Source of the DNA: Pseudomonadales bacterium
GTDB taxonomy: Bacteria; Pseudomonadota; Gammaproteobacteria; Pseudomonadales; Azotimanducaceae
Direction of reading: 5' to 3'
DNA: 64,000 nt
NCBI GenBank assembly: GCA_028285415.1
Contig: JANQPF010000005.1
Location: forward strand, 248,001 to 312,000
Below are positions 1-64,000 of the stretch, piece by piece. The number at the start of each line of letters is the position of its first letter. The stretch's first letter is position 1. The notes beneath the pieces are model-generated. The model did not search any database, was not told the origin of the DNA, and saw only the letters and a program-made list of their open reading frames with translations. The position numbers and the translations under genes were made by a program.

Positions 1-202
1 TGGGGCGACGAACCGCGGACGGCTGCCCGAATTGGGCCACCAGCCAGTCCGTGGTGGTCTCACCCGGCGTAATCTGCTGCAGCGCACTCAGGTCGGGAAT
101 GTCGGCGTCCACGCGATCGCGTTCGGAGTGGTAGCTGACGCATCCGCCGAGGGCAAGGCAGCTCGTGATCAGTGCAGTGCGCATCCATGCGACTGTCGGC
201 AT
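1..202 (-). CDS. Truncated lipoprotein, BamE/SmpA-like start
   Basis: This is the N-terminal part of a minus-strand gene cut by the window edge, with 67 codons visible. It begins with a short signal peptide and a lipobox (LALGG followed by Cys21), so the product should be an acylated envelope lipoprotein. After the Cys comes a segment with PGETTTDWLVAQFGQPS, which recalls the SmpA/OmlA/BamE-type fold (a Pro-Gly turn followed by an LG/FGxP pattern). That assignment is inference, because the C-terminal half is missing. ATG at 202 is preferred because GGAG lies 7 nt upstream; an in-frame ATG at 184 would give a more compact signal peptide. It is the third gene of a run that also contains PspC, 22 nt downstream of pspC. 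Confidence 0.7.
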   Translation of the reverse strand, partial: MPTVAWMRTALITSCLALGGCVSYHSERDRVDADIPDLSALQQITPGETTTDWLVAQFGQPSAVRRP

Positions 203-224
203 GTCGTTTCTCCGCTGGACCGCC

Positions 225-449
225 TCAGTCGGTGTAGACGGAACGGTCGTCCAAAAACAACCATGCAACGAGGTAGGCGGCAATCACGATCTTCGGGTAA
301 AAAAGCCCGGCAACCACAACGCCCACTCGAACGAACGCCGGATCCAGCCGCCAGGCGTTGGCAAGCCCGGCACAGACGCCAAACACCCAGCCGTTTTCTT
401 TGTCCAGCTGGATGCGACGTTTCAGGCGGTCGCGAAAGTCGTTCGACAT
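225..449 (-). CDS. PspC domain protein
   Basis: This is a 74-residue protein matching the PspC domain. It has an N-terminal basic segment, the typical ENGWVFGVCAGLANAW stretch (residues about 19-34), and one hydrophobic segment (about 42-66) ending in WLFLDDR. PspC proteins sit in the inner membrane and relay envelope stress in phage-shock-type responses. Some relatives are longer, so this is a minimal stand-alone PspC. Start ATG 449 has GAGGAG 6 nt upstream. It lies between a small membrane protein (499-789) and a lipoprotein (1-202) on the same strand, with gaps of 49 and 22 nt, consistent with one transcript from the sigma54-like site near 845. No pspA or pspF is in the window. Confidence 0.88.
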   Translation of the reverse strand: MSNDFRDRLKRRIQLDKENGWVFGVCAGLANAWRLDPAFVRVGVVVAGLFYPKIVIAAYLVAWLFLDDRSVYTD

Positions 450-498
450 GGTCGGCTCCTCGTTAGTATCGGCAGGTCAGCGGCGGGCTTGAGTCGGG

Positions 499-789
499 TT
501 ATCCGCCGAGGTTAGCCGTGAGCTTGTCCAGCCATGGATAGTGTGCGGCCAGGCTCGACTCGAGCAGCGGTGATGCGCTCTGCGCCTGAGGCAGGCTCGC
601 TTCCGCCCAGAGACCGAATGCGAGGAACACCACCACCAGAAGCGCAATCGCAAGCCAGGTTGCGCGGGGGTGGGAGATGCGTGACATGCGGATGTTCATT
701 GCAGGCATGTGCTCGGCGTTCATCGGTTGGTCCTCGTTGTGCTGCGCTTTGGTGTCAGGTTGTGGCGCGCTGTGTTCTCGTGTGTTCAT
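499..789 (-). CDS. Small single-span membrane protein upstream of PspC
   Basis: No family is recognised. The product is 96 residues from the ATG at 789 or 74 residues from the ATG at 723; both have a purine-rich site (GAAGAG and GAGGA). The first part is polar and His/Gln/Asp-rich. One clear membrane segment (WLAIALLVVVFLAFGLW) follows, then a 35-residue tail that includes HYPWLDKLTANLGG. Being first in the run with PspC and a lipoprotein suggests an envelope-stress role, possibly in place of PspB, but it shows no clear PspB similarity. The reading frame is supported by the good start context, the tidy spacing to pspC and the transmembrane pattern. The function is unknown. Confidence 0.6.
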   Translation of the reverse strand: MNTREHSAPQPDTKAQHNEDQPMNAEHMPAMNIRMSRISHPRATWLAIALLVVVFLAFGLWAEASLPQAQSASPLLESSLAAHYPWLDKLTANLGG

Positions 790-834
790 CTTGCTCTTCG
801 CTGGCACCCGCTTCGGATGCCTCTATGTACGTTG

Positions 835-856
835 TGCAATTCAATAGTCGTGCCAA
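835..856 (-). promoter_or_regulatory. Sigma54-type promoter candidate for the PspC operon
   Basis: Read on the minus strand, the site is TTGGCAC, GACTA, TTGAA. The consensus is TTGGCAC-N5-TTGCW, so the -24 half (GG at 854-853) is perfect and the spacing is right. The -12 half has GA instead of GC. Transcription would start near 829, just before the start codons at 789 and 723. Phage-shock operons are classically sigma54/PspF controlled, which makes this match more believable. Confidence 0.5.
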
Positions 857-1039
857 CTGCGTATATGGTTCTCTTTCCCGGCAGAATGGGGCTTTGCGCG
901 GTGGGAGGCGGACCGTCGCGACGGACTGAGTGGTCAAATGCACCACATTGTGGCGGGCATGAGTCCTGCTGAGTGACCCATTGAACGGCTGGCCGCAGCC
1001 TGTGTAGCATGGGCGACTCTACTCTGGGGGAGTGATGAG

Positions 1040-2659
1040 ATGGCGTTTCACTTTGCAACGGCCTGGGAACAGGTTGCGGATCAATTTCCACAGCGCATCG
1101 CGGCGATTGGCGACAAAGGTGAGCTCAGGTGGGCAGACTATGAAGACCGCGCGGCGCGAGTTGCCGCGCTCCTGGGTGCGCACGGCATCGGGGCAGACAG
1201 CAAAGCGGGGCTGTACCTGCACAACTCGAATGAGTATCTCGAGGCGCAGTTCGGAATCTTCAAGGTTGGCGGTTGCCCGATCAACGTGAACTACCGTTAC
1301 ACGGCGGATGAACTCGTCTATCTCCTCGACAATGCTGACGCTGAGGCCGTTTTCTTCCAGGCCTGCTACGCCATGCGTATCTGGGAGATCAAAGACAAGC
1401 TGCCCAAGGTCAAGCTCTTCGTACAGATCGACGACGGCACCGAGGCTTTGATGGACTTTGCCGTCGATTACGAACGCTCCATCCGCGACCACGCGCCCGC
1501 GCCGCGTGTAGCTCGCGATCCCGAAGGCGTTTACATGCTCTACACCGGCGGCACGACGGGTATGCCCAAAGGCGTGATGTACCCGGTGGGGATGTTTGCC
1601 TACTACTTCATCGGCATGGGAGCGGCCGGCCGCGAACTCACGCCGCCTGAGACGATGGCCGAATATGCCGACTTTCTTGCCGCCATCGAGGATCCGCCCG
1701 TAACGCTGGTGGGCTGCCCGCTGATGCACGGCACGGGCTGCTGGCTGGGCGCCATGCTGCCGATGCTGCTCGGCGGGACCGTGGTCACCACGTCACATCT
1801 TGGCCTCGATCCGGATCAGCTCTGGCGGCTGGCCGGTCAGCATCGCGTGACCGACATTGTCATCGTCGGTGATACCTTCGCCAAGCCGATGCTGGCGGCA
1901 CTCGACGCAGCAGAAAAGCGCGGCAGCCCCTATGACTTGAGCTCGGTCAAACAGATGATGTCGAGTGGTGTGATGTGGAGCGCGGAAACCAAACAGGGGC
2001 TTCTGCGGCATCACGACATGATTCTCGCGGACATCATGGGCTCCACCGAAGGCGGTATGGGCAGCTCGATCACGACGCGGGAGGCATCGGTGGCAACCGC
2101 CAAGTTCGAAATGAACGACGGGGTGAAAGTCATCAGCGACGACGGGCGCATCGTGGTTGCGGGCTCGGGAGAAATCGGCAAGGTGGCAACCTCGGGTTTC
2201 GTGCCGCTCGGTTACTACAAAGATCCGGAGAAATCGGCCGCAACGTTCAAGGAGATAGACGGCGTTCGGTACAGCTTTCCCGGCGACTACGCGACGGTGG
2301 AGGCGGACGGCTCCATTACGCTGCTGGGTCGCGGCAGCGTCTGTATCAACACGGGCGGTGAAAAGGTTTTCCCGGAGGAAGTCGAAGAGGCGGTAAAACG
2401 CCACGAATCCGTCTACGACTGCCTCGTCGTGGGCGTGCCCGATGACCGCTTCGGCGAACGTGTCGTTGCCGTGACCTCCTTCCGCGAGGGACAGGAGGCT
2501 CCCGAAGGTGAGGTGATCGATTTCACGCGCGACCACCTGGCGGGCTACAAGCTGCCGAAACAGATTCTGGTCGTCGACACCGTGCGCCGCGCGCCGAACG
2601 GCAAAGCCGACTACAAGTGGGCGAAACAGGCGGCGCTGGATGCATTCACCGGCGGCTGA
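1040..2659 (+). CDS. Acyl-CoA synthetase (ANL superfamily, FadD-like)
   Basis: This 539-residue AMP-forming ligase activates a carboxylic acid to its CoA thioester through an acyl-adenylate. Visible motifs are the ATP-binding loop YTGGTTGMPKG (about 167-177), the adenylate motif MGSTEGG (about 333-339), the hinge/Asp motif GDYATVEADG...GRGSVCINTGGEKV (about 417-448), and the C-terminal catalytic Lys in PNGKADYKW. Length is normal for the family. Insertions around residues 185-215 resemble the mycobacterial/steroid-type FadD branch, so the substrate could be a branched or cyclic acid, but this is inference. Start ATG 1040 follows a G-rich site (GGGGGAG, about 7 nt away). It is monocistronic; the 219-nt gap downstream holds nothing recognised. 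Confidence 0.9.
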   Translation: MAFHFATAWEQVADQFPQRIAAIGDKGELRWADYEDRAARVAALLGAHGIGADSKAGLYLHNSNEYLEAQFGIFKVGGCPINVNYRYTADELVYLLDNADAEAVFFQACYAMRIWEIKDKLPKVKLFVQIDDGTEALMDFAVDYERSIRDHAPAPRVARDPEGVYMLYTGGTTGMPKGVMYPVGMFAYYFIGMGAAGRELTPPETMAEYADFLAAIEDPPVTLVGCPLMHGTGCWLGAMLPMLLGGTVVTTSHLGLDPDQLWRLAGQHRVTDIVIVGDTFAKPMLAALDAAEKRGSPYDLSSVKQMMSSGVMWSAETKQGLLRHHDMILADIMGSTEGGMGSSITTREASVATAKFEMNDGVKVISDDGRIVVAGSGEIGKVATSGFVPLGYYKDPEKSAATFKEIDGVRYSFPGDYATVEADGSITLLGRGSVCINTGGEKVFPEEVEEAVKRHESVYDCLVVGVPDDRFGERVVAVTSFREGQEAPEGEVIDFTRDHLAGYKLPKQILVVDTVRRAPNGKADYKWAKQAALDAFTGG

Positions 2660-2878
2660 GCACGCGTTCAAGCGCCGTTGAGCGGGTTCAACCGGCGTCA
2701 AATTTCTGGCATTCGTCGCACTCCGGCTGGTTCGCAACCCTGTAACGGCCCTGCGGGGCACGGCAAACGCAGCCATACGGGCATTCTCCGCAATTTTACG
2801 GTTTGCAGGAGCCGGAAAGGTGGCACTTACCGAACTATTGGCTAGATTTAATGGAAGGCTGCTAACCGATTGCTCACA

Positions 2879-3916
2879 ATGCCGTCACCGTTCGAAATAC
2901 CGCTGGATGAATCCGTGCAAACGCTCAAACGCGTTCTGCCGCTGATGAGTCAGCAACGCATCCCCACCATTCCGCAAAACTACGCGGTCTGGTACGACTA
3001 CGTCACCCGCACCAATGAGGATCTCTCCGAGGAGATTGAACGCCGCATCGAGGAAGGCCGGGACTTTGACCCGACGTCATGCCGCACGATTTACGAGAAG
3101 TACTTCATCTCCGAGCTGCAGACGGAAGTCGACGGGATCCAGGGCGCAGTTCGCGAAGCGGTCGAGTCGGTGCTCATGGAGCTCGACGGCCTGGGTGAAG
3201 ACATCAATCACTTCTCCACGGTCCTCGACAGCTGCGGCGAATCGCTGCAACAGAATCCCACAAAAGAGGATCTCAACCGCCTGGTCGTCGAGTTGGTGCG
3301 GGAAACCGCGCGAACCAAGACGCGGAGCCAGGAAGTCGAAACCTCGTTGCACAACATGGCGGACGAGCTGACGGAGCTTCGCGCTCAGGTGGATCGTCTC
3401 AGCAAAGATTCGCGCACGGATGCGCTGACCATGGTCGCCAACCGCCGTGCCTTCGACGAAGCCCTGCAACGGCTGGCACGCGAAGCCACCGACGCGGGGA
3501 CACCGCTATGCCTGATCCTGGCTGACATTGACCATTTCAAGGCGTTCAACGATACGCATGGCCACCTCATCGGTGACCGCGTTCTGCGTTTTGTTGCACA
3601 AGAGATGGAGCAGTGCGTGAAAGGCCGCGATTTGCTGGCGCGCTACGGTGGTGAAGAGTTTGCCGTGCTTCTGCCCGCAACGCCGCTGGATGGCGGCATG
3701 ATGCTGGCAGAGAGCATCCGCGCCATCATCGAAGCGCAGCGGCTGAAAGGTGACAGTGGGGACGATCTGCGGGTCACCATTTCGCTGGGCCTCGCGCAGT
3801 ATCAACCTGGCGAAGAGCTGGCGACGTTCATCGAACGGGCGGACGCCTGCCTTTATGCGTCGAAAGAGCGCGGCCGCAACCGCACAACCGGGGAAGCCCA
3901 GCTCGCCCAGCACTGA
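2879..3916 (+). CDS. Diguanylate cyclase (GGDEF)
   Basis: This 345-residue cytoplasmic protein should make c-di-GMP from two GTP. The N-terminal ~170 residues are helical and charged, without membrane segments, and are followed by a coiled-coil-like linker. The GGDEF domain begins at DALTMVANRRAF and carries an intact GGEEF signature (in LARYGGEEFAVLLP) plus the metal-binding DIDHFKAFND stretch. The inhibitory I-site position five residues before GGEEF reads KGRD rather than RxxD, so allosteric product inhibition may be weakened. No EAL domain is present. ATG 2879 is preferred; a TTG at 2870 is also in frame. The Shine-Dalgarno sequence is weak. Confidence 0.9.
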   Translation: MPSPFEIPLDESVQTLKRVLPLMSQQRIPTIPQNYAVWYDYVTRTNEDLSEEIERRIEEGRDFDPTSCRTIYEKYFISELQTEVDGIQGAVREAVESVLMELDGLGEDINHFSTVLDSCGESLQQNPTKEDLNRLVVELVRETARTKTRSQEVETSLHNMADELTELRAQVDRLSKDSRTDALTMVANRRAFDEALQRLAREATDAGTPLCLILADIDHFKAFNDTHGHLIGDRVLRFVAQEMEQCVKGRDLLARYGGEEFAVLLPATPLDGGMMLAESIRAIIEAQRLKGDSGDDLRVTISLGLAQYQPGEELATFIERADACLYASKERGRNRTTGEAQLAQH

Positions 3917-3976
3917 CGTCTCGCGCTCGATCGTTTTCCAGTTAGAATGATCCCTCCATAGAGCAGGGGTCAGCAG

Positions 3977-4732
3977 TTGTTTGTTCTTTTCCGGCCGGGC
4001 AAAGACGTCTGGGCCTATGGCGTGGAACCTGCTCGGGTGCGCTACCGCCTGCGTCTGGCAAGATACCCTGCATTGGCCGAAACGCTTCGTGATTGGCTGA
4101 AGGACAAAGATCCGGAAGCGACCTTCCGGCTGCTGGACATTGGCGCCGGTTTCGGACGCACCTTTCTCTACATCCAGCACGAGGGTGTCGGCGATCGGTT
4201 TGAGATGAACGGCATCGACATCGACCCGGAGCGAAAATCGGACGTCTATGCCGGCAATCCATGGAACGTGCAGCCGGGCAACGCGGAGGACAACCTGCCT
4301 TTCGATGACAACAGTCTCGACGTGGTGATCTGCGAGCAGCTGCTGGAGCATCTCAACCACCCCGAAACGGTCATTAGAAACGTGCATCGCGTGCTCAGAC
4401 CCGGCGGTCTTTTTGTTGTCGGCGTGCCGGTTTTTCCCGAACCGATCGCGAAGCTGCGCCGGTGGCAGGTAAAGCGATACGGTCTGCGTGGCTCTGAGCA
4501 TATTCAGACCTACTCCCTGCGCTCCATCCGCAAGGATCTGGCGGCGCTCTACGATGAGCAGGAAGCCCGCGGCTTCCGCGTCATTTCGGGAGGGTTCCTG
4601 CGGCCGCTTGAGAACTACCTCTGGTGGTACCGTTTTAATCGGTGGCTTGGCAAATTCGTCCCTGGCCTCTGTATCGAAGTGCAGCTCATCGTTTCCCCGA
4701 AGCAGATGCCGCGGGCTGAAGGCGGACCGTGA
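3977..4732 (+). CDS. Class I SAM-dependent methyltransferase
   Basis: This 251-residue Rossmann methyltransferase has motif I LLDIGAGFGRT (about 54-64), an acidic residue after beta2 (GIDIDPE), and the post-motif FDDNSLDVVICEQLLEHLNHP followed by VLRPGGLFVVGVP. This order is typical of the Methyltransf_11/25 group, whose members methylate small molecules, quinones, lipids or sugars. The substrate is not readable here. TTG 3977 is chosen because AGGGGT lies about 7 nt upstream and no ATG occurs early in the frame. Its stop overlaps the GTG start of the next gene by 4 nt, so it is probably translationally coupled to the GPH transporter. Confidence 0.82.
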   Translation: MFVLFRPGKDVWAYGVEPARVRYRLRLARYPALAETLRDWLKDKDPEATFRLLDIGAGFGRTFLYIQHEGVGDRFEMNGIDIDPERKSDVYAGNPWNVQPGNAEDNLPFDDNSLDVVICEQLLEHLNHPETVIRNVHRVLRPGGLFVVGVPVFPEPIAKLRRWQVKRYGLRGSEHIQTYSLRSIRKDLAALYDEQEARGFRVISGGFLRPLENYLWWYRFNRWLGKFVPGLCIEVQLIVSPKQMPRAEGGP

Positions 4733-6147
4733 ACGAAGCGCGGGTGTCAACGGACGCAGCGGACGCGGACGAGCCGCTTACCACTCGTGAACGTATTTGT
4801 TACAGCGTTTTCAATGGCGCTGACTACCTGATCAAAAACGTGATCGGGAAGTACATGTTCTACTTCTACACAACGACGCTCGCGATCCCGCCGCTCTGGA
4901 TCGCAATAGGCCAACCTCTGGTGAAGCTCCTCGATGTGGTCACCGACCCGCTGGTTGGCGAGTGGTCAGATCGCACAAAAAGCAAAATGGGGAAACGCCG
5001 GCCCTGGATACTCGTCGGCTCGATCACGCTCGGCATCGTCTTCCCGTTGAGCTGGATGCCCACGATTGTGATGTTTTGGGATCCGATGCCCACTCTCGTG
5101 AGCATCTTTGTTTATTTCCTGCTCTTCAAGCTCCTCTACTACGTCACGCACACGATGGCGGTGGTGCCGTACTACGCCCTGGGGGCTGAGCTTTCGCGGG
5201 ACTACCAGGAACGCACGCGTATTGTCGGCTGGCGTCACTTCATCGGCGTGCCGATGACCGTGCTCGCGACGGTGCCATTTGTGCTCGCCACCAATCCGGA
5301 ATATTTCCCGGACGAGATCACGGGCGTTGCCGTGGTGATGTGCGGGGTTGGGGTGATCATCATAGTCGCCGGGCTCGCAGCCACGTTCGGCACCCGCGAA
5401 AGAGCGAGCGTGGAACCCGGGCAGCCGCTGCCGCTCAAGCGCGCGTTAGGCATTACGCTCTCCAACCGTCCGTTCATGTTTCTGGTTGCCACCGTATTCT
5501 TTTACGGCATCGGCCAGTATTTCTCAGTCAGCTTCGCCGCCTATCTCATCACCTACATCATCTACGACGGCGACAAAGCGGGTTTTGCGACGCTCCTGAT
5601 GTGGGCCACGGCGGGTGGTGCGCTGGTCAGCATGGCACTCAATCTGCTGATTCGCCGTCTGGGTGCCAATATCGAAAAAACGCGTCTCTTGAAGATCTTT
5701 CTGCTCTTGAGTCTCACCGTGCCGCTCACGGCGCTGATTGCCTTCCAACCCGGCGAACCCTACTGGTATTTCCTCTTTCACATGCTGGCCCTGCCTCTCG
5801 GGAACACGGCGATCGAAATCCTGCCGCTGTCCATCGTCGCCGACGTCTGCGATCTGGACGAGGTGAAAAGCGGGCGCCGGCGCGAAGGCGCGTTCGTGGG
5901 GGTTTACAACTCGGCGTTCAAAACCGGTTATCTCCTGGCGCCTACGCTCAGCATGGCGCTGCTCGCTTTTACCGGCTTCGACGGCGCGCTCACCGTCCAG
6001 TCGGAAGCCACCAAGGAGTTGCTGCGCATCTGCATGGTTGGCGGGTGCGCGGTGACGTTTGTGCTGGCGTTTGTGCTCAGCCTCGGGGTACGGCTGAGCC
6101 GGGCGCAGGTGGAGCAGGCGCAGGCGCAGGCCAGAGCGGCAGACTGA
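4729..6147 (+). CDS. GPH-family cation symporter (MFS, MelB-like)
   Basis: This 472-residue inner-membrane transporter has about 12 hydrophobic segments. The region DVVTDPLVGEWSDRTKSKMG (about 61-80) followed by KRRPWI is the hallmark of the glycoside-pentoside-hexuronide:cation symporter family (MFS_2). The second half contains IVADVCDLDEVKSGRRREGAF, also typical. The usual substrates are sugars, glycosides or uronates driven by Na+ or H+. It starts with GTG inside the stop of the methyltransferase gene (GTGA overlap) and ends directly before the ATG of the aldo-keto reductase, so all three genes form one operon. Confidence 0.88.
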   Translation: MNEARVSTDAADADEPLTTRERICYSVFNGADYLIKNVIGKYMFYFYTTTLAIPPLWIAIGQPLVKLLDVVTDPLVGEWSDRTKSKMGKRRPWILVGSITLGIVFPLSWMPTIVMFWDPMPTLVSIFVYFLLFKLLYYVTHTMAVVPYYALGAELSRDYQERTRIVGWRHFIGVPMTVLATVPFVLATNPEYFPDEITGVAVVMCGVGVIIIVAGLAATFGTRERASVEPGQPLPLKRALGITLSNRPFMFLVATVFFYGIGQYFSVSFAAYLITYIIYDGDKAGFATLLMWATAGGALVSMALNLLIRRLGANIEKTRLLKIFLLLSLTVPLTALIAFQPGEPYWYFLFHMLALPLGNTAIEILPLSIVADVCDLDEVKSGRRREGAFVGVYNSAFKTGYLLAPTLSMALLAFTGFDGALTVQSEATKELLRICMVGGCAVTFVLAFVLSLGVRLSRAQVEQAQAQARAAD

Positions 6148-7086
6148 ATGGTGGCTGCGGCGCCGGAATTTCCGCCCCTCATCTTCGGCAATATGGCGCG
6201 GCGTGTGCAAAGCCATCGTGAGCGTGTGACGATCGTGCACGCCGCGCTGGATGCTGGAATCCGTACTATCGATACCGCGCCGCTCTACGATTTCGGCGAC
6301 GCGGAACGTCAGCTCGGTGAGGCGCTTGCGGGCGTGCCGCGCGATCGCGTGCAGATCTTCGGTAAGGTGGGCCTGCGCTGGGATGACGCGGCCCGCGGAG
6401 CCGTGCTATTCAGGCATGAAAATGGCGCGGTACGGTGCGACAGCCGGCCGGCGTCGCTGCGCTGGCAGGTTGAACAGAGCCTCGGCCGGCTCGGCACGGA
6501 CTATCTCGATCTGGTGCAGATTCATCAGTTCGACGAGGCAACGCCGCTCGCCGATGCGCTCGGCGAGTTGGAACGCCTGCGCGAGGCAGGCATGGTGCGC
6601 GCGATCGGGATCTGCAACTTCCTGCCCGCGCAGATCAGCGAGGCGCTCGCCTGCACGCAGATTGCGAGCCTGCAGATGTCGTACAATCTGCTGGACCGCT
6701 TGGCCGATATCGATCACTGGCCGCGCTGCAGCGCGGGGGGCGTCGCAGCCCTTGGCTATTCACCGTTGGCCGGTGGTGAGTTGATCCGTGGTGACCTGCC
6801 CGCTGGGGCACGGCAGGAGTTCGTACGAATCGCGGAGCGTTCCGGCCTGTCGGTGAGCGGCGTGGTGCTGGGTTGGGTGATGTCGCAGCCACAGATAACC
6901 GCAGCCATTGCTGGCGCAAGCAGCGTAGATCAGGTTCAGGAACTGGCCGCGGCAAGTCCGCTGAGTCGAGAAGACGCGGCGTCTTTGGACCAGATGTTCA
7001 GGGCGGCGGCTGAGCGCCGCGCGGCGTGGGAACGTGGCTGGCGCCGACGGTTGAAGCGATGGCTTCACCGTCTGGGCCGGCGCTGA
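6148..7086 (+). CDS. Aldo/keto reductase
   Basis: This 312-residue NAD(P)H-dependent oxidoreductase has a TIM-barrel fold. The catalytic tetrad is visible: Asp and Tyr in IDTAPLYDFG (about 37-46), Lys in IFGKVGL (about 73), and His in LVQIHQF (about 127). A helix with AMVRAIGICNF-like sequence and a C-terminal GASSVDQVQE nucleotide-binding segment follow, as in the family. The start ATG directly abuts the TGA of the upstream GPH symporter, with no gap, so translation is likely coupled. With the transporter it may reduce an imported sugar or sugar-derived aldehyde; that link is inference. The C-terminal tail is unusually Arg-rich (WERGWRRRLKRWLHRLGRR). Confidence 0.9.
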   Translation: MVAAAPEFPPLIFGNMARRVQSHRERVTIVHAALDAGIRTIDTAPLYDFGDAERQLGEALAGVPRDRVQIFGKVGLRWDDAARGAVLFRHENGAVRCDSRPASLRWQVEQSLGRLGTDYLDLVQIHQFDEATPLADALGELERLREAGMVRAIGICNFLPAQISEALACTQIASLQMSYNLLDRLADIDHWPRCSAGGVAALGYSPLAGGELIRGDLPAGARQEFVRIAERSGLSVSGVVLGWVMSQPQITAAIAGASSVDQVQELAAASPLSREDAASLDQMFRAAAERRAAWERGWRRRLKRWLHRLGRR

Positions 7087-7091
7087 TAGTT

Positions 7092-7289
7092 TCAGTGGAA
7101 CTCGTGAAGCTCGACGATCGGTTGCAGATCCAGTTCGTGGTCTTTCACGACCTTCCAGTGCCACTTGCCGCGCCGCGCCTTGAACCACCAGGCTGACGCA
7201 CGGCTGGTGAAGTACTTGGGCGTACGGTCGTATCTCGCAACGTACGCGCCATGCTCGCGGGTGGATTGTAAGGCGTAAACTGAACGCAC
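7092..7289 (-). CDS. Small hypothetical protein, 65 aa
   Basis: This product is not recognised. It is a basic, aromatic-rich protein (Tyr, Trp, Lys, His) with an internal segment YFTSRASAWWFKARRGKWHW and an acidic/His end ELHEFH. There is no signal peptide or membrane span. GTG 7289 is preceded by AGAGG about 8 nt away. It lies convergent to the aldo-keto reductase and downstream of the minus-strand MFS gene with a 122-nt gap, so it could be separately transcribed. The residue composition differs from random antisense frames in this region, which favours a real gene. Confidence 0.5.
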   Translation of the reverse strand: MRSVYALQSTREHGAYVARYDRTPKYFTSRASAWWFKARRGKWHWKVVKDHELDLQPIVELHEFH

Positions 7290-7411
7290 AAGTGCCTCTA
7301 ACTGTGATCTCTGCCCAGCAAAATTAGCAAATCGCGGTGCGCGCGATGTGGGGAAATGTTAACGACTTGTGAATCCCGCTGGGCGCGCGATTGATCGGCC
7401 GGAAACGTGCG

Positions 7412-8656
7412 TCAGGCGGCGCTTTCCTTGAGGGCGCGGCGTTCGGCGGCGCCGCCGACGCGGATGAAAAAGGGCCCGATGCAGGCGACTGCCATGAGGC
7501 CGGCGAGAATCATGAACGCGGTGTTGTAAGACCCGGTGGCGTCATAGATGAAACCGGCGAGGGGTGACGCGGCAAGCACAAACGGCAGCTCTACCCAGCG
7601 TAACACGCCGGTAGCCATGGCAAAGCTCAGACTGCCGACCGACGTGGATACCGCAAACGTCCTGAGCGGCGACATGCCGGAATACCCGAAGCCGTACAAT
7701 CCTGCGGCTACGACCGCCAGCTCAAACGTGTTCGCCTGTGTGAACACGAGGAGCGCCACACCCTGACAGACCAGCGCAAGCCAGATGCTGACGCCCGCGC
7801 CCAGGAAGTCGGAGAGAAGCCCCACCACGGGTTTGCCCAGCGCCGCAAAGAGTGCGGTTACCGAGAGCACCAGGGCTGCGCTCTCCGTGCTGAGGCCAAT
7901 ATCGAGGAGGTGGCCGAAGAGGTGCAGCATGACCGCGCTGAAGACGCAGACCATGGAGCCGAAGATGAGGCCAATGGCCCAGAACGCGGGGCTTTTGAGG
8001 AGTTCCTGCCACGTCCACTCGCGCGAGTCGTGAGCAACCTCAACCTTGTCGGTTCCGAGCTTTGCAACGTAGCGCAGTCCGTCGCGGACCTCGCCAATTT
8101 CCTCGGGGCGATCGCGCAGAAAGAGGTACACCAGCGGCAGCAGCGTGACGGCGGTAGAGATGGCAAAGGCATAGTATCCGCTGCGCCACCCGTAGGCGTC
8201 GACCAGTGCCGTGACCAGGGGCGGCATCATGATGCCGGCGAGCGATGCGCCCATGACGGCGATGGCAATAGCGCGTCCGCGCCAGTGATCAAACCAGAAG
8301 ATGACGCAGCGGTGCCAGGCCATCGTGCCCATGCAACTCATGCCAATGCCCATGCCGATCCCGACGGTCAGGTAGAACTGCCAGAGCGACTGCGACATGG
8401 CCAGGAAAACGTAAGACAGCGAGACGGTGGCGATGCCGACCATGATGACGAAGCGGGGCGAGTGAGCGTCGAGAAATTTGCCGAGTGCCGGTGAGATGAT
8501 GGCGCCGATGACCGCCGCCCCGGAGAAGCCGAGTGAAATCTCCATGCGCCCGCCGTCAGACAGCGCCTCAGCCAGGGAGGGTAGAAAAACGCCGCGGGAG
8601 TAAGAGTAGAAACCGGTGCCGAGAAAACCCAGCAATCCGCAGATCGCGACAACCAC
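7412..8656 (-). CDS. MFS transporter (monocarboxylate/OFA-like)
   Basis: This transporter of about 414 residues has 12 predicted membrane segments. N-terminal features such as GFYSYSRGVFLPSLAEAL and a loop GKFLDAHSPRFVIMVG fit the MCT/OFA-type branch of the major facilitator superfamily, which carries organic acids. The start is uncertain. The first usable codon is GTG 8656, but the in-frame codons just upstream encode RTDGFFYGW, which looks like the authentic cytoplasmic N-terminus of this family. That frame runs back to a TGA at 8710-8708 with no ATG, GTG or TTG. Either translation starts at GTG without a good ribosome site, or the 5' end carries a small lesion near the A/T run at 8667-8672. 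Confidence 0.8.
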   Translation of the reverse strand: MVVAICGLLGFLGTGFYSYSRGVFLPSLAEALSDGGRMEISLGFSGAAVIGAIISPALGKFLDAHSPRFVIMVGIATVSLSYVFLAMSQSLWQFYLTVGIGMGIGMSCMGTMAWHRCVIFWFDHWRGRAIAIAVMGASLAGIMMPPLVTALVDAYGWRSGYYAFAISTAVTLLPLVYLFLRDRPEEIGEVRDGLRYVAKLGTDKVEVAHDSREWTWQELLKSPAFWAIGLIFGSMVCVFSAVMLHLFGHLLDIGLSTESAALVLSVTALFAALGKPVVGLLSDFLGAGVSIWLALVCQGVALLVFTQANTFELAVVAAGLYGFGYSGMSPLRTFAVSTSVGSLSFAMATGVLRWVELPFVLAASPLAGFIYDATGSYNTAFMILAGLMAVACIGPFFIRVGGAAERRALKESAA

Positions 8657-8765
8657 CCATCCGTAGAAAAAACCGTCTGTGCGCCTGATGGCTGCCTCGA
8701 TCGCCTGTCAAACGAGCATGGTACCACTTTGCCTGATGGCGCGTGATGAAGATTCACCAATACTA

Positions 8766-8795
8766 TTGAAAAGATAAAAACAATCGATTTTATAT
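8766..8795 (+). promoter_or_regulatory. Promoter candidate for dps
   Basis: TTGAAA (8766-8771) and TTATAT (8790-8795) are separated by 18 nt in a strikingly AT-rich patch within the 190-nt gap between the MFS gene and dps. The implied start near 8802 leaves a ~45-nt leader before the dps ATG. No OxyR-type repeat was seen. Confidence 0.45.
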
Positions 8796-8846
8796 ATTTT
8801 CCTGTCGGTGCCATTGTTACCCCATCGGAACTCAGAGGAGACGGTC

Positions 8847-9320
8847 ATGCAGATCGACATAGGTATCGCAGAACACGACAGGCAAACGGTGGCGGAAGGT
8901 CTGTCGCGTCTACTTGCGGACAGCTACACGCTGTATCTCAAGACGCACAACTATCACTGGAACGTCACGGGGCCGCAGTTTGCAACGCTGCACACGCTGT
9001 TCGAAACTCATTACACGGAGCTTGCCGCCGCGGTAGACCTCATTGCCGAGCGGATCCGCGCGCTGGGATTCGAGGCGCCGGGGTCGTACCGGGCGTTTCG
9101 CGAGCTCAGTCAGATCGAGGAAGAGGACGACTCTCCGTCCGCGCAGGACATGATCCGGCGGCTGGTGGTCGGTCAGGAAACCGTTGTACGCACCGCGCGG
9201 GAGATCTTTCCTGCGGTGGACGCCTGCCAGGATGAGCCCACGGCGGACCTCCTCACGCAGCGGATGCACATACACGAAAAGAACGCGTGGATGCTGCGCA
9301 GCCTCCTGGAGGACGGCTGA
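8847..9320 (+). CDS. dps: Dps-family DNA-binding ferritin-like protein
   Basis: This 157-residue four-helix ferritin-like protein oxidises Fe2+ and protects DNA in stationary or oxidative stress. The intersubunit ferroxidase ligands are visible: His in [12 protein letters not shown] (about 34-45), then [22 protein letters not shown] with the conserved His, Asp and Glu. It ends in [14 protein letters not shown] as in Dps. The start at 8847 is fixed by GAGGAGA 7-8 nt upstream; the longer frame from 8808 lacks this. It has no Lys-rich N-terminal tail, so DNA binding may be weak. It is convergent with the histidine kinase gene, and both stop codons lie in one inverted repeat. Confidence 0.92.
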
Positions 9321-9331
9321 GTCCTCAGCCG
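9314..9331. terminator. Inverted repeat spanning two convergent stop codons
   Basis: CGGCTGAG (9314-9321) and CTCAGCCG (9324-9331) are perfectly complementary around a TC spacer. The hairpin includes the dps TGA on one strand and the kinase TGA on the other. It could act as a compact bidirectional terminator, but there is no T-run on either side. Confidence 0.35.
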
Positions 9332-10911
9332 GGCTGCAGTTCGAGACAGAACGTGGTTGGACCGTTGTCCGCGTTGAGGGTGATGTCACCTTCAACCTGG
9401 CGCAACAGAGCGCGGGCAATGGTGAGCCCCAGGCCCGTACCGCCGCGTTCCCGGGCGGTCGTGAAGAACGGCTCGAATATCTGCTCACGATTGCTTGGCG
9501 AGATGCCGGCGCCGTTGTCCTGTACATGGACTCTGAGCGTCCCGGCATCGACGCTCGGCCAGACCGAAATCTCAGTGGCTTCGTGCTGAAGCGCGTTTTC
9601 GAAGAGCGTTTCCAGCACGGCGCGAATGACTGCCTCGTCGCCGCGGCAGTGAACGTCCTCGAAGTTTCGCGGCAGCACGCGGAGATCGTGAAAGCTTTCG
9701 GCGACGGTGTGCACAACGGCCGCGAGATCCACTCGGGTGAGCTGTCCCTGGCGCAGTTCCGCCCGCGTCAGCTCCGTCAGACGCTCCGTCAGCCGTTGCA
9801 GCCGTTCGGCGTCCGCGGCAATGTTCTCGAAGAAGCGGACGCGTTGATTTTCATCCATGTTTGCGCCGTGATCCTCGAGCACTTCGATGGCCCCACGGAT
9901 CGATGCAATGGGCGTTTTGAACTCGTGGGACACGTGCCGGGAAAAGTCCTGTAGATAGTTGGCGCGCTGCTCGAGCGTCATGGCCATGTTGGTGATGGCC
10001 TCCTGCAGGCGGGCTACTTCAGTCGTTCTGGGTTTGACCGACTCGGGACTCGACAGCGTTTCGCTGGCGCTGATCTCACCCGTGGTGATCAGCTCCGCCT
10101 GGTTGGCAAGGCGCGATATGGGCCGCGCAATCAGCCGGAAGGTCAAGATCGACATGATGAGCACAATCCCGACCAGCAGCAGAAAACCCTGCAGCAGCAG
10201 CCAGCGTTTGCCATAGAGCGCCTGAACAATGCTTGGCGGTGTACGTGACAGGAGGACGGCGCCGATCAGGCGCTCGTGCAGCACGATGGGGCTTGCGACA
10301 AATACGCGGATGCTGCTGTTGCGGCTGATGCTGTCCAGGGCGGTGACCTCGGTGATGTCGTCCTTGCGCCGTATGCGGCTGGTAGCGCGACCGTAAAGGG
10401 CCATGGCCACTTCTTCGCCATGTTCGATGGACTGCCCGACATCGTTGCCCGTGCTGGCAACAATCACGCCCCAGGGGTCGACAACTCTGATACCGGCAAG
10501 CGTCACGAGCTGTGCGTCCTTGAGGACGGGCTCCAGGCGCACGCCAACGCGCCCGGCAAACGGCTCGGCGTCCGGGCCAGGCATGCCGTCGGGAAACGGT
10601 TCCAAAGTCGGTGAGGACGCCAGATCCAGGGTGGGAGGCTGCGGTAGCCAGTCGCCGTTCCGCCAGGCCGGTGCGGTTGCGTCAAGGGGGCGACTCAGCG
10701 CGTCCCAGTTCTGCGTACCCTGTTCGAGCACGAGAGAACGGTAAAACGCGGCAATGAACGCGCCCTGGGCGATGAGTGCCGATTCCGTCTGTCGCACCAG
10801 CGCGCTCTCGTACAGGCGCATCAGTTGAATGCCCGCGACCGGCAGCAGTAGCACAACCAGATTGATGCCAATCAGCACGCTGCGCAGGGACAGGCGTGGA
10901 AAGCGTGGCAT
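9325..10911 (-). CDS. Sensor histidine kinase of the exosortase locus
   Basis: This 528-residue inner-membrane kinase has TM1 at about 12-30, a periplasmic sensor of about 200 residues, TM2 at about 237-257 (LLLQGFLLLVGIVLIMSIL), and a HAMP segment (RLIARPISRLANQAE). The H-box is SHEFKTPIAS with His near 326, followed by an N-box with ENALQHE (about 440) and G boxes DNGAGIS and GGTGLGLTIA. The layout resembles ChvG/CreC-like kinases. Its ATG overlaps the response-regulator stop by one base (TGATG), so the pair is translationally coupled. Its location beside an exosortase and VIT/VWA gene echoes the dedicated-sortase kinases known from marine proteobacteria. The signal it senses is unknown. 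Confidence 0.9.
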   Translation of the reverse strand: MPRFPRLSLRSVLIGINLVVLLLPVAGIQLMRLYESALVRQTESALIAQGAFIAAFYRSLVLEQGTQNWDALSRPLDATAPAWRNGDWLPQPPTLDLASSPTLEPFPDGMPGPDAEPFAGRVGVRLEPVLKDAQLVTLAGIRVVDPWGVIVASTGNDVGQSIEHGEEVAMALYGRATSRIRRKDDITEVTALDSISRNSSIRVFVASPIVLHERLIGAVLLSRTPPSIVQALYGKRWLLLQGFLLLVGIVLIMSILTFRLIARPISRLANQAELITTGEISASETLSSPESVKPRTTEVARLQEAITNMAMTLEQRANYLQDFSRHVSHEFKTPIASIRGAIEVLEDHGANMDENQRVRFFENIAADAERLQRLTERLTELTRAELRQGQLTRVDLAAVVHTVAESFHDLRVLPRNFEDVHCRGDEAVIRAVLETLFENALQHEATEISVWPSVDAGTLRVHVQDNGAGISPSNREQIFEPFFTTARERGGTGLGLTIARALLRQVEGDITLNADNGPTTFCLELQPG

Positions 10912-11582
10912 CAGCGTTGCAGCCGATAACCTATGCCGTGCACCGTGCGGATGCCCGGAGCGCCAACGGCGATGAGCTTGTCGCGCAGACGGCGTATGTG
11001 GCTGTCGATGGTCCGTTGGCTGACAATTCTACGCACGTCGTAGGCATGCTCCATGAGCGCGTCACGACTATATACCTTGTCGGGTCGCTGACACAGCGTG
11101 CGCAGGAGGTGAAACTCCGTCTGCGTCAGCTTGATGGGTTTGTCCTGCCAGGTGACCTCGTAGGTGTCCAGGTTGATGACGTAGCCGTCGACGCTCACGA
11201 CTTTGTCGACGGTGCTTGCGCTGTCGAGGCGCCGCAGGTTGGCCTTGACCCGGGCAACCAGCTCGCGTGGGCTGAAGGGTTTGCCGATGTAGTCGTCGGC
11301 GCCCATTTCCAGGCCGAGGATCCGGTCGACCTCTTCGTCCCGGGAAGAAAGGATGAGTATCGGCACGGCACAGATGTCGCGCAGTGCCTTGCATACCGCG
11401 AGACCGTCCAGCTCCGGCATCAGCACGTCGAGCACAACGAGATCCGGGTTGTGCAGGCGGTGCTGTTCCAGCGCTTCGCGACCGTCGGCGGCGGTGATGG
11501 TGGCCATGCCCGCCTGTTCCAGGGCAAAGCAGACCACCTCGCGGATGTGTGGGTCGTCGTCGACGACGAGAACGTTGTGCAT
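10911..11582 (-). CDS. OmpR-family response regulator
   Basis: This 223-residue regulator has a receiver domain with acidic pocket VVDDDPH, phosphoacceptor Asp52 in VLDVLMPELDG, a Thr/Ser position in ILILSSRDEE and Lys in GKPFSPREL. A winged-helix DNA-binding domain follows (about 125-223), ending RTVHGIGYRLQR. It is cotranscribed with the downstream kinase and divergent from the exosortase gene, with 131 nt between the start codons. Two TTGCAC direct repeats 11 bp apart in that gap are the spacing preferred by OmpR/PhoB dimers, so it may control itself and the exosortase operon. This is inference from sequence layout. Confidence 0.93.
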   Translation of the reverse strand: MHNVLVVDDDPHIREVVCFALEQAGMATITAADGREALEQHRLHNPDLVVLDVLMPELDGLAVCKALRDICAVPILILSSRDEEVDRILGLEMGADDYIGKPFSPRELVARVKANLRRLDSASTVDKVVSVDGYVINLDTYEVTWQDKPIKLTQTEFHLLRTLCQRPDKVYSRDALMEHAYDVRRIVSQRTIDSHIRRLRDKLIAVGAPGIRTVHGIGYRLQR

Positions 11583-11631
11583 GGAGAAATTGTAACCAAG
11601 CGCGACGTGTTAAGTGTGGCACGGTAGCCAA

Positions 11632-11654
11632 TTGCACAGAATTTGCACGCAAAT
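11632..11654. promoter_or_regulatory. Direct repeats, likely OmpR-type operator
   Basis: TTGCAC occurs at 11632-11637 and again at 11643-11648, an 11-bp period. The second copy is part of an inverted repeat ATTTGC-AC-GCAAAT (11641-11654). The site lies midway between the divergent response-regulator and exosortase start codons. A 10-bp palindrome CGTAATTACG follows at 11679-11688 and could bind a second factor or overlap the exosortase promoter. Confidence 0.4.
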
Positions 11655-11713
11655 GCGCGTCTGCGGCACGGCGGAGCGCGTAATTACGTACAACGGGTCG
11701 CCACACTGGCGGC

Positions 11714-13180
11714 ATGATTCGAGCGCTACCGAACACCGCCCAGCTTACCGCGTACACACTGTGGTGCGCGGCGGCGCTGCTGGCGCTGAAACCTCTCCAA
11801 TGGCTTGTCGGCACCTGGTATCAGGCGGGTTACGAAGGGATTGGCTGGTTTGCGTGCCTGGCGGTCCTGTTCCTCGCCGGAAGCTCTCTGCGCACGCCGC
11901 TGCAAACTGCGCGAGCGCAGTTGATGATGCCTACCTACGTGCTGCTGACCTTAACCGCCTTCTTGCGTCTGGCCTCACAGCTTCTCGACGTGGACGTCGT
12001 CGGTGCGCTGCTGCTGGCAGTGGACGTCTATGCGCTCGCCCGGTTGGCGCGGCTCGACGAGCGAGCCTTTGCCGTTTCGCCGCTGTGGCTGGCGGTACTC
12101 TTCTGTTTCAGCCTGCCGGTGGAGCCAATGGTGCAGCGCGTGATCGGATTCGATCTGCAGCAGATATCGGCTTTTCTCGCCTGCGGGCTGCTGACGCCGT
12201 TCTTTCAGGAGCTCGCGTGCGAAGGTATCAGGCTGCGGCTTGCCGACGTTGACGTGCTTGTCGACCTGCCGTGTTCCGGTGCTGAGATTGTTTCGATATC
12301 CGCGTTCGTATTCAGTCTCATCAACGCGGTGCGTCGGCCCGACCTGCAATGGGGTCTCTTGAGCTCGGCCGCATGCGTGCTCCTGGCGCTTACCGGTAAC
12401 GGCTTGCGCATTGCCCTGCTTGCGATTGGCATCGCTTATGCAGACTCCCTCGGATTCAGCGTCATGGATCCGCTGCCGCACATGATGATTGGCCTTGGGG
12501 TTGTCGCTCTGACGAGCACCGCGCTCCTCGCAATCACCCGATTTTACCCAACACGAGACGCCTCTGCTCCCGCTGCAGATACCGCCCATCCTCCCTCGAC
12601 GTTCGAGCGTCCGCTCCCAGGGTTGGTATTTGCACTCAGTCTCGTGTTGTTCGCGCTGCTGGTCGGCGCGATCCAGCCGCGCCCGGTGGATGCCTCCCCG
12701 ACGCTTGCCGTCCCGGAGATGCCCTGGGTGGCGGCTGGTTTTTTGCGGGAAGCCGCGCCGCTGACGGATCAGGAGCGAACCTACTTCACCCGCTATGGCG
12801 GGGGCGCCGATCGTGCGGCGTACGGGCCTTATGGTCTGCTGCTCGTGAGCACGGCGTCTCCCCTGCGGCATCTGCACGATCCGCTGATCTGCCTGCGCGG
12901 CGCCGGGCTGGATGCGCATCTTCTGGGTACTGACCATGAGGCGGGTGAGACCGTTTACCGGGCGAGCGATGCAGCGCGCAGCTATCTTGTCCGCGTGGCT
13001 TATCGCTCTGCCGAAGGTGTGCAGGCCGCGAGCGTTGCCGAAGTCGTCTGGCACTGGCTGCGGCAGCCCGGGAGCACCTGGACGATGGTGCAGCAGGTCA
13101 TTCCGGAAGATGCAGGACTTGATGCGGGCAGTACCGCCCGCTGGCAGGCGGCCGTGCGTCGCGCATTTAATTTGACTTGA
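11714..13180 (+). CDS. Exosortase fused to an EpsI-like domain
   Basis: This 488-residue polytopic membrane protein has an N-terminal ~270 residues of exosortase type with about 8 hydrophobic segments. The catalytic triad is readable: Cys187 in DLPCSGAE, Arg232 in GNGLRIALLA, and His256 in PLPHMMIG. Exosortases cut PEP-CTERM tails and transfer the protein to another carrier. After another membrane segment (about 302-320), a soluble domain of ~165 residues carries LHDPLICLRGAG (His388, Cys393), which matches the HxPxxC pattern of EpsI proteins that normally accompany exosortases. The likely substrate gene starts 10 nt downstream. It stands alone, not inside a polysaccharide cluster. Exact exosortase subtype was not determined. 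Confidence 0.85.
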   Translation: MIRALPNTAQLTAYTLWCAAALLALKPLQWLVGTWYQAGYEGIGWFACLAVLFLAGSSLRTPLQTARAQLMMPTYVLLTLTAFLRLASQLLDVDVVGALLLAVDVYALARLARLDERAFAVSPLWLAVLFCFSLPVEPMVQRVIGFDLQQISAFLACGLLTPFFQELACEGIRLRLADVDVLVDLPCSGAEIVSISAFVFSLINAVRRPDLQWGLLSSAACVLLALTGNGLRIALLAIGIAYADSLGFSVMDPLPHMMIGLGVVALTSTALLAITRFYPTRDASAPAADTAHPPSTFERPLPGLVFALSLVLFALLVGAIQPRPVDASPTLAVPEMPWVAAGFLREAAPLTDQERTYFTRYGGGADRAAYGPYGLLLVSTASPLRHLHDPLICLRGAGLDAHLLGTDHEAGETVYRASDAARSYLVRVAYRSAEGVQAASVAEVVWHWLRQPGSTWTMVQQVIPEDAGLDAGSTARWQAAVRRAFNLT

Positions 13181-13190
13181 GGAGAGCCGC

Positions 13191-15284
13191 ATGAGCTTAC
13201 GCGTGTTATGGACGGGATTGGTTGTCGTTTGTTCCCTCTGGGGAACGGTCCAGGCTGATCCGGTGGAGAAGATGGCTGGAGCCATCGAGGCATCGCTTGA
13301 CGGGCGCAGCGTGGTGCTGGCTGCTCTCGAGAACCACTATGATGTCGCCATCAGCGGCGACGTCGTCCGTGTGAAGGTCAGGCAGACGTTTTCCAACCCG
13401 TACAGCAAACCCCTGCGAGCGCGGTACCTCTTCCCGCTCAATCGAGGCGCCGCGGTGCATGCGATGACCATGCGGGTCGGGGATGAGGTGGTTCAGGCGG
13501 AAATCCAGGAAAAACTCGAGGCGCAGCAGACTTTCGAAAAAGCGGCCAAGGCGGGTAAAGCTGCCTCCCTGCTCGAGCAGCACCGGCCCAACATGTTCAC
13601 CCAGCGCATAGCCAACCTGATGCCGAACCTGCCCATCAGCATCGACATTGAGTACACCCATACTCTGCCGAAGGTTGATGATGCCTACGAGCTGGTGATT
13701 CCGATGGTCGTTGGCCCGCGTTTCCAGCCTGCCGGGGCGGGTGTCCCGCCGTCTTCGGACGGTGGCGCACCTGTAAACGGCACGGCGTCCGTCCATGAAA
13801 GCGGCTTTGGTCAGTGGATGCTCGAGCAGCTGCCGGCCTATCCGGGAACGGCAGGGGTTGATCTGCCCGAGCAGGTTGTCGGCGACCGCGTCAGTCTTTC
13901 GCTCGTGCTCGAGACGCCGGTGCCCCTCGACGCCGTCGTTTCGCCAACCCACACGCTATCCGTGCGTGAGGTTTCCTCGTCACGCCAGGAGATGTCTTTT
14001 GCTGCCGGTCAGGTGCAGGACAACAGGGATTTTGTCCTGCGCTTTTCCCTGGCTGCCGATGCGCCGACAGCGGGGCTCCTCACTCACTGGGAAACAGAGG
14101 AGGGCGGCTACTTCAGCCTTCTCATCGAGCCGCCTGCCGAGGTCTCTGCAGATCAGACGCTGCCGCGGGAGATGGTGTTTCTACTCGACTGCTCCGGATC
14201 CATGAGCGGTCTGCCGATGGATGCCTCGAAACGCTTCATGGTCGCGGCATTGGATACGCTGCGGCCCACGGATACGTTTCGCATCATCCGCTTCAGCGAC
14301 AGCGCAACGGAGTTCTCGTCGCAGCCGCTGCAGGCAACCGCGGCTAACGTGGCGCGCGGCAAAAGTTATGCGCGAAGCCTCCATGGCAGCGGCGGGACGA
14401 TGATGACCGAAGGCATTAATCAGGCGTTGAGCGTGCCTGCGCCGGCCGGCGTGGTCCGCAACGTGGTGTTCCTGACGGATGGATACATCGGCAATGAAGT
14501 GTCGGTTCTGTCCCTGGTGAAATCGAAGCTGGGTGATGCGCGGCTCTTTGCATTTGGCGTGGGCGCCGGAGTCAACCGCTATCTCATGGGCGAGCTCGGC
14601 AGGGTAGGACGCGGCTTTACGCGCTACTACGACCCGACGCGAGACGAAGAGACGGTGACAGCCGTGGCCGCGCAGCTTGCCGCTAGACTCGAATCCCCCG
14701 TTTTGACCGACGTTGCGATTGATTGGGGCGATCTTGCGGTCAGAGACGTGCTGCCCGCGACCCTGCCGGATCTTTATGCGGGTGACTCCATTCGTGTGAC
14801 CGGTCGTTTCGCCCAACCGCAGTCTGGAGCCGTTACGGTCAGCGGCAATACGCCGAGGCACCGCGCGGAAATCCGCCGACAGGTTGAGCTTGCAGATGTC
14901 GGGCAGCGACCGGCGCTCAGACGAATCTGGGCGCGATCCGCAGTGGCCGAGCACATGCATGCTTTCATTACTCCCGAACCCCTGCGCGAAAACAAGGTAA
15001 CCAACGCTTGGCTCAAAGAGGCGGTGACAAAGCTCGGGCTGCAGCATGAGATTGCCACCCGGTGGACGTCGTTTGTCGCCGTGTCGCGTAAGGTATACAA
15101 CCAGGCCCCGGAAGATGCGCTCGATGCGGATGTGGCGTTGCCGAAGGTAGCTGGCGTGACCAAGGCGGCCTATGGGGCGCCCGCCATGACGGGCTTTGGC
15201 GCCCCGGAACCCGGGCTGTGGTTGAGCCTCCTCATCGCCCTCGCAACCCTCGGCTGGTGGCAGCGACGCGCCGTCACCGGCTGA
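13191..15284 (+). CDS. VIT/VWA surface protein with PEP-CTERM tail
   Basis: This 697-residue exported protein has a signal peptide at about 1-22 and a VIT domain at about 30-165 (DVVRVKVRQTFSNPYSKPL, FPLNRGAAVH). A VWA domain begins near 327, with MIDAS residues DCSGSMSG, a Thr in GGTMMTEG and FLTDGYIGNE. The C-terminus has Pro672-Glu-Pro674, a hydrophobic stretch (LWLSLLIALATLGW) and RR, the three-part PEP-CTERM sorting signal. Similar VIT/VWA proteins in marine proteobacteria are known as targets of a dedicated sortase; here the tail and neighbour point to an exosortase instead. GGAGAG 8 nt upstream supports ATG 13191. It is probably exported and then cleaved by the adjacent enzyme, and may act as a metal-dependent adhesin. 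Confidence 0.88.
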   Translation: MSLRVLWTGLVVVCSLWGTVQADPVEKMAGAIEASLDGRSVVLAALENHYDVAISGDVVRVKVRQTFSNPYSKPLRARYLFPLNRGAAVHAMTMRVGDEVVQAEIQEKLEAQQTFEKAAKAGKAASLLEQHRPNMFTQRIANLMPNLPISIDIEYTHTLPKVDDAYELVIPMVVGPRFQPAGAGVPPSSDGGAPVNGTASVHESGFGQWMLEQLPAYPGTAGVDLPEQVVGDRVSLSLVLETPVPLDAVVSPTHTLSVREVSSSRQEMSFAAGQVQDNRDFVLRFSLAADAPTAGLLTHWETEEGGYFSLLIEPPAEVSADQTLPREMVFLLDCSGSMSGLPMDASKRFMVAALDTLRPTDTFRIIRFSDSATEFSSQPLQATAANVARGKSYARSLHGSGGTMMTEGINQALSVPAPAGVVRNVVFLTDGYIGNEVSVLSLVKSKLGDARLFAFGVGAGVNRYLMGELGRVGRGFTRYYDPTRDEETVTAVAAQLAARLESPVLTDVAIDWGDLAVRDVLPATLPDLYAGDSIRVTGRFAQPQSGAVTVSGNTPRHRAEIRRQVELADVGQRPALRRIWARSAVAEHMHAFITPEPLRENKVTNAWLKEAVTKLGLQHEIATRWTSFVAVSRKVYNQAPEDALDADVALPKVAGVTKAAYGAPAMTGFGAPEPGLWLSLLIALATLGWWQRRAVTG

Positions 15285-15357
15285 TGCCGGCTGCAGGACG
15301 CGAGGTGCCGGGCTGCTCGCATTGCGGCTACATCTGCGTCATGTCGATTCCGCCTGA

Positions 15358-15367
15358 TTAGCGCTAA
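15358..15367. promoter_or_regulatory. 10-bp palindrome upstream of the RND operon
   Basis: TTAGCGCTAA is a perfect palindrome 33 nt before the adaptor start codon. Efflux operons are often repressed by TetR- or MarR-type proteins at such sites, but no regulator gene is adjacent and the palindrome is short. The rest of the 116-nt gap shows nothing clear. Confidence 0.25.
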
Positions 15368-15400
15368 ACTCGGGCCGTTTTACGAAACATTTGTTGTCTT

Positions 15401-16531
15401 ATGCGGTGGTTGAGTTGGCTGGGCGTGGTTGCCGTGTGCGTGGTCGTCGCCGGCAGTCTGGGGTTTTACAAGTACACCGAAATACAAGCGGCCATCGAAC
15501 GCGGCATGGCGTTCCCTGAACCTGCCGAAGCCGTTGAGATCTACGTGGTCGAAGAAGCGGCGCGCCAGCCGCGCATCGAAGTGACGGGCGAGGTTGTGGC
15601 GACCCGCTCGGCTTCGCTGCGCAACGAGCTCAAAGGTCGCATTGTCGACGTCGGGTTCGCGCCCGGCGCCCGCGTGGAAGCGGGGCAGGTGCTTCTGCGC
15701 CTCGATGTCTCCGAGGAAGAGGCGCAGCTCGCGGAGGCGCGGGCGGATCTGCAAATCACCCAGCTGGCCCTGCAGCGTGCTCAGCGCCTGGTCAGAAGCG
15801 GCGCCGGATCGGTCGAGGCGCGTGACCAGGCGCGCGCGCAATATGACGCTGCACAGGCGCGGGTGAACGCACTTGTGGCCCTCATCGACAAGAAAACGCT
15901 GCGCGCACCGTTTGCCGCCATTGCCAGCCTGCACGAGCTGGAGGTTGGCCAGCTCCTGGACGCGGGTACCGCCATCACGGAGCTTGTGGGCATTGCCGAC
16001 AGCGTATGGATCGATTTTGCGCTGCCGCAGGACAACGCGGGAATAACCGTCGGCAGCCAGGTAGACATTCTGCTCGAGTCAGGCGGGGACGCGCTGGCGG
16101 CAACCGTGATGGCCAGAGATGCGGCGGTCAACGTTCGTTCGCGGAATTTGCGGCTGCGCGCGGAGCTTCCGGCCGATGCCGCCGAATTGCTGCCGGGGAT
16201 GCTGGTCAGGGTGCTGGTGCCTCTGGCATCTTCCCAGGTAGCGACGGTGGTACCCGCAACCTCCGTGCGGCGCGATGCGCTTGGCACGAGCGTCTACGTC
16301 ATCGAACCGGTCGAGGAAGACGGTCAGTCGCGGCATCGTGCCGTCAAGCGGCGCGTGGCGCTGTCTTCGGTTCGCGGCGCCGACCTTTCGGGCGATACGG
16401 TCATTGTCACCGAGGGGCTTGTACCGGGCGAAGAGATTGCGGCCATCGGCGCCTTCAAACTCAGAGACGGTGCGCTTGTGGTGCCCGGCGAAGCGGACCC
16501 GGACGCGGCGGACAGGCTGGTGGGACACTAA
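15401..16531 (+). CDS. RND efflux periplasmic adaptor (HlyD/MFP)
   Basis: This 376-residue adaptor links the inner-membrane pump to an outer-membrane channel. An N-terminal membrane anchor (about 3-22) has no lipobox. Next come the first half of the barrel-sandwich/lipoyl domain (GRIVDVGFAPGARVEAGQVLLRLD), a coiled-coil hairpin rich in Ala/Glu/Arg (about 100-165), the returning lipoyl half (LRAPFAAIASLHELEVGQLL) and the beta-barrel and membrane-proximal regions. Length and order match the MexE/AcrA family. The Shine-Dalgarno sequence before ATG 15401 is poor. The pump gene follows after 3 nt, so the two are one operon. No tolC-like gene is present. Confidence 0.92.
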   Translation: MRWLSWLGVVAVCVVVAGSLGFYKYTEIQAAIERGMAFPEPAEAVEIYVVEEAARQPRIEVTGEVVATRSASLRNELKGRIVDVGFAPGARVEAGQVLLRLDVSEEEAQLAEARADLQITQLALQRAQRLVRSGAGSVEARDQARAQYDAAQARVNALVALIDKKTLRAPFAAIASLHELEVGQLLDAGTAITELVGIADSVWIDFALPQDNAGITVGSQVDILLESGGDALAATVMARDAAVNVRSRNLRLRAELPADAAELLPGMLVRVLVPLASSQVATVVPATSVRRDALGTSVYVIEPVEEDGQSRHRAVKRRVALSSVRGADLSGDTVIVTEGLVPGEEIAAIGAFKLRDGALVVPGEADPDAADRLVGH

Positions 16532-16534
16532 GTC

Positions 16535-19500
16535 ATGGATATGGATCAACGGCTCCTACCCAAAACGGCGCGCATCCCCAGGGTGACGGATGTCTTTGTG
16601 CACCGTCCGGTGCTGGCGATCGTCATTTCCCTCCTGCTCGTGCTGATTGGCGTGCGGGCTGCAATCGAGTTACCGGTGCTGCAGTATCCGGAGATCGAAA
16701 GCTCCTCGTTGGAGATTTCAACGCCCTACATCGGCGCATCCGCCGAGACCGTGAAAGGATTTGTCACGGAACCGATAGAGCGGGCGGCCGCCTCCATCCC
16801 AGGCGTCGACTATGTCGATTCGGAAACGACGGCGGGTATGAGCCAGGTTCGTGCGTGGCTCAAGCTGAACGAAGACAGCACCGACGCGCTGGCTGAGCTG
16901 AACACGCGTCTCAGCCAGATCAAGTTCGAGTTACCGGCGGGCGCTGAAGACCCGGCGGTATCGGTGCGTCGCGCTGACCGGCCGCAAGCGGGCTGGTATC
17001 TGGATGTGCCGATCGCGGAGAACATGGACCGAGCGCTTGTGACGGACTACCTCGTCCGCCGGGTCAATCCGCAGTTTGCAGCCATCCCGGACGTCATGCA
17101 GGTGTCGCTGGAGGGCGGGCGCGAACCGGCCATGCGGATCTGGCTGGACCCTGATCGGATGGCGGTCTTCAACGTCAGCGCCCAGGACGTGACCACGGCG
17201 CTCACGCGCAACAACGTGATCGCCACGATCGGCACCAGTGAAAATCAGACGCGGCGTATCGATCTGATGGTGGATACGAACCTCTCCGACACGGAACAGT
17301 TCGAGCAGCTGGTCATACGGGAAGTGGACGGTGCGCTCATTCGCATTCGCGACGTTGCGCGCGTGGAGCTGGGAGCCATCGAATCAACCGGTACGGCGCG
17401 GATCAGCAACGAACCGGCGGTGTTCATTGCCATCTACCCGCTGCCCGGCGCCAACGAAATTGCCATTGCCGACGCCATGTACGAGGTACTGGACGAGGTG
17501 AATCGGGAGCTCCCGGACGGCATCGAGATCTCCATCGGCTACGACGTGACGGGCTACATGCGTGACGCGCTGCGGGAGATTTTTACAACGCTGGTAGAAA
17601 CGGTGTTGCTCGTCGGCCTGGTGGTGCTCGCATTCATGGGATCCTGGCGCACCGCGCTCGTGCCTTTAGTGACGATCCCGATATCCCTGCTGGGTGCGGT
17701 GGCTGCAATCAGCATCATGGGCTTCTCGCTGAACCTGCTTACGGTGCTTGCGATTGTCCTGTCGGTGGGCCTTGTGGTCGATGACGCAATTGTTGTCGTG
17801 GAAAACGTTGCGCGTTACATGCGCGAAGGCATGAGCCGGTTCGAAGCGGCGCTTGCAAGCTCGCGTCAGCTTTTTGCGCCGATCATCGCCATGACGCTGA
17901 CCCTCGCCACGGTGTACGCGCCCATTGGTTTTCTCTCCGGTCTGACCGGCGTTCTCTTCAAGGAATTTGCGTTTACGCTTGCCGTGGCGGTGCTGATATC
18001 GGGCTTCGTGGCGTTGACGCTGTCACCGGTCATGAGCGGATTCGTCAATCAGAGCCGCGGTGAGGAAGGCCGTTTGACGATCCTCGTCAACAACCTCTTT
18101 CTCTGGACGCAGAACCACTACCGGCGCGCGCTGGATACGCTCCTGGAGAACAATGGCAAGGTGCTGTTTGTCGCCGCGTTCATTGCGTTGCTTGCGCTGC
18201 CGTTTTTTCTCTTCTCGCAGAGTGAGCTTGCGCCACGGGAAGATCAGAGCGAGATCATGGCCATCGTAACCTCACCGCCCGAGGCGCCGCTCGACTATAC
18301 GGAGCGCTACATGTACGAGGTGGTCAACGCGCTCGAGGAACTGCCGGGCGCGGTCGAGATGTGGCAGGTGGTATTTCCCGGCGGTGGGATGGGCGGCATG
18401 ATGTTTGTCGATTTCGACGACCGTCCCATGTCCGTGCACGAAATGATGCCCATTGCCTTCGGCAAGCTGTCACAGATAGAAGGGGTGACGGTTTTCCCCG
18501 CCCTCGGCTCGGCGCTGCCGACAGCCGGGCGCATGGACATTGAGCTCGTGGTGATGTCGTCTGCCAGTACCGCCGACATGATGCCCGTGGCGCTCGAGCT
18601 GGTTGACGCTGCCATTGCGAGCGGCACATTCATGTTTGCCGACACGGATTTGAAAATTGACCTGCCTCAGGCGCGCTTCGAGCTCGATCGCGAGCGAATT
18701 GCGGATCTCGGCATGGACGTTGCCTCAGTCAGCCGCCAGCTGGCGGTTTTCCTGTCGGGAAACTTCGTCAACCGGTTCGATATGAACGGCAAGGCGTACC
18801 GCGTGATTCCCATGGTGGAGGACTACGATCGCGCGAACCCCGTGGCGCTGATGGACCTGAAGATCCGCACGCCTGCGGGTGACCTGGTGCCGCTGAGCGC
18901 AATCGCCCGACTGGAAGAAACGGTGGCGCCGCGTTCGCTAGGCAAGTTTCAGCAGAATAACGCGTTCCGCATCACCGGCGGCGTTCTGCCCGGGACCACC
19001 AAGGAACAGGCGCTGACCGCGCTCGAAAACGCGGCTGCCGAGATCCTGCCTGCGGGCTACAGCGTCGACTATGCGGGAGAATCCCGACAGCTGCGCCAGG
19101 AGGGCAACACGCTCATCGGCGTGCTGGGATTGTCCATGATCTTTGTCTTCCTGGCGCTGGCGGTGCAGTTCAACAGCTTCCGCGATCCGCTGGTCGTCTT
19201 GATCGGATCCGCGCCGCTGGCCATATCCGGGGCGCTGCTGTTCACCTTCCTCGGCTGGACCACCATCAACATCTACTCCCAGGTGGGATTCATCACGCTG
19301 GTGGGGCTCATCGCCAAGAACGCCATCCTCATCGTCGAGTTCGCGCGGCAGATGCAGCAGAAAGGGCTGTCCAAGCTCGAGGCGATCAAAGAGTCGGCAG
19401 CAACCCGTTTGCGCCCGGTGCTGATGACCACTGGCGCCACGGTGATGGGTCATTTCCCGCTGGTGCTGGTGTCCGGCGCCGGCGCGGAGGCCCGCAACAG

Positions 19501-19669
19501 CATCGGCATCATCCTGGTGGCCGGTATGCTCATTGGCACCGCGTTTACGCTCTTCATACTGCCGAGCGTGTATCTCTGGCTTGGCGGCACCCACGACGTC
19601 AAGGAAGGTGAGGCGATCGGCGCACAGGCGCTGCGCGATCCGGTTGAGGCGCCGGCCACAGCTGGTTGA
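16535..19669 (+). CDS. RND multidrug efflux permease (HAE1 type)
   Basis: This 1044-residue inner-membrane proton antiporter of the AcrB/MexF family has 12 membrane segments, with large periplasmic loops after TM1 and TM7. The proton-relay Asp pair is in TM4 (VGLVVDDAIVVVENV, about 408-422), and GLIAKNAILIVEFARQM marks TM10. The signature PIVPVLQ-like region near the start reads ELPVLQYPEIESSSLEIST. Substrates are probably hydrophobic toxins or drugs; specificity cannot be read. It starts 3 nt after the adaptor stop. Its end contains a tandem 13-nt repeat of no obvious function. An outer-membrane factor must come from elsewhere. Confidence 0.93.
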   Translation: MDMDQRLLPKTARIPRVTDVFVHRPVLAIVISLLLVLIGVRAAIELPVLQYPEIESSSLEISTPYIGASAETVKGFVTEPIERAAASIPGVDYVDSETTAGMSQVRAWLKLNEDSTDALAELNTRLSQIKFELPAGAEDPAVSVRRADRPQAGWYLDVPIAENMDRALVTDYLVRRVNPQFAAIPDVMQVSLEGGREPAMRIWLDPDRMAVFNVSAQDVTTALTRNNVIATIGTSENQTRRIDLMVDTNLSDTEQFEQLVIREVDGALIRIRDVARVELGAIESTGTARISNEPAVFIAIYPLPGANEIAIADAMYEVLDEVNRELPDGIEISIGYDVTGYMRDALREIFTTLVETVLLVGLVVLAFMGSWRTALVPLVTIPISLLGAVAAISIMGFSLNLLTVLAIVLSVGLVVDDAIVVVENVARYMREGMSRFEAALASSRQLFAPIIAMTLTLATVYAPIGFLSGLTGVLFKEFAFTLAVAVLISGFVALTLSPVMSGFVNQSRGEEGRLTILVNNLFLWTQNHYRRALDTLLENNGKVLFVAAFIALLALPFFLFSQSELAPREDQSEIMAIVTSPPEAPLDYTERYMYEVVNALEELPGAVEMWQVVFPGGGMGGMMFVDFDDRPMSVHEMMPIAFGKLSQIEGVTVFPALGSALPTAGRMDIELVVMSSASTADMMPVALELVDAAIASGTFMFADTDLKIDLPQARFELDRERIADLGMDVASVSRQLAVFLSGNFVNRFDMNGKAYRVIPMVEDYDRANPVALMDLKIRTPAGDLVPLSAIARLEETVAPRSLGKFQQNNAFRITGGVLPGTTKEQALTALENAAAEILPAGYSVDYAGESRQLRQEGNTLIGVLGLSMIFVFLALAVQFNSFRDPLVVLIGSAPLAISGALLFTFLGWTTINIYSQVGFITLVGLIAKNAILIVEFARQMQQKGLSKLEAIKESAATRLRPVLMTTGATVMGHFPLVLVSGAGAEARNSIGIILVAGMLIGTAFTLFILPSVYLWLGGTHDVKEGEAIGAQALRDPVEAPATAG

Positions 19670-19775
19670 GCAGACTGGTTGAGTAGACAAGGCGGGCGAT
19701 GTCGTTTGTCGCTGTGGTTCTGTCCGTCATTCACCGTTACATTGACGGTGTGGGCTGACTCAGCGGAGGAACAAG

Positions 19776-21374
19776 ATGCCGGAGTTCAAGTTGCCGGGAC
19801 TGGTAGTGACCGGCCTGTGGGTTCTGTTAGCGTCCCAGGGTGCGTTGGCAACCCCGCCTAACATCATTTTTGTCCTGACGGACGATCAGCGCTACGACGA
19901 AGTCGGCTTCCTCAATCCCGTGCTCGAGACGCCAAGCATGGATGCGCTTGCTGCCCGGGGCGTGTATTTCAAAAACGCGTTTGTCACGACCGCGCTGTGT
20001 TCTCCCAGCCGCGCGAGCATTCTCACGGGGCAGATGATGCACAACCACGGCGTGATCGATAACAACCGGCCGCTACCGGAGGGGCTCGAGCTTTTCCCCA
20101 GCCGACTGCGGGCTGCGGGCTATCAGACGGCATTTGTCGGCAAGTGGCACATGGGGGGTGAGATCTCGGAGCCACGCCCGGAGTTCGATTTCTGGGTGAG
20201 CTTTCCCGGTCAGGGGACTTACTATCCAACCAACGCGTTCGGCCGAACCACCATGCTCACCGTCAACGACAAGGCGGTACCGCAGAAGGGGTATATCACG
20301 GACGAACTGACGGACTACGTGTTCGAGTTTCTCGAAAATCGGGATCCATCGAAGCCTTTCTTCGTCTATCTGTCTCACAAGGCGGTTCACGCCACATTCG
20401 AGCCCGCTGAGCGTCATGCGGATCAATACAGCGATGCTGCCATTCAGCTCGGCAAGGCGCCGCCCGCAGACGCGGACGTGCCGCTCTGGGTGAGGAATCA
20501 GCAAAACAGTTGGCACGGCGATGAGTTTCCCTATCACAGCGATCTGCCGCTGGCGGAGTTCAAGCGCCAATACCATCGTACGCTGAGCGCCGTTGACGAC
20601 AGCCTTGGCAGATTGCAGGCGTGGGTGGAAGCCGCCGGCCTTGCTGATAACACCGTCATTGTGCTGATGGGCGACAACGGTTTTCTGTTTGGCGAGCACG
20701 GCCTCATCGACAAACGCAACGCCTACGAAGAATCGATGCGTGTGCCCCTGCTTGTTGCCGCGCCGGGACGGTACGCGTCCGGTCAGGTGGTGGAGGAGAT
20801 CGTGGCTAACATCGACATCGCCCCGACGCTGCTGACGCTGGCTGGTACGGCGGCGCCTGATCACTATGACGGCATGAGCTTTGCGCACCTGCCCGTTGCC
20901 GTCGGGGAAGAATCTCCGGAAGGTCCTCCCTGGCGGAACTCGCTCACATACGAGTATTACTGGGAATACAACTACCCGCAGACGCCCACGGTGTTTGCAC
21001 TGCGCGATGCGCGCTACAAGTACATTCAATACCACGGCGTGTGGGACACCGAGGAACTGTTCGATCTGCAGGCTGATCCGAAGGAAACCAACAATCTGAT
21101 CGAAGATCCGGATCTCGTCGCAGTCAAAGTCGAGATGCGTCAACGGCTCTACGCGTCGCTGCAGAACAATGCCGGTGAGAACGTCATTCCCTATGCCGCC
21201 AAATACAACCAGGGTGCCGTCTTCCGCCATGCGGATCGCTCACCGGCAGCCGAGTTTCCTCACAAGTGGCTGCGCCGGGCCAGGGCGCCGGACCGCTGGG
21301 AGCACGTTCTGCCGGACGGCCCGCAGAAGCCTGCTCAGCTCAAAGTCATCGATCAGGTTTTGCGGGACCGCTGA
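19776..21374 (+). CDS. Exported sulfatase (formylglycine type)
   Basis: This 532-residue hydrolase of the alkaline-phosphatase superfamily begins with a signal peptide of about 25 residues (ending ALA) and then PNIIFVLTDDQRYDE, which supplies the metal-binding Asp pair. Cys75 lies in CSPSRASILTG, the CxPxR motif oxidised to formylglycine. GKWHMGG, LMGDNGFLFGEHG and a C-terminal DUF4976-like block (LRDARYKYIQY) follow. It most resembles N-acetylglucosamine-6-sulfate or mucin/glycan sulfatases, so it may desulfate marine polysaccharides in the periplasm. GGAGGAA before ATG 19776 fixes the start. A formylglycine-generating enzyme is not in the window. The selenoprotein gene lies 49 nt downstream on the same strand. 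Confidence 0.92.
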   Translation: MPEFKLPGLVVTGLWVLLASQGALATPPNIIFVLTDDQRYDEVGFLNPVLETPSMDALAARGVYFKNAFVTTALCSPSRASILTGQMMHNHGVIDNNRPLPEGLELFPSRLRAAGYQTAFVGKWHMGGEISEPRPEFDFWVSFPGQGTYYPTNAFGRTTMLTVNDKAVPQKGYITDELTDYVFEFLENRDPSKPFFVYLSHKAVHATFEPAERHADQYSDAAIQLGKAPPADADVPLWVRNQQNSWHGDEFPYHSDLPLAEFKRQYHRTLSAVDDSLGRLQAWVEAAGLADNTVIVLMGDNGFLFGEHGLIDKRNAYEESMRVPLLVAAPGRYASGQVVEEIVANIDIAPTLLTLAGTAAPDHYDGMSFAHLPVAVGEESPEGPPWRNSLTYEYYWEYNYPQTPTVFALRDARYKYIQYHGVWDTEELFDLQADPKETNNLIEDPDLVAVKVEMRQRLYASLQNNAGENVIPYAAKYNQGAVFRHADRSPAAEFPHKWLRRARAPDRWEHVLPDGPQKPAQLKVIDQVLRDR

Positions 21375-21423
21375 TCGGGAGCGGTGCTATATTGGCGTCG
21401 AAGACGCGATCGGGAGAGGATCA

Positions 21424-22224
21424 ATGGAGCCCATCAAGTACGTTGACGCGCTGAACGAATACTACGGCGCCATGGGTCATCCGGCCTATCAGTGGACCAT
21501 CAACGATGCGGCGCCGCTGCACCGCCTCGACAAGCCGGTCTCAGCCTGTACGGTCAGTCTCCTCACCTCCGGCGGCGTTTCTCAGTGCAGCATGCCGGCG
21601 TTCAACCCGGACGCGCGCAACGACCACCGCCTCGACGCAATCGGCGCCGCTGCCGATGCAGACGATTTCCAGATTCACGACAGCTACTACGACCACAGCG
21701 ATGCGGATGCCGACATCAACTGCATCTTCCCGCTCGAGCGTCTGCGGGAGCTTGCTGCTGCGGGTGAGGTCGGCGCGGTGGCAGAACGCCTGTGGAGCGG
21801 GTTCATGGGCCGGATCTACAACCGCAGCAAGGTGCGCGACGAATCCGGGCCGGCCTTTGCCGAGGCACTCGAGGCCGACGGCGTGGACGTGCTGATTGCG
21901 GCGCCGAGCTGACCCCTCGACCACCAGACCGTGGGTCTGGTCTGCCGGTTGCTGGAAGCGCGAGGCATCGCCACCGTCTACGTTGCCACCGGGAGGGACC
22001 TTGCCGCGCTCGTCAAACCTCCGCGGTGTCTCTTCGTCAATCATCCCATGGGCAACAACTTCGGCGCCCGGGGTGACGCAGCCATGCAGACGGACATTCT
22101 GCGCGCCGCGCTTGGCATGCTGGAGAGCGCCGAGGCGGGTGGCGCGATGATGGACTATCCGACGACCTGGGAGACGCCTTTCGAGTTCAGGCCGGGCGGT
22201 AACCGCGACGTCAGCGCGGGCTGA
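21424..22224 (+). CDS. GrdB-family selenoprotein (UGA-encoded Sec163)
   Basis: This 266-residue protein is read through an in-frame TGA at 21910-21912. The frame on both sides is continuous and has the same protein family: glycine/sarcosine/betaine reductase selenoprotein B (GrdB/PrdB-like). Around the TGA it reads DVLIAAPS-U-PLDHQTVGLVCRL, matching the family pattern where Sec sits before P-x-x-H-Q-x-x-GL. The downstream part (GIATVYVATGRDL, FVNHPMGNNFG) completes the domain, so the TGA is not a lesion. An 8-bp hairpin starts 10 nt after the TGA. The protein lacks the extra Cys found near Sec in some relatives. Start ATG 21424 has GAGAGG upstream. In non-fermenting proteobacteria the function is unknown; it may be a thiol/selenol oxidoreductase. 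Ordinary gene finders would truncate it. Confidence 0.85.
21910..21941 (+). promoter_or_regulatory. UGA and SECIS-like hairpin
   Basis: After the UGA (21910-21912) and a 10-nt spacer, ACCAGACC (21923-21930) and GGTCTGGT (21934-21941) form a perfect 8-bp stem around loop GTG. The first loop G is 19 nt after the UGA, within the range reported for bacterial SECIS elements, which need an apical-loop G for SelB. Confidence 0.75.
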
Positions 22225-22232
22225 ACCGCCGG

Positions 22233-23231
22233 CTATCGAGCCAGTTGATAAACCCGACGCGCCGTGCCGCTGAACATCGCCGCCTGTTCCGCCTCATCGT
22301 AGCGCGCCGCAATCTTCTTCAAACCATTCCAGAGCACCCCGTAGCCGAGTGACAGGCGGTCGACCGGGAAGTTGCTCTCGAACATGCAGCGTTCCGGTCC
22401 GAAGCATTCGATGGCGTGGTGGTAGTACCGTGCCTGAGCGTCGACAAACTCGTCTGAAGTGGGTGGCAGATCCCGTTGATGCCAGCCGAAACCGTTGTCC
22501 GGCATTGCCAGGCCTCCGAGCTTCGCCACCACGTTGGGGCAGGCGGCAATGGCTTCGATGTCTTTCTGCCAGGCGTTGAAAATCTCCTCACGCTTGTCGG
22601 CGTACGGACCCACACCAAGCGGCGTGCCGAAGTGATCGAGCACCATGGTGGTGTCGGGCACGGCACGTGCCAGCTCGCAGAACGCGGCGTTCTGGTGGTG
22701 GTAGTGCCAGGTGTCGTAGCTGTAACCCCGCTCGCCCAGCCGCGCCACGCCCGCACGGAAGTCCGGGTCGGCATACAGACCTTCCGGAGCGCGCCCGGGA
22801 ATGGTCAGTGATTCGGGGTGCGGGTCGCGTGCGCCGGCGTGTCGGATACCGCGGAAGAGGCTTTTACCGGCCGCTTGATGTGCGTCGAGCACTGCGTCGA
22901 GCTCTGGATGCCGCAGATCCGCTCGCGAAACGATCGCGGCAATGGTGGCCTGGGACGGATCCGCCGCTGACGCTTCGGCAAATGCGGCAACGTAGCGGGT
23001 TTCACCCACCGGTTGCAGATGCTCCGGTCCGTCGAGATCGTAAGCTGAGCCGCACTCCAGAAAGACGGTCTGCACCACGTTGTGGCCGGCACCGGTATCC
23101 GACCAGAGCTCAGCCAGCTCGTAGTTCCACTCTGAACGGGTCCAGAGGTGATGATGTGGATCGACAATTTCCCGATCCGGGTCGATGATGTCTTCGCTGA
23201 CCTGGGCCAGCCAGGTATCGTGGTCGCTCAT
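22233..23231 (-). CDS. Amidohydrolase family 2 (lactonase-like)
   Basis: This 332-residue TIM-barrel metal-dependent hydrolase has the first metal motif IVDPHHHLW (about 21-29) and the next histidines in TWHYHHQN and MVLDHFGTPLG. The catalytic Asp lies in FESNFPVDR near the C-terminus. This layout fits the amidohydrolase-2 group with L-fucono-1,5-lactonase and 2-pyrone-4,6-dicarboxylate lactonase relatives; the substrate is not known. ATG 23231 is supported by the upstream GGGAGGGAAGAG; the longer frame from 23345 has no such site. It ends 8 nt from the selenoprotein stop, convergently. Confidence 0.87.
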   Translation of the reverse strand: MSDHDTWLAQVSEDIIDPDREIVDPHHHLWTRSEWNYELAELWSDTGAGHNVVQTVFLECGSAYDLDGPEHLQPVGETRYVAAFAEASAADPSQATIAAIVSRADLRHPELDAVLDAHQAAGKSLFRGIRHAGARDPHPESLTIPGRAPEGLYADPDFRAGVARLGERGYSYDTWHYHHQNAAFCELARAVPDTTMVLDHFGTPLGVGPYADKREEIFNAWQKDIEAIAACPNVVAKLGGLAMPDNGFGWHQRDLPPTSDEFVDAQARYYHHAIECFGPERCMFESNFPVDRLSLGYGVLWNGLKKIAARYDEAEQAAMFSGTARRVYQLAR

Positions 23232-23283
23232 TTTTCTCTTCCCTCCCCAGGGATCTCCCAAGCCCAGCGTAGCGGGATTTTCG

Positions 23284-23295
23284 ATTCCATGGAAT
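23284..23295. promoter_or_regulatory. 12-bp palindrome, possible operator
   Basis: ATTCCATGGAAT is a perfect palindrome in the 191-nt divergent gap, about 53 nt upstream of the amidohydrolase start. It could be the operator of that gene's promoter. No regulator gene is next to it. Confidence 0.25.
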
Positions 23296-23379
23296 GGCTG
23301 CAAAACGTGACCTATTTGACGTGCCGGACAGGTAAGGTGCGGCAAATTGTGAGCATGTCACGCAGTAACGCTGACGGAT

Positions 23380-23391
23380 TTGTTATAACAA
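23380..23391. promoter_or_regulatory. 12-bp palindrome upstream of DUF3187 gene
   Basis: TTGTTATAACAA is a perfect palindrome 31 nt before the start of the outer-membrane protein gene, where a promoter -10 region would be expected. It may bind a repressor, or simply be the AT-rich promoter. Confidence 0.3.
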
Positions 23392-23422
23392 CGTTTGATC
23401 AACGAATGATTCAAGCTTGTAC

Positions 23423-24433
23423 ATGGGACTGACAGCTTCTTTGCGCATCGCCGCGCTGACGATTTGCCTGGTGATGCCACCTTCCGCATTTGCTCAATTT
23501 GAAGAAGGCGATCTGCCGGGCGGCGCGCTGCGCGTGCGGAATCTGAGCCCGGTTGTGCAGTTGTATGGCATGCCGCGGATGAGCGGTGCGCGCATTGTGT
23601 ATGACTACACGGAAGCGACATTCAATTTCGAGGCGGCCAACAACTTTCAGAGTGAACTCCGCGGAGGCACGTTTGCCTTCTTCGACGGCGAAACCTACGT
23701 GGGAAGCTATCGGTTCCGGGGTGGCTTCAACGAACGTTTCGAGTGGGGTGCGGAGGTACCTTACGTTGCCCACTCCGGCGGCAGCCTGGACGGTGTCGTG
23801 GATGAGTTTCATGAGCTCTTCGGGCTCCCCGACGGCGAACGTTCGCTGGCGTCTCGCGGTCGCCTGGACTACTTCCTTCGCTCGGGCCCCGAGGTCTATG
23901 CCGACTTCAGCAACAGCCGCCACGAGATTGGCGACGTGCGGGGGTTTCTCGGCTATCAGGTGTTTGCGGAAGAGATGCAGGCCCTGGCATTGCGTACCCA
24001 GATCAAGGTGCCAACGGGCAACGTTGCCGATCTTTCCGGCTCAGAGGGATGGGACTTTTCCGTTTGGGGAGAGTATGAGCGGGGTTTTGTGTTCAGCCAA
24101 CGCACCATACGCCTGACGCTTGGCGGTGGTGTCAGCTACCTTGGGGAAGGTGAGCTCATACCCGACGCGCAGGAAGACTGGTTGTGGGTTGGCCACCTCG
24201 GTGTGCAGATTCCGCTCCACCCGCGGGTTGAGTTTCACGCGCAGATCGATGCGCATACGGACGTCCTGGATACCGGCAATCCGCTGGTCGCCGAGGGCGG
24301 CCTGCTCGGTACGCTCGGCGGCCGCATAGGCTTGACCAAACGCCTGTGGATGGACGTCGGACTCATTGAAGATCTCGAAAACGAGAGTGCTTCAGACGTT
24401 GTCTTTCAGGTGCTCTTCGGCGCTAAATTCTAA
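23423..24433 (+). CDS. DUF3187 outer-membrane protein
   Basis: This 336-residue exported protein has a signal peptide at about 1-24 (ending AFA-Q). Alternating beta-strand patterns run through the rest, with the final residue Phe (LFGAKF), a typical BAM recognition end. Blocks such as SPVVQLYGMPR, GSYRFRGGFNERFEWGAEVPYVAHSGGSLDGVVDEFH and ALRTQIKVPTGN match DUF3187. These are predicted beta-barrel proteins of unknown function in marine gammaproteobacteria. ATG 23423 is preferred over TTG 23417; neither has a strong ribosome site. It is convergent with the thioesterase pair. Confidence 0.82.
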   Translation: MGLTASLRIAALTICLVMPPSAFAQFEEGDLPGGALRVRNLSPVVQLYGMPRMSGARIVYDYTEATFNFEAANNFQSELRGGTFAFFDGETYVGSYRFRGGFNERFEWGAEVPYVAHSGGSLDGVVDEFHELFGLPDGERSLASRGRLDYFLRSGPEVYADFSNSRHEIGDVRGFLGYQVFAEEMQALALRTQIKVPTGNVADLSGSEGWDFSVWGEYERGFVFSQRTIRLTLGGGVSYLGEGELIPDAQEDWLWVGHLGVQIPLHPRVEFHAQIDAHTDVLDTGNPLVAEGGLLGTLGGRIGLTKRLWMDVGLIEDLENESASDVVFQVLFGAKF

Positions 24434-24453
24434 GGAGACTCGTTTACGTCGCG

Positions 24454-24894
24454 TCAGTCGAGCGGCGACAGGAGGTAGTGACCGTGACACGCGGCCACCG
24501 GCTTGTCGCGCGATTCCTGCCAGAGCTCAGCCCGCACGTTGGCAACGCGCCGCCCCTGGCGCGTGACGATCGCGCGTCCGAAGGTGGTCATGGCCCGCGC
24601 GGAGCGTAGATAGTCGAACGAGACGTCCACGGTTTTCGGCAGACGCTCGCAGGCGGTGTCGAACAGGAGCTGCAGCACGCAGGTCATTTCCAGCATCGCG
24701 CCCACCGCGCCGCCGTGAATGGCGGGCAGGTTCACGTTGCCAACCAGGTGGTCTGCAAAGGGCAAAATCGTCACGATCTCCCGACCTTGCTGCTCGACCT
24801 CCAGCCCCAGAAATTTGGCGTATGGAATATGCTCGAGGAGCGCCGTTAGATCCTGGCCGCGACCCTCGTCGCGCAGTTCCTGCAGAATTTTCAT
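24454..24894 (-). CDS. Hotdog-fold thioesterase (PaaI-like), second copy
   Basis: This 146-residue protein has the hotdog signature PAIHGGAVGAMLEMT (about 58-72), where His and Gly-Gly precede the central helix. It also has the acyl-binding strand TVDVSFDYLRSARAM. It should hydrolyse acyl-CoA thioesters. Its start overlaps the end of the other thioesterase gene by 4 nt (ATGA), so the two are translationally coupled and could form a heterodimer or two different specificities. They are divergent from an acyl-CoA ligase gene. Confidence 0.85.
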   Translation of the reverse strand: MKILQELRDEGRGQDLTALLEHIPYAKFLGLEVEQQGREIVTILPFADHLVGNVNLPAIHGGAVGAMLEMTCVLQLLFDTACERLPKTVDVSFDYLRSARAMTTFGRAIVTRQGRRVANVRAELWQESRDKPVAACHGHYLLSPLD

Positions 24895-25343
24895 GACTTA
24901 CCTTCGAACGGCGTGTTGCGCGTGCCCAGCATGAACGTGGCCGTGCAGGTGGCAATTGGATCGTCGGGGGAGTCGACAAACGCCACGGCCCGAACGAAGG
25001 CAACGTTCTGCGTACGTTTGAAACAGTGCGCCCGCGCGTGGACGTCGCGCCCTACCGGAGCCGGACCCATGTAGTCGATCCGCATGTCGAGCGTGGCGAT
25101 GGCGGCCACCTCGCGCGGCATGTCTCGGGGCCGCGCAATCATACCGGCCGCGTTGTCCAGCAGAGCCGTGATGGCGCCGCCGTGGATGACACCCGTGTCA
25201 GGGTCACCGACGAGATGATCGGCGTAGCTGATGGCAATCTCGCAGTAATCGTCATCGTCGAAGATGTGTTTCATGCCGACGGCGCGGGAGTGAGGCACGT
25301 TGGCAAGATGTTCGGCAACGTTGTGTTCTGGTGTTTCTGGCAT
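24891..25343 (-). CDS. Hotdog-fold thioesterase (PaaI-like), first copy
   Basis: This 150-residue paralogue of the downstream gene has HLVGDPDTGVIHGGAITALLDNAAGM (HGGA at about 55-58), where an Asp/Asn after the helix start replaces the Glu of its partner, and the strand LDMRIDYMGPAPVG. Two different residues at the catalytic helix position (D/N versus E) suggest distinct chemistry or a mixed dimer. It is first in a two-gene operon 82 nt from the divergent CoA ligase; a shared promoter region is likely. Confidence 0.85.
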   Translation of the reverse strand: MPETPEHNVAEHLANVPHSRAVGMKHIFDDDDYCEIAISYADHLVGDPDTGVIHGGAITALLDNAAGMIARPRDMPREVAAIATLDMRIDYMGPAPVGRDVHARAHCFKRTQNVAFVRAVAFVDSPDDPIATCTATFMLGTRNTPFEGKS

Positions 25344-25425
25344 GTCCGGGCTGATCTCGATTGTCGTGCCGTCGTGCTAAACTCGCCGGCTCGCGTTGAA
25401 TAATGAGTGAAGGGAGGATTCTACA

Positions 25426-27081
25426 ATGGCGATGCAGCGTACGCCCTTGTTGATGCACACCATTCTGGACCGTGGCGCCAAGGTTGCTCCGAACGAAGAG
25501 ATTGTCACGGCAACCGAAAACGGCGTGCGCCGTCAGACCTATAAAGAAACCCGCGACCGCGCGCATCAGCTTGCCCACGCTCTGGCCGAAGCGGGTATCG
25601 GTGTCGGCGATCGGGTGGGAACATTCATGTGGAACGGCTCCCGTCATCTCGAGGCGTATCACGCCTGTGCGGGTATGGGTGCAGTCCTGCATACCTTGAA
25701 TCTGCGACTGTCCGATCGCGACCTCGAGTACATCATCGGTCACGCGCAGGACAAGATCATCATCGCAGATGCTGATGCGCTGCCGCTGCTGGAGGTTTTG
25801 AAAGACCGCATGCCGTCGGTGCAGAAGGTTGTCGTGGCGACCGAAGAAGGTTTCGAAGGATGGCAGACGGAGCTTCCAGCAGCGCAAGACTACGAAGATT
25901 TCGTAGCCGGCAAACCCACCAACTACGACTGGCCCGACATCGACGAGAATTCACCGTTGGGGCTCTGCTATACCTCGGGCACAACGGGTAACCCGAAAGG
26001 CGTGGAGTACGAGCATCGCTCGCAGTATCTGCACACCATGGCCCAGTGTATGACCGACGCCATGGCACTGTCGGCAACCGATACGGTGCTCGGAATTGTC
26101 CCGATGTTCCATGCGATGGGCTGGGGGATTCCCTGGTCGGCGTTGATGCTCGGCTGTAAGCAGGTCATGCCGCACCGATTCATGGATCCGACGCGCCTCC
26201 TGACACTCCTCGAATCGGAAGGGGTGACGCTTTCAGCAGGCGTCCCCACCATCTGGCAGGGTATCAAAGGGTTGTACGAGGCGAATCCCGATCAGTATGA
26301 CCTTTCCAAGCTGTCGCGCCTGACGTGCGGCGGCAGCGCCCCGCCGCCGTCGCTCATTCGCTGGTACTGGGATACGTTCGGTGTGGAGATGATCCAGGGG
26401 TGGGGTATGACCGAAACGTCGCCGCTGGCCACCTTGTCGCGGCGCGTGATGAAGAAATCGCAGCTCAATCTCAACGAAGACGATCAGTTCGAGAACGTGG
26501 CGAAAGCGGGCCAGCTCATGCCGGGTCTCGAGCTCGACATCTTCGACGAGGCGTTCAACCGGCTCCCGCACGATGGTGAGACCGTCGGCGAAATTCTGAT
26601 CCGCGGACCGTGGATCTGCTCCGAGTACTACAACAATCCGCAGCCGGAGAAGTTCCACGACGGTTGGTTGATTACCGGTGACGTCGGCAAAATCGACCCC
26701 GAGGAATATCTCATCATCAGCGACCGCTCGAAGGATCTGGTCAAGAGCGGGGGTGAGTGGATCTCGTCGGTGGATCTGGAAAACCACATTGTGGCGCTTG
26801 CAGGCGTTGCGCAGGCGTGCGTGGTGGCACATCCACATCCCAAGTGGGACGAGCGCCCGGTGGCGCTTGTTGTGCTCGACGCCGGCGCCGAGGTGACGCC
26901 TGAGCAGGTCATCGAGCACTGTGCAACGGCGTTTGCCAAGTGGCAGCTGCCGGACGACGTGCTGTACGTGGACGACATTCCGCTCACCTCCACCGGCAAG
27001 ATGGATAAAAAAGTGGTCCGCGCAGACCTGGATGCGCAAGGCTATCAGCTGCCGGATCTGCGGTCGGAGTCTGCCGGTTAA
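25426..27081 (+). CDS. Medium/long-chain fatty acid-CoA ligase (AlkK-like)
   Basis: This 551-residue AMP-forming ligase has the ATP loop YTSGTTGNPKG (about 183-193), MTETSP (about 328), the Asp-hinge motif GWLITGDVGKIDPEEYLIISDRSKDLVKSGGEWI (about 415-448), and the C-terminal Lys in TSTGKMDKK. N-terminal block LLMHTILDRGAK and the acyl region fit the AlkK/medium-chain branch. It converts fatty acids to acyl-CoA for beta-oxidation. GGGAGG 9 nt upstream fixes ATG 25426. It is divergent from two thioesterases, which would hydrolyse its products, and is followed at 24 nt by an MFS transporter. Confidence 0.9.
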   Translation: MAMQRTPLLMHTILDRGAKVAPNEEIVTATENGVRRQTYKETRDRAHQLAHALAEAGIGVGDRVGTFMWNGSRHLEAYHACAGMGAVLHTLNLRLSDRDLEYIIGHAQDKIIIADADALPLLEVLKDRMPSVQKVVVATEEGFEGWQTELPAAQDYEDFVAGKPTNYDWPDIDENSPLGLCYTSGTTGNPKGVEYEHRSQYLHTMAQCMTDAMALSATDTVLGIVPMFHAMGWGIPWSALMLGCKQVMPHRFMDPTRLLTLLESEGVTLSAGVPTIWQGIKGLYEANPDQYDLSKLSRLTCGGSAPPPSLIRWYWDTFGVEMIQGWGMTETSPLATLSRRVMKKSQLNLNEDDQFENVAKAGQLMPGLELDIFDEAFNRLPHDGETVGEILIRGPWICSEYYNNPQPEKFHDGWLITGDVGKIDPEEYLIISDRSKDLVKSGGEWISSVDLENHIVALAGVAQACVVAHPHPKWDERPVALVVLDAGAEVTPEQVIEHCATAFAKWQLPDDVLYVDDIPLTSTGKMDKKVVRADLDAQGYQLPDLRSESAG

Positions 27082-27105
27082 CACACTGAGGCACGGCGGG
27101 CTGGC

Positions 27106-28278
27106 GTGCCCGCCGGTTCACCCCTCGTGAGTCTTGCGCTCAAGTGGGTTGTCGGCGCAACCCTCGTGATGGCTGCGGCCATGGGTATCGGCCGTTTTGC
27201 GTACACACCCTTGTTGCCGCAGATGGCCACCGAATTCGGTTGGGATTTCACCTCCGCCGGCGACATCGCAAGCGCAAACTTTCTGGGCTACATGATCGGT
27301 GCGCTCCTGGCCCCGGCGCTCGCGCGTTCGCCGATGGTGCGGCTTTATCTTGCGCTCTCTCTGATGGCGAGCGTGGCGACCACCTATCTGGGCGCTGAGA
27401 TTTCGGGGTACACCGCGTGGCTGGCGCTGCGGCTCCTGTCCGGCGTGGCGAGCGCATTCTGTCTGGTTCTGGTAACCACCCATCTCATGTACGTGCTGGC
27501 TCGCGAGCGGCGTGAGGCGCTTGGCAACGTCCATATCGCGGGTGTCGGGATTGGCATCATTGCCTGCATGGGAGCGGTGCTGCTTGCCGGTGAAAGCGCG
27601 GCACAGTGGGGGCGGCTTGGTGGTCTGGCAGCGGTCATGATGGCCGTGGCGTGGCTGCTCATGAACGATCGGCTCTGGCGGCCGGAACCGCCCGCGACAA
27701 CCGAACACGAGGCAACGGGCAGCTTGAAAGCGATCTGGCGGTTGATCGCGGGCTATGGATTTTTCGGCTTCGGCTACGTTGTCGCTGCGACATTTGTCGT
27801 TGCGATGGCAGAGCGCCTGGGGACGTCGACCATGGACCCGCGGCTTGCCTGGCTTGCGGTTGGGATCGCCTTTGTGCCTTCTGTCTATCTCTGGCAGGCG
27901 TTGGCGAATCGGTGGGGCATCATCCGCACGCTGCGGATGGCTTATCTGGTTGAAGCGGTTGGCGTCGTTGCAGCGGGGATCGGCGAGAGTCTAGCCGTTT
28001 TCCTGTTTGCCTGCGTTCTCCTGGGTGGGACGTTCGGGGCAATCACGGCGCTCGGTCTGAGCGCGGCTCGGTTTGCCGCGCCGTACAACGTGGCGGGCGC
28101 CGTCAGCGCGATGACCGCTGCCTTTGCGCTGGGACAATGGCTTGGTCCGGCGATTGCCGGGCGGATGGCGGACTACTTCGGCGACTTTGTCATCGCCAGC
28201 CTCCTGGCTGGCGCCCTGCTGTTGATTTCAGCAGGGCTGATTGCCAGATACGACTACCCGCAGCGCGACGCTAACTGA
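27106..28278 (+). CDS. YbfB/YjiJ-family MFS transporter
   Basis: This 390-residue inner-membrane transporter has about 12 hydrophobic segments. The opening MGIGRFAYTPLLPQM followed by an ANFLGYMIGALLAP segment is typical of the YbfB/YjiJ family of the major facilitator superfamily; substrates are mostly unknown. It starts with GTG 27106, 24 nt after the CoA ligase gene, so cotranscription is likely. The last 8 nt overlap the end of the convergent DUF4870 gene. Confidence 0.85.
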   Translation: MPAGSPLVSLALKWVVGATLVMAAAMGIGRFAYTPLLPQMATEFGWDFTSAGDIASANFLGYMIGALLAPALARSPMVRLYLALSLMASVATTYLGAEISGYTAWLALRLLSGVASAFCLVLVTTHLMYVLARERREALGNVHIAGVGIGIIACMGAVLLAGESAAQWGRLGGLAAVMMAVAWLLMNDRLWRPEPPATTEHEATGSLKAIWRLIAGYGFFGFGYVVAATFVVAMAERLGTSTMDPRLAWLAVGIAFVPSVYLWQALANRWGIIRTLRMAYLVEAVGVVAAGIGESLAVFLFACVLLGGTFGAITALGLSAARFAAPYNVAGAVSAMTAAFALGQWLGPAIAGRMADYFGDFVIASLLAGALLLISAGLIARYDYPQRDAN

Positions 28279-28714
28279 TGATGCGCCAGGTCAGCGGATA
28301 CTGATAGTGCTCGCCGTTGTTGGCTTTGATGCCCGCAATGATCGTCAGGACCAGGGCTGCGATGCCGACGACAAAGATCAGGAACACGCCAATCAGCACG
28401 AACATCAGGATGAAGCAGACGATGGCCGCCAGCGTCACGGTGATCTGAAAGTTCAGTGCTTCTTTGCCCTGTTCGTCGACAAACGGCATTTCGTTCTTCT
28501 TGACCTGCCAGACAATCAGCGGGCCAATCAGATTGCCAAATGGAATGACAAAGCCAATGAGGGCAGACAAATGGGCAAACAGGGCCCAGGTACGCTCTTC
28601 GCTGCCCGGTTCATTGCCACCCGAGGATGGCTCCGGCTCCGGCGAGGGCGGTGGTGTTGTCGGTTCAGCCGGCTGTGCCTCAGGTTGGTTGTTTTGATCG
28701 TCGCTTTCGCTCAT
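28271..28714 (-). CDS. DUF4870 membrane protein
   Basis: This 147-residue protein begins with a Pro/Glu/Ser-rich disordered segment (about 1-40), then has three hydrophobic segments: WALFAHLSALIGFVIPFG, VTLAAIVCFILMFVLIGV and FVVGIAALVLTIIAGIKA. It includes FVDEQGKEALNFQITV, the DUF4870 hallmark. The function is unknown. ATG 28714 has GAGAGAGG 4 nt upstream, better than a start at 28738. It is convergent with and overlaps the MFS gene. Confidence 0.85.
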   Translation of the reverse strand: MSESDDQNNQPEAQPAEPTTPPPSPEPEPSSGGNEPGSEERTWALFAHLSALIGFVIPFGNLIGPLIVWQVKKNEMPFVDEQGKEALNFQITVTLAAIVCFILMFVLIGVFLIFVVGIAALVLTIIAGIKANNGEHYQYPLTWRIIS

Positions 28715-28778
28715 GTTCCTCTCTCCGTAGAAGCGCAATTGCGCCGGACTCCACTATCCCGCCAATAGCTCGGGAAAA

Positions 28779-29885
28779 TCAAGCGCCGTTTGCAAAGCGA
28801 TCAGGTGCAATGGCGGCCTCCGGTTGCGCACCTTGCAGCACAATATCAGCGACAAGCTGGCCAATGCCGGGTGAAGTTTGAATGCCGAAGCCGCCCTGTC
28901 CTGCAAGCCAGAAAAAGCCGTTGGCCTGCCGATCGAAGCCGACAACCGGACGCCGATCCGCGCTGAACGTACGCAACCCCGCCCACTGATGCATGACGCG
29001 CTCGGGCTCGTAGTCGGCTACCTGCACGAACCGGTCCAATGCCACCGCAACGTCGATGTCGACGGGGAACGCATCCATGGCGGCTGATGGCGTTTCGTCC
29101 TGAGGGCATACCATGAGTCCGGGGCTCTCGGGCTTGAAATAGAGGTCTTCGCTGACGGTGTGGACCAACGGCCAGTCACCCATGAGTTCCGGCGCAGGCA
29201 CAATGGCGGCCGTTCGTCGCATGGGGGTCAGCGCGATGTTGCTGGCACCGGCCATCTGCGCCACCTCACCGGCCCAGGCACCGGCGGCATTGATGACGAG
29301 GTCTGCTTCGATCGACGCGTTTGCGGCGGTGAGCCGCCACCGGCCCTCGGTTTGATCGATGGCAGTGACTCTGAAATCGCTGTGCATGGTGCCGCCGTTC
29401 TCACGCAGACCTTTCTGAAAGCCGCTCAAAAGGCCGTGCACGTCGATGTTGTGCCAGGTCGGATCGTAAGCCGCGGCTTTGATCCAGTCTGACCTGAGCA
29501 ACGGCACGAGCTCCAGCGTCTCTGCTGGACCAATCTCGACAAGCTCCGGACAGTCCGGCTGCCACGCGCGCAGATACCGCTGCAGCGCCTCGTCCTCGCC
29601 GGGCCCCGCAGCGGTGAGGCCGCCGCAGGGGGTCACCAGGTTGTGCTCGGTAAATCCGTCAGGCGGCGAGAAAAAGAACTCTTTGCCCGCGATGGTCAAC
29701 GCCTGCACCTCCGGGTTCTCATAACCTTCGATGTACATGGCGGCTGAACGGCCGGAGCTGTGATAGGCAGGCTGTGTTTCCGCCTCCACAACCGTGACGT
29801 TTGCGCCCTGACTCAGAAAGTAGGCGGCGCTCAGACCGGCGGCGCCCGCGCCGATCACAACAATGTCTGCAGATTGCTCTGTCAT
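28779..29885 (-). CDS. FAD-dependent oxidoreductase (DAO family)
   Basis: This 368-residue flavoenzyme of the D-amino-acid oxidase/DadA group has the FAD-binding motif VVIGAGAAGLSAAYFL (about 10-25), the second Rossmann Glu in VVEAETQPAYHSSGRSAAMY, and the C-terminal FAD loop WLAGQGGFGIQTSPGIGQL. It oxidises amines or amino acids to imines; the true substrate is not readable. It is divergent from the amidohydrolase at 29924, separated by 38 nt, so the promoters must overlap. Confidence 0.88.
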   Translation of the reverse strand: MTEQSADIVVIGAGAAGLSAAYFLSQGANVTVVEAETQPAYHSSGRSAAMYIEGYENPEVQALTIAGKEFFFSPPDGFTEHNLVTPCGGLTAAGPGEDEALQRYLRAWQPDCPELVEIGPAETLELVPLLRSDWIKAAAYDPTWHNIDVHGLLSGFQKGLRENGGTMHSDFRVTAIDQTEGRWRLTAANASIEADLVINAAGAWAGEVAQMAGASNIALTPMRRTAAIVPAPELMGDWPLVHTVSEDLYFKPESPGLMVCPQDETPSAAMDAFPVDIDVAVALDRFVQVADYEPERVMHQWAGLRTFSADRRPVVGFDRQANGFFWLAGQGGFGIQTSPGIGQLVADIVLQGAQPEAAIAPDRFANGA

Positions 29886-29923
29886 TGATACACTTGCTGC
29901 CCTTGAAAGGGTGCGGTGGGGAT

Positions 29924-31711
29924 ATGTTCGAGGATAGAGGAAGACACGGGGAAATCACAACTGCGTGGCATTCTGTGCCACGCCATCATTCGGCCGATCC
30001 GTTTGCGTGTCCTTGTTGCGCGAATGTGTTCACCCATGTGCTCGAAGCGGCGGGCGTCGATCTGGCTGCGCACGGTGGGACGATAACGCGGCACCCTCCG
30101 CGCCCCGGGGGAACGTTCCTGCTCACCAATGCGCGCATCCAGACCATGAACCCGGAACAGCCGACCGCGCAGGCGATGTGGGTCGAGGACGGACGTATTG
30201 TCTGGATTGGCGAGCACGCGGATCTGCCGCCGGAGGCGGCGGACGGGCACGTAGTCGACGGCGAAGGCAGAGTTGTTCTGCCGGGGTTCATCGATCCGCA
30301 CATGCACCTCGCACCGTTGGCCATGTTGCTCGACTTCGAGAACGTGGGCCCGTTTCGCTTCGACACCACTGCCGCGGCGATTGCACACCTGAAGGCGATT
30401 GCCGCCGAGCGACGGGACGGGGAATGGATTGTCGGGCGCCAGTATGACCCCTCGCTGCAGGCAGGCCCCGAGTACCTGACGGCTGATCTGCTGGATGAGG
30501 TGAGCTCAACTCAGCCGGTGTTCGTCTACAACGCATCGCTGCATCTGGCTTATTGCAACTCTGCGGCGCTTGCGCTTGCCGGAATCGACGCCGATACGCC
30601 CGATCCGCACAACGCGGAACTCGGCCGCTACGCCGACGGCAGCCCCAATGGCGTATTGAAAGCTGGCCCTGCCATGGCGCTGGTGGCGCGCCACAATCCG
30701 TATCTCAAGCAGCAAAACCTGGGCGAAGCCTGTCTCGGCGTTTTCGACCATGCGGCGAGCCTGGGACTGACCATGCTGTGTGATCAGGGCACGGGTCTCT
30801 TTCAAGGTGTCAAAGAGCTGGATCTTTATCGCGGTCTGCGCGACAGCAACCGCATGTCGGTGCGCTTTCGCTATTCGGTCAGTCAGGCCATTGCCGAGCG
30901 TTGGGACGAAGCGGGCGTGGGCTGGGGTAATGGCGACGAATGGCTGCGCCTGACCGGTTGGAAGATCGTCAGCGACGGTTCCAACCAGGGACGCACGGGG
31001 TTGCAGCGGGAGCCGTTTCTGAACTCCGATTCCGTGGGTCTGGCGTACATCGACGTCGACGAGCTGAACAGCGCTGTCCGCCAGCGCCTTGAAGACGGCT
31101 GGGCGGTATGTGTGCATGCCAACGGGGACGCAGCAATCGATCGGGTGCTCGATGCGTTCGAGCTGGCTCGGGATGCCGGTCTCGACCCGGGCGCTGCCCG
31201 TTGCCGCATTGAGCATTGCAGCATCCTTCACGATGAGCAGATCGAGCGTATGGACGATCTCGGCATCTCCCCCAGTTTCCTCATCGGTCACGTATACTAC
31301 TGGGGCCAGGCGATGATTGACGATGTCTTCGGTCTGGAGAAAGCCAGCAAGCTGGATCGAACCGGTGCGTGCGAGACCCGCGGCATCCGGTGGACCATCC
31401 ACTCGGACGACCCGGTTACGGAGATGAACCCGCTGCGATGTATCGAAAATGCGGTCACCCGCAGCATGTGGCGTTCTGATGACCTGCTTGCAGCTGACGA
31501 AGCCATCAGCGTCGAATCTGCTCTGCGTGCCATGACGATCGACGCTGCGTGGCAATGTCATTCGGATCACGAGACCGGCAGTCTGGAAAAGAACAAGTTC
31601 GCCGACTTCATTGTGCTCGATCGGGATCCGCTGACGGTCGCGCCAGACACGCTCAGCCGGATTGAGGTGCTGGAGACCTGGGTCAACGGCGAACAGGTAT
31701 TTGCGGGATAA
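29924..31711 (+). CDS. YtcJ-like amidohydrolase with N-terminal Cys motif
   Basis: This metallohydrolase of about 595 residues (amidohydrolase-3/YtcJ type) has metal-binding GFIDPHMHLA (about 122-131), then KIVSDGSNQGRTG, CVHANGDAAIDRVLDAF, RIEHCSILHDEQ and the late Asp in HSDDPVTEMNPL. Such enzymes cleave amide or ester bonds in cyclic or N-acylated compounds. Before the metal domain is an unusual ~70-residue leader with HHSADPFACPCC, possibly a metal- or redox-active extension. ATG 29924 is chosen over upstream frames since GGTGGGG precedes it. It is 5 nt from the next gene and divergent from the flavoprotein. Confidence 0.85.
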   Translation: MFEDRGRHGEITTAWHSVPRHHSADPFACPCCANVFTHVLEAAGVDLAAHGGTITRHPPRPGGTFLLTNARIQTMNPEQPTAQAMWVEDGRIVWIGEHADLPPEAADGHVVDGEGRVVLPGFIDPHMHLAPLAMLLDFENVGPFRFDTTAAAIAHLKAIAAERRDGEWIVGRQYDPSLQAGPEYLTADLLDEVSSTQPVFVYNASLHLAYCNSAALALAGIDADTPDPHNAELGRYADGSPNGVLKAGPAMALVARHNPYLKQQNLGEACLGVFDHAASLGLTMLCDQGTGLFQGVKELDLYRGLRDSNRMSVRFRYSVSQAIAERWDEAGVGWGNGDEWLRLTGWKIVSDGSNQGRTGLQREPFLNSDSVGLAYIDVDELNSAVRQRLEDGWAVCVHANGDAAIDRVLDAFELARDAGLDPGAARCRIEHCSILHDEQIERMDDLGISPSFLIGHVYYWGQAMIDDVFGLEKASKLDRTGACETRGIRWTIHSDDPVTEMNPLRCIENAVTRSMWRSDDLLAADEAISVESALRAMTIDAAWQCHSDHETGSLEKNKFADFIVLDRDPLTVAPDTLSRIEVLETWVNGEQVFAG

Positions 31712-31716
31712 GCAAA

Positions 31717-34188
31717 ATGAAACAACTGGTTCCGGGAACAATTCTGCTGGCAGCAACGCTTCTGGCAGCATCTCTTCTGGCAGCATGGCCGGCCTATGCC
31801 GAGAAACGCGATGCGCATGTCATCGACAAATTTCGCCAGCTTGGCACCGAGCTCAGAGATCCGAACGTGTATCGCACCGCGAGCGGCTCGCCGGGTCCGC
31901 AGTACTGGCAACAACGCGCGGACTACAACATCAAGGCGAGGCTGGACGAGAAGGCGCGACGCATCGAGGCGTCAGAGACGATCGTCTATACCAACGGTTC
32001 GCCCGATACGCTGCGCTTTCTCTGGGTGCAGCTCGACCAGAACCGTTTCCGCCGGGATTCGCTGCAACAGCGTTCGCAAACGGGCGCCAAGGCTGAAGAC
32101 GGTATCAGCGATCAACTGAGCTATGGCGAGCTGAGAAAGCACCAGTCGCTCAAGGACAACGACTACGGTTTTGTTCTCAACAAGGTAGCCGATGGTCAGA
32201 GTAGAGACCTGCCGTATGTTGTCGTCGACACCATGATGCGCATCGATCTGCCTTCACCCCTGCGTCCGGGGGGCAAGCAGACCTTGCGCATCGACTGGGC
32301 GTTCAACATTACCGACGAGGCGGCGGTGGGGTCGCGCGGCGGCTACGAACATTTCGAGGAAAACGATACTTACATCTATTTCCTGGCGCAGTGGTTTCCG
32401 CGCATGGCGGCCTATACCGACTACACGAGCTGGCAGCATCATCAATTCCTGGGCCGTGGTGAATTTGCCCTGGAATTTGGCGACTACGACGTCGAGCTGA
32501 CGGTACCTGCGGATCATGTGGTATCCGCCACCGGAGAGCTGACGAATCCGAGAGACGTGCTGAGCGCAGCCCAGCGGGAACGCCTCGACAGAGCGCGGAG
32601 CTCATCCAAGCCGGTTTACATCGTGACTCCGGACGAGGCGCTCGAAAACGAAAAGGCAGGTACGGACGACACCCGAACCTGGCGGTTCAGCGCGCAAAAT
32701 GTTCGGGACTTTGCCTGGGCAAGCTCACGCAAGTTCGTCTGGGATGCAGCCATTCACAAGCAGGAGGGGACGCCCGGTGACGTGCTGGCCATGTCCTTTT
32801 TTCCCAACGAAGCGGGTCCGATCTGGTCGCAGTACTCCACGGAAGCGGTCATCCACACGATGGACGTCTACTCGCGCTTCTCGTTTCCCTACCCATATCC
32901 CACCGCGCAGAGTGTGAACACGTGGCTCGCCGGCGGGATGGAATATCCGATGATTACTTTCAACGGTTACCGTCCCGAGCCAATCGACGATGACGACAAA
33001 GACAGCCTGGTCGAAGATCTGCCGCCGTCGACCTACAAGCGCAGCACCAAGCATCGCTTGATTGGCGTCATCATCCACGAAATTGGCCATATCTACTTTC
33101 CGATGACGGTGAACTCTGACGAGCGTCAGTGGACCTGGATGGACGAGGGCATCAACAGCTTCCTCGAGCACCTGGCTGAGGTGGAGTGGGAGGAGAACTT
33201 CCACGACTACGCGGAAAAGGTTTCCATCCTCGACCGGATCGGGCCGTACATGATCAGCGAGAATCAGGTCCCGGTCATGAGTCAGTCCGATTCGATCCTG
33301 CAGTTCGGACCGAACGCCTACACCAAGCCGGCGGCCGCGCTCCTGGTGCTGCGCGAGACCGTCATGGGGCGTGAGCTCTTCGACTTTGCCTTCAAAGAGT
33401 ACGCCAGACGTTGGCGGTTCAAGCGTCCCACGCCGGAAGATTTCTTCCGCACCATGGAGGATGCATCCGCGGTGGATCTCGACTGGTTCTGGCGCGGCTG
33501 GTTTTACACAACTGATCACGTTGACGTTGATCTCTCCAGCATCCGCGAGTACCGCGTTTCCTCGATGGACCCGCGGATCGAGAATGAAGCTCGACGCGAG
33601 CTGGATGCGCTCCTCACCAGGGAGCCGATCGAGCAGGCGCGCAATCGTGAAGAAGGCCGCAAGACGCGGCTGGACCGCGTCGAAGGTCTGGAAGACTTTT
33701 ACAACGAGAACGACAAGTACACGGTGTCCAATCAGGCGCTCAAGAGCTACGTCGACTACCTCGAGGGTCTGGAGCCCTGGGAACGCAGGACGCTGGAGCG
33801 AGCAGTTGCCGATGCCGAGTACGTTTATTTCGTCGATTTCGAGAACAAAGGGGGACTCTTGTCTGCGCTGCCGCTGAAGCTCACCTTTGCGGATGGCAGC
33901 GAGGAGGACTACATGGTTCCGGCTGAAGTCTGGCGCCGCAACGGCGAGAAAGTGACCAAACTTTTCGTCTTTCCGAAACAGCTGTCCGCAATTGAGCTCG
34001 ATCCGCATCATCAAACCGCGGACGTTGATCGGGCCAACAATTACTATCCACGGCGCATCCTTCCTTCGCGTCTCGAACTCTTCAAGTACGAGAACAAGGA
34101 CCGCGATCTCATGCTCGAGATGCTGGAAGAGCTCAAGGACGACGATAAAGAAGTGCTCTCCGGCAAGCCGGTGCCGCTGACCCGGTAA
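31717..34188 (+). CDS. Exported M1-like metallopeptidase
   Basis: This 823-residue protein has a signal peptide at about 1-26. After an N-terminal beta domain with ETIVYTNGSPDTLRFLWVQLDQN, the region GGMEYPMITFNG (about 407) is the M1 exopeptidase-loop equivalent. HEIGHIYFP (His455, His459) and DEGINSFLEHL (Glu about 476) are the zinc motif. It ends without a clear ERAP-like helical domain. M1 peptidases remove N-terminal residues or trim peptides; here it acts in the periplasm. It lies 5 nt after the amidohydrolase and one nt overlapping the next gene, so a three-gene operon is likely. Confidence 0.87.
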   Translation: MKQLVPGTILLAATLLAASLLAAWPAYAEKRDAHVIDKFRQLGTELRDPNVYRTASGSPGPQYWQQRADYNIKARLDEKARRIEASETIVYTNGSPDTLRFLWVQLDQNRFRRDSLQQRSQTGAKAEDGISDQLSYGELRKHQSLKDNDYGFVLNKVADGQSRDLPYVVVDTMMRIDLPSPLRPGGKQTLRIDWAFNITDEAAVGSRGGYEHFEENDTYIYFLAQWFPRMAAYTDYTSWQHHQFLGRGEFALEFGDYDVELTVPADHVVSATGELTNPRDVLSAAQRERLDRARSSSKPVYIVTPDEALENEKAGTDDTRTWRFSAQNVRDFAWASSRKFVWDAAIHKQEGTPGDVLAMSFFPNEAGPIWSQYSTEAVIHTMDVYSRFSFPYPYPTAQSVNTWLAGGMEYPMITFNGYRPEPIDDDDKDSLVEDLPPSTYKRSTKHRLIGVIIHEIGHIYFPMTVNSDERQWTWMDEGINSFLEHLAEVEWEENFHDYAEKVSILDRIGPYMISENQVPVMSQSDSILQFGPNAYTKPAAALLVLRETVMGRELFDFAFKEYARRWRFKRPTPEDFFRTMEDASAVDLDWFWRGWFYTTDHVDVDLSSIREYRVSSMDPRIENEARRELDALLTREPIEQARNREEGRKTRLDRVEGLEDFYNENDKYTVSNQALKSYVDYLEGLEPWERRTLERAVADAEYVYFVDFENKGGLLSALPLKLTFADGSEEDYMVPAEVWRRNGEKVTKLFVFPKQLSAIELDPHHQTADVDRANNYYPRRILPSRLELFKYENKDRDLMLEMLEELKDDDKEVLSGKPVPLTR

Positions 34189-34670
34189 TGAAACGCTGTG
34201 TCATTCTGCTCGGCGCCTGCCTCCTCCTGGCCACCTCGCCGGGGATGGCACACCGCGCCCACTTCAGCCTGACGGACATGTGGTGGCGCGTGGATCGCAG
34301 CACTCTGGAAATCACACACTCGATCCATCTGGACGATGCCATGGTACTGCTGGCATCGCTCGGCGCGCCCGACGGCACGCTGGATGCTGCCGTGCAGGCG
34401 AAGCTCATGCACTATCTGGAGCGCACGTTCAGCCTTACCAGCGACGGCGACCCGCTCGAGCTCGAACCCGTAGGCGCGCAGATCGAAGGTGACTTTCTCT
34501 GGCTGTACCAGGAGCTCGAGCTGGCGAAACTTCCGGATCAGCTGCAGCTGTCCTGCCAGCTGATGCAGGACTTCTCGGCTGAGCAGGTCAACCAGGTGAA
34601 TTTTCGCGTTGGCGACGAGGTGCGCACGTTGCGCCTGAACCGCGATCGCCACGCAGGACAGCTTTTCTAA
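34188..34670 (+). CDS. Exported DUF6702-like protein
   Basis: This 160-residue protein has a signal peptide at about 1-21 (ending MAH or AHR). The following MWWRVDRSTLEITHSIHLDDA and the final ...FRVGDEVRTLRLNRDRHAGQLF pattern resemble DUF6702, which is often found near M1-type peptidases. The stop of the peptidase gene overlaps its ATG by one base, so the proteins are probably made together and may interact in the periplasm. No catalytic motif was found. Confidence 0.7.
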   Translation: MKRCVILLGACLLLATSPGMAHRAHFSLTDMWWRVDRSTLEITHSIHLDDAMVLLASLGAPDGTLDAAVQAKLMHYLERTFSLTSDGDPLELEPVGAQIEGDFLWLYQELELAKLPDQLQLSCQLMQDFSAEQVNQVNFRVGDEVRTLRLNRDRHAGQLF

Positions 34671-34692
34671 ACCACATTCAGAAGGAGGCCGC

Positions 34693-35634
34693 ATGCCTTT
34701 CAAAAACAGAATCACGGATCTGCTCGGCGTTGAGGTGCCGCTGGTTCAGGCGCCCATGGGTTGGATCGCCCGCTCACCGCTTGCCAGCGCCGTTTCCAAT
34801 GCCGGTGCGCTCGGCATCATCGAAACCTCGTCGGGTGAGCTTGATGCGGTGCGCGAAGAGATCATCAAGATGCGCGAGCTCACGGACAAACCCTTCGGTG
34901 TCAACATTGCGCAGGCATTCGTGCGCGATCCCAACATCGTCCAGTTTGTCATCGATCAAGGCGTCAAGTTCGTGACCACCTCCGCAGGCAATCCGGAGCG
35001 TTATACGTCCGAGCTCAAGGCGGCCGGGCTCACCGTATTCCACGTTGTGCCGAGCCTCGATGCGGCGCTCAAGGCAGTCGACGCAGGCGTTGATGGGCTC
35101 GTCGTCGAAGGCGGCGAGGGTGGTGGGTTCAAGAATCCACGCGATGTGTCCACGATGGTGCTACTGCCTCTGGTTCGCTCCAGGGTGGATGTGCCTATCA
35201 TTGCCGCCGGTGGATTCGTCGACGGTGCCACCATGGCCGCAGCGTTTGCGCTTGGTGCTGAAGGTATCCAGATGGGCACGCGCATGGTGTCCGCCGCCGA
35301 GTCACCGGTGCACGAGAATTGGAAGAACGCCATTGTGGAGGCTAAAGAAACGGACACGGTGTTCTTGAACCGTGCGCATTCTCCGGCGCTGCGGGCGCTG
35401 CGCACGGAAAAGACGACGCGTCTCGAGTTCGAAACCGAAACCAACGCCATGACGGAATTTGGCAGCGCGCTCGATCTTTACTTCGGCGGTGACATGGAGG
35501 CAAGCATCGCGCTGACCGGGCAGGTTGCCGGCCGCATTGATGCCGTGCGCCCGGTGGCGGAAGTCATCGCCGAGGTGAAAGCCGAATTTTTCGCAACCGT
35601 TGGGCAGATGGCCGGGCAGTACCTGGACGGGTAA
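34693..35634 (+). CDS. Nitronate monooxygenase-like flavoprotein
   Basis: This 313-residue TIM-barrel FMN protein of the nitronate monooxygenase (2-nitropropane dioxygenase) group has N-terminal VPLVQAPMGWIARS, internal VDGLVVEGGEGGGFKN (about 137-152), PIIAAGGFVDG and EGIQMGTRMVSAAESPVHENWK. In verified class I enzymes a His follows the EAGGH motif; here the position reads GGGF, so the known nitronate catalytic His is missing. It may instead be an enoyl-ACP reductase-related or uncharacterised oxidoreductase. GGAGG upstream fixes ATG 34693. It follows the DUF6702 gene after 22 nt, probably in the same operon. Confidence 0.8.
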   Translation: MPFKNRITDLLGVEVPLVQAPMGWIARSPLASAVSNAGALGIIETSSGELDAVREEIIKMRELTDKPFGVNIAQAFVRDPNIVQFVIDQGVKFVTTSAGNPERYTSELKAAGLTVFHVVPSLDAALKAVDAGVDGLVVEGGEGGGFKNPRDVSTMVLLPLVRSRVDVPIIAAGGFVDGATMAAAFALGAEGIQMGTRMVSAAESPVHENWKNAIVEAKETDTVFLNRAHSPALRALRTEKTTRLEFETETNAMTEFGSALDLYFGGDMEASIALTGQVAGRIDAVRPVAEVIAEVKAEFFATVGQMAGQYLDG

Positions 35635-35639
35635 ATGTG

Positions 35640-35655
35640 ACCCGCGAACGCGGGT
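35640..35655 (+). terminator. GC hairpin after the nitronate-monooxygenase-like gene
   Basis: ACCCGCGAACGCGGGT forms a stem of about six pairs with loop GAAC, starting 5 nt after the stop. No T-run follows, so it is a weak terminator candidate or a stabiliser of the transcript end. Confidence 0.3.
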
Positions 35656-35709
35656 ATGCGATAATTAGACTGGTAACGAGGGGTGTGCGGGTCGACGAGG
35701 AGAGCCGAT

Positions 35710-36288
35710 ATGCCCAGCAGTCGACGCTATTTCCTGATCCAATCAACCGCTGCAGTTGGCGCGCTCGGCGCCGCCGGTGCTGCTGTTCCCTTTGTCCAGG
35801 CCATGCTCCCGAGCGCCAGAGCGCGCGCTCAAGGTGCGCCTGTGAAAGTTGACGTATCCCGTCTGCGGGTGGATGAGCACCTGGTCGTCGAATGGCGCAG
35901 GCAGCCGCTTTACATCGTCCGCCGTTCACAGGCGACGCTTGCCGCCCTGAACTCGGAGACCGAGGGTCTGGTAGACCCGGATTCCGACCGGTCAGAACAG
36001 CCGCAATACGCAGCCAACGCGTATCGCTCCAGAACGCCCGAGTATCTGGTTCTGCAGGGAATCTGCACGCATCTGGGCTGCGCCCCGAAAGCGGTTCAAG
36101 CTGCCCGGGATGAGCATTTGCCGGCTGGCGGCTTCCTGTGCCCGTGCCATGACTCGAGGTTCGATTATGCCGGCCGCGTGCTGCGTGGCTATCCTGCGGG
36201 GCGTAACCTCAGCGTACCTCCGTACTACTTCGAGACGCCTGAGATCCTGGTTGTCGGGCTTGACGCGCCGCCTGAGGAACGCGCTTAG
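35710..36288 (+). CDS. petA: Rieske iron-sulfur protein, orphan PetA-like
   Basis: This 192-residue protein has an N-terminal Tat-like motif SRRYFLI followed by a hydrophobic anchor (about 11-30). The cluster-binding motifs are CTHLGC (about 120) and CPCHDSRFD (about 144), giving a [2Fe-2S] centre as in ubiquinol-cytochrome c reductase. It may carry electrons from quinol to cytochrome c1. In this organism's relatives petA is followed by petB and petC; here the next gene is a TPR membrane protein and no cytochrome b or c1 gene lies in the window, so its partners are elsewhere or it is a duplicate. GAGGAGAG 5 nt upstream supports ATG 35710. Confidence 0.85.
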   Translation: MPSSRRYFLIQSTAAVGALGAAGAAVPFVQAMLPSARARAQGAPVKVDVSRLRVDEHLVVEWRRQPLYIVRRSQATLAALNSETEGLVDPDSDRSEQPQYAANAYRSRTPEYLVLQGICTHLGCAPKAVQAARDEHLPAGGFLCPCHDSRFDYAGRVLRGYPAGRNLSVPPYYFETPEILVVGLDAPPEERA

Positions 36289-36311
36289 CTTGTCACCCTA
36301 AAGACAGTCAT

Positions 36312-36329
36312 GCGCCTTTATAATGGCGC
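36312..36329 (+). promoter_or_regulatory. Perfect -10 box within a short hairpin
   Basis: TATAAT lies at 36319-36324 between GCGCC (36312-36316) and GGCGC (36325-36329). Transcription would start near 36331, giving a leader of about 23 nt to the GTG 36354 start. No good -35 sits at 16-18 nt upstream. Confidence 0.35.
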
Positions 36330-36353
36330 GTCCCGCAAGTCACGGAAGCACCA

Positions 36354-38123
36354 GTGGGTTTCATCGCAGAGCTCAGAAAACGCAACGTCCTCAAGGTAGG
36401 GGCCAGCTATCTGCTGGGCGCCTGGCTACTGATTGAGGCGTCATCGGTGGTCATGCCGCTCTTTGGCGTGCCCGAATCGGCGTTGCGTGTCCTGGTGATC
36501 GCCGCCGCGATTGGACTGCCGGTGGTGCTCGCGATTTCGTGGTCATACGAGTTCACGCCTGAAGGCGTGCGCAAAACGGAAGATCTGCCGCCCGGCTACT
36601 CCCCGCCGGGGCAACGCCTGAACTACGTGATTATCATCCTCCTCGTGCTGAGCGTTGCGGTGCTCCTGGTCCGTGAGGAGGGCGGCGGCCGCGATGTCGA
36701 GACGAGCGAGGTGCGTTCCATTGCCGTGCTGCCCTTTGCCAATCTGAGCGCCGAAGCGGAACCGCACGACTGGTTCTCAGCCGGACTTGCCGAGGACCTC
36801 GTGACGCTTCTTGCGAAGGTGCCGGAACTTTCCGTGGCGGCCAGGACGTCGACGTTTGCGGTGCTGGAAGACGGGCAGTCGAACGCCGATATTGCCCAGC
36901 GGCTGAACGTTCGCTACCTCCTGCTTGGCAGCGTGCGTCGGGACGAACGGCGCGTGCGGGTGACCGCAAGACTGGTTGAGCCGCTAACGGATTTCAGCCT
37001 CTGGTCGGAGGTATTTGATCTCGAGCTCGATGACATCTTCGACGTTCAGCATCAGATTGCGTCCGGTGTGGCTGCCTCGCTCGAGGCAACCCTGGTCAGC
37101 GTGCGCCCACGGGCAACGAGTCCGGAAGCGTATGCGCTTTTCCTGCAGGCCCGCCAGCTCGGCAATCAACATTCACCCGAGAGCATGGCCGCAGCCGTTG
37201 AGCGGTTCGAACGTGTCCTCGCGCTTGATCCGGAATACGTTCCTGCCATCGAGCAGCTGGCGGCCGTGTACATGAATCAGGCTGGCTTTCGCCTGCGCGA
37301 TCGGGATATGGGATTTGAGCTTGCGCGGGCGGAGATTACCCGGGCTCTCGGCGTAGAGCCGGCACATGCGCCCAGCCTCGGGCGTCTTGCCTGGATTGCG
37401 ATGGTCTATGACGGGGATCTGCAGGTTGCCGCCAATCGCTATCAGCGGGCGTTGCAGATCGAGCCCGGTAACTTCGGATTGATCAGCAACGCGGCGGTGC
37501 TGGCCGTCGCGATCGGACGGCTGGATCTTGCCGTCCGCTTGCTCGAGGAGAGTGCCCTGCGCGATCCGGTGAGCGCAATTGCGCATTCCAACCTGGGTAA
37601 CGGTTACTACCTCAGCGGACGCCTCGATCCGGCTGAGCAGAGCATCAGGAACGCGCTGGAGCTGAGCCCATTGTATGCCGGTGGCAATTACCGGCTGGGA
37701 CTTATTCTCATCCGCGCCGGCAAGGCGCAGGAAGCGTTGCCGGTATTGGAGCGCGAGCCAATTGCCATGGCGAGCCTGCACGGGCGGGTGCTGGCGCTGC
37801 AGGCCCTGGGACGCAATGACGAAGCGAGCGCGGCGCAGGCAGAGTTCTGTGATACGTGGGGCGAGGAGATGCCGGGTAACTGTGCGCAACTTCATGCGTT
37901 CGCCGGTGACGCCGACGCCGCGCTCGACTGGCTGGAAAAAGAGTCGAACAAGGGCGGCAGTGCTTCGTTCAACGAGCTGCAGTTCGACCCTTTCCTGCTC
38001 GACAGCCTTGACGGAGACCCTCGCTGGTCGGCGCTACTCGAACGTGTCGGGCGCGCGCCGGCCCAGCTGGCCGGGATTGAGTTTACGTTGCCGTCAGCGC
38101 TCGATAGCCCCCGCGAGTTCTAG
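36354..38123 (+). CDS. Membrane protein with TolB-like N-terminal and TPR C-terminal domains
   Basis: This 589-residue protein opens with MGFIAELRKRNVLKVGASYL, which is typical of a class of membrane-linked TPR proteins. Two hydrophobic segments follow (about 17-35 and 43-62), with another at about 88-104. A TolB/FlgO-like module then begins at SIAVLPFANLSAE (about 122) with GLAEDLVTLLAKVPELSVAARTS and LLGSVRRDERRVRVTARLV. From about 245 to 500 there are roughly seven TPR-like units. Such proteins usually lack the catalytic cyclase half and may be scaffolds. GGAAG precedes GTG 36354. It is convergent with the giant surface-protein gene. Confidence 0.82.
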   Translation: MGFIAELRKRNVLKVGASYLLGAWLLIEASSVVMPLFGVPESALRVLVIAAAIGLPVVLAISWSYEFTPEGVRKTEDLPPGYSPPGQRLNYVIIILLVLSVAVLLVREEGGGRDVETSEVRSIAVLPFANLSAEAEPHDWFSAGLAEDLVTLLAKVPELSVAARTSTFAVLEDGQSNADIAQRLNVRYLLLGSVRRDERRVRVTARLVEPLTDFSLWSEVFDLELDDIFDVQHQIASGVAASLEATLVSVRPRATSPEAYALFLQARQLGNQHSPESMAAAVERFERVLALDPEYVPAIEQLAAVYMNQAGFRLRDRDMGFELARAEITRALGVEPAHAPSLGRLAWIAMVYDGDLQVAANRYQRALQIEPGNFGLISNAAVLAVAIGRLDLAVRLLEESALRDPVSAIAHSNLGNGYYLSGRLDPAEQSIRNALELSPLYAGGNYRLGLILIRAGKAQEALPVLEREPIAMASLHGRVLALQALGRNDEASAAQAEFCDTWGEEMPGNCAQLHAFAGDADAALDWLEKESNKGGSASFNELQFDPFLLDSLDGDPRWSALLERVGRAPAQLAGIEFTLPSALDSPREF

Positions 38124-38147
38124 CGTTGGTGCACTTCGGCAAGGCGG

Positions 38148-41100
38148 CTACCACTTGCCAATCAGGTCGACAAACCAGCCGTGGTTGTCGTATTCGGCGT
38201 CTTTCAAATCGTCGTTGAAATCCGTGAAGTTATAACCGATGCCAAGCTTCATATGTTCGCCGATGTGCCGGTACAGACCAATCAGTGAGCCGTGGCGCGT
38301 GCTCTCACCAAAGCGGTCGTGCAGGTAGCGGTACTCGATCAGACCGTCCCAACGGTGCGTGAGGTGATAGCGCGCCCGTAGCACGCCGAGGCCAACGCCG
38401 TAGTCTTCCCAGGGACCCATGTCCCTGCCCGCACGCAGACGGCCTTCTTTCAAGGCAACCTTGCCGCCCAGTTCCCAGCGCGCGTTGACGCGATACAAGG
38501 CTTCGGTAGACAGGATGTGGACGTCCTGGTCGGGTCGGTCGACGCTCTGACCGACGCTCACGAGGTCATAGAAGTAGCTGTACTTTGTCAGCACGTTCCA
38601 GCGGTCGCCGTTGACGGGCCGGTATGCATGTCCGAGATCGAATTCTACGAACCGCGCGTTGCGATTCCCGGATATCTCATCGTCCGTCCACGAAAGATTC
38701 AGCTGCCCGAGCCAGCGGCGATGATCGCTGTAGATGTAGGTTGCGCTGGTGCTCAGGAGATATTGACGGCTATCAACGAGCGCCCCTTCGTCAGCCCGGT
38801 ATTCGAGCTTGCTTGCGAACTTCAGGCGATCCCGCTTGAGCGTTGCACCCAGGGAAGCGGCCATGCGCTCAAACGCGTTGGCGTCCGTGTCGTTCTCGGA
38901 GTACTGCAACAAGCTCGACAATACCCAGCCGGCATCGGTATCGAAATCCAGACCAAACGCGTGGTTCACACCACCGTAGCGGTCGTCTTTACCAAACTGT
39001 GACTCGGTGAAAACCCCCAGACGGTTACCCGCATCGCGCCGCTGCCCGATTGTCAGGAGCTCGCGCGCCCCATCCGTTCGGTCGGGATCCACCGTGTAGG
39101 AGCCGTAGAGTTCGTGACCCTCGGCCAGCTGGTAGCTGCCGGTGAAGCCATTGAGCGCGCCGCTGCCGACGCCGCCTTTGACGTTGAAGTCGAGACGGTC
39201 AGCCGGTGAGAAATCCAGTCCGCCCACCAACGCGCTGCCGCGATCGCCGTCGACCGCTTCCAGGCTCATTGCGGTGTGTGGACTCATCCGCGTGTTGACG
39301 CCTACGGTGACCAGGTCGTTGTCTTCATAGTCGCCTTCTTCATCCAGGCCTGTTTGCAGCGCTGCATAAAGCGTCTGGCGTTCGTTCAGTGCATACCCGA
39401 GACGCGCGCCGGCGAGGAGCCCTTCACCGTCACTTTGCAGGCCGGGCGAAAGGCTCTCACGCACGATATCTTCGTGCCGCACCTCACCACCGATGGTCAG
39501 GCGGTCGACCTTCACGTCGGCCTGCACGCGAGCTACCTTGGTGTGGTGTCTGCCGTCCTCCTCCAGATCCGTATAGGACGACGACAGCGCAATACCGTCG
39601 GCGGGTTGCCATTTCGCCTCGACGCCCTGGTCGGTGACTTCCAGCCCTTCTCGCAGACGGCCGTTGGAGAACTCGGCATCGCGGTTCTTGTGCCAGGCAC
39701 GCACATCACCCTTCAAGGTGTCACTGACTTCGCCCAGATTGACGCGTGCTTCGATGCCAATCGCATCTCCGGACAACGTGTCGCCGTTACCCGAGCCGTT
39801 CTGATCGGTGAAGCTCAAGCCGCCGTCAGCGGAGCCGAATCCGGCGTCGTGCTGACGCGCATCGCTGCGCGCGACTTCGGCGCTGATATAGGTTCCCTTT
39901 CCGGCCTTCAGCGTGAGGTCGACACCCTGCAGATCGAAGTCGGTGCCGTCCCGTTCGTCGACGACTTTGCTGACCCCCACGCCAACGTGGTCGCCGAGCC
40001 AGGTCTGGGCGCGCCCGCCGTAGGTCATGTCCTCAGCGTCGAAGCCGGCTGGCACGTACTCGTAGTCCACCAGCAGGAACACGTCGTCTCCTTCGAGTGC
40101 GTCGGTGCGGATGATCGTACCGGCACGATCGTTTACCACCTGACTCAGAGGTCGGGAGAGGATGATGCGCCCCTGCAGAGGGTCAATTTCGTAGTCCCGC
40201 CCTGCAATGTATTCCTGGCGTTCGATCACCTGCTCCGTGTCGCGCTGACGAACCTCAACCCAGACTTTTTCGGAGCCCTGCACGATATCGGTGTGCTTGA
40301 GGTAGTACAGCGAACCACCGGTGGCTCGGAAGGTAACGTGCGCTGCTGCGCTCTGGGCTTCGGAGGCGAACACGTTCGCACGGGTGCGCGCGTCGCCATA
40401 TCGCGTTTGAGCCTGGCTGGCATGGCTGCCTTTGGCTCCGTAAAGCGAACGGTTGTACTGCGCGAACTCCGTGTCGGTCAGGCCCGTATTGAAGTTACCC
40501 CACAGGAGCTGATTGCGGTCCCAGTCGAGCCGCAGATAGAACGCACCTTGCGAATCCACGTCGCTGACCGTGGTGGAGTCGTCACCGTACACGGCGTAGT
40601 AGCGGTTCGGATCCAGCTGGCGGAAAACACGGCGTGGGTCTTCACGTCGCAGGTTGTCGCTGAACTCGCTCAGCTCGTCCTCCGTGCTGTCGAGCTGTGC
40701 GGTGAGCAGGTATTTCCCTTTGATCTTGGCCTTTGCGTAGAACGCCAGCCGGCCGTCGACAAACACGGACTCGTCGAAATGATCATCGCCAGCCAGGCTT
40801 TCGAAGTCGCCACTCAGATCCTGCTGGCCGGCGGTGATGTTCGCGAGCGCAACGAAGAACGTATAGTTGTCGTCTACCTCGGTTTCCAGGGCCTGCTGCC
40901 ATACGGGGGTGCCCGCACGTAGCCCGGAGACGTTGAAAACCTGCCTGCCTTCAGCCGCCTGAAACTCTGCCGCGAAGCGTCCCTGCCGGTCCAGCGGGAT
41001 CGTTCGCTCGTTGACGATGACGGTGTCCACGTCCGCGAGCGCTGACCCGTTCACGCGTATGCGACTGCCGGCCACGGGGATCACCTGGCGGGCCAGGTTG

Positions 41101-44100
41101 TTCTGTCCCCAGATGCGGCCCGGGGTTTCGCGCACCACGTTGCCATAGTTGTCCGCCACGACGCGGAGACTGCGCGCGTGGGTCGCGTCTTCATGTCCGG
41201 CAGCGTCGTACGCGCGGATGACATAGACGAGGCTCTGCTCCGCTGCGAGGGGTTGGCTGAACTCCGGGATGCTGATGTTGTCCAGCGCTGAGCCCTGCCA
41301 GCTTGCGAGCGGTCTGACGAAGTCGGTATCCGCAGCGTCGTAGATATCGAGCTGGTAACGCTCCACGAAGGACGCATAGTTGGTGTAGCCGGAAAAATCG
41401 AGCGGATCCGTCAACGCGCCTGCGTCGTCTACCACCACATGTGTGTCGGCGACGACGTCGAGCCGAGGTTCGACGATGAGCGGGTCTTCTGTCAGCCACA
41501 GACGTCCACCCGCGGCAAGCGCCACGGGATCAACAGGCAGCGCGTCCTGCACCGGCGCTTTACTGACCTGCGAAATTTTTTCGACGTAGTCGTACTGTAC
41601 GCGGATTTCAACGCGGCGGTTGAGCCGTCGACCGTAGACCGTCTCGTTGTCTGCTACCGGCTCGTCCGCGCCCCGCGCGCTGACCGCTATCGATTCAACC
41701 GGAAGGTCCAGAAGCTCCGCAAGGGTTTGTGCCACGTGGGTTGCGCGGGTCTGTGAGATAGCCAGATCCGCCGCACTATCGCCGGTTGGAACATCCGTAT
41801 GCCCCACAACCTCGACCACCAGATTCTGCTCTTCACCAACGTCGCCAAGACGGTCAGCCAACACCTTTCGCTGATCGGCGGACATCACGTCTGCGCCTTC
41901 GGCAAAGTAAGCGGTAAGCGCGAGCACGTCGGTGGCGAAGGTGGGAAACTCGCCCACCTCAACCGCCTCATCGGTGACGAGCTCAGTTTTCTCGACGTCC
42001 TGGTCGAACAGGATTTCGATCTCAACACGCCGGTTGAGCGCCATGCCTGCGCGGCTTTCGTTGCTGGCGATGGGTCTGCGGTCGGCGTGCCCTTCGGTTT
42101 CGGACTTGATCTGACCGGATTCGTCGCTCGCGGCGCGCAATCGCTCGAGCTCCTCCACGACGAGGTCTTTCACCTGCCGGGCGCGTGCTTCGGAGAGGCC
42201 CTGATTGTCGCCGTATATGGCTGCCGCGCGGGGGCTCAGTGGTTCGTTATCCGTATGCCCGACAAATTTCAGACGCAGGTTTTTGTAGTCGCGGTATCGC
42301 TTGAGCGTGTCGTTGAGCTGCGCCGCGTACGTTGCCGGTATGTACGATTTCCCAGACTCGAAAGACACCGGCTGCACCAGACCGCGCAGCACGCGGGTTT
42401 CCGTGCGGATGTAGCGGGTGGGGGGCTGCAGCGGCGATGGCGCTGCCTGCTCTGGCAGCTTCACCGCAAAGTTGAGGCGCGACATGAGCGCCTGCGTGAC
42501 GCGGATGACACGCGGATTCTCGCTGATGACTTCGGCGCCGTCGGGCAGGGTTGCCGTATCCAGTTTGAGTATGAAGTTGCGCCCGCGCTCGAACCTTGGC
42601 ACGTCGATGTCCGCAATGTGGTAGCGGCCGGAACCGTCGGTTTCGATCAGCAAACCACCAACCGTAGCCAGGCGCACCCCGGCGATGCCCGGCTCGTCGT
42701 CGTCCTGCCAGCCATCCTCGTTCTTATCATGAAACACTTTGCCGACGATGGTGGTCTGTTCGAAGATCGGGTCCGCCACTATCTCGACCGCGGCCAGCGC
42801 GCGGTTGCCGATCTGAGTACCGTTCTGTATCGGCGTGACCGTGTTTACGTATTCCCCGCGGGTCACGCCCGTCGACACCCGGGCGTAGTAGCGCAGGCGT
42901 ACGCGCTCTCCTCCGGCGAGCATGAATGGCCCGAGCTCAACCGGATCTATGCCTACGCTGCCAAGGGCTTCTTCGACGTCGTCCAGCGTGCCGAATTCGC
43001 CGTCGGCACCCGCACGAATGAGACGCTGACTGTCAGGCACCCATTGGAAACCAGCGGGCAGGTCGTCCACCAGCGTCAGCTCGTCCAGCGCGTTCGGCGT
43101 CAAATTGACAACCGTCACGTCGTAGGTCACCAGGTCCCCGATGACCGCCGTGGCTTGTGCAGCCGTTTTTGTCACGCTGACCAGCGAGAGCGTGGCGCCG
43201 GCTGCCGGCAGGTCCAGCGGAATGTGGTTGTGAACCACTGTCTGACCGTCGGCATCCACCGACCAGCGGGTGTAGTAAGTTGTGTCATCCATGCCCTGAG
43301 GCGGTGAATCTTGAGGCTGAATGACGCACGGTGGCTCGCCGTTGCCGTCGATGGGGCACGTCACCGTATCCAGTGTGCCTGCGGGTGGTATCAGGGCGGA
43401 AACGCCTGCAGCAAAGAGATCCGGGACGGCAACAATCTGTAAGACGTATTCCCTGGCTGCGTCAGGACAGGCCGCATTTGCGCCCGGATTGATGTCGAAA
43501 CGGTAAGCTGCGTCGCTGCCGACGGTTTGACTTTGCTGACCGGGTAATAAGCAGGCGGACGGCAACAGTGTGCCATCGGCATCGGTCAGGGCGACGGTCA
43601 CTCCTGGCACGAGTTCACGGTCCACCGCACCGTAAAACCGTCCTGACGGCGCGACCGGAAAGTCCACCACGGTGACGCCGTTAGCGATGAGCTCAGCGGC
43701 GCGTTCACCCCAAGTCACGTTGATTTCCGGGTGCCGGAATCTCACCGTGTAGTCGCCTGGTGCCCGGTCGAGAAATTGGTAGGTACCGTCGGCACCGGTG
43801 ATCGCTACTGCAACGAGTTGTCCGTCAGCATCCAGAAGCTCAACCGTCCAGCCCGCCAAGCGCGGCTCGTCCTCGTCGAAGCGTTGGTTGGTGTTGAGAT
43901 CGCTGAACACCGTGCCGATCAGGCCTGCCGGGAAATCCACCGGCGTGGGCGCATCTTCACCCGGGCCGCCGGGATCGCCATCACCGTCGGGGTCGGGGTC
44001 GTTGCCGGGCGCGGAAGGGTCCTCACCGGGATCGCCATCGGGACTCTCACCCGTGATGACGACCTGGTTGGCAAAAGGTCCGGTGCTGCCGTTCAGAGCA

Positions 44101-47100
44101 ACCACGATTGTAAACGTGATGGTGCCGCGCTCGCCTGGCGCAAGTCCGTTCCCCGGAGCGAGCAGATTGGTGTCGGCCGCGCCGTCGAAGTTTGCGTTCG
44201 CTCCTGTGAGCGCGCCGGTTACCGCGGGTGCTGCCGACACGCTGACGACTGCCGGCTCAGGAAAAGCCGCGGGCAGATCTTCCGATACCTGGACGTTGTC
44301 GACGGTGACGTCACCGAGATTCTCGACGTTGAGGAGAAACGCCACGGAAAATCGGTTGGCATCGAGTGCCTGGATGCTGGCAACGCTTTTCGCAACGCCG
44401 AGCACCGCGTTGGCGCTCAGGCGCACCGGCGTCGGGTCGTCCTCACCCTCGTCGTCAGCGATCTGGTTGCCGTTGCTGTCAGGCTCCGTGCCGTCGTCAG
44501 AAAGATCCTGAGCAACCGGGGCACCGTCCTGACTGTCGGCGGTCGTGATCTCCGCCTGGTTGAAAAAGAGATCCTCGTCGTCAGCCAGAGTCACACGCAA
44601 GCTGAGTTCGAGCGTCGCGCGTTCGCCGGCGCGCAGCGTGTCGCTGCCCGACAGCAGGCGCGTTTCTGTGACACCGTCGTACGCGCCGTTCAGCGTCAGC
44701 ACACCGCTGGTCACGCGGACATCGAGCACCTCAATCGTGGCGCGTGGAAACGCGGCCGCAAGATCGTCGGTGACCTGGACAAACGTGGCGTCGCGCTCGC
44801 GATCGAGGTTTTCGAGAACGAAGCCGAACGTCAGCTCAAAAGCCTGATTGCCGAGCGCGCGGCTCTCGAGGAGCGCTTTGGCACTGCCAATGGCGGTGCT
44901 GCCGTTGGCACCCCCAGTGACAATCGGTGTCGGCTCCGCTTCGTCGGGATTGCCATCGCCGTTCGGGTCGGGGTTCGTGCCGTCGGTAGACGTGTCGGTC
45001 ACCTCGGTTCCATCCGGCGTCTCGCCGCCTGCCGTGGCCAGATTGAAGAACTCCGCCCCGGCGGGGTCCGGTGAGAACGTGATGAGTATGCTGACGGTAG
45101 CGCTGGCACCGGCAGCCAGGCTGCTTTGCTCTGCGTCCAGCAGGTTGGTGTCCGCCACGCCGTCGAAATCAGGGTTGGCTGCCAGACCTTCGCTCGTGGT
45201 CACAGGACCCGCCACGCTGAAGGGCGTTTCGCCGAAAACGGCCGCCAGATTGTCCGTCACCTGCACCTGACTGAGATCAACGTCGCCAAGGTTTACCAGC
45301 GTGAAGGTGAGCGTGGTAGCAAAGGTATCTGCTGCGGACGGCTCTACCGGGCTCGCAGATTTGGCCAGACCGAGCAGCGTGTCACCGGGGTCTGCAGGCA
45401 ATTCGATGAGGGTCGGCACGTCATTGTTGCCGGGATTGCCGTCGCCGTCGGGATCGGGATCGTCACCCTCGGTGGACGTGTCGTCCCCGCCGCTGTCGTC
45501 CACGATGACCGCTGAATTGGTAAAGGTACGCGTTTCAGCCGGTCTGATTTCCAGGGCGAGCGTGACGCTGCCGCTTGCGCCGGCAGAGAGGACGTCCGCT
45601 CCGCTCAGGAGGTTCGTGTCGGCAACGCCGTCAAAACCGGGGTTCACCACGAAATCGGCACTCTCAACGGATGTGACAGCGAACGGCGTGTCACCGAACG
45701 TTGCGTCCAGACTGTCCGTCAACTGCACACCGGTTGCGTCCGCCGTACCCAGATTTGCGATCGTGAAGAGGAGCGTCACCGCGAAGACGTCGGCACCCAG
45801 GGTCTCCACTGAGCTCACCGACTTGGCTAGCCCCAGCAGCGGTGTCTGGGTGACGGGCGGCAGGGTGATTGGCGTCGGGTCATTTTCGTCCGCATCGGCC
45901 GGGAATCCGTTGCCGTTGGCATCAACCTCGGTGCCGTCGTCGGAGAGGTCCGAGGCAACCTCGGTGCCACTCGCGTCCGTTGCGCTCACCCGCGCTGAGT
46001 TCAGGAAGTCGCCGCTGACGCCGCTGATGTCGGCGGTGAGTAGAACCTGTGCTGCGCCAGCCGCCGGCAGCATTTCTTCTCCGGAGAGCAATTCGGTGTT
46101 GTCGGTCCCGTCGTAGAGCGCATTCGCCTGGGTGAGCGCGCCGCTGACCACCGGTGGTTCGATGACGGTGATCACCGCCGCCTCACCAAATGTCGTGCGC
46201 AGGTTGTCGTTCAGCTGTACGCCTGGCGCAGGCACGTCGCTCAAGTTCTCAATGGTAAACCGCAGCGTGATCCGGCTGCCTTCAGCGACGGGGACAAGGT
46301 CCTCCAGCAGCTTGGCAACGCCCACAATCGGTAGCGCTGGCGCCACGTCGACCGCGAACGGCGTCGGCTCGCTTTCGTCGGCCACCCCGTCACCGTTGGG
46401 GTCCGGGTCTTCGCCGTCGGTCGAACGATCGGTGAGCGGCTCACCCTGACGGGTGGACGCAACGACAAGCGCGCTGTTGGTAAATTCACGGCTTGCCTCG
46501 AGCGGACCAAATTCGACGGTGAAGGTCACTTCGGCCACAGCGCCCGCAGGCAAACTTCCGGCACGGGCAAGCACCTGATCCGCTGCGCCGTCGAAGGCGG
46601 GATTGGCGGTCAGGAGGTCAGAAGCTGCGGGTGGCGCTTGCACCACGTACGGGACGTCGCCAAAGGTTGCATTGAGGTCGTCGGAGATTGCCAGATCGCG
46701 AACAGCTACGTCGCCCAGGTTCTCAATGACGAGGCGGAACGTCACCGCGTAGCGGCCATCGGCCAGGGTGTCGACCGCCGATGCGGCTTTGGCGAGACCC
46801 ACGGCAGGGGCAGTCGCATAGCGGATCGGCGTGGGTTCAGCCTCGTCGGGTCGACCGTCGCCATTCGGATCCGGGTTTGTGCCATTGGTCGAGAAATCTT
46901 CGACCGTGGTGCCGTCGGGGGCAAGAGCGCCGGCAAGGACCTGATTCAGGAGCTCGCCGGCATCATCCGCAGGCGCGAACACCAGGCGAAACGAGATCTG
47001 CGCGCTGGCATCGGCGTCGAGGGAGCTTGCCGGATCGAGGAGATTGGTGTCCGTCAGACCGTCGAATCCCGGATTGACCACCAGAGCGCCGGTTGCCGCC

Positions 47101-48416
47101 AGATCGGTCACGGCGATCAATTCGGCGGCGCCCAGTGTCGTCGCAAGGTCTTCGGTGACGCTCAGCCCCTGCAGGTTGGTTGCGCCGAGATTGACCAGCG
47201 TGATGGTCACCTCGCTCATGAACCCCCGCTCCGTTGCAACGGCGTCGGTGGCCGTTTTGGCGGCGCCCAGCTGTGCCGTCGGCTGCGGCTCGGGGACGAT
47301 GATCGGCGTCGGGTCGTCTTCGCCGGGGTCGTCGGCGCGGCCGTTGCCGTTACTGTCGGGTTCCGTCCCGTCATCGGAAAGGTCGGTGACCGGTTCGCCG
47401 TTGCCAAGGCCGATCACCTCAGCTGAATTCAGGAATTCATACACGCCGTCCGGACGGAAGCTGACCGTAAACGACAGTCCGGCGCGTGCCCCGGGCAGCA
47501 GGAAATTGCGGCCGCGCAGGAGATTCGCGTCGCTGATGCCGTCATAGTCGGGATTCACGGTGAGTCCGCCGATGGCGGTTGGAGCCCGGGTCACGGTGAC
47601 GTCGGTGGCGCCCATGAACGTCAGTTCCAGGTCGTCGCGAATCTGCAGGTTTGTGATCTTCACATCACCCAGGTTTTTTACGAGCAACTCAAAGGTTGCT
47701 TCAAATACGCCAGGCAGGGTCTCTTCCAGGCCGCTCAGCCGCTTGGCCAGGCCCAGGGCGGGATCTTGTGGCAAGGGCGGCAGAACAATGGGTGTCGGCT
47801 CGCTGTCGTCGGTCGGTTCGGGATTGTCGGCGGGCCGATTGCCGGGAGTGTCCGGGTCCGGATCAGCGCCGTTCTGCGACCCGTCAAAGGTGATTTTGCC
47901 GCTGTCGTTACCCCGGGCAACGGCCTTGGCTTTGTTGAAGAAAGGTCCCGGCTCACCGTTGGGATTAAACACGAGCGTGAAGCTGACAATCGCCTCGCCG
48001 CCGACCCGCAGCTGCTCTGTGCCGCTCAGGAGATTGGTCTCGAAGATACCGTCAAAGCGGGGATCGACTTCGCTCAGGTCGCCGGTCACCCGGAGGGACT
48101 CAATTGCCAGCACGTCAGCCGGGGCAATCAGCGCCTGGATGTCGTCGATAATCTGAACCTGTTTGAGAGGCTCGCCGCCGACGTTCTGAACGCGCAACTC
48201 TATGGTTGCAGAAAAGCTGCCGTCGCCGTTCGGCTGGGCCTCTCCGGCGCGTTTCGCCAGCGCAATTTGTGCCTGTCCAGCCGCGACGGGCGGCTGGTTG
48301 ACCTGGCCGCCCGTGCCATTGGCCCACGCCGGCGTAACTCCGCCAAGCAGGAAAACGGGCAGCAGCACGAGCGCGGCCCGCATGAATTTTCTATGCAGCC
48401 TAAACAGGCACGACAT
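38148..48416 (-). CDS. Giant multi-domain surface protein, 3422 aa
   Basis: The protein has a signal peptide (to about 32), then nine tandem ~150-160 residue modules (about 45-1495). Each starts with LGLAK-like residues, has a DUF11-like beta sandwich and ends with an Asp-rich loop of DPDPNGDG type plus PTPI. Next come a SdrD/Cna-B-like domain (FSDLNTNQRFDEDEP, about 1500), a DUF11 domain (VTKTAAQATAVIGDLV), another SdrD-B-like domain (VFHDKNEDGWQDDDEPG), two OmpA peptidoglycan-binding domains (KFVGHTDNEPLS; EVVGHTDVP; about 2018-2280), and a long beta-rich barrel region to the C-terminal Trp (LIGKW). It is probably an outer-membrane adhesin/scaffold. GGGGGG precedes ATG 48416. No secretion partner is adjacent. 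Confidence 0.87.
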   Translation of the reverse strand: MSCLFRLHRKFMRAALVLLPVFLLGGVTPAWANGTGGQVNQPPVAAGQAQIALAKRAGEAQPNGDGSFSATIELRVQNVGGEPLKQVQIIDDIQALIAPADVLAIESLRVTGDLSEVDPRFDGIFETNLLSGTEQLRVGGEAIVSFTLVFNPNGEPGPFFNKAKAVARGNDSGKITFDGSQNGADPDPDTPGNRPADNPEPTDDSEPTPIVLPPLPQDPALGLAKRLSGLEETLPGVFEATFELLVKNLGDVKITNLQIRDDLELTFMGATDVTVTRAPTAIGGLTVNPDYDGISDANLLRGRNFLLPGARAGLSFTVSFRPDGVYEFLNSAEVIGLGNGEPVTDLSDDGTEPDSNGNGRADDPGEDDPTPIIVPEPQPTAQLGAAKTATDAVATERGFMSEVTITLVNLGATNLQGLSVTEDLATTLGAAELIAVTDLAATGALVVNPGFDGLTDTNLLDPASSLDADASAQISFRLVFAPADDAGELLNQVLAGALAPDGTTVEDFSTNGTNPDPNGDGRPDEAEPTPIRYATAPAVGLAKAASAVDTLADGRYAVTFRLVIENLGDVAVRDLAISDDLNATFGDVPYVVQAPPAASDLLTANPAFDGAADQVLARAGSLPAGAVAEVTFTVEFGPLEASREFTNSALVVASTRQGEPLTDRSTDGEDPDPNGDGVADESEPTPFAVDVAPALPIVGVAKLLEDLVPVAEGSRITLRFTIENLSDVPAPGVQLNDNLRTTFGEAAVITVIEPPVVSGALTQANALYDGTDNTELLSGEEMLPAAGAAQVLLTADISGVSGDFLNSARVSATDASGTEVASDLSDDGTEVDANGNGFPADADENDPTPITLPPVTQTPLLGLAKSVSSVETLGADVFAVTLLFTIANLGTADATGVQLTDSLDATFGDTPFAVTSVESADFVVNPGFDGVADTNLLSGADVLSAGASGSVTLALEIRPAETRTFTNSAVIVDDSGGDDTSTEGDDPDPDGDGNPGNNDVPTLIELPADPGDTLLGLAKSASPVEPSAADTFATTLTFTLVNLGDVDLSQVQVTDNLAAVFGETPFSVAGPVTTSEGLAANPDFDGVADTNLLDAEQSSLAAGASATVSILITFSPDPAGAEFFNLATAGGETPDGTEVTDTSTDGTNPDPNGDGNPDEAEPTPIVTGGANGSTAIGSAKALLESRALGNQAFELTFGFVLENLDRERDATFVQVTDDLAAAFPRATIEVLDVRVTSGVLTLNGAYDGVTETRLLSGSDTLRAGERATLELSLRVTLADDEDLFFNQAEITTADSQDGAPVAQDLSDDGTEPDSNGNQIADDEGEDDPTPVRLSANAVLGVAKSVASIQALDANRFSVAFLLNVENLGDVTVDNVQVSEDLPAAFPEPAVVSVSAAPAVTGALTGANANFDGAADTNLLAPGNGLAPGERGTITFTIVVALNGSTGPFANQVVITGESPDGDPGEDPSAPGNDPDPDGDGDPGGPGEDAPTPVDFPAGLIGTVFSDLNTNQRFDEDEPRLAGWTVELLDADGQLVAVAITGADGTYQFLDRAPGDYTVRFRHPEINVTWGERAAELIANGVTVVDFPVAPSGRFYGAVDRELVPGVTVALTDADGTLLPSACLLPGQQSQTVGSDAAYRFDINPGANAACPDAAREYVLQIVAVPDLFAAGVSALIPPAGTLDTVTCPIDGNGEPPCVIQPQDSPPQGMDDTTYYTRWSVDADGQTVVHNHIPLDLPAAGATLSLVSVTKTAAQATAVIGDLVTYDVTVVNLTPNALDELTLVDDLPAGFQWVPDSQRLIRAGADGEFGTLDDVEEALGSVGIDPVELGPFMLAGGERVRLRYYARVSTGVTRGEYVNTVTPIQNGTQIGNRALAAVEIVADPIFEQTTIVGKVFHDKNEDGWQDDDEPGIAGVRLATVGGLLIETDGSGRYHIADIDVPRFERGRNFILKLDTATLPDGAEVISENPRVIRVTQALMSRLNFAVKLPEQAAPSPLQPPTRYIRTETRVLRGLVQPVSFESGKSYIPATYAAQLNDTLKRYRDYKNLRLKFVGHTDNEPLSPRAAAIYGDNQGLSEARARQVKDLVVEELERLRAASDESGQIKSETEGHADRRPIASNESRAGMALNRRVEIEILFDQDVEKTELVTDEAVEVGEFPTFATDVLALTAYFAEGADVMSADQRKVLADRLGDVGEEQNLVVEVVGHTDVPTGDSAADLAISQTRATHVAQTLAELLDLPVESIAVSARGADEPVADNETVYGRRLNRRVEIRVQYDYVEKISQVSKAPVQDALPVDPVALAAGGRLWLTEDPLIVEPRLDVVADTHVVVDDAGALTDPLDFSGYTNYASFVERYQLDIYDAADTDFVRPLASWQGSALDNISIPEFSQPLAAEQSLVYVIRAYDAAGHEDATHARSLRVVADNYGNVVRETPGRIWGQNNLARQVIPVAGSRIRVNGSALADVDTVIVNERTIPLDRQGRFAAEFQAAEGRQVFNVSGLRAGTPVWQQALETEVDDNYTFFVALANITAGQQDLSGDFESLAGDDHFDESVFVDGRLAFYAKAKIKGKYLLTAQLDSTEDELSEFSDNLRREDPRRVFRQLDPNRYYAVYGDDSTTVSDVDSQGAFYLRLDWDRNQLLWGNFNTGLTDTEFAQYNRSLYGAKGSHASQAQTRYGDARTRANVFASEAQSAAAHVTFRATGGSLYYLKHTDIVQGSEKVWVEVRQRDTEQVIERQEYIAGRDYEIDPLQGRIILSRPLSQVVNDRAGTIIRTDALEGDDVFLLVDYEYVPAGFDAEDMTYGGRAQTWLGDHVGVGVSKVVDERDGTDFDLQGVDLTLKAGKGTYISAEVARSDARQHDAGFGSADGGLSFTDQNGSGNGDTLSGDAIGIEARVNLGEVSDTLKGDVRAWHKNRDAEFSNGRLREGLEVTDQGVEAKWQPADGIALSSSYTDLEEDGRHHTKVARVQADVKVDRLTIGGEVRHEDIVRESLSPGLQSDGEGLLAGARLGYALNERQTLYAALQTGLDEEGDYEDNDLVTVGVNTRMSPHTAMSLEAVDGDRGSALVGGLDFSPADRLDFNVKGGVGSGALNGFTGSYQLAEGHELYGSYTVDPDRTDGARELLTIGQRRDAGNRLGVFTESQFGKDDRYGGVNHAFGLDFDTDAGWVLSSLLQYSENDTDANAFERMAASLGATLKRDRLKFASKLEYRADEGALVDSRQYLLSTSATYIYSDHRRWLGQLNLSWTDDEISGNRNARFVEFDLGHAYRPVNGDRWNVLTKYSYFYDLVSVGQSVDRPDQDVHILSTEALYRVNARWELGGKVALKEGRLRAGRDMGPWEDYGVGLGVLRARYHLTHRWDGLIEYRYLHDRFGESTRHGSLIGLYRHIGEHMKLGIGYNFTDFNDDLKDAEYDNHGWFVDLIGKW
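43930..48290 (-). repeat. Nine tandem DUF11-like / Asp-loop coding repeats
   Basis: Each unit of roughly 450-500 bp encodes a beta-sandwich beginning LGLAKS-like and a conserved NLL...LSAG segment. It ends with a calcium-loop type string such as DPNGDGNPDEAEPTPI. Nine starts can be counted. The DNA copies are divergent, so recent expansion is unlikely. Confidence 0.75.
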
Positions 48417-48452
48417 AGGCCCCCCGATGTCGTTTGAATGTTGTCCATGAAT

Positions 48453-48470
48453 GCAGGTGACGGCACCTGC
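48453..48470. other. 7-bp hairpin in the leader of the giant gene
   Basis: GCAGGTG (48453-48459) and CACCTGC (48464-48470) flank loop ACGG (CCGT on the minus-strand transcript). It is 37-54 nt upstream of the giant gene start codon. The rest of the 206-nt gap to pyrC shows no known riboswitch. Confidence 0.35.
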
Positions 48471-48622
48471 GTAGAGCGCGCAGTACTTGGCAGCGCTGTG
48501 TGTAACCTAACGGACCGCTTGTGGTTTTAGATCTGCGGCTTGTGCAGTTTACAAGAAGGCGGGATCGAGTAAGCCACGGATTTGTAAAGAAAAGCTCAAA
48601 TCGTCTCCGGATAGCAGGCCGG

Positions 48623-49654
48623 TCAGACCAACGTCCACGTCAGGCGCTCGCCGGCCATGAACGGCACGATGTCCTCGTCCAGGTAGGGAAAGCTCGTCGG
48701 CACCTGCCAGGCACGCCGCTCGAGGGTGAGGGTGCCGGTGTTGCGCGGCAGCCCGTAGAAGTCCGCACCGAAGTGGCTGGCAAACCCTTCCAGCCGCTCG
48801 AGCTGACCGGCCGCGTCGAATACTTCGGCGTAAAGCGCCATCGCGGCGGGTGCCGTAAAACTGCCCGCGCAGCCGCAGGCGGATTCTTTGTCCGATTTGC
48901 TGTGGGGGGCGCTATCGGTACCCAGGAAAAACTTGGGGTTGCCGGACGTTGCCGCGGCCACTAGCGCCTGGCGATGCGTTTCTCGTTTGAGCACCGGCAG
49001 GCAGTAGTTGTGTGGGCGGATGCCGCCGACCAGCATGTCGTTGCGGTTCAGCAACAGGTGGTGAGCGGTGATGGTCGCGCCGACGTGGTCGGGTGCTTCG
49101 CTGACAAACGCGGTGGCGTCGGCCGTTGTGATGTGCTCAAACACGACTTTGAGACCGGGAAAGCGGGCAAGCAGCGGCGTCAGCACCTCGTCGATGAATA
49201 CGGCTTCGCGGTCGAAAATGTCGACGTGGTCGTGAGTGACCTCACCGTGAATGAGGAGCGGCATACCCTCGCGCTCCATGACCGCAAGGGTTTCGTTGCA
49301 GAGCTTGATGTCGGTGACGCCGGACTCCGAGTTGGTGGTGGCCCCGGCCGGATAGAGTTTCACGCCAAACACCTGTCCGCTCGCCTTTGCCAGACTGATC
49401 TCCTCCGGCGGGGTGTTGTCCGTGAGATAGAGCGTCATCAGCGGCTCGAAGTCTGTCTCTGCAGGCAGGGCTGCCAGAATGCGTTCCCGATACGCGATGG
49501 CGTGCTCGGTTGTGGTCACTGGCGGGGTCAGGTTCGGCATGATAATCGCCCGACGGAACTGTCGTGCGGTAAAAGGCACCACCTCGCGCAGCACGTCGCC
49601 GTCGCGTACGTGCAGATGCCAGTCATCGGGTGTGGTCAGGGTGATACGGTCCAC
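48623..49654 (-). CDS. pyrC: Dihydroorotase
   Basis: This 343-residue class II dihydroorotase interconverts carbamoyl-aspartate and dihydroorotate in pyrimidine synthesis. The zinc ligands are visible: [10 protein letters not shown] (HxH, about 12-14), the carboxylated Lys in [22 protein letters not shown] and FEHITTADA, and Asp in [11 protein letters not shown]. Length and motif order match PyrC of gammaproteobacteria. GTG 49654 is the first usable codon; the Shine-Dalgarno is only GAAG. It lies between a RidA-family gene upstream and the giant surface-protein gene downstream, on the same strand. Confidence 0.95.
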
Positions 49655-49709
49655 GCTTGATCTTCGGTCCAGGTTGCAGCTCGGATGCCTAGTCTACCGT
49701 GCTGCGAGC

Positions 49710-50183
49710 CTACAGGCGGATTTTTACCTGCGCCTCGATCTCCACGGGTACCCCGAAGGGCAACTCCGCCATGCCGACGGCGGAACGGGTATGGGCGCCG
49801 ACGTCGGGACCGAAGACCTCGAGAATGAGATCCGAGCAGCCGTTGATCACCGGAGGAATGGTGTTGAAACCGGGTGCGCAGTTGACCATGCCGAACACCT
49901 TCAGCCAGGCTTCGACGCGGTCCAGCGAGCCGACCGCCTGGCTGATGCTGGCAAAGAGCCCGAGCGCAACCTTACGGGCGGCCTCGTACGCTTCTTCGGG
50001 AGAGACGGCATCGCCAACTTTGCCCAGCGGCTTTGCCATGCTGCCGTCGGCGTTCGTGGGCACGTGGCCTGACAGATACAAGATCTGTCCATCCAGACGG
50101 GTCAGATCGAACGGCAGTTTTGCTGTCTGCATGGGTTCGGGCAAGGTCAGGCCCAATTCGGCAAATCGGTCATCGACGCTCAT
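49710..50183 (-). CDS. RidA/YjgF-family protein
   Basis: This 157-residue member of the RidA superfamily hydrolyses reactive enamine/imine intermediates or binds related metabolites. The characteristic strand ILYLSGHVPTN and the C-terminal RSAVGMAELPFGVPVEIEAQVKI, with the Arg used by RidA deaminases, are present. ATG 50183 follows GGGGGAC and gives a normal length; GTG 50264 would add 27 residues with no clear function. It lies 55 nt upstream of pyrC on the same strand. Confidence 0.88.
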   Translation of the reverse strand: MSVDDRFAELGLTLPEPMQTAKLPFDLTRLDGQILYLSGHVPTNADGSMAKPLGKVGDAVSPEEAYEAARKVALGLFASISQAVGSLDRVEAWLKVFGMVNCAPGFNTIPPVINGCSDLILEVFGPDVGAHTRSAVGMAELPFGVPVEIEAQVKIRL

Positions 50184-50322
50184 GTAGTCCCCCGGTTGGA
50201 TGTTTTGATGAGTTTGTTGGGCGCTAGCGTAAGCCTGCGGAGGTGCAAATGTCGACTGGGTCACAGCGATTCCCGGACGCTCGTCTACACTGGTTGGAAG
50301 GGATGAATTTCGAAAACGGACG

Positions 50323-50341
50323 TTCGGTTCACCACACCGAA
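50323..50341. promoter_or_regulatory. Inverted repeat upstream of TIGR04219-like gene
   Basis: TTCGGT (50323-50328) and ACCGAA (50336-50341) are complementary with a 7-nt spacer, 22 nt before the outer-membrane gene start. It may be an operator. The 180-nt divergent gap between RidA and this gene shows no other feature. Confidence 0.3.
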
Positions 50342-50363
50342 ACAGCTTGGAATTTTCACCCTG

Positions 50364-51122
50364 ATGAACAACAAAGTTGTCTTAGGCGCGTTGGCGGCGT
50401 GCCTGTTCACCACTCCTACACCACCCGTTCACGCAGACACCGTCCTCGGCCTTTACGCCGGCGCTGGTACCTGGCAGCAGGAATATGGTGGTGACATTAC
50501 CTCCGGCCTGTCCGCAGTCAACGTCGAGGATGACCTCGGCATCGATGACGACAGCAACGCGGTGCTTTACGTGGCGCTCGAACACGGCCTGCCCGTATTG
50601 CCGAACATCCGCGCCCAGCACTTCTCCATGGATTCTCGGGGCAGCAACGTGCTCTCGCGTACCATTGAATTCAACGGTGATGTCTTCAGCATCTCGGACA
50701 ACGTCGCGACGACCGTCGATCTGACTCAGTCTGATGCGGTCCTTTACTATGAGGTGCTGGACAACGTCGTGTCTCTGGATCTCGGCCTTGCGGTCAGTCT
50801 CATTGAAGGTCGTATCGAGGTCGCCAGCCTCGCGGACAGTGCGGAAGCCGAGTTCGATGAGGTTGTTCCCATGATCTATGCCAAGGCGCGGGCCGACCTG
50901 CCGCTGACGGGTTTCTGGGTGGGTATCGAAGGCCAGGGTCTCAGCTACGACGACAACAGTCTGCTCGAGCTCAACGCCCAGATTGCCTGGGAAAGCGAAA
51001 TGGGTCTCGGCATCGAGGCGGGCTGGCGCAGCGTCGACATCGAGTTCGACTCGTTCGATGACGTCGATAGCGCCGAGATTGACATCAGCGGGCCTTACGC
51101 CGCAATCAACTACCACTTCTAG
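50364..51122 (+). CDS. TIGR04219-like outer-membrane beta-barrel protein
   Basis: This 252-residue exported barrel protein has a signal peptide at about 1-24 (ending VHA), then DTVLGLYAGAGTWQQEYGGDI, acidic turns with DDLGIDDDSNAVLYVALEHGLPVLPNIR, and a final YAAINYHF, a BAM-type terminal Phe. The pattern fits the TIGR04219 outer-membrane family found in marine gammaproteobacteria. The function is not known. The Shine-Dalgarno sequence is poor before ATG 50364, but the signal peptide start supports it. Confidence 0.82.
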   Translation: MNNKVVLGALAACLFTTPTPPVHADTVLGLYAGAGTWQQEYGGDITSGLSAVNVEDDLGIDDDSNAVLYVALEHGLPVLPNIRAQHFSMDSRGSNVLSRTIEFNGDVFSISDNVATTVDLTQSDAVLYYEVLDNVVSLDLGLAVSLIEGRIEVASLADSAEAEFDEVVPMIYAKARADLPLTGFWVGIEGQGLSYDDNSLLELNAQIAWESEMGLGIEAGWRSVDIEFDSFDDVDSAEIDISGPYAAINYHF

Positions 51123-51193
51123 CGCTTCGCATCTCAAGCGCACCGACACGGCCTGGCAGCCGTGTCGTCGGCGATTTTGTGCATAATGACGGC

Positions 51194-52663
51194 ATGGAAT
51201 CACCGACGCCCAATCATGATCGGGTGATGCGCGCTCTCAAGAAAGCGCTGCCTGCGTCGTGCCTCATCACCGACGGTCCGGGACTGCGTCCGTACGAATG
51301 TGACGGATTGACCGCCATTCGTGAAGCGCCCTGGCTGGTTGCACTGCCGGAAACGGAAGCGCAGGTTGCGGCGGTGCTTGCCGTTTGCCGGGAACACGGC
51401 GTCTCCGTGGTCCCCCGCGGCGCAGGCACGGGACTCTCCGGAGGGGCACGGCCTCATGCTGATGGCGTGGTGCTCGGCTTGTCGAGAATGAATCGAATCC
51501 TCGAGATTGACCCGGCGAACGGCATTGCCCGGGTAGAGCCGGGTGTGCGCAACCTGGCAATTTCCGAGGCGGCCGCCGAGTTCGGTCTGTATTACGCACC
51601 CGACCCATCCTCGCAGATTGCCTGCAGCATCGGCGGCAACGTGGCGGAAAACTCCGGCGGCGTGCACTGCCTGAAGTACGGGCTGACCGTGCACAACGTG
51701 CTCGGCGCACGCGTGATGCTGATGAACGGTGAAGTGCTGGAGCTGGGTGGTCCCCTTTACGACACGCCGGGGCTCGACCTGCTGGCTGTGCTCTGCGGTT
51801 CGGAGGGCATGCTGGGGCTGGTTCTCGAAGTCACGGTAGCGCTTCTGCCGAAACCGCCGGAGGTGGCGGTCCTCCTTGCCGCGTTTGCTGACGTCGGTGC
51901 CGCCGGACAGGCGGTGGCGGACATCATCGGCGCAGGCATCATTCCCGCCGGCATGGAGATGATGGATCGGCTTGCGGTGCAGGCGGCCGAGGCTTTCGCC
52001 AAAGCAGGGTATCCGGAGGATGCAGCCGCGATTCTCCTGATCGAGTTAGACGGCAGCGAAACGGAGCTGGCCCGCCAGGGAGCGGTGGTGGAACGCCTCC
52101 TCAGTGAGGGAGGCGCCTACCAGATTGATGTGGCGCGCGATGCCGATGCTCAGGCGCGTTTGTGGAAAGGGCGCAAGTCGGCGTTTCCGGCGGTGGGACG
52201 CATCGCGCCGGACTACTACTGCATGGACGGCACGATACCGCGTCACCGTCTCGCGGAGGTGCTCACGGAAATCGACAGTCTGTCCGAGGAGTACGGCCTG
52301 CAGGTGGCGAACGTGTTTCATGCCGGTGACGGTAACCTGCACCCACTCATCCTCTTCGATGCCAACAAGCCCGGAGAACTCGAGCGCACCGAGGAGATGG
52401 GCGGCAGAATCCTCGAGCTCTGCGTTGCCGTGGGCGGTACGGTTACCGGCGAGCACGGTGTAGGAGTCGAGAAGCTCAATCAGATGTGCGTCCAGTTCAA
52501 CGGTGCAGAGCTGTCGCAGTTCTTTCGCCTCAAAAGCGCCTGGGATCCGGATGAGCTGCTCAATCCCGGCAAAGGCATTCCGACGCTTACCCGCTGCGGC
52601 GAGCTTGGCGGTATGCACGTGCGCCACGGTGAGTTGCCGTTCCCGGATCTGGAGCGGTTCTAG
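51194..52663 (+). CDS. glcD: Glycolate oxidase subunit GlcD
   Basis: This 489-residue FAD-linked oxidase is the catalytic subunit of glycolate oxidase and oxidises glycolate to glyoxylate. The PCMH/FAD-binding part has VVPRGAGTGLSGGA (about 75-88), SIGGNVAENSGGVHCLKYG, and the C-terminal domain has VFHAGDGNLHPLILFD and GTVTGEHGVGVEK with the catalytic His residues. It starts the glcDEF operon; the next gene overlaps by one nt. ATG 51194 is preferred over a GTG at 51179. No glcC regulator is in the window. Confidence 0.94.
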   Translation: MESPTPNHDRVMRALKKALPASCLITDGPGLRPYECDGLTAIREAPWLVALPETEAQVAAVLAVCREHGVSVVPRGAGTGLSGGARPHADGVVLGLSRMNRILEIDPANGIARVEPGVRNLAISEAAAEFGLYYAPDPSSQIACSIGGNVAENSGGVHCLKYGLTVHNVLGARVMLMNGEVLELGGPLYDTPGLDLLAVLCGSEGMLGLVLEVTVALLPKPPEVAVLLAAFADVGAAGQAVADIIGAGIIPAGMEMMDRLAVQAAEAFAKAGYPEDAAAILLIELDGSETELARQGAVVERLLSEGGAYQIDVARDADAQARLWKGRKSAFPAVGRIAPDYYCMDGTIPRHRLAEVLTEIDSLSEEYGLQVANVFHAGDGNLHPLILFDANKPGELERTEEMGGRILELCVAVGGTVTGEHGVGVEKLNQMCVQFNGAELSQFFRLKSAWDPDELLNPGKGIPTLTRCGELGGMHVRHGELPFPDLERF

Positions 52664-53724
52664 TGAGCCAGGACAGCAGTGAACGGCTGACGGCGGCCGT
52701 TCGCGACGCAGTTGCCGACGGCAGGCGCTTGACGGTTGCCGGTGCCGGCAGCAAGCGCAACATCCTGCCAGGCACGTCGGGTGACATGTTAACGACCATG
52801 GAGCATGCCGGTATCGTTTCATACGATCCGGCGGAGCTTGTCATCACCGCGCGCGCGGGCACACCAATCAAAGCGCTGCAGGCGGAGCTTGCGCTGCACA
52901 ACCAGCGGCTGGCATGTGACCCTCCGCAGTTCCTTGGCCAGGGTACGGTTGGGGGTATGGTGGCCGCGGGACTCTCAGGACCCGGGCGCCCCTGGACGGG
53001 CGCGGTACGTGATGCGGTGCTTGGTGTTGTCATGGTCAACGGGCTCGGCGAGCAGCTGACCTTTGGCGGCCAGGTCATGAAAAACGTCGCGGGCTACGAC
53101 GTGTCGAGGTTGATGGCCGGTTCGTTTGGCGCCCTGGGCGTGCTCCTTGAAGTCAGTTTGCGCGTCGCGCCGGTGTGGGAAGACGACGTCACGATCGCGT
53201 TTGATCTCAGCGCTGCCAAAGCGCTCGATCGCTGCGCCGCCTGGCGTCAGCACTATCTGCCTTTGCAGGGTTCCTGGTGGCACGGAGGCAGATTTCACGT
53301 CCGTCTCGGCGGCAGCGCTGCGAGTGTCGCTGCCGCGATGCATCAGCTGGGCGGGGAGCGAGTGGACTTCCCCTGGGATCATGTACGCGATCACGCGCTC
53401 GATTTTTTCAAACCCCTCTCCGCGAGCGGGGATCACGGCGACAAGACGTTGTGGCGACTGGTTGTGCCACCCGCAGCGCCCATGGTGGAGGCGTATGACG
53501 ACATGGCGGTCATGTGGGCGGGTGGTCTGCGCTGGTGGTGGCACGACGATGAAGAGGCGATCCAGACTCACGTCAAAGCCATGGGAGGCTGGGCCTGGGC
53601 CATGGAACGGGCGCCGCGGCTGCCTGCCGCGGAGCGGGCGCTGATGCGGCGTATCAAGGCATCGTTCGATCCTGCGGGCCTCTTTGGTTCCGCACTGCCG
53701 ATTGAGGTCGATCATGCAGACTGA
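52663..53724 (+). CDS. glcE: Glycolate oxidase FAD-binding subunit GlcE
   Basis: This 353-residue second FAD-binding subunit of the GlcDEF complex has an AGAGSKRN loop, QFLGQGTVGGMVAAGLSGPGRPWTG (about 87-111) and VMKNVAGYDVSRLMAGSFGALGV, as in GlcE. It lacks the long catalytic domain of GlcD and so is a truncated-type relative, as expected. Its GTG start overlaps the glcD stop, and its stop overlaps the glcF start by 11 nt, so all three subunits are made together. Confidence 0.94.
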   Translation: MSQDSSERLTAAVRDAVADGRRLTVAGAGSKRNILPGTSGDMLTTMEHAGIVSYDPAELVITARAGTPIKALQAELALHNQRLACDPPQFLGQGTVGGMVAAGLSGPGRPWTGAVRDAVLGVVMVNGLGEQLTFGGQVMKNVAGYDVSRLMAGSFGALGVLLEVSLRVAPVWEDDVTIAFDLSAAKALDRCAAWRQHYLPLQGSWWHGGRFHVRLGGSAASVAAAMHQLGGERVDFPWDHVRDHALDFFKPLSASGDHGDKTLWRLVVPPAAPMVEAYDDMAVMWAGGLRWWWHDDEEAIQTHVKAMGGWAWAMERAPRLPAAERALMRRIKASFDPAGLFGSALPIEVDHAD

Positions 53725-54907
53725 TTTCACTCCGGAACAGCTTGGCGACAACCAGCTGAACAGAGCCAATGAGATTCTGCGCAGCTGTGTCCACTGCGGC
53801 TTCTGTAACGCCACGTGCCCGACCTATCAGGTGACAGGAGATGAGCTCGACGGTCCGCGTGGGCGGATCTATCTGATGCGTGATTTGCTGCAGAGCGGTG
53901 ACAACGAGGAGCGCGCAACCCAGCATCTGGATCGCTGCCTGACGTGTCGGGCGTGCGAAACAACCTGCCCGTCAGGAGTTCAATACGGCGAACTTGCGGA
54001 GATTGCGCGCAACACGCTGGGCGAGCGGCGCAAAGGATACACGGGGTGGGTCCGGGATCTGCTCGCCTGGATGGTGCCGGAAGCAGGGCGTTTGCGTCGT
54101 ATGGCGCGGCTGGGACGCTGGTTCCGCTGGATGATGCCGGCGCCGCTCGCAGCACAGGTGCCGAAGCGAATCGGTCGAGGGGTCAGCAACCGCGGTGAAC
54201 ACGAGCGCTGTGTGGTACTGCTGAACGGCTGCGCGCAGCAGGTAGTTACGCCGCAGACCAATGTTCACCTTGCAGAGCTGCTGGATCAGCATGGTATCGC
54301 GACCGTGGTGGCGGCAGAAGAAACCTGCTGCGGCGGGTTTGATCTGCACCTCGGTGACGAACAGAAGGCGCTCGAGCGAATACGGCGCAACGTCGATGCG
54401 CTGCTGCCTCTGGTCGGCCGCGCGGAAGCGATCGTCAGCACCGCGTCCGGCTGCGGTGTGACGCTCAAGGACTATGGCCGCCTCCTCGCGGACGATCCAA
54501 CTTATGCCAGGCGTGCAGCCCGTATTGCCGCCAAGGTCAAAGATGTCAGCGAGTATCTTGACCAGGCAGACCTCAACCTGGAGGCGTCACAAGCAGGCAA
54601 ACGAATTGCCTGGCACGCGCCCTGCACGCTCCAGCACGGTCAGCAGCTGCCGGACGGGGTGGCGTCGTTGCTGCGCGGCCTCGGGTACGAGCTGGTCTCG
54701 GTCTCGGATGCGCATCTCTGCTGCGGCGCCGCGGGGACCTACGCCGTTCTGCAGCACGACATGTCGCAAACGCTGCGCACGCGCAAGCTCGATGCGCTGA
54801 CGGCCGATTCGCCGGACCTCATCGCAAGCGCCAACGTTGGCTGCCAGGCGCATCTTGCGGAGGCGACCCGGGTTCCGGTTGTGCACTGGATTGAACTCCT
54901 GAAGTGA
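53714..54907 (+). CDS. glcF: Glycolate oxidase iron-sulfur subunit GlcF
   Basis: This 397-residue electron-transfer subunit has two [4Fe-4S] ferredoxin motifs, CVHCGFCNATCPTYQ (about 22) and CLTCRACETTCPSGVQ (about 75). Two cysteine-rich CCG domains follow, including ETCCGGFDLH and DAHLCCGAAGTYAVLQ. It passes electrons from GlcD to quinone. GAGGT precedes ATG 53714. It ends the glcDEF set; the following MFS gene starts 36 nt later and may be cotranscribed, possibly moving glycolate or a related acid (inference). Confidence 0.94.
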   Translation: MQTDFTPEQLGDNQLNRANEILRSCVHCGFCNATCPTYQVTGDELDGPRGRIYLMRDLLQSGDNEERATQHLDRCLTCRACETTCPSGVQYGELAEIARNTLGERRKGYTGWVRDLLAWMVPEAGRLRRMARLGRWFRWMMPAPLAAQVPKRIGRGVSNRGEHERCVVLLNGCAQQVVTPQTNVHLAELLDQHGIATVVAAEETCCGGFDLHLGDEQKALERIRRNVDALLPLVGRAEAIVSTASGCGVTLKDYGRLLADDPTYARRAARIAAKVKDVSEYLDQADLNLEASQAGKRIAWHAPCTLQHGQQLPDGVASLLRGLGYELVSVSDAHLCCGAAGTYAVLQHDMSQTLRTRKLDALTADSPDLIASANVGCQAHLAEATRVPVVHWIELLK

Positions 54908-54943
54908 CATAACCTCCGGGGTCGGGGAAGAGGGAAAAAAGAA

Positions 54944-56254
54944 ATGAACGCATCTGACGATGTCGTGCGCAGCCGCGACGTAGGGTTTTTGCTGTTCCTG
55001 ACTTTGCTCAACGTCATGAACTTCGTGGATCGTCAGCTGCTCGGCAGCTTCGCCAACTGGATTGTTCCCGATCTCGGCCTCTCCAATACGGAGTTTGGAC
55101 TCCTCACAGGGCTCGTCTTCATCGTCTTTTACTCCGTGATGGGTCTCTTCATGGGTGCCCTGGCTGACATGGTCAACCGTACCCGTCTCATCGCCGCGGG
55201 TCTGGCTCTCTGGAGTGCGCTGACCGCCTTGTCCGGGGCAGCGAAAGGATTTGCCAGCCTGGCCATTCCGCGCATGTTCATCGGCGTGGGCGAGTCGATC
55301 ATGACGCCCACCGCCATGTCTCTCCTGGGTGATCGCTTTCCTTCGAAGTGGCTCGGACTCGCATCCGGTATCTATTACATGGGCGTGCCGATTGGCGTTG
55401 CCGCAAGTCTTTTCATTGTCGCTTATCTGGAGCCGGTGCTTGGTTGGCGTGGTTGTTTTTATGCGCTCGGCGCGTTCGGGGTATTGCTTGCGATTGTCAT
55501 GCTCTTCATGAAGGAGACGCCGCGCAAACACGCTCGAGAAACCGCCGCGGCCGACGCACCGAAGCAGAGCTTCGGCACGATACTGCGCACGCTCTGGTCC
55601 GCGCTGAAAAGGTCGCCCGCTTTGACGATGACCATCGGTGGCGGCGTTGCGTTTCACTTCGTGCTGGGTGCGGCGACGTTCGACCAACTCTGGTATGTGC
55701 AGGAGCGCGGCTTTGATCGCACGGAAATTGCCGAGATGACCGCCTGGATCGGCATCTTCGGCGGCGTGCTGGGCAACCTTTTTGGCGGCGCGGGCGGCGA
55801 CGTTTTCCTGCGCAAGACAGGTATGGGTAGGCCGTTGTTCCTGTTCTGGATCATGGTGGTGCTCGCGCCAATCAACGTCGCCTATCGTATCGTCGAACCC
55901 GACTCGATCTGGTTCTGGCTGGGTGTCTTCTTCGGCTATTTCCAGCTGGGGTGTTTTTACGGTCCCACGTTCTCCACCGTGCAGGAGCTTGTGCCGCCGC
56001 GTATCCGCGGCACCGTTGTGGCCTTCTACATTCTGTCTTTGAACTTCGTGGGTCTGGGAATTGGCATCACGGCCGGCGGCATTGTGATCGACATGATGAA
56101 TGCTGACGGTGTCGCTGAGCCTTATACGTGGACACTGTTGACGTTTACGCTCCTGTCGCTGCTGGCTATTCCGCTGTTTTATCTCGCGGGGCGACGCTTC
56201 GATCGAGACCGTGAAGCGCTCTACGCCAGCGAAGCTGGCGCGCAGGCGGGCTGA
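54944..56254 (+). CDS. Spinster-like MFS transporter
   Basis: This 436-residue transporter has 12 membrane segments, with NFVDRQLLGSFANWIVPDLGLSNTEFGLLTGLVF (about 25-58) and GVGESIMTPTAMSLLGDRFP, which fit the spinster/UhpC-type MFS branch. The substrate is unknown; the position directly after glcF makes organic acids possible. GGGAAGAGGG precedes ATG 54944. It is convergent with a TM2-like gene. Confidence 0.85.
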   Translation: MNASDDVVRSRDVGFLLFLTLLNVMNFVDRQLLGSFANWIVPDLGLSNTEFGLLTGLVFIVFYSVMGLFMGALADMVNRTRLIAAGLALWSALTALSGAAKGFASLAIPRMFIGVGESIMTPTAMSLLGDRFPSKWLGLASGIYYMGVPIGVAASLFIVAYLEPVLGWRGCFYALGAFGVLLAIVMLFMKETPRKHARETAAADAPKQSFGTILRTLWSALKRSPALTMTIGGGVAFHFVLGAATFDQLWYVQERGFDRTEIAEMTAWIGIFGGVLGNLFGGAGGDVFLRKTGMGRPLFLFWIMVVLAPINVAYRIVEPDSIWFWLGVFFGYFQLGCFYGPTFSTVQELVPPRIRGTVVAFYILSLNFVGLGIGITAGGIVIDMMNADGVAEPYTWTLLTFTLLSLLAIPLFYLAGRRFDRDREALYASEAGAQAG

Positions 56255-56260
56255 TACCCG

Positions 56261-56653
56261 TCAGGGGGCAATTTCGTCGAGTATCTGCTGACTGATCTTG
56301 TTGTTGTGGTCTTTTACCACCGTCTGTGAGCGAAAGAGCGCCATCAGCTCAACGACGAGAATGAACAAGATGATGACAATGCCAAGCGGCGGTAGCACGA
56401 CCAGCGTGAGCAGACCCACGATCAGCATCACCAGGTTGAGAATGCCGCGCGCGTACTTGTCCAGATACATGTGGTGGATGCCCGTCAGGAAAAAGTAGTT
56501 CAAGCTGGCGTAGGTGTCGGGGTCCTTGAGTCTCTTCTTCAGCCGTTTGTGATAATCGAGGCGGATGGGATCGGGCAGGTCGCGCACTTGCCTGCGTATC
56601 TCTTCTTCCTCTGCTTCCACCGCTTCGTGGTTCAAGCGAATGGCGTCAAACAT
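56261..56653 (-). CDS. TM2-domain-like membrane protein
   Basis: This 130-residue protein has an acidic/basic N-terminal half, then LNYFFLTGIHHMYLDKYARGILNLVMLIVGLL (about 58-89), which recalls the TM2 domain, and a second hydrophobic hairpin (VVLPPLGIVIILFILVVELMAL). ATG 56653 is well supported by GGAGGAGAA. The gene overlaps the yidD end by 8 nt. The function is unknown. Confidence 0.78.
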   Translation of the reverse strand: MFDAIRLNHEAVEAEEEEIRRQVRDLPDPIRLDYHKRLKKRLKDPDTYASLNYFFLTGIHHMYLDKYARGILNLVMLIVGLLTLVVLPPLGIVIILFILVVELMALFRSQTVVKDHNNKISQQILDEIAP

Positions 56654-56897
56654 GTGAGTTCTCCTCCGCGGGTGTGTACGGATCTGCAATCTTCTTCTTG
56701 AGTCCCTGGTGAGTGCAGCGCCGAATGCGTTTCAACCCCAGGAGGCTGCCACGCCACGCGCCGCGGTCGATGACCGCCTGGCGCGTGTATTCTGAGCAGG
56801 TCGGCTCGAAGTTGCACTCCACCGCGAAGTAACGCCGGCCGCCGCCGCCGGCCTGGTAGCGTTCGATGAGACGTGCGATGAGGCGGCGTGGGGTCAT
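56646..56897 (-). CDS. yidD: YidD membrane insertion factor
   Basis: This 83-residue short protein has the YidD hallmark CNFEPTCSEYTRQAVIDRGAWRG, including two conserved Cys residues and GLKRIRRC, and an amphipathic N-terminus (RRLIARLIERYQ). It helps YidC-mediated insertion of membrane proteins. It normally lies in rpmH-rnpA-yidD-yidC; here it is between a DUF4177-like gene and a TM2-like gene, so it is separated from the usual cluster. The start directly follows the previous gene's stop. Confidence 0.9.
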   Translation of the reverse strand: MTPRRLIARLIERYQAGGGGRRYFAVECNFEPTCSEYTRQAVIDRGAWRGSLLGLKRIRRCTHQGLKKKIADPYTPAEENSHV

Positions 56898-57110
56898 CTA
56901 TCTGCCAAGCGTGACCAGAACGGTTTCGCGCGTCCAGAAGAGCATGTAGCGTTTGTTTTCGATAGCTTGAAAGACGAGCTGCCAGCCGTCGGCCGCATGT
57001 TCGTTGAGTTCATTTTCCAGCTCTTTGACCGGCAGTCCGGATGAACCGAAGAGCAGTGTGCCGCAACCTCCTTCGGCAACAGCGACGACTTTGTATTCTC
57101 GATAAGCCAT
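56898..57110 (-). CDS. DUF4177-like small protein
   Basis: This 70-residue protein has a repeated hydrophobic pattern and the ELNEHAADGWQLV segment of DUF4177, which is usually found in small cytoplasmic proteins of unknown function. ATG 57110 has AGGGG 6 nt upstream. It is first in a three-gene run with yidD and the TM2-like gene. The promoter should lie in the 100-nt gap toward the GNAT gene. Confidence 0.75.
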   Translation of the reverse strand: MAYREYKVVAVAEGGCGTLLFGSSGLPVKELENELNEHAADGWQLVFQAIENKRYMLFWTRETVLVTLGR

Positions 57111-57210
57111 GAACACCCCTTGTTCGGTAATTGTGTCGGATTGTCCGTTGAAGCATTAGAGTATGCGCCCTTGCGGCATGCGGCAAACCGGTTGGAGCGA
57201 AGGCGGATTC

Positions 57211-57747
57211 ATGGCTGATGTCATCTTTGAGACAGAACGATTGGTGGTGCGTCCCTGGACGTCCGCTGATCGGACTGCGATTCTGGATTTGTTGAGCGAC
57301 CCGATCACCATGGCGCACTGGGAGCGGCCGCTCGACGAAGCCGGTGCGGACGTCTGGCTCGAGTGGGCGCTGGCAGACATGCAGCGCGTGGGCTACGCGC
57401 GCTGGTGCGTGCAGCAAATCTCCGACGGCCAGATTGTCGGCGACGTTGGCATCCGCCGGAAAGAGATGTTCGGTAAGATGGTCAACGATCTCGGTTACAT
57501 CATCGATCACCGTTTCTGGCATCGAGGATTTGGCTACGAGGCGGCGGCCGGTGCGGTCGAATGGGCGCGTGCTAACGGTCTCGCTGACGTGGTTGCAAAC
57601 ATGGCGACGGACAACGTGGCCTCGGTAGCCATGGCCGAGAAACTCGGCATGATCCGCGAGCGGGAGTTCGCGAATCCGACGAACCGCAACAAGTCAACGT
57701 TCTGGTATCGGCTCGTTTTCCCGGATCAGCCTTCACCGGTGCGGTAG
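57211..57747 (+). CDS. GNAT N-acetyltransferase (RimJ-like)
   Basis: This 178-residue acetyltransferase opens with ETERLVVRPWTSADRTAI, the start of the RimJ/RimL-type group. It has VGDVGIRRKEM and the acetyl-CoA loop DHRFWHRGFGYEAAAGAVEWA (about 105-125), then MATDNVASVAMAEKLGMI. It acetylates amino groups of proteins or small molecules; the acceptor is unknown. ATG 57211 follows GAAGGCGG. Its last 22 nt overlap the convergent TPR lipoprotein gene. Confidence 0.88.
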   Translation: MADVIFETERLVVRPWTSADRTAILDLLSDPITMAHWERPLDEAGADVWLEWALADMQRVGYARWCVQQISDGQIVGDVGIRRKEMFGKMVNDLGYIIDHRFWHRGFGYEAAAGAVEWARANGLADVVANMATDNVASVAMAEKLGMIREREFANPTNRNKSTFWYRLVFPDQPSPVR

Positions 57748-58211
57748 CGGCGGCGGATGGCGCTCGCTTCGGCGCTGCTGCCTTCAGCTTCGCGAATGTC
57801 CGCCAGCTGCAGCCAGGCAAGGCGCCCCAGCCGCTCGTTGCTGCCGGCGAGCGCAATGGCTTTGCGGGCATGCTGGTTTGCGGCCGCCAGGTTGCCGTTT
57901 TTGAGGTGCGCCGCGCTGAGCTCTATCCAGAGTTCCGCATTGCGCGGTTCGATCCGCACGGCGCGCTCGAGATAAGCCACGGCGTTGGCATGATTCCGAG
58001 CCGCGCTGGCAGACCTTGCCTCGGTCACGAGTGCAAGGGTTGCACTGCTCGTGTCGGTGCTTTCACGATCCACGCTGCTGCCCTCGGGATCTCTGGTATC
58101 CCGCTCGATGGGCGCCTGTCCTGACTCCTCGACGACCGGCGGTGGACCACCGGGGGATGCACAGGCGGTCAGCAGTAGCGCAAATCCGAGCGCGAGGCAC
58201 AATCGAAGCAT
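57726..58211 (-). CDS. TPR lipoprotein
   Basis: This 161-residue exported lipoprotein has the lipobox LLTACAS with Cys17. A disordered Pro/Glu/Asp-rich linker (about 18-60) follows, then one or two TPR helices (about 65-150) with AVAYLERAVRIEPRNAELWIELSAAH. Such proteins often help outer-membrane or peptidoglycan assembly; its location just downstream of mrcB on the same strand (45 nt) suggests it could be an activator or partner of PBP1b, as LpoB is in enterobacteria. That link is inference. Confidence 0.8.
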   Translation of the reverse strand: MLRLCLALGFALLLTACASPGGPPPVVEESGQAPIERDTRDPEGSSVDRESTDTSSATLALVTEARSASAARNHANAVAYLERAVRIEPRNAELWIELSAAHLKNGNLAAANQHARKAIALAGSNERLGRLAWLQLADIREAEGSSAEASAIRRRYRTGEG

Positions 58212-58255
58212 CTGTCGCTTCCCTCAAGTCGCGGGCGGTCGATGTTACGCAAGCT

Positions 58256-60625
58256 TCAGCCGCCAAACCAGCGGCGCACGCGATTGCCGAGGCGGTTCTT
58301 GATGCCACACCCGGGTTTGATGTCGAGGCGTTCCGTATCCGGCACGGGCACCGTGACGATATCTGCGCAGGAGGCCCGCGCTCTGAGCCCGGTTGTGAAC
58401 TCGATGTCGACAAGCTGCTCGCTGGGTGGATGCACCAGAGGATCGATACCCCGAGTTGCCGTCATGGCGTTCCATATGCGCAGCGCGCCCGATGCCCCGG
58501 TGAGTCCGGTGATCTGATTGTCGTCACGTCCGATCCAGACGACTGAAACGGCGCTGTTGTCGAAACCCGCAAACCAGCTGTCGCGATTGTCGTTGGAGGT
58601 TCCTGTTTTGCCGGCAACTCCCTGACGGGCGTAGGGAGACGATCTGCCGGTTCCCTTGGCCATGACAATCTCGAGCGCACGATTGATGGTTGCTGCGTGA
58701 CGGGCATCAATTGTCTGCTCCAGAGCAAACGGATGTTGTGAGATTGCGCGCCCGCTCTCGTCCAGCACCGCAATCACGGCCTTGGGCGGCGTGCGGAAGC
58801 CGCCGCTCGCAAAGTTGCCGTAGAGCTCCAGCGTTTTCAGCGGCGATAGCGACTCCGCGCCGAGGAGAAACGATGGGTAGGGGTTGTCAGGGTCATGACC
58901 GACAAGTGTGCGAAAACGCTGCTGGATGAGATCAAGGCCCACCTGCATCCCCACGTTCACGGTTGCCAGGTTCAGCGACTGCGCCAGGGCGCGCACCATG
59001 GGCATGTCACCGTGAAACTCGTCGTCGAAGTTCTTTGGCGTCCAAGGCTCCCCGAATTCCGGCTCGATCGTCACGGGCTCGTCATGCACGGTGCTGCCAA
59101 GGTGCAGGCCCGATTCGATGGCGCTCAGATAAACAACCGGCTTGATCAGAGAGCCTACCGGCCGGGAAGCGTTGAGTGCTCGATTGAAACCGTCAACGCG
59201 ACCTTTGCGGCCGCCCACCAGCGCGTGGATTTCACCGGTCTGGCTGTCCGCGACGATGGCCGCCGCCTGCAGCGCACCGCCCTCGATGCGGCGGTCAGCC
59301 TCTATCTGTGCCAGCGTATCGCTGACCGCTTGCTGGGTCGCCTCCTGCACCGTGGGTTTGATGGTCGTGAAGATTCTGAGTCCTTGAGATTCCAGCGCCT
59401 CCGGGTCGTATAACGTGCGCAGCTCCTGACGCACGCGGTCCATGAAAGCGGGGTAGTAGGCGCCACCGCTCGTCGGGCTTGCCACCACGCCGAGCGGCTG
59501 TGCCAGACCCTGTTCCAGCTGGGCGGTGTCGATGAGCCCGTCGTTGTGGAAGGTGTTGAGGATGCGATCGCGGCGCTCGAGCGCGCGTTCGGGATGACGG
59601 AACGGGTTGTAGAAAGAGGGGCCGCGAATGATGGCGATGAGCGTGGCAATTTCGTCGGGGTCGAGCTCGCTCAGGTGCTTGTTGAAATAGAACTGGGCGC
59701 CGAGGCCAAAACCGTGGATCGCGCGCGCGCCGTTCTGGCCGAGAAAAATTTCGTTGACGTAGGCCGTCAGGAGATCCTCTTTGCTGAAGCGCCAGTCGAG
59801 GATGACCGCCATTGCGACCTCTTTGAGCTTACGCTCGATCGTACGGCTGTTGTCCAGAAAGTAGCTTTTGACCAGCTGCTGGGTGAGCGTGCTGCCGCCC
59901 TGGCGGCGTTCGCCGGAGCGCAGATTGACGAGGAACGCCCTGGCAATACCGCGCAGACTGAAACCGATGTGTTGATCGAAGTTGCGGTCTTCGATCGCTT
60001 TGAGGCCCGCCACGAGCAGGTGCGGCACTTCTTCGGGGGTGAGGACCACCCGGTCTTCGCCGTGAGACGGGAAGAAGCTGCCGATCAGTGCCGGATCGAG
60101 GCGAATGAGCGCAACGTCACCGGCTTCGCCGCTGATGCCCGCGATGTGTGCGTTACGGAAAGCGACGGTGATGCGCTGCGCGGAGCGACTACGCTCCATG
60201 AATTGGAAGCTGCGCAGGTAGATTTCGAGGTCCTCGCCGCGCCGTTTGAACGTCCCCGGCGTAGGGAGGTTGGCATGCTGCTGGTAACCGAGCCGCTCGA
60301 GCTCAATCTGTAGTCGGCGGCGATCGAGGCTCGCGCCTGCATGCAGTTCCAGCGGCTGCGCATACACCTGCGCCGGCACGCTCCAACGACGCCCTTCGAA
60401 GGTTTTGGTGATGGTCCGGTCGAGATAAACGAGATAGCCGAGCACACCCAGCGCGCCGAGGACCGAGGCGAGCGCGCCGAACTTTGCAATCCGCAGCCAG
60501 ACGCTCGGGCGCTTGTTCTTTGTCGAGCGTCGTGTTGCAGCGCTTTTTGTCGCCGCGCGTTTTGATTTTGCTTTGCGTGCAGCCAAGGGGCGGAGCTCAG
60601 TGATCGGCGCCGCGTATTCTGGCAA
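58256..60625 (-). CDS. mrcB: Bifunctional penicillin-binding protein 1b
   Basis: This 789-residue class A PBP has a cytoplasmic basic segment (about 1-42), a single membrane anchor (about 46-68), a UB2H-like region and a GT51 transglycosylase domain with catalytic Glu in AIEDRNFDQHIG (about 210), GGSTLTQQLVK and a long helical region. The transpeptidase domain has SxxK (RPVGSLIKP, about 485), SLN (in AQSLNLATVN) and KTGTS (about 675). It polymerises and crosslinks peptidoglycan. The start is TTG 60625; no ATG is close. A TPR lipoprotein gene follows and may be functionally tied. The 99-nt gap upstream is AT-rich with TTTGCAAT repeats, likely the promoter region. Confidence 0.93.
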   Translation of the reverse strand: MPEYAAPITELRPLAARKAKSKRAATKSAATRRSTKNKRPSVWLRIAKFGALASVLGALGVLGYLVYLDRTITKTFEGRRWSVPAQVYAQPLELHAGASLDRRRLQIELERLGYQQHANLPTPGTFKRRGEDLEIYLRSFQFMERSRSAQRITVAFRNAHIAGISGEAGDVALIRLDPALIGSFFPSHGEDRVVLTPEEVPHLLVAGLKAIEDRNFDQHIGFSLRGIARAFLVNLRSGERRQGGSTLTQQLVKSYFLDNSRTIERKLKEVAMAVILDWRFSKEDLLTAYVNEIFLGQNGARAIHGFGLGAQFYFNKHLSELDPDEIATLIAIIRGPSFYNPFRHPERALERRDRILNTFHNDGLIDTAQLEQGLAQPLGVVASPTSGGAYYPAFMDRVRQELRTLYDPEALESQGLRIFTTIKPTVQEATQQAVSDTLAQIEADRRIEGGALQAAAIVADSQTGEIHALVGGRKGRVDGFNRALNASRPVGSLIKPVVYLSAIESGLHLGSTVHDEPVTIEPEFGEPWTPKNFDDEFHGDMPMVRALAQSLNLATVNVGMQVGLDLIQQRFRTLVGHDPDNPYPSFLLGAESLSPLKTLELYGNFASGGFRTPPKAVIAVLDESGRAISQHPFALEQTIDARHAATINRALEIVMAKGTGRSSPYARQGVAGKTGTSNDNRDSWFAGFDNSAVSVVWIGRDDNQITGLTGASGALRIWNAMTATRGIDPLVHPPSEQLVDIEFTTGLRARASCADIVTVPVPDTERLDIKPGCGIKNRLGNRVRRWFGG

Positions 60626-60724
60626 AAATCGGCGCTCAATAAATGAAAAGAGAGTGAACTACTTTTGCAATTTTTTGCAATTTTTGCGCAGATGGACGGC
60701 CATTGAACGGAATGGCGCGCTGAA

Positions 60725-61441
60725 TCAGGTCAGCGCGCGCGTCCGAGCCGCCTCGTATTCGGATTCGCTCAGCACACCTGCGTCCAGCAGGCGGCGCAGG
60801 CTCACGTCGTGCTCGTCGACCCGGCCGGACTGCTTTTTACCACCAAAGAGTCCACCCACTTTGCGGCCCACGGCGGCGATGCCGCGAAAGATCTTGGGCA
60901 GCAGCCAGATGACCAGACCGACAAAAGCCACGAACGCAACGAGGAACAGTACCGGATGGCTGAGAGCGGCCCAGAGACCCGCGAATACCGCAAGGTCTTC
61001 GACGATCGACGCACCCCAGTTCGAGAACGGTTCTGGGGAGGTGTTGATCATCACCCGCGAGCCGGCTTTGGTCGCGTGCGTGGCAGCTGTCACGGAGCCG
61101 CCGACCAGGCCTGCCGCCACCGCCATTGCGGGGGTCACGTCACCCACGGCGCCCGCGGCGAGCATGGCACCCGCGGGTATGCGGATGAAGGTATGGATGG
61201 CGTCCCAGCCGGTATCGACGCCGGGCGTTTTGTCGGCGAAGAATTCAACGCAATACATGAAGCCCGCTGCGAGAATGACCAACGGGTCCTGGACCACGCT
61301 GAGGGTCGGCGGCAGGTCGATATAGCCGCTGCTGCCGGCGAGGCCGAGCACGGCAACGGTGGCGTACAGGTTGATGCCGCTTGCCCATGCCACCCCCATG
61401 GTCAGGGCGATGACTTGTATAAGTGACTGATATTCTTCCAT
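60725..61441 (-). CDS. DUF4126 membrane protein with SHOCT-like tail
   Basis: This 238-residue inner-membrane protein has about 5 hydrophobic segments. The GINLYATVAVLGLAG and PAMAVAAGLVGGSVTAATHATKAGSR blocks match DUF4126. The last ~35 residues (HDVSLRRLLDAGVLSESEYE) resemble a SHOCT oligomerisation motif. ATG 61441 has GGAG about 6 nt upstream. The function is unknown. It is divergent from the TPP-riboswitch leader. Confidence 0.85.
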   Translation of the reverse strand: MEEYQSLIQVIALTMGVAWASGINLYATVAVLGLAGSSGYIDLPPTLSVVQDPLVILAAGFMYCVEFFADKTPGVDTGWDAIHTFIRIPAGAMLAAGAVGDVTPAMAVAAGLVGGSVTAATHATKAGSRVMINTSPEPFSNWGASIVEDLAVFAGLWAALSHPVLFLVAFVAFVGLVIWLLPKIFRGIAAVGRKVGGLFGGKKQSGRVDEHDVSLRRLLDAGVLSESEYEAARTRALT

Positions 61442-61510
61442 TTTTGCTCCAAAACGCCAGATGGCGGTGCCAGCTTAACGCGCGCCGGTTGAACGTAAAC
61501 TGAATGTCGC

Positions 61511-61540
61511 TCGACAACGGTAGATGGTTTGGGCTTAAAT
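61511..61540 (+). promoter_or_regulatory. Sigma70 promoter candidate for the riboswitch leader
   Basis: TCGACA (61511-61516) and TTAAAT (61535-61540) are 18 nt apart. Transcription would begin near 61546, just before the P1 stem of the TPP element at 61549, which supports the assignment. Confidence 0.4.
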
Positions 61541-61548
61541 GCGCCTCG

Positions 61549-61635
61549 ACCTAAGGGGGGCCGCAAGGCTGAGACGCCCACATCATGGGTGGACCCTTTG
61601 AACCTGATCCGGTTAACACCGGCGTAGGGATAGGT
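61549..61635 (+). promoter_or_regulatory. TPP (thi-box) riboswitch
   Basis: The core is clear: AGGGGGGCC, then GGCTGAGA (61567-61574), ACCCTTTGAACCTGATCCGG (61593-61612), TTAACACC and GGCGTAGGGA. ACCTA (61549-61553) pairs with TAGGT (61631-61635) as P1. These are the THI-element conserved blocks that bind thiamine pyrophosphate. It lies 51 nt upstream of the TonB-dependent receptor start. Confidence 0.95.
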
Positions 61636-61645
61636 GATCTCTTCA

Positions 61646-61678
61646 CTCCTTGGTCGCAGATTTCGAGCGTCAGAGGAG
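61646..61678 (+). promoter_or_regulatory. Likely ribosome-site sequestering stem
   Basis: CTCCT (61646-61650) can pair with AGGAG (61674-61678), the ribosome-binding site of the receptor gene. No T-run follows, so translational control by TPP is more likely than termination. Confidence 0.5.
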
Positions 61679-61686
61679 CTTCAACA

Positions 61687-63768
61687 ATGACTATACCCAC
61701 CCAACGGACACTGGTGCTGTTGACCTGTGCGTGTCTTGCCGCGCCCGTTGCGGCCGTCGAAACGGCCGATCCAGGATACATCGAAGAGGTGATCGTCACC
61801 GCCGAGTTTCGCGACACGGGCGTCAGCAGTCTGCCCGCCAGCGTATCGGTCATTCGCCCCAATACCGGCGGGACGACGGTCACCCACCTCGAGGAGGTCC
61901 TGGCGCAGGCGCCGAACGTCAATTTTGCAAGCGGCGCTTCCCGCGGTCGCTTCATTCAGGTGCGCGGCATCGGTGAGCGTGGCCAGTTCTCCGAGCCGCT
62001 CAACTCGTCCGTGGGATTGATTGTCGACGGAGTGGACCTCAGCGGCGTGGGTACAGCGGCAACGCTCTTCGACGTGCAGCAGGTAGAAGTGCTGCGCGGG
62101 CCTCAGGGCACGCTCTATGGCGCTAACGCGCTTGCTGGTCTGATCAACGTGGTGACGCCTGATCCAACGACCACCCACACGGGTTCGCTGCGCTTCGATG
62201 CCGGTGATTACAGCGCGCTGGGATTCGGCGGTGTCTTGTCAGGTCCGGTGAGCGAGAGCGCCGGTTACCGAATCGCCGTGCAGCAGTATTCGGATGACGG
62301 CTTCATGGAAAACCGCTTTCTCGGCCGGGACGACACGGACAACCACGACGAGACCACCCTGCGCGGTAAGTTCGTCTGGCAGCAGGGCGAGCGCACGGAG
62401 TGGGCGCTGGTACTTGGACGCGTGGACGTCGACAACGGCTACGATGCGTTTTCGCTCGACAATGACCGCAATACGTTCTCCGATGAGCCCGGACAGGATA
62501 AACAGACGACGGACTACGGCGCGTTGAGCGTGAGTACCGATGCCGGTGAGCGAGCTGAGTTCGAAGCGTCTCTCACGTATGCCCGCAGCGACATTGACTA
62601 CGGCTACGATGAAGACTGGACCTTCACCGGTTTTGATCCAATCGGTTATACGTCAACGGACCAGTACGAACGGGAGCGGGAAACCACAACCGCAGAGGCG
62701 CGATGGCTGTCGAAGCCAGGGCAGGGATTTGCTGCAGGCACCTGGGACTGGGTGTTTGGCCTCTACGCGCTGAAGCAGGATGTGGAATTGGACCGTAATT
62801 GGACTTTCAATTTTGGCCCATTTGCAAGCGACTTCGATTTTCAAAGATTGGCGGTCTATGGTGAGGTCAGTCGTCCGCTAGGTGACGTATGGCGACTGAC
62901 GTTGGGTGCGCGGGCAGAACGCCACACCTCGAGCTATGACGACACCTTCGGCGTGTCGTTTGATCCGGACGACAATCTTTTCGGCGCGCGTGTGCGGTTG
63001 GAGCGCGAGCTGGCCGGCGGCGGGCTTCTGTACGGCGGCATCACGCAGGGTTACAAAGCAGGAGGTTTCAATCTTAATGGCACCCTCCCGGCAGATCTGC
63101 GGGAATATGACCCTGAAACCCTCTGGAACGTCGAGGTGGGTTACAAGGTGCGTTATCTCGACGACCGCCTGGGCCTGCGCACGGCCGTCTTCCGCATGCA
63201 GCGCGATGACATTCAGATATCCACGTCCACCGAGCGTGACCTTCCGAATAGTCCTTCAACCGAGTTCATCGTCTACACCGGCAACGCGGCCGAAGGTTTC
63301 AATCAGGGCGTCGAGATTGAGCTCGACTTTGCGGTGAACGAGCGCCTCGAGCTTTTCGCCAACATTGGCCTTCTTGATACGGAATACCAGGACTACATCG
63401 ACAACAGCGGCCGCGATCTCGACGGGCGCGATCAGGCGCATGCCCCGAACTTTCAGTTTTTTGTGGGTGGTGAGCTCGCGCTGACTGAGCGCCTGCGTGC
63501 GCGGCTGGAACTCGAGGGCAAGGACGAGTACTACTTTTCAGCCAGTCATGACACCCGCTCTGATGCGTATGAGCTCGTGAACGCCAGCGTCACTTACTCG
63601 GGCGATCGCTGGGGGATGACCCTGTGGGCGCGCAACCTGACCGACGAAGACTATTTCGTGCGCGGGTTTTTCTTCGGTAACGACCCGCGGGACTTCTACA
63701 CGGCGCGACCGTTCACGCAGCTGGGTGAGCCGCGTCAGGTTGGCGTCTCGGTGAGGGTCGACTTCTGA
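61687..63768 (+). CDS. TonB-dependent receptor under TPP control
   Basis: This 693-residue outer-membrane receptor has a signal peptide at about 1-23, then a TonB-box-like EEVIVTAEF, a plug domain with LPASVSVIRPN, QVRGIGERG and VEVLRGPQGTLYGANALAGLINVVT (about 135-160). A 22-strand-type barrel ends PRQVGVSVRVDF. It imports a scarce ligand using TonB energy. The TPP riboswitch directly upstream points to thiamine or a thiamine precursor as the ligand; this is inference from regulation. GAGGAG 8 nt upstream fixes ATG 61687. No other thiamine genes are visible. Confidence 0.9.
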   Translation: MTIPTQRTLVLLTCACLAAPVAAVETADPGYIEEVIVTAEFRDTGVSSLPASVSVIRPNTGGTTVTHLEEVLAQAPNVNFASGASRGRFIQVRGIGERGQFSEPLNSSVGLIVDGVDLSGVGTAATLFDVQQVEVLRGPQGTLYGANALAGLINVVTPDPTTTHTGSLRFDAGDYSALGFGGVLSGPVSESAGYRIAVQQYSDDGFMENRFLGRDDTDNHDETTLRGKFVWQQGERTEWALVLGRVDVDNGYDAFSLDNDRNTFSDEPGQDKQTTDYGALSVSTDAGERAEFEASLTYARSDIDYGYDEDWTFTGFDPIGYTSTDQYERERETTTAEARWLSKPGQGFAAGTWDWVFGLYALKQDVELDRNWTFNFGPFASDFDFQRLAVYGEVSRPLGDVWRLTLGARAERHTSSYDDTFGVSFDPDDNLFGARVRLERELAGGGLLYGGITQGYKAGGFNLNGTLPADLREYDPETLWNVEVGYKVRYLDDRLGLRTAVFRMQRDDIQISTSTERDLPNSPSTEFIVYTGNAAEGFNQGVEIELDFAVNERLELFANIGLLDTEYQDYIDNSGRDLDGRDQAHAPNFQFFVGGELALTERLRARLELEGKDEYYFSASHDTRSDAYELVNASVTYSGDRWGMTLWARNLTDEDYFVRGFFFGNDPRDFYTARPFTQLGEPRQVGVSVRVDF

Positions 63769-63769
63769 G

Positions 63770-64000
63770 TCAGGATGCTTCGGCGTCCGCCGCGCGTTCC
63801 TGGGCAACAAGCTCGTCCACGACGCGCAATGCACGGCGCTGACCGCCAACCGTCATGCGCACGAGGTACTTGCCGGCGACCACGAGGGACGGCGTGCTCG
63901 TGATGTTGAACTCGCGGGCTTCGCGATCCGCCTCACGCATCGCCTGGCGGACGTCGGGTGAGCTGAAACCTTCGATGAACGCTTCGCGGGTGATACCGCG
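63770..64000 (-). CDS. dsbA: DsbA-like thiol-disulfide oxidoreductase, C-terminal part
   Basis: The last 77 codons of a minus-strand gene, cut at the window edge, are visible. The segment AREFNITSTPSLVVAGKYLV contains the cis-Pro loop (TPS) of the thioredoxin fold, followed by the last helix with LRVVDELVAQERA. This is the typical end of DsbA, the periplasmic disulfide-forming enzyme. The CxxC active site would be outside the window. The gene is convergent with the TonB receptor and ends 1 nt from its stop. Confidence 0.8.
   Translation of the reverse strand, partial: RGITREAFIEGFSSPDVRQAMREADREAREFNITSTPSLVVAGKYLVRMTVGGQRRALRVVDELVAQERAADAEAS

Follow-up and report, generated by a model that had tools for sequence, protein, structure and literature searches.

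Four genes in the window, the whole 64,000-nucleotide stretch of a Pseudomonadales genome analysed here, probably make up a regulated, dedicated exosortase T system, in which XrtT and a VIT/VWA protein form a surface-display pair. The kinase, regulator, exosortase and VIT/VWA genes laid out by a first-pass annotation of this DNA are all where it had placed them (Table 1). Most of the parts are already known; the TGCAC-N6-TGCAC repeat upstream of XrtT is new here.

Table 1. Features of the exosortase T locus (positions in the window)
Feature	Position	Strand	Evidence
Sensor histidine kinase, HisKA-HATPase, CreC-like, 528 aa	9325..10911	-	Pfam and NCBIfam profile matches
OmpR/PhoB-type response regulator, CreB-like, 223 aa	10911..11582	-	Response_reg and Trans_reg_C over cut-off
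Intergenic region shared by the divergent regulator and exosortase genes	11583..11713	.	Gene coordinates; aligned to six further divergent loci
Probable regulator box: direct repeat TTGCACAGAATTTGCAC (half-sites 11 bp apart)	11632..11648	+	Conserved upstream of XrtT elsewhere
Exosortase T, XrtT, 488 aa	11714..13180	+	NF033770, 465 bits; Exosortase_EpsH over cut-off
Stretch with codons of presumed catalytic C187, R232, H256	12272..12481	+	Invariant in 12/12
EpsI-like domain at the C-terminus (residues 330-486), containing RHLHDPLICL	12701..13171	+	
VIT/VWA target protein, 697 aa, ITIH-like	13191..15284	+	VIT and VWA over cut-off; predicted fold
VWA domain with metal-site motif D333-x-S335-x-S337, T403, D430	14169..14621	+	Residues invariant in 11/11
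C-terminal sorting tail: TGFGAPEP, hydrophobic stretch, QRR	15180..15281	+	Tail conservation in XrtT-linked VIT/VWA proteins

Results

The enzyme is an ordinary full-length member of exosortase T (XrtT, NCBIfam NF033770): it scores 465.4 bits against a cut-off of 250, with residues 15-487 aligned to positions 3-472 of the 472 in the model, and we saw nothing in which it differs from that family. The caveat that such loci might already be named was therefore apt. C187, R232 and H256, previously picked out as exosortase residues, are invariant in all 12 aligned XrtT proteins, and we take them to be the catalytic/active-site residues, with the role that they have in the exosortase family. XrtN (TIGR04476), another exosortase family, also has a named family of targets, TIGR04477 (sorted_by_XrtN), presumably a VIT-domain protein of Bacteroidota. 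The window enzyme reaches 30 bits on TIGR04476 (cut-off 200), and TIGR04477 matched neither the target nor any protein of the source genome or of the control genomes.

The C-terminal part of the enzyme had been read as a fused EpsI-like domain. A likeness at the level of a motif stands: R385, H386, L387, H388, P390 and C393 are invariant in 12/12 aligned XrtT proteins, and a profile comparison with five true EpsI domains, picked from 22 other-exosortase loci (about half of which, having been read in the wrong strand, were unused), aligned HDPLICLRGAG with HSPKSCLPGGGW at a probability of 34% and an E value of 4e-4. No EpsI model, including TIGR02914 searched up to an E value of 1, matched the window protein, so the likeness to EpsI goes no further than the motif.

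XrtT is linked one-to-one with a VIT/VWA protein. In 79 of 80 XrtT loci, a VIT/VWA gene, whole or in part, lies directly 3′ of XrtT in the same orientation; the loci are related, so that counts over them are not independent. The distance is at most 200 bp in 78 loci and 1446 bp in one, and in the 80th the contig stops inside XrtT. The same adjacency is present in the window and in two further loci (L047 and L049). Around XrtT, every other gene family recurs in at most 8 of the 80 loci. As controls, we looked at 22 loci of relatives in which NF033770 matched weakly (up to about 1.5 kb on each side) and at the XrtE locus; none had a VIT/VWA match. Within XrtT loci the distances of XrtT, VIT/VWA protein, regulator and kinase correlate (r 0.80-0.93 for five pairs, 47 loci), a level reached by 0 of 999 permutations. 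Carriers of XrtT include Stappia sediminis, Roseibium, Aliiroseovarius, Ruegeria and Sinimarinibacterium.

The target has VIT (residues 49-155) and VWA (327-477) domains over the Pfam cut-offs, and the fold predicted for it matches that of inter-alpha-inhibitor heavy chain 1 (6fpy, E value 4e-37). Residues D333, S335, S337, T403 and D430 of the VWA motif, which we take to be the metal site of the domain, are invariant in 11/11 proteins. The PEP-CTERM match of the window target is under the Pfam cut-off (10.2 versus 20.7 bits), and its tail of PEP, hydrophobic stretch and RR, claimed earlier as a sorting signal, is kept across XrtT-linked VIT/VWA proteins. Among 75 complete tails, PEP is present in 72 (the others having PAA, PEA and HEP, one each), the hydrophobicity limit is passed by 74, and at least two K/R follow the stretch in 74; this set leaves out seven loci with a cut or partial target and nine duplicate-record loci, and uses the second piece of the L156 target gene, which is in two pieces. 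The first-pass annotation had made its reading depend on a conserved neighbourhood and a conserved tail, and both were found.

XrtT might nevertheless be a general exosortase, with the VIT/VWA protein merely the neighbouring one of several targets. Other PEP-CTERM matches do occur in several XrtT genomes: G006, G018, G048 and G231 have a second exosortase and many such matches beside XrtT, so that exclusivity there is a matter of adjacency only, and G261 has a strong second exosortase and few PEP-CTERM matches. However, a second exosortase accompanies XrtT in four of the five genomes with at least nine PEP-CTERM matches, and the fifth, G106 (nine matches, XrtT alone found as exosortase), is 77% complete. 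In genome G793, no exosortase besides XrtT was found and no PEP-CTERM match except the VIT/VWA tail passes the cut-off; G025 has the VIT/VWA tail as its sole PEP-CTERM match. These cases, together with the near-invariable adjacency, make a general role for XrtT very unlikely. In the source genome nothing passes the Pfam PEP-CTERM cut-off, the best match being the target tail (18.8 versus 20.7 bits); on TIGR02595 (cut-off 16), a 58-aa frame elsewhere scores 16.0 versus 14.4 for the target tail.

The kinase has Pfam HisKA and HATPase_c domains over the cut-off and HAMP slightly under it. CreC and CreB are the best NCBIfam models for kinase (175.1 bits, cut-off 356) and regulator (234.7 bits, cut-off 273), yet both proteins remain under the CreB/CreC cut-offs and belong to a separate clade. 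The pair is linked to XrtT in 54/80 loci and in 42/50 of those flanked by 5 kb or more at each end. Of 51 loci classed by orientation (three regulator pairs of the linked 54 were missed by greedy gene calling), 35 have the pair downstream of XrtT, 12 divergently upstream and 4 co-oriented upstream. XrtT-linked, common sortase-linked and CreBC regulator pairs group together with a support of 99 against nine other systems, all outgroups being from E. coli.

A box is conserved upstream of XrtT. TGCAC-N6-TGCAC is exact in 39 of 76 loci and has one mismatch in 19, and all 39 exact copies share the strand of XrtT and precede its aligned start by 38-201 bp. Ten alternative spacings, a control that shares the relatedness of the loci, gave 0-1 exact copies, and 380 control segments gave none exact and five with one mismatch. 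The copy in the window, TTGCAC-N5-TTGCAC, is the only exact one in the source genome and is a probable regulator box. The E. coli cre/blr box is given in PMC3660660 as TTCACnnnnnnTTCAC, with the consensus TTCAC-N6-TTCAC. The spacing is equal, whereas the XrtT half-site differs in one base, and binding of the regulator here is putative; exact TTCAC-N6-TTCAC was absent from five sortase-type loci with CreBC-like pairs, which leaves the E. coli consensus as the basis for comparing the box with Cre.

The two-component pair could be a neighbour with other duties that does not control the exosortase pair. It is absent from 8 of the 50 well-flanked XrtT loci, although one of these eight, G261, has matching genes for regulator and kinase at a distance of about 8.4 kb from XrtT, and we found no sigma-70-like promoter consensus at 11500-15450. 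Against this, the linkage extends across Alphaproteobacteria, Gammaproteobacteria and Nitrospinota bins, and the box is better conserved where the regulator is linked (exact or one mismatch in 48/54 loci versus 10/22 without). We therefore regard other duties of the pair as unlikely.

The locus resembles the marine dedicated sortase system (sortase TIGR03784) in having one enzyme, one homologous VIT/VWA target, a kinase and a regulator, but it has an exosortase for the sortase and PEP for an xxTA-like motif, and its proteins fall into separate clades. On the sortase-system models the kinase scores 100 bits (TIGR03785, marine_sort_HK, cut-off 612.2), the regulator 155.1 (TIGR03787, cut-off 335.7) and the target 463.5 (TIGR03788, cut-off 551.65). 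Nothing in the whole window matched five sortases from sortase-type loci. A sortase-like gene is present in 35 of 36 sortase-type loci (all but L120, which is cut) versus 0 of 104 other loci compared (among them the XrtT loci and the window), and an xxTA-like motif in 34 of the 36, which were labelled by group and not by motif (it is absent from L108 and L120). The sortase-linked kinase/regulator pairs are presumably Pds; in five sortase-type loci the pair is CreBC-like, and its kinase reaches 293-320 bits against the best of the E. coli kinases compared.

In trees, XrtT-type and sortase-type VIT/VWA proteins form separate clades with a support of 100 each (80 proteins, L120 left out, a single record having two ids in some cases, as with L045 and L136; the 33 XrtT-type proteins are that of the window, eight others and every third complete one). 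XrtT-type proteins group with the tail-less L122, L123 and L127 (support 86), then with L124 (98), and not with the sortase type. The regulators likewise form clades without mixing, XrtT-linked and sortase-linked included (100, 100 and 100; window plus every second of 47 pairs, with the L095 and L101 pairs treated as unrelated).

Discussion

The first-pass annotation had proposed an exchange of the processing enzyme within a conserved module. The dedicated module, its neighbourhood and the tail are upheld, whereas the kinase, regulator and target all fall under the sortase-system cut-offs and in clades of their own, so that any exchange, if real, would be ancient. An exchange would mean that an ancestral VIT/VWA module with a CreBC-like pair later had its enzyme replaced, with a sortase in one line and XrtT in the other. 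The homology of VIT/VWA proteins across tail types, the joint group of regulator pairs and the CreBC-like pairs in five sortase-type loci all speak for this; the unmixed clades, the closeness of XrtT-type VIT proteins to tail-less relatives rather than to the sortase type, and the restriction of outgroups to E. coli speak against it, and we lean somewhat away from this origin. Alternatively, VIT/VWA proteins may repeatedly have taken whatever enzyme and envelope-sensing pair was available, so that the shared layout is convergence. The variable gene order fits such independent assembly, as does the existence of GlyGly-type and tail-less VIT/VWA versions, but the same regulator group recurs and the four genes co-evolve within XrtT loci; we put this just short of an even chance. 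A more specific scenario, which we offer as a tentative and rather doubtful one, is that the XrtT, marine sortase and CreBC regulator pairs all descend from one ancestral pair controlling a surface VIT/VWA protein, that the enzyme changed at least once, and that a variant of the Cre box was retained in the XrtT line as a switch with almost a single site, giving a circuit of one signal, one enzyme and one substrate.

That tails in the VIT/VWA family are GlyGly-CTERM, LPXTG or PEP-CTERM was stated in 2011, with Verrucomicrobium spinosum as the PEP-CTERM example (PMC3237569); the parts of that paper that concern these tails make no mention of XrtT, of regulators or of a DNA box. Among the matches listed in open-access full text, there were no papers on XrtT loci.

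As a dedicated exosortase T system, the locus would work as follows. The VIT/VWA protein would be exported by Sec, with its C-terminal helix anchoring it in the inner membrane. XrtT, through C187, R232 and H256, would recognize the tail of F-x-G-x-x-x-PEP, helix and basic residues, cleave near PEP and pass the protein on, probably linked to a molecule of the envelope or surface; the ITIH-like protein with its metal-site VWA domain would thereby end up outside the cell, possibly in an adhesive function. The EpsI-like domain may lie on the periplasmic side and aid the handling of the substrate tail or the acceptor. The divergent CreC-like kinase would sense an envelope signal, and the CreB-like regulator would bind TGCAC-N6-TGCAC within the promoter region that the divergent genes share and turn on XrtT and its target, and possibly its own gene. 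As a first hint, the signal may be of the CreBC kind, that is, envelope or cell-wall stress.

To our knowledge, the chemistry of exosortases and their surface acceptor are still open. Species with PEP-CTERM proteins often have at least twenty of them, according to PMC3237569, and mutants are therefore hard to interpret. The XrtT set, four genes present in named strains, has a single enzyme with a single substrate, together with a probable switch; its strict pairing of one enzyme with one target would make it a clean test case, and the conserved box may provide a means of turning the pair on.

The exosortase locus of the window

The window locus is a real, conserved and dedicated exosortase T (XrtT; NCBIfam NF033770) system. 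The first-pass annotation had already described a dedicated exosortase system here, and both the linkage of the enzyme to a VIT/VWA protein and the conserved tail of that protein uphold this reading. Gene positions confirmed the placement of the four genes in that annotation (table). The kinase and regulator genes are divergent from the exosortase gene, which is separated from the VIT/VWA gene by 10 bp. The predicted structure of the VIT/VWA protein, the presumed target (mean pLDDT 72), matches the fold of inter-alpha-inhibitor heavy chain 1 (6fpy, E 4e-37), and the VWA metal-site residues are invariant in the 11 of 11 proteins aligned.

Genes of the exosortase T locus in window coordinates
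Gene	Position	Strand	Basis
Sensor kinase	9325-10911	-	gene coordinates
Response regulator	10911-11582	-	gene coordinates
Exosortase XrtT	11714-13180	+	NF033770, 465 bits (cut-off 250), full length
VIT/VWA protein	13191-15284	+	VIT and VWA domains over Pfam cut-offs

The closest flanking genes resemble transporters, an aldo-keto reductase, a ferritin-like (Dps-type) protein, an RND efflux pair and a sulfatase; no polysaccharide gene was found among the nearest flanking genes scanned, in agreement with the earlier view that the locus lies away from any polysaccharide cluster. The RND adaptor and permease genes (15401-19669) stand immediately 3′ of the target gene; related pairs also follow the target in loci L137-L139, and in L210 a permease related to this one lies 5′ of XrtT. 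At 38148-48416 (minus strand) the window encodes a protein of 3422 residues that carries DUF11, SdrD_B and OmpA domains and is probably a giant surface protein. For the EpsI-like domain of XrtT (residues 330-486; window 12701-13171), the predicted fold resembles, with weak scores, PsbP and also the transmembrane-segment-binding SciW/EagT6 proteins.

Linkage of XrtT to the VIT/VWA gene

Searches of 195, 369 and 398 genomes at the NF033770 cut-off left 8, 4 and 2 passing, the window genome included each time. In 11 of the 11 XrtT genomes found beyond the window's own, a VIT/VWA gene adjoins XrtT (one is cut by a contig end). A second scan used the 12-protein XrtT alignment as query, and the best 80 of 90 relatives were taken; they come from Alpha- and Gammaproteobacteria, from Nitrospinota bins and from a small number of further metagenome bins. 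Since nine of the 11 genomes are apparently duplicate records within the 80, about 83 distinct loci were covered in all. A conserved neighbourhood of homologues, which the first-pass annotation had proposed as a check, was found: among these best 80 of 90, a whole or partial VIT/VWA gene lies 3′ of XrtT in 79, at a spacing of at most 200 bp in 78 and of 1446 bp in one, and in the 80th the contig stops within XrtT. The only widely recurring families near XrtT in this set were VIT/VWA, regulator and kinase, the next-commonest occurring in 8 loci. As controls, 22 loci of relatives around other exosortase-like matches (short stretches) and the XrtE locus of the window's genome were checked, and none had a VIT/VWA match.

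Seven XrtT loci of methanotrophs and of Nitrospinota and alphaproteobacterial bins carry a membrane protein gene 3′ of the target (L171, 3679-5295; L172, where it is DUF4153; L179, L187, L192, L203 and L207). In three bins (L156, L148, L162) the target or kinase genes are seemingly split into two frames, through sequencing error or decay.

The C-terminal tail

The other proposed check, conservation of the tail, was made on 75 complete tails (the window, two further and 72 loci from the best 80 of 90 set). PEP occurs in 72, the remaining three having PAA, PEA and HEP; a hydrophobic stretch and at least two basic residues beyond it are each present in 74, as expected of a putative sorting signal. 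Many XrtT-linked tails share F-x-G-[GS]-[SGA]-x before PEP. Nine targets (L141, L146, L147, L149, L155, L173, L178, L195, L206) extend 44-55 residues beyond the stretch, with a conserved LPRxLRRDGWWLE-like motif at the very end (Stappia, Roseibium, Pseudovibrio, some Rhizobiales bins), an ending seemingly atypical of PEP-CTERM tails.

In the window's own genome no protein passed the Pfam PEP-CTERM cut-off in a profile search; the window tail was the top-scoring match below it, and with TIGR02595 a 58-aa frame slightly outscored it. This genome has a second such enzyme, the VPEID-CTERM-type exosortase XrtE (TIGR04162, 226 bits, cut-off 150), fused to a CAAX-type protease (C2:1016902-1017702; L055:9753-11396). 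Among genomes of relatives, G793 has XrtT as the sole exosortase found and the VIT/VWA tail as the sole PEP-CTERM match over cut-off, and in G025 that tail is the sole match of any score. At least nine matches occur in each of five genomes (G006, G018, G048, G106, G231), four of which have another exosortase; the exception, G106, has a completeness of 77%. In G261, PEP-CTERM matches are few despite a strong second exosortase.

The two-component pair and the upstream box

The first-pass annotation had named as support that the fusion always sits beside a VIT/VWA protein with PEP tail and the kinase pair. Among the best 80 of 90 loci the pair is linked to XrtT in 54; 50 loci have at least 5 kb on each side, and of these 42 have it. 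The eight exceptions include G261, where kinase and regulator genes of this kind are found some 8.4 kb from XrtT. Of 51 loci classed, 35 have the pair downstream in the same direction, 12 divergent upstream and four upstream in the same direction. For five pairs among XrtT, VIT, regulator and kinase, distances correlate across 47 loci (r 0.80-0.93), and in no case did any of 999 permutations reach the observed value. The window kinase and regulator best resemble CreC and CreB, although both score below those model cut-offs, and far under those of the marine sortase system models; the CreC model matched 10 of 10 XrtT-linked kinases with the best E-value.

When the window's intergenic region was aligned with those of six related loci of divergent layout, a common direct repeat of 11-bp period emerged. 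In the 76 loci for which 350 bp upstream of XrtT were available, TGCAC-N6-TGCAC was exact in 39 and had one mismatch in 19, while ten alternative spacings gave 0 or 1 exact matches each, and 380 control segments contained no exact box and five with one mismatch. All 39 exact boxes follow the XrtT reading direction, 38-201 bp upstream of the aligned XrtT start. Where the regulator is linked, 48 of 54 loci have an exact or one-mismatch box, versus 10 of 22 where it is not. A longer form, TTGCAC-N5-TTGCAC, has a single exact copy in the window's genome (11632-11648); the cre/blr box has been published as TTCACnnnnnnTTCAC (PMC3660660). We take the repeat as the putative binding site of the regulator.

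Relation to the marine sortase system

Across 274 genomes of the organism's class, TIGR03788 (E up to 1e-60) found VIT/VWA matches in 44, 52 matches in all: 36 of the sortase type, four XrtT, six with GlyGly-CTERM-like tails and six without such a tail (L122, L123, L124, L126, L127, L128). Of the 36 sortase-type loci, 35 contain a sortase-like gene; the 104 other loci examined have none. A tree of 80 VIT/VWA proteins separates the XrtT, sortase and GlyGly types into groups of their own (support 100 each), with the tail-less L122, L123 and L127 (86) and then L124 (98) falling on the XrtT side. The XrtT-locus, common sortase-type and CreBC-type regulator pairs are likewise separate (100 each). 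These separate groups argue that the enzyme types do not mix, so that the exchange of enzyme within a conserved module envisaged by the first-pass annotation, if any, is old; in its favour, the three groups of regulator pairs unite to the exclusion of nine other E. coli pairs (99). In sortase-type loci L108, L112, L116, L117 and L119 the pair nearby is CreBC-like instead of the usual sortase-type regulator pair.

That members of the VIT/VWA family may end in LPXTG, GlyGly-CTERM or PEP-CTERM tails has been in print since 2011 (PMC3237569). With the enzyme family named and this tail-switching published, the locus belongs to an already known kind. Among the matches listed in open-access full texts, none concerned the XrtT-VIT/VWA linkage, the tie to a CreBC-like pair or the box. 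What this study adds is the strict XrtT-VIT/VWA linkage, the association with a pair resembling CreBC, and the conserved upstream box.
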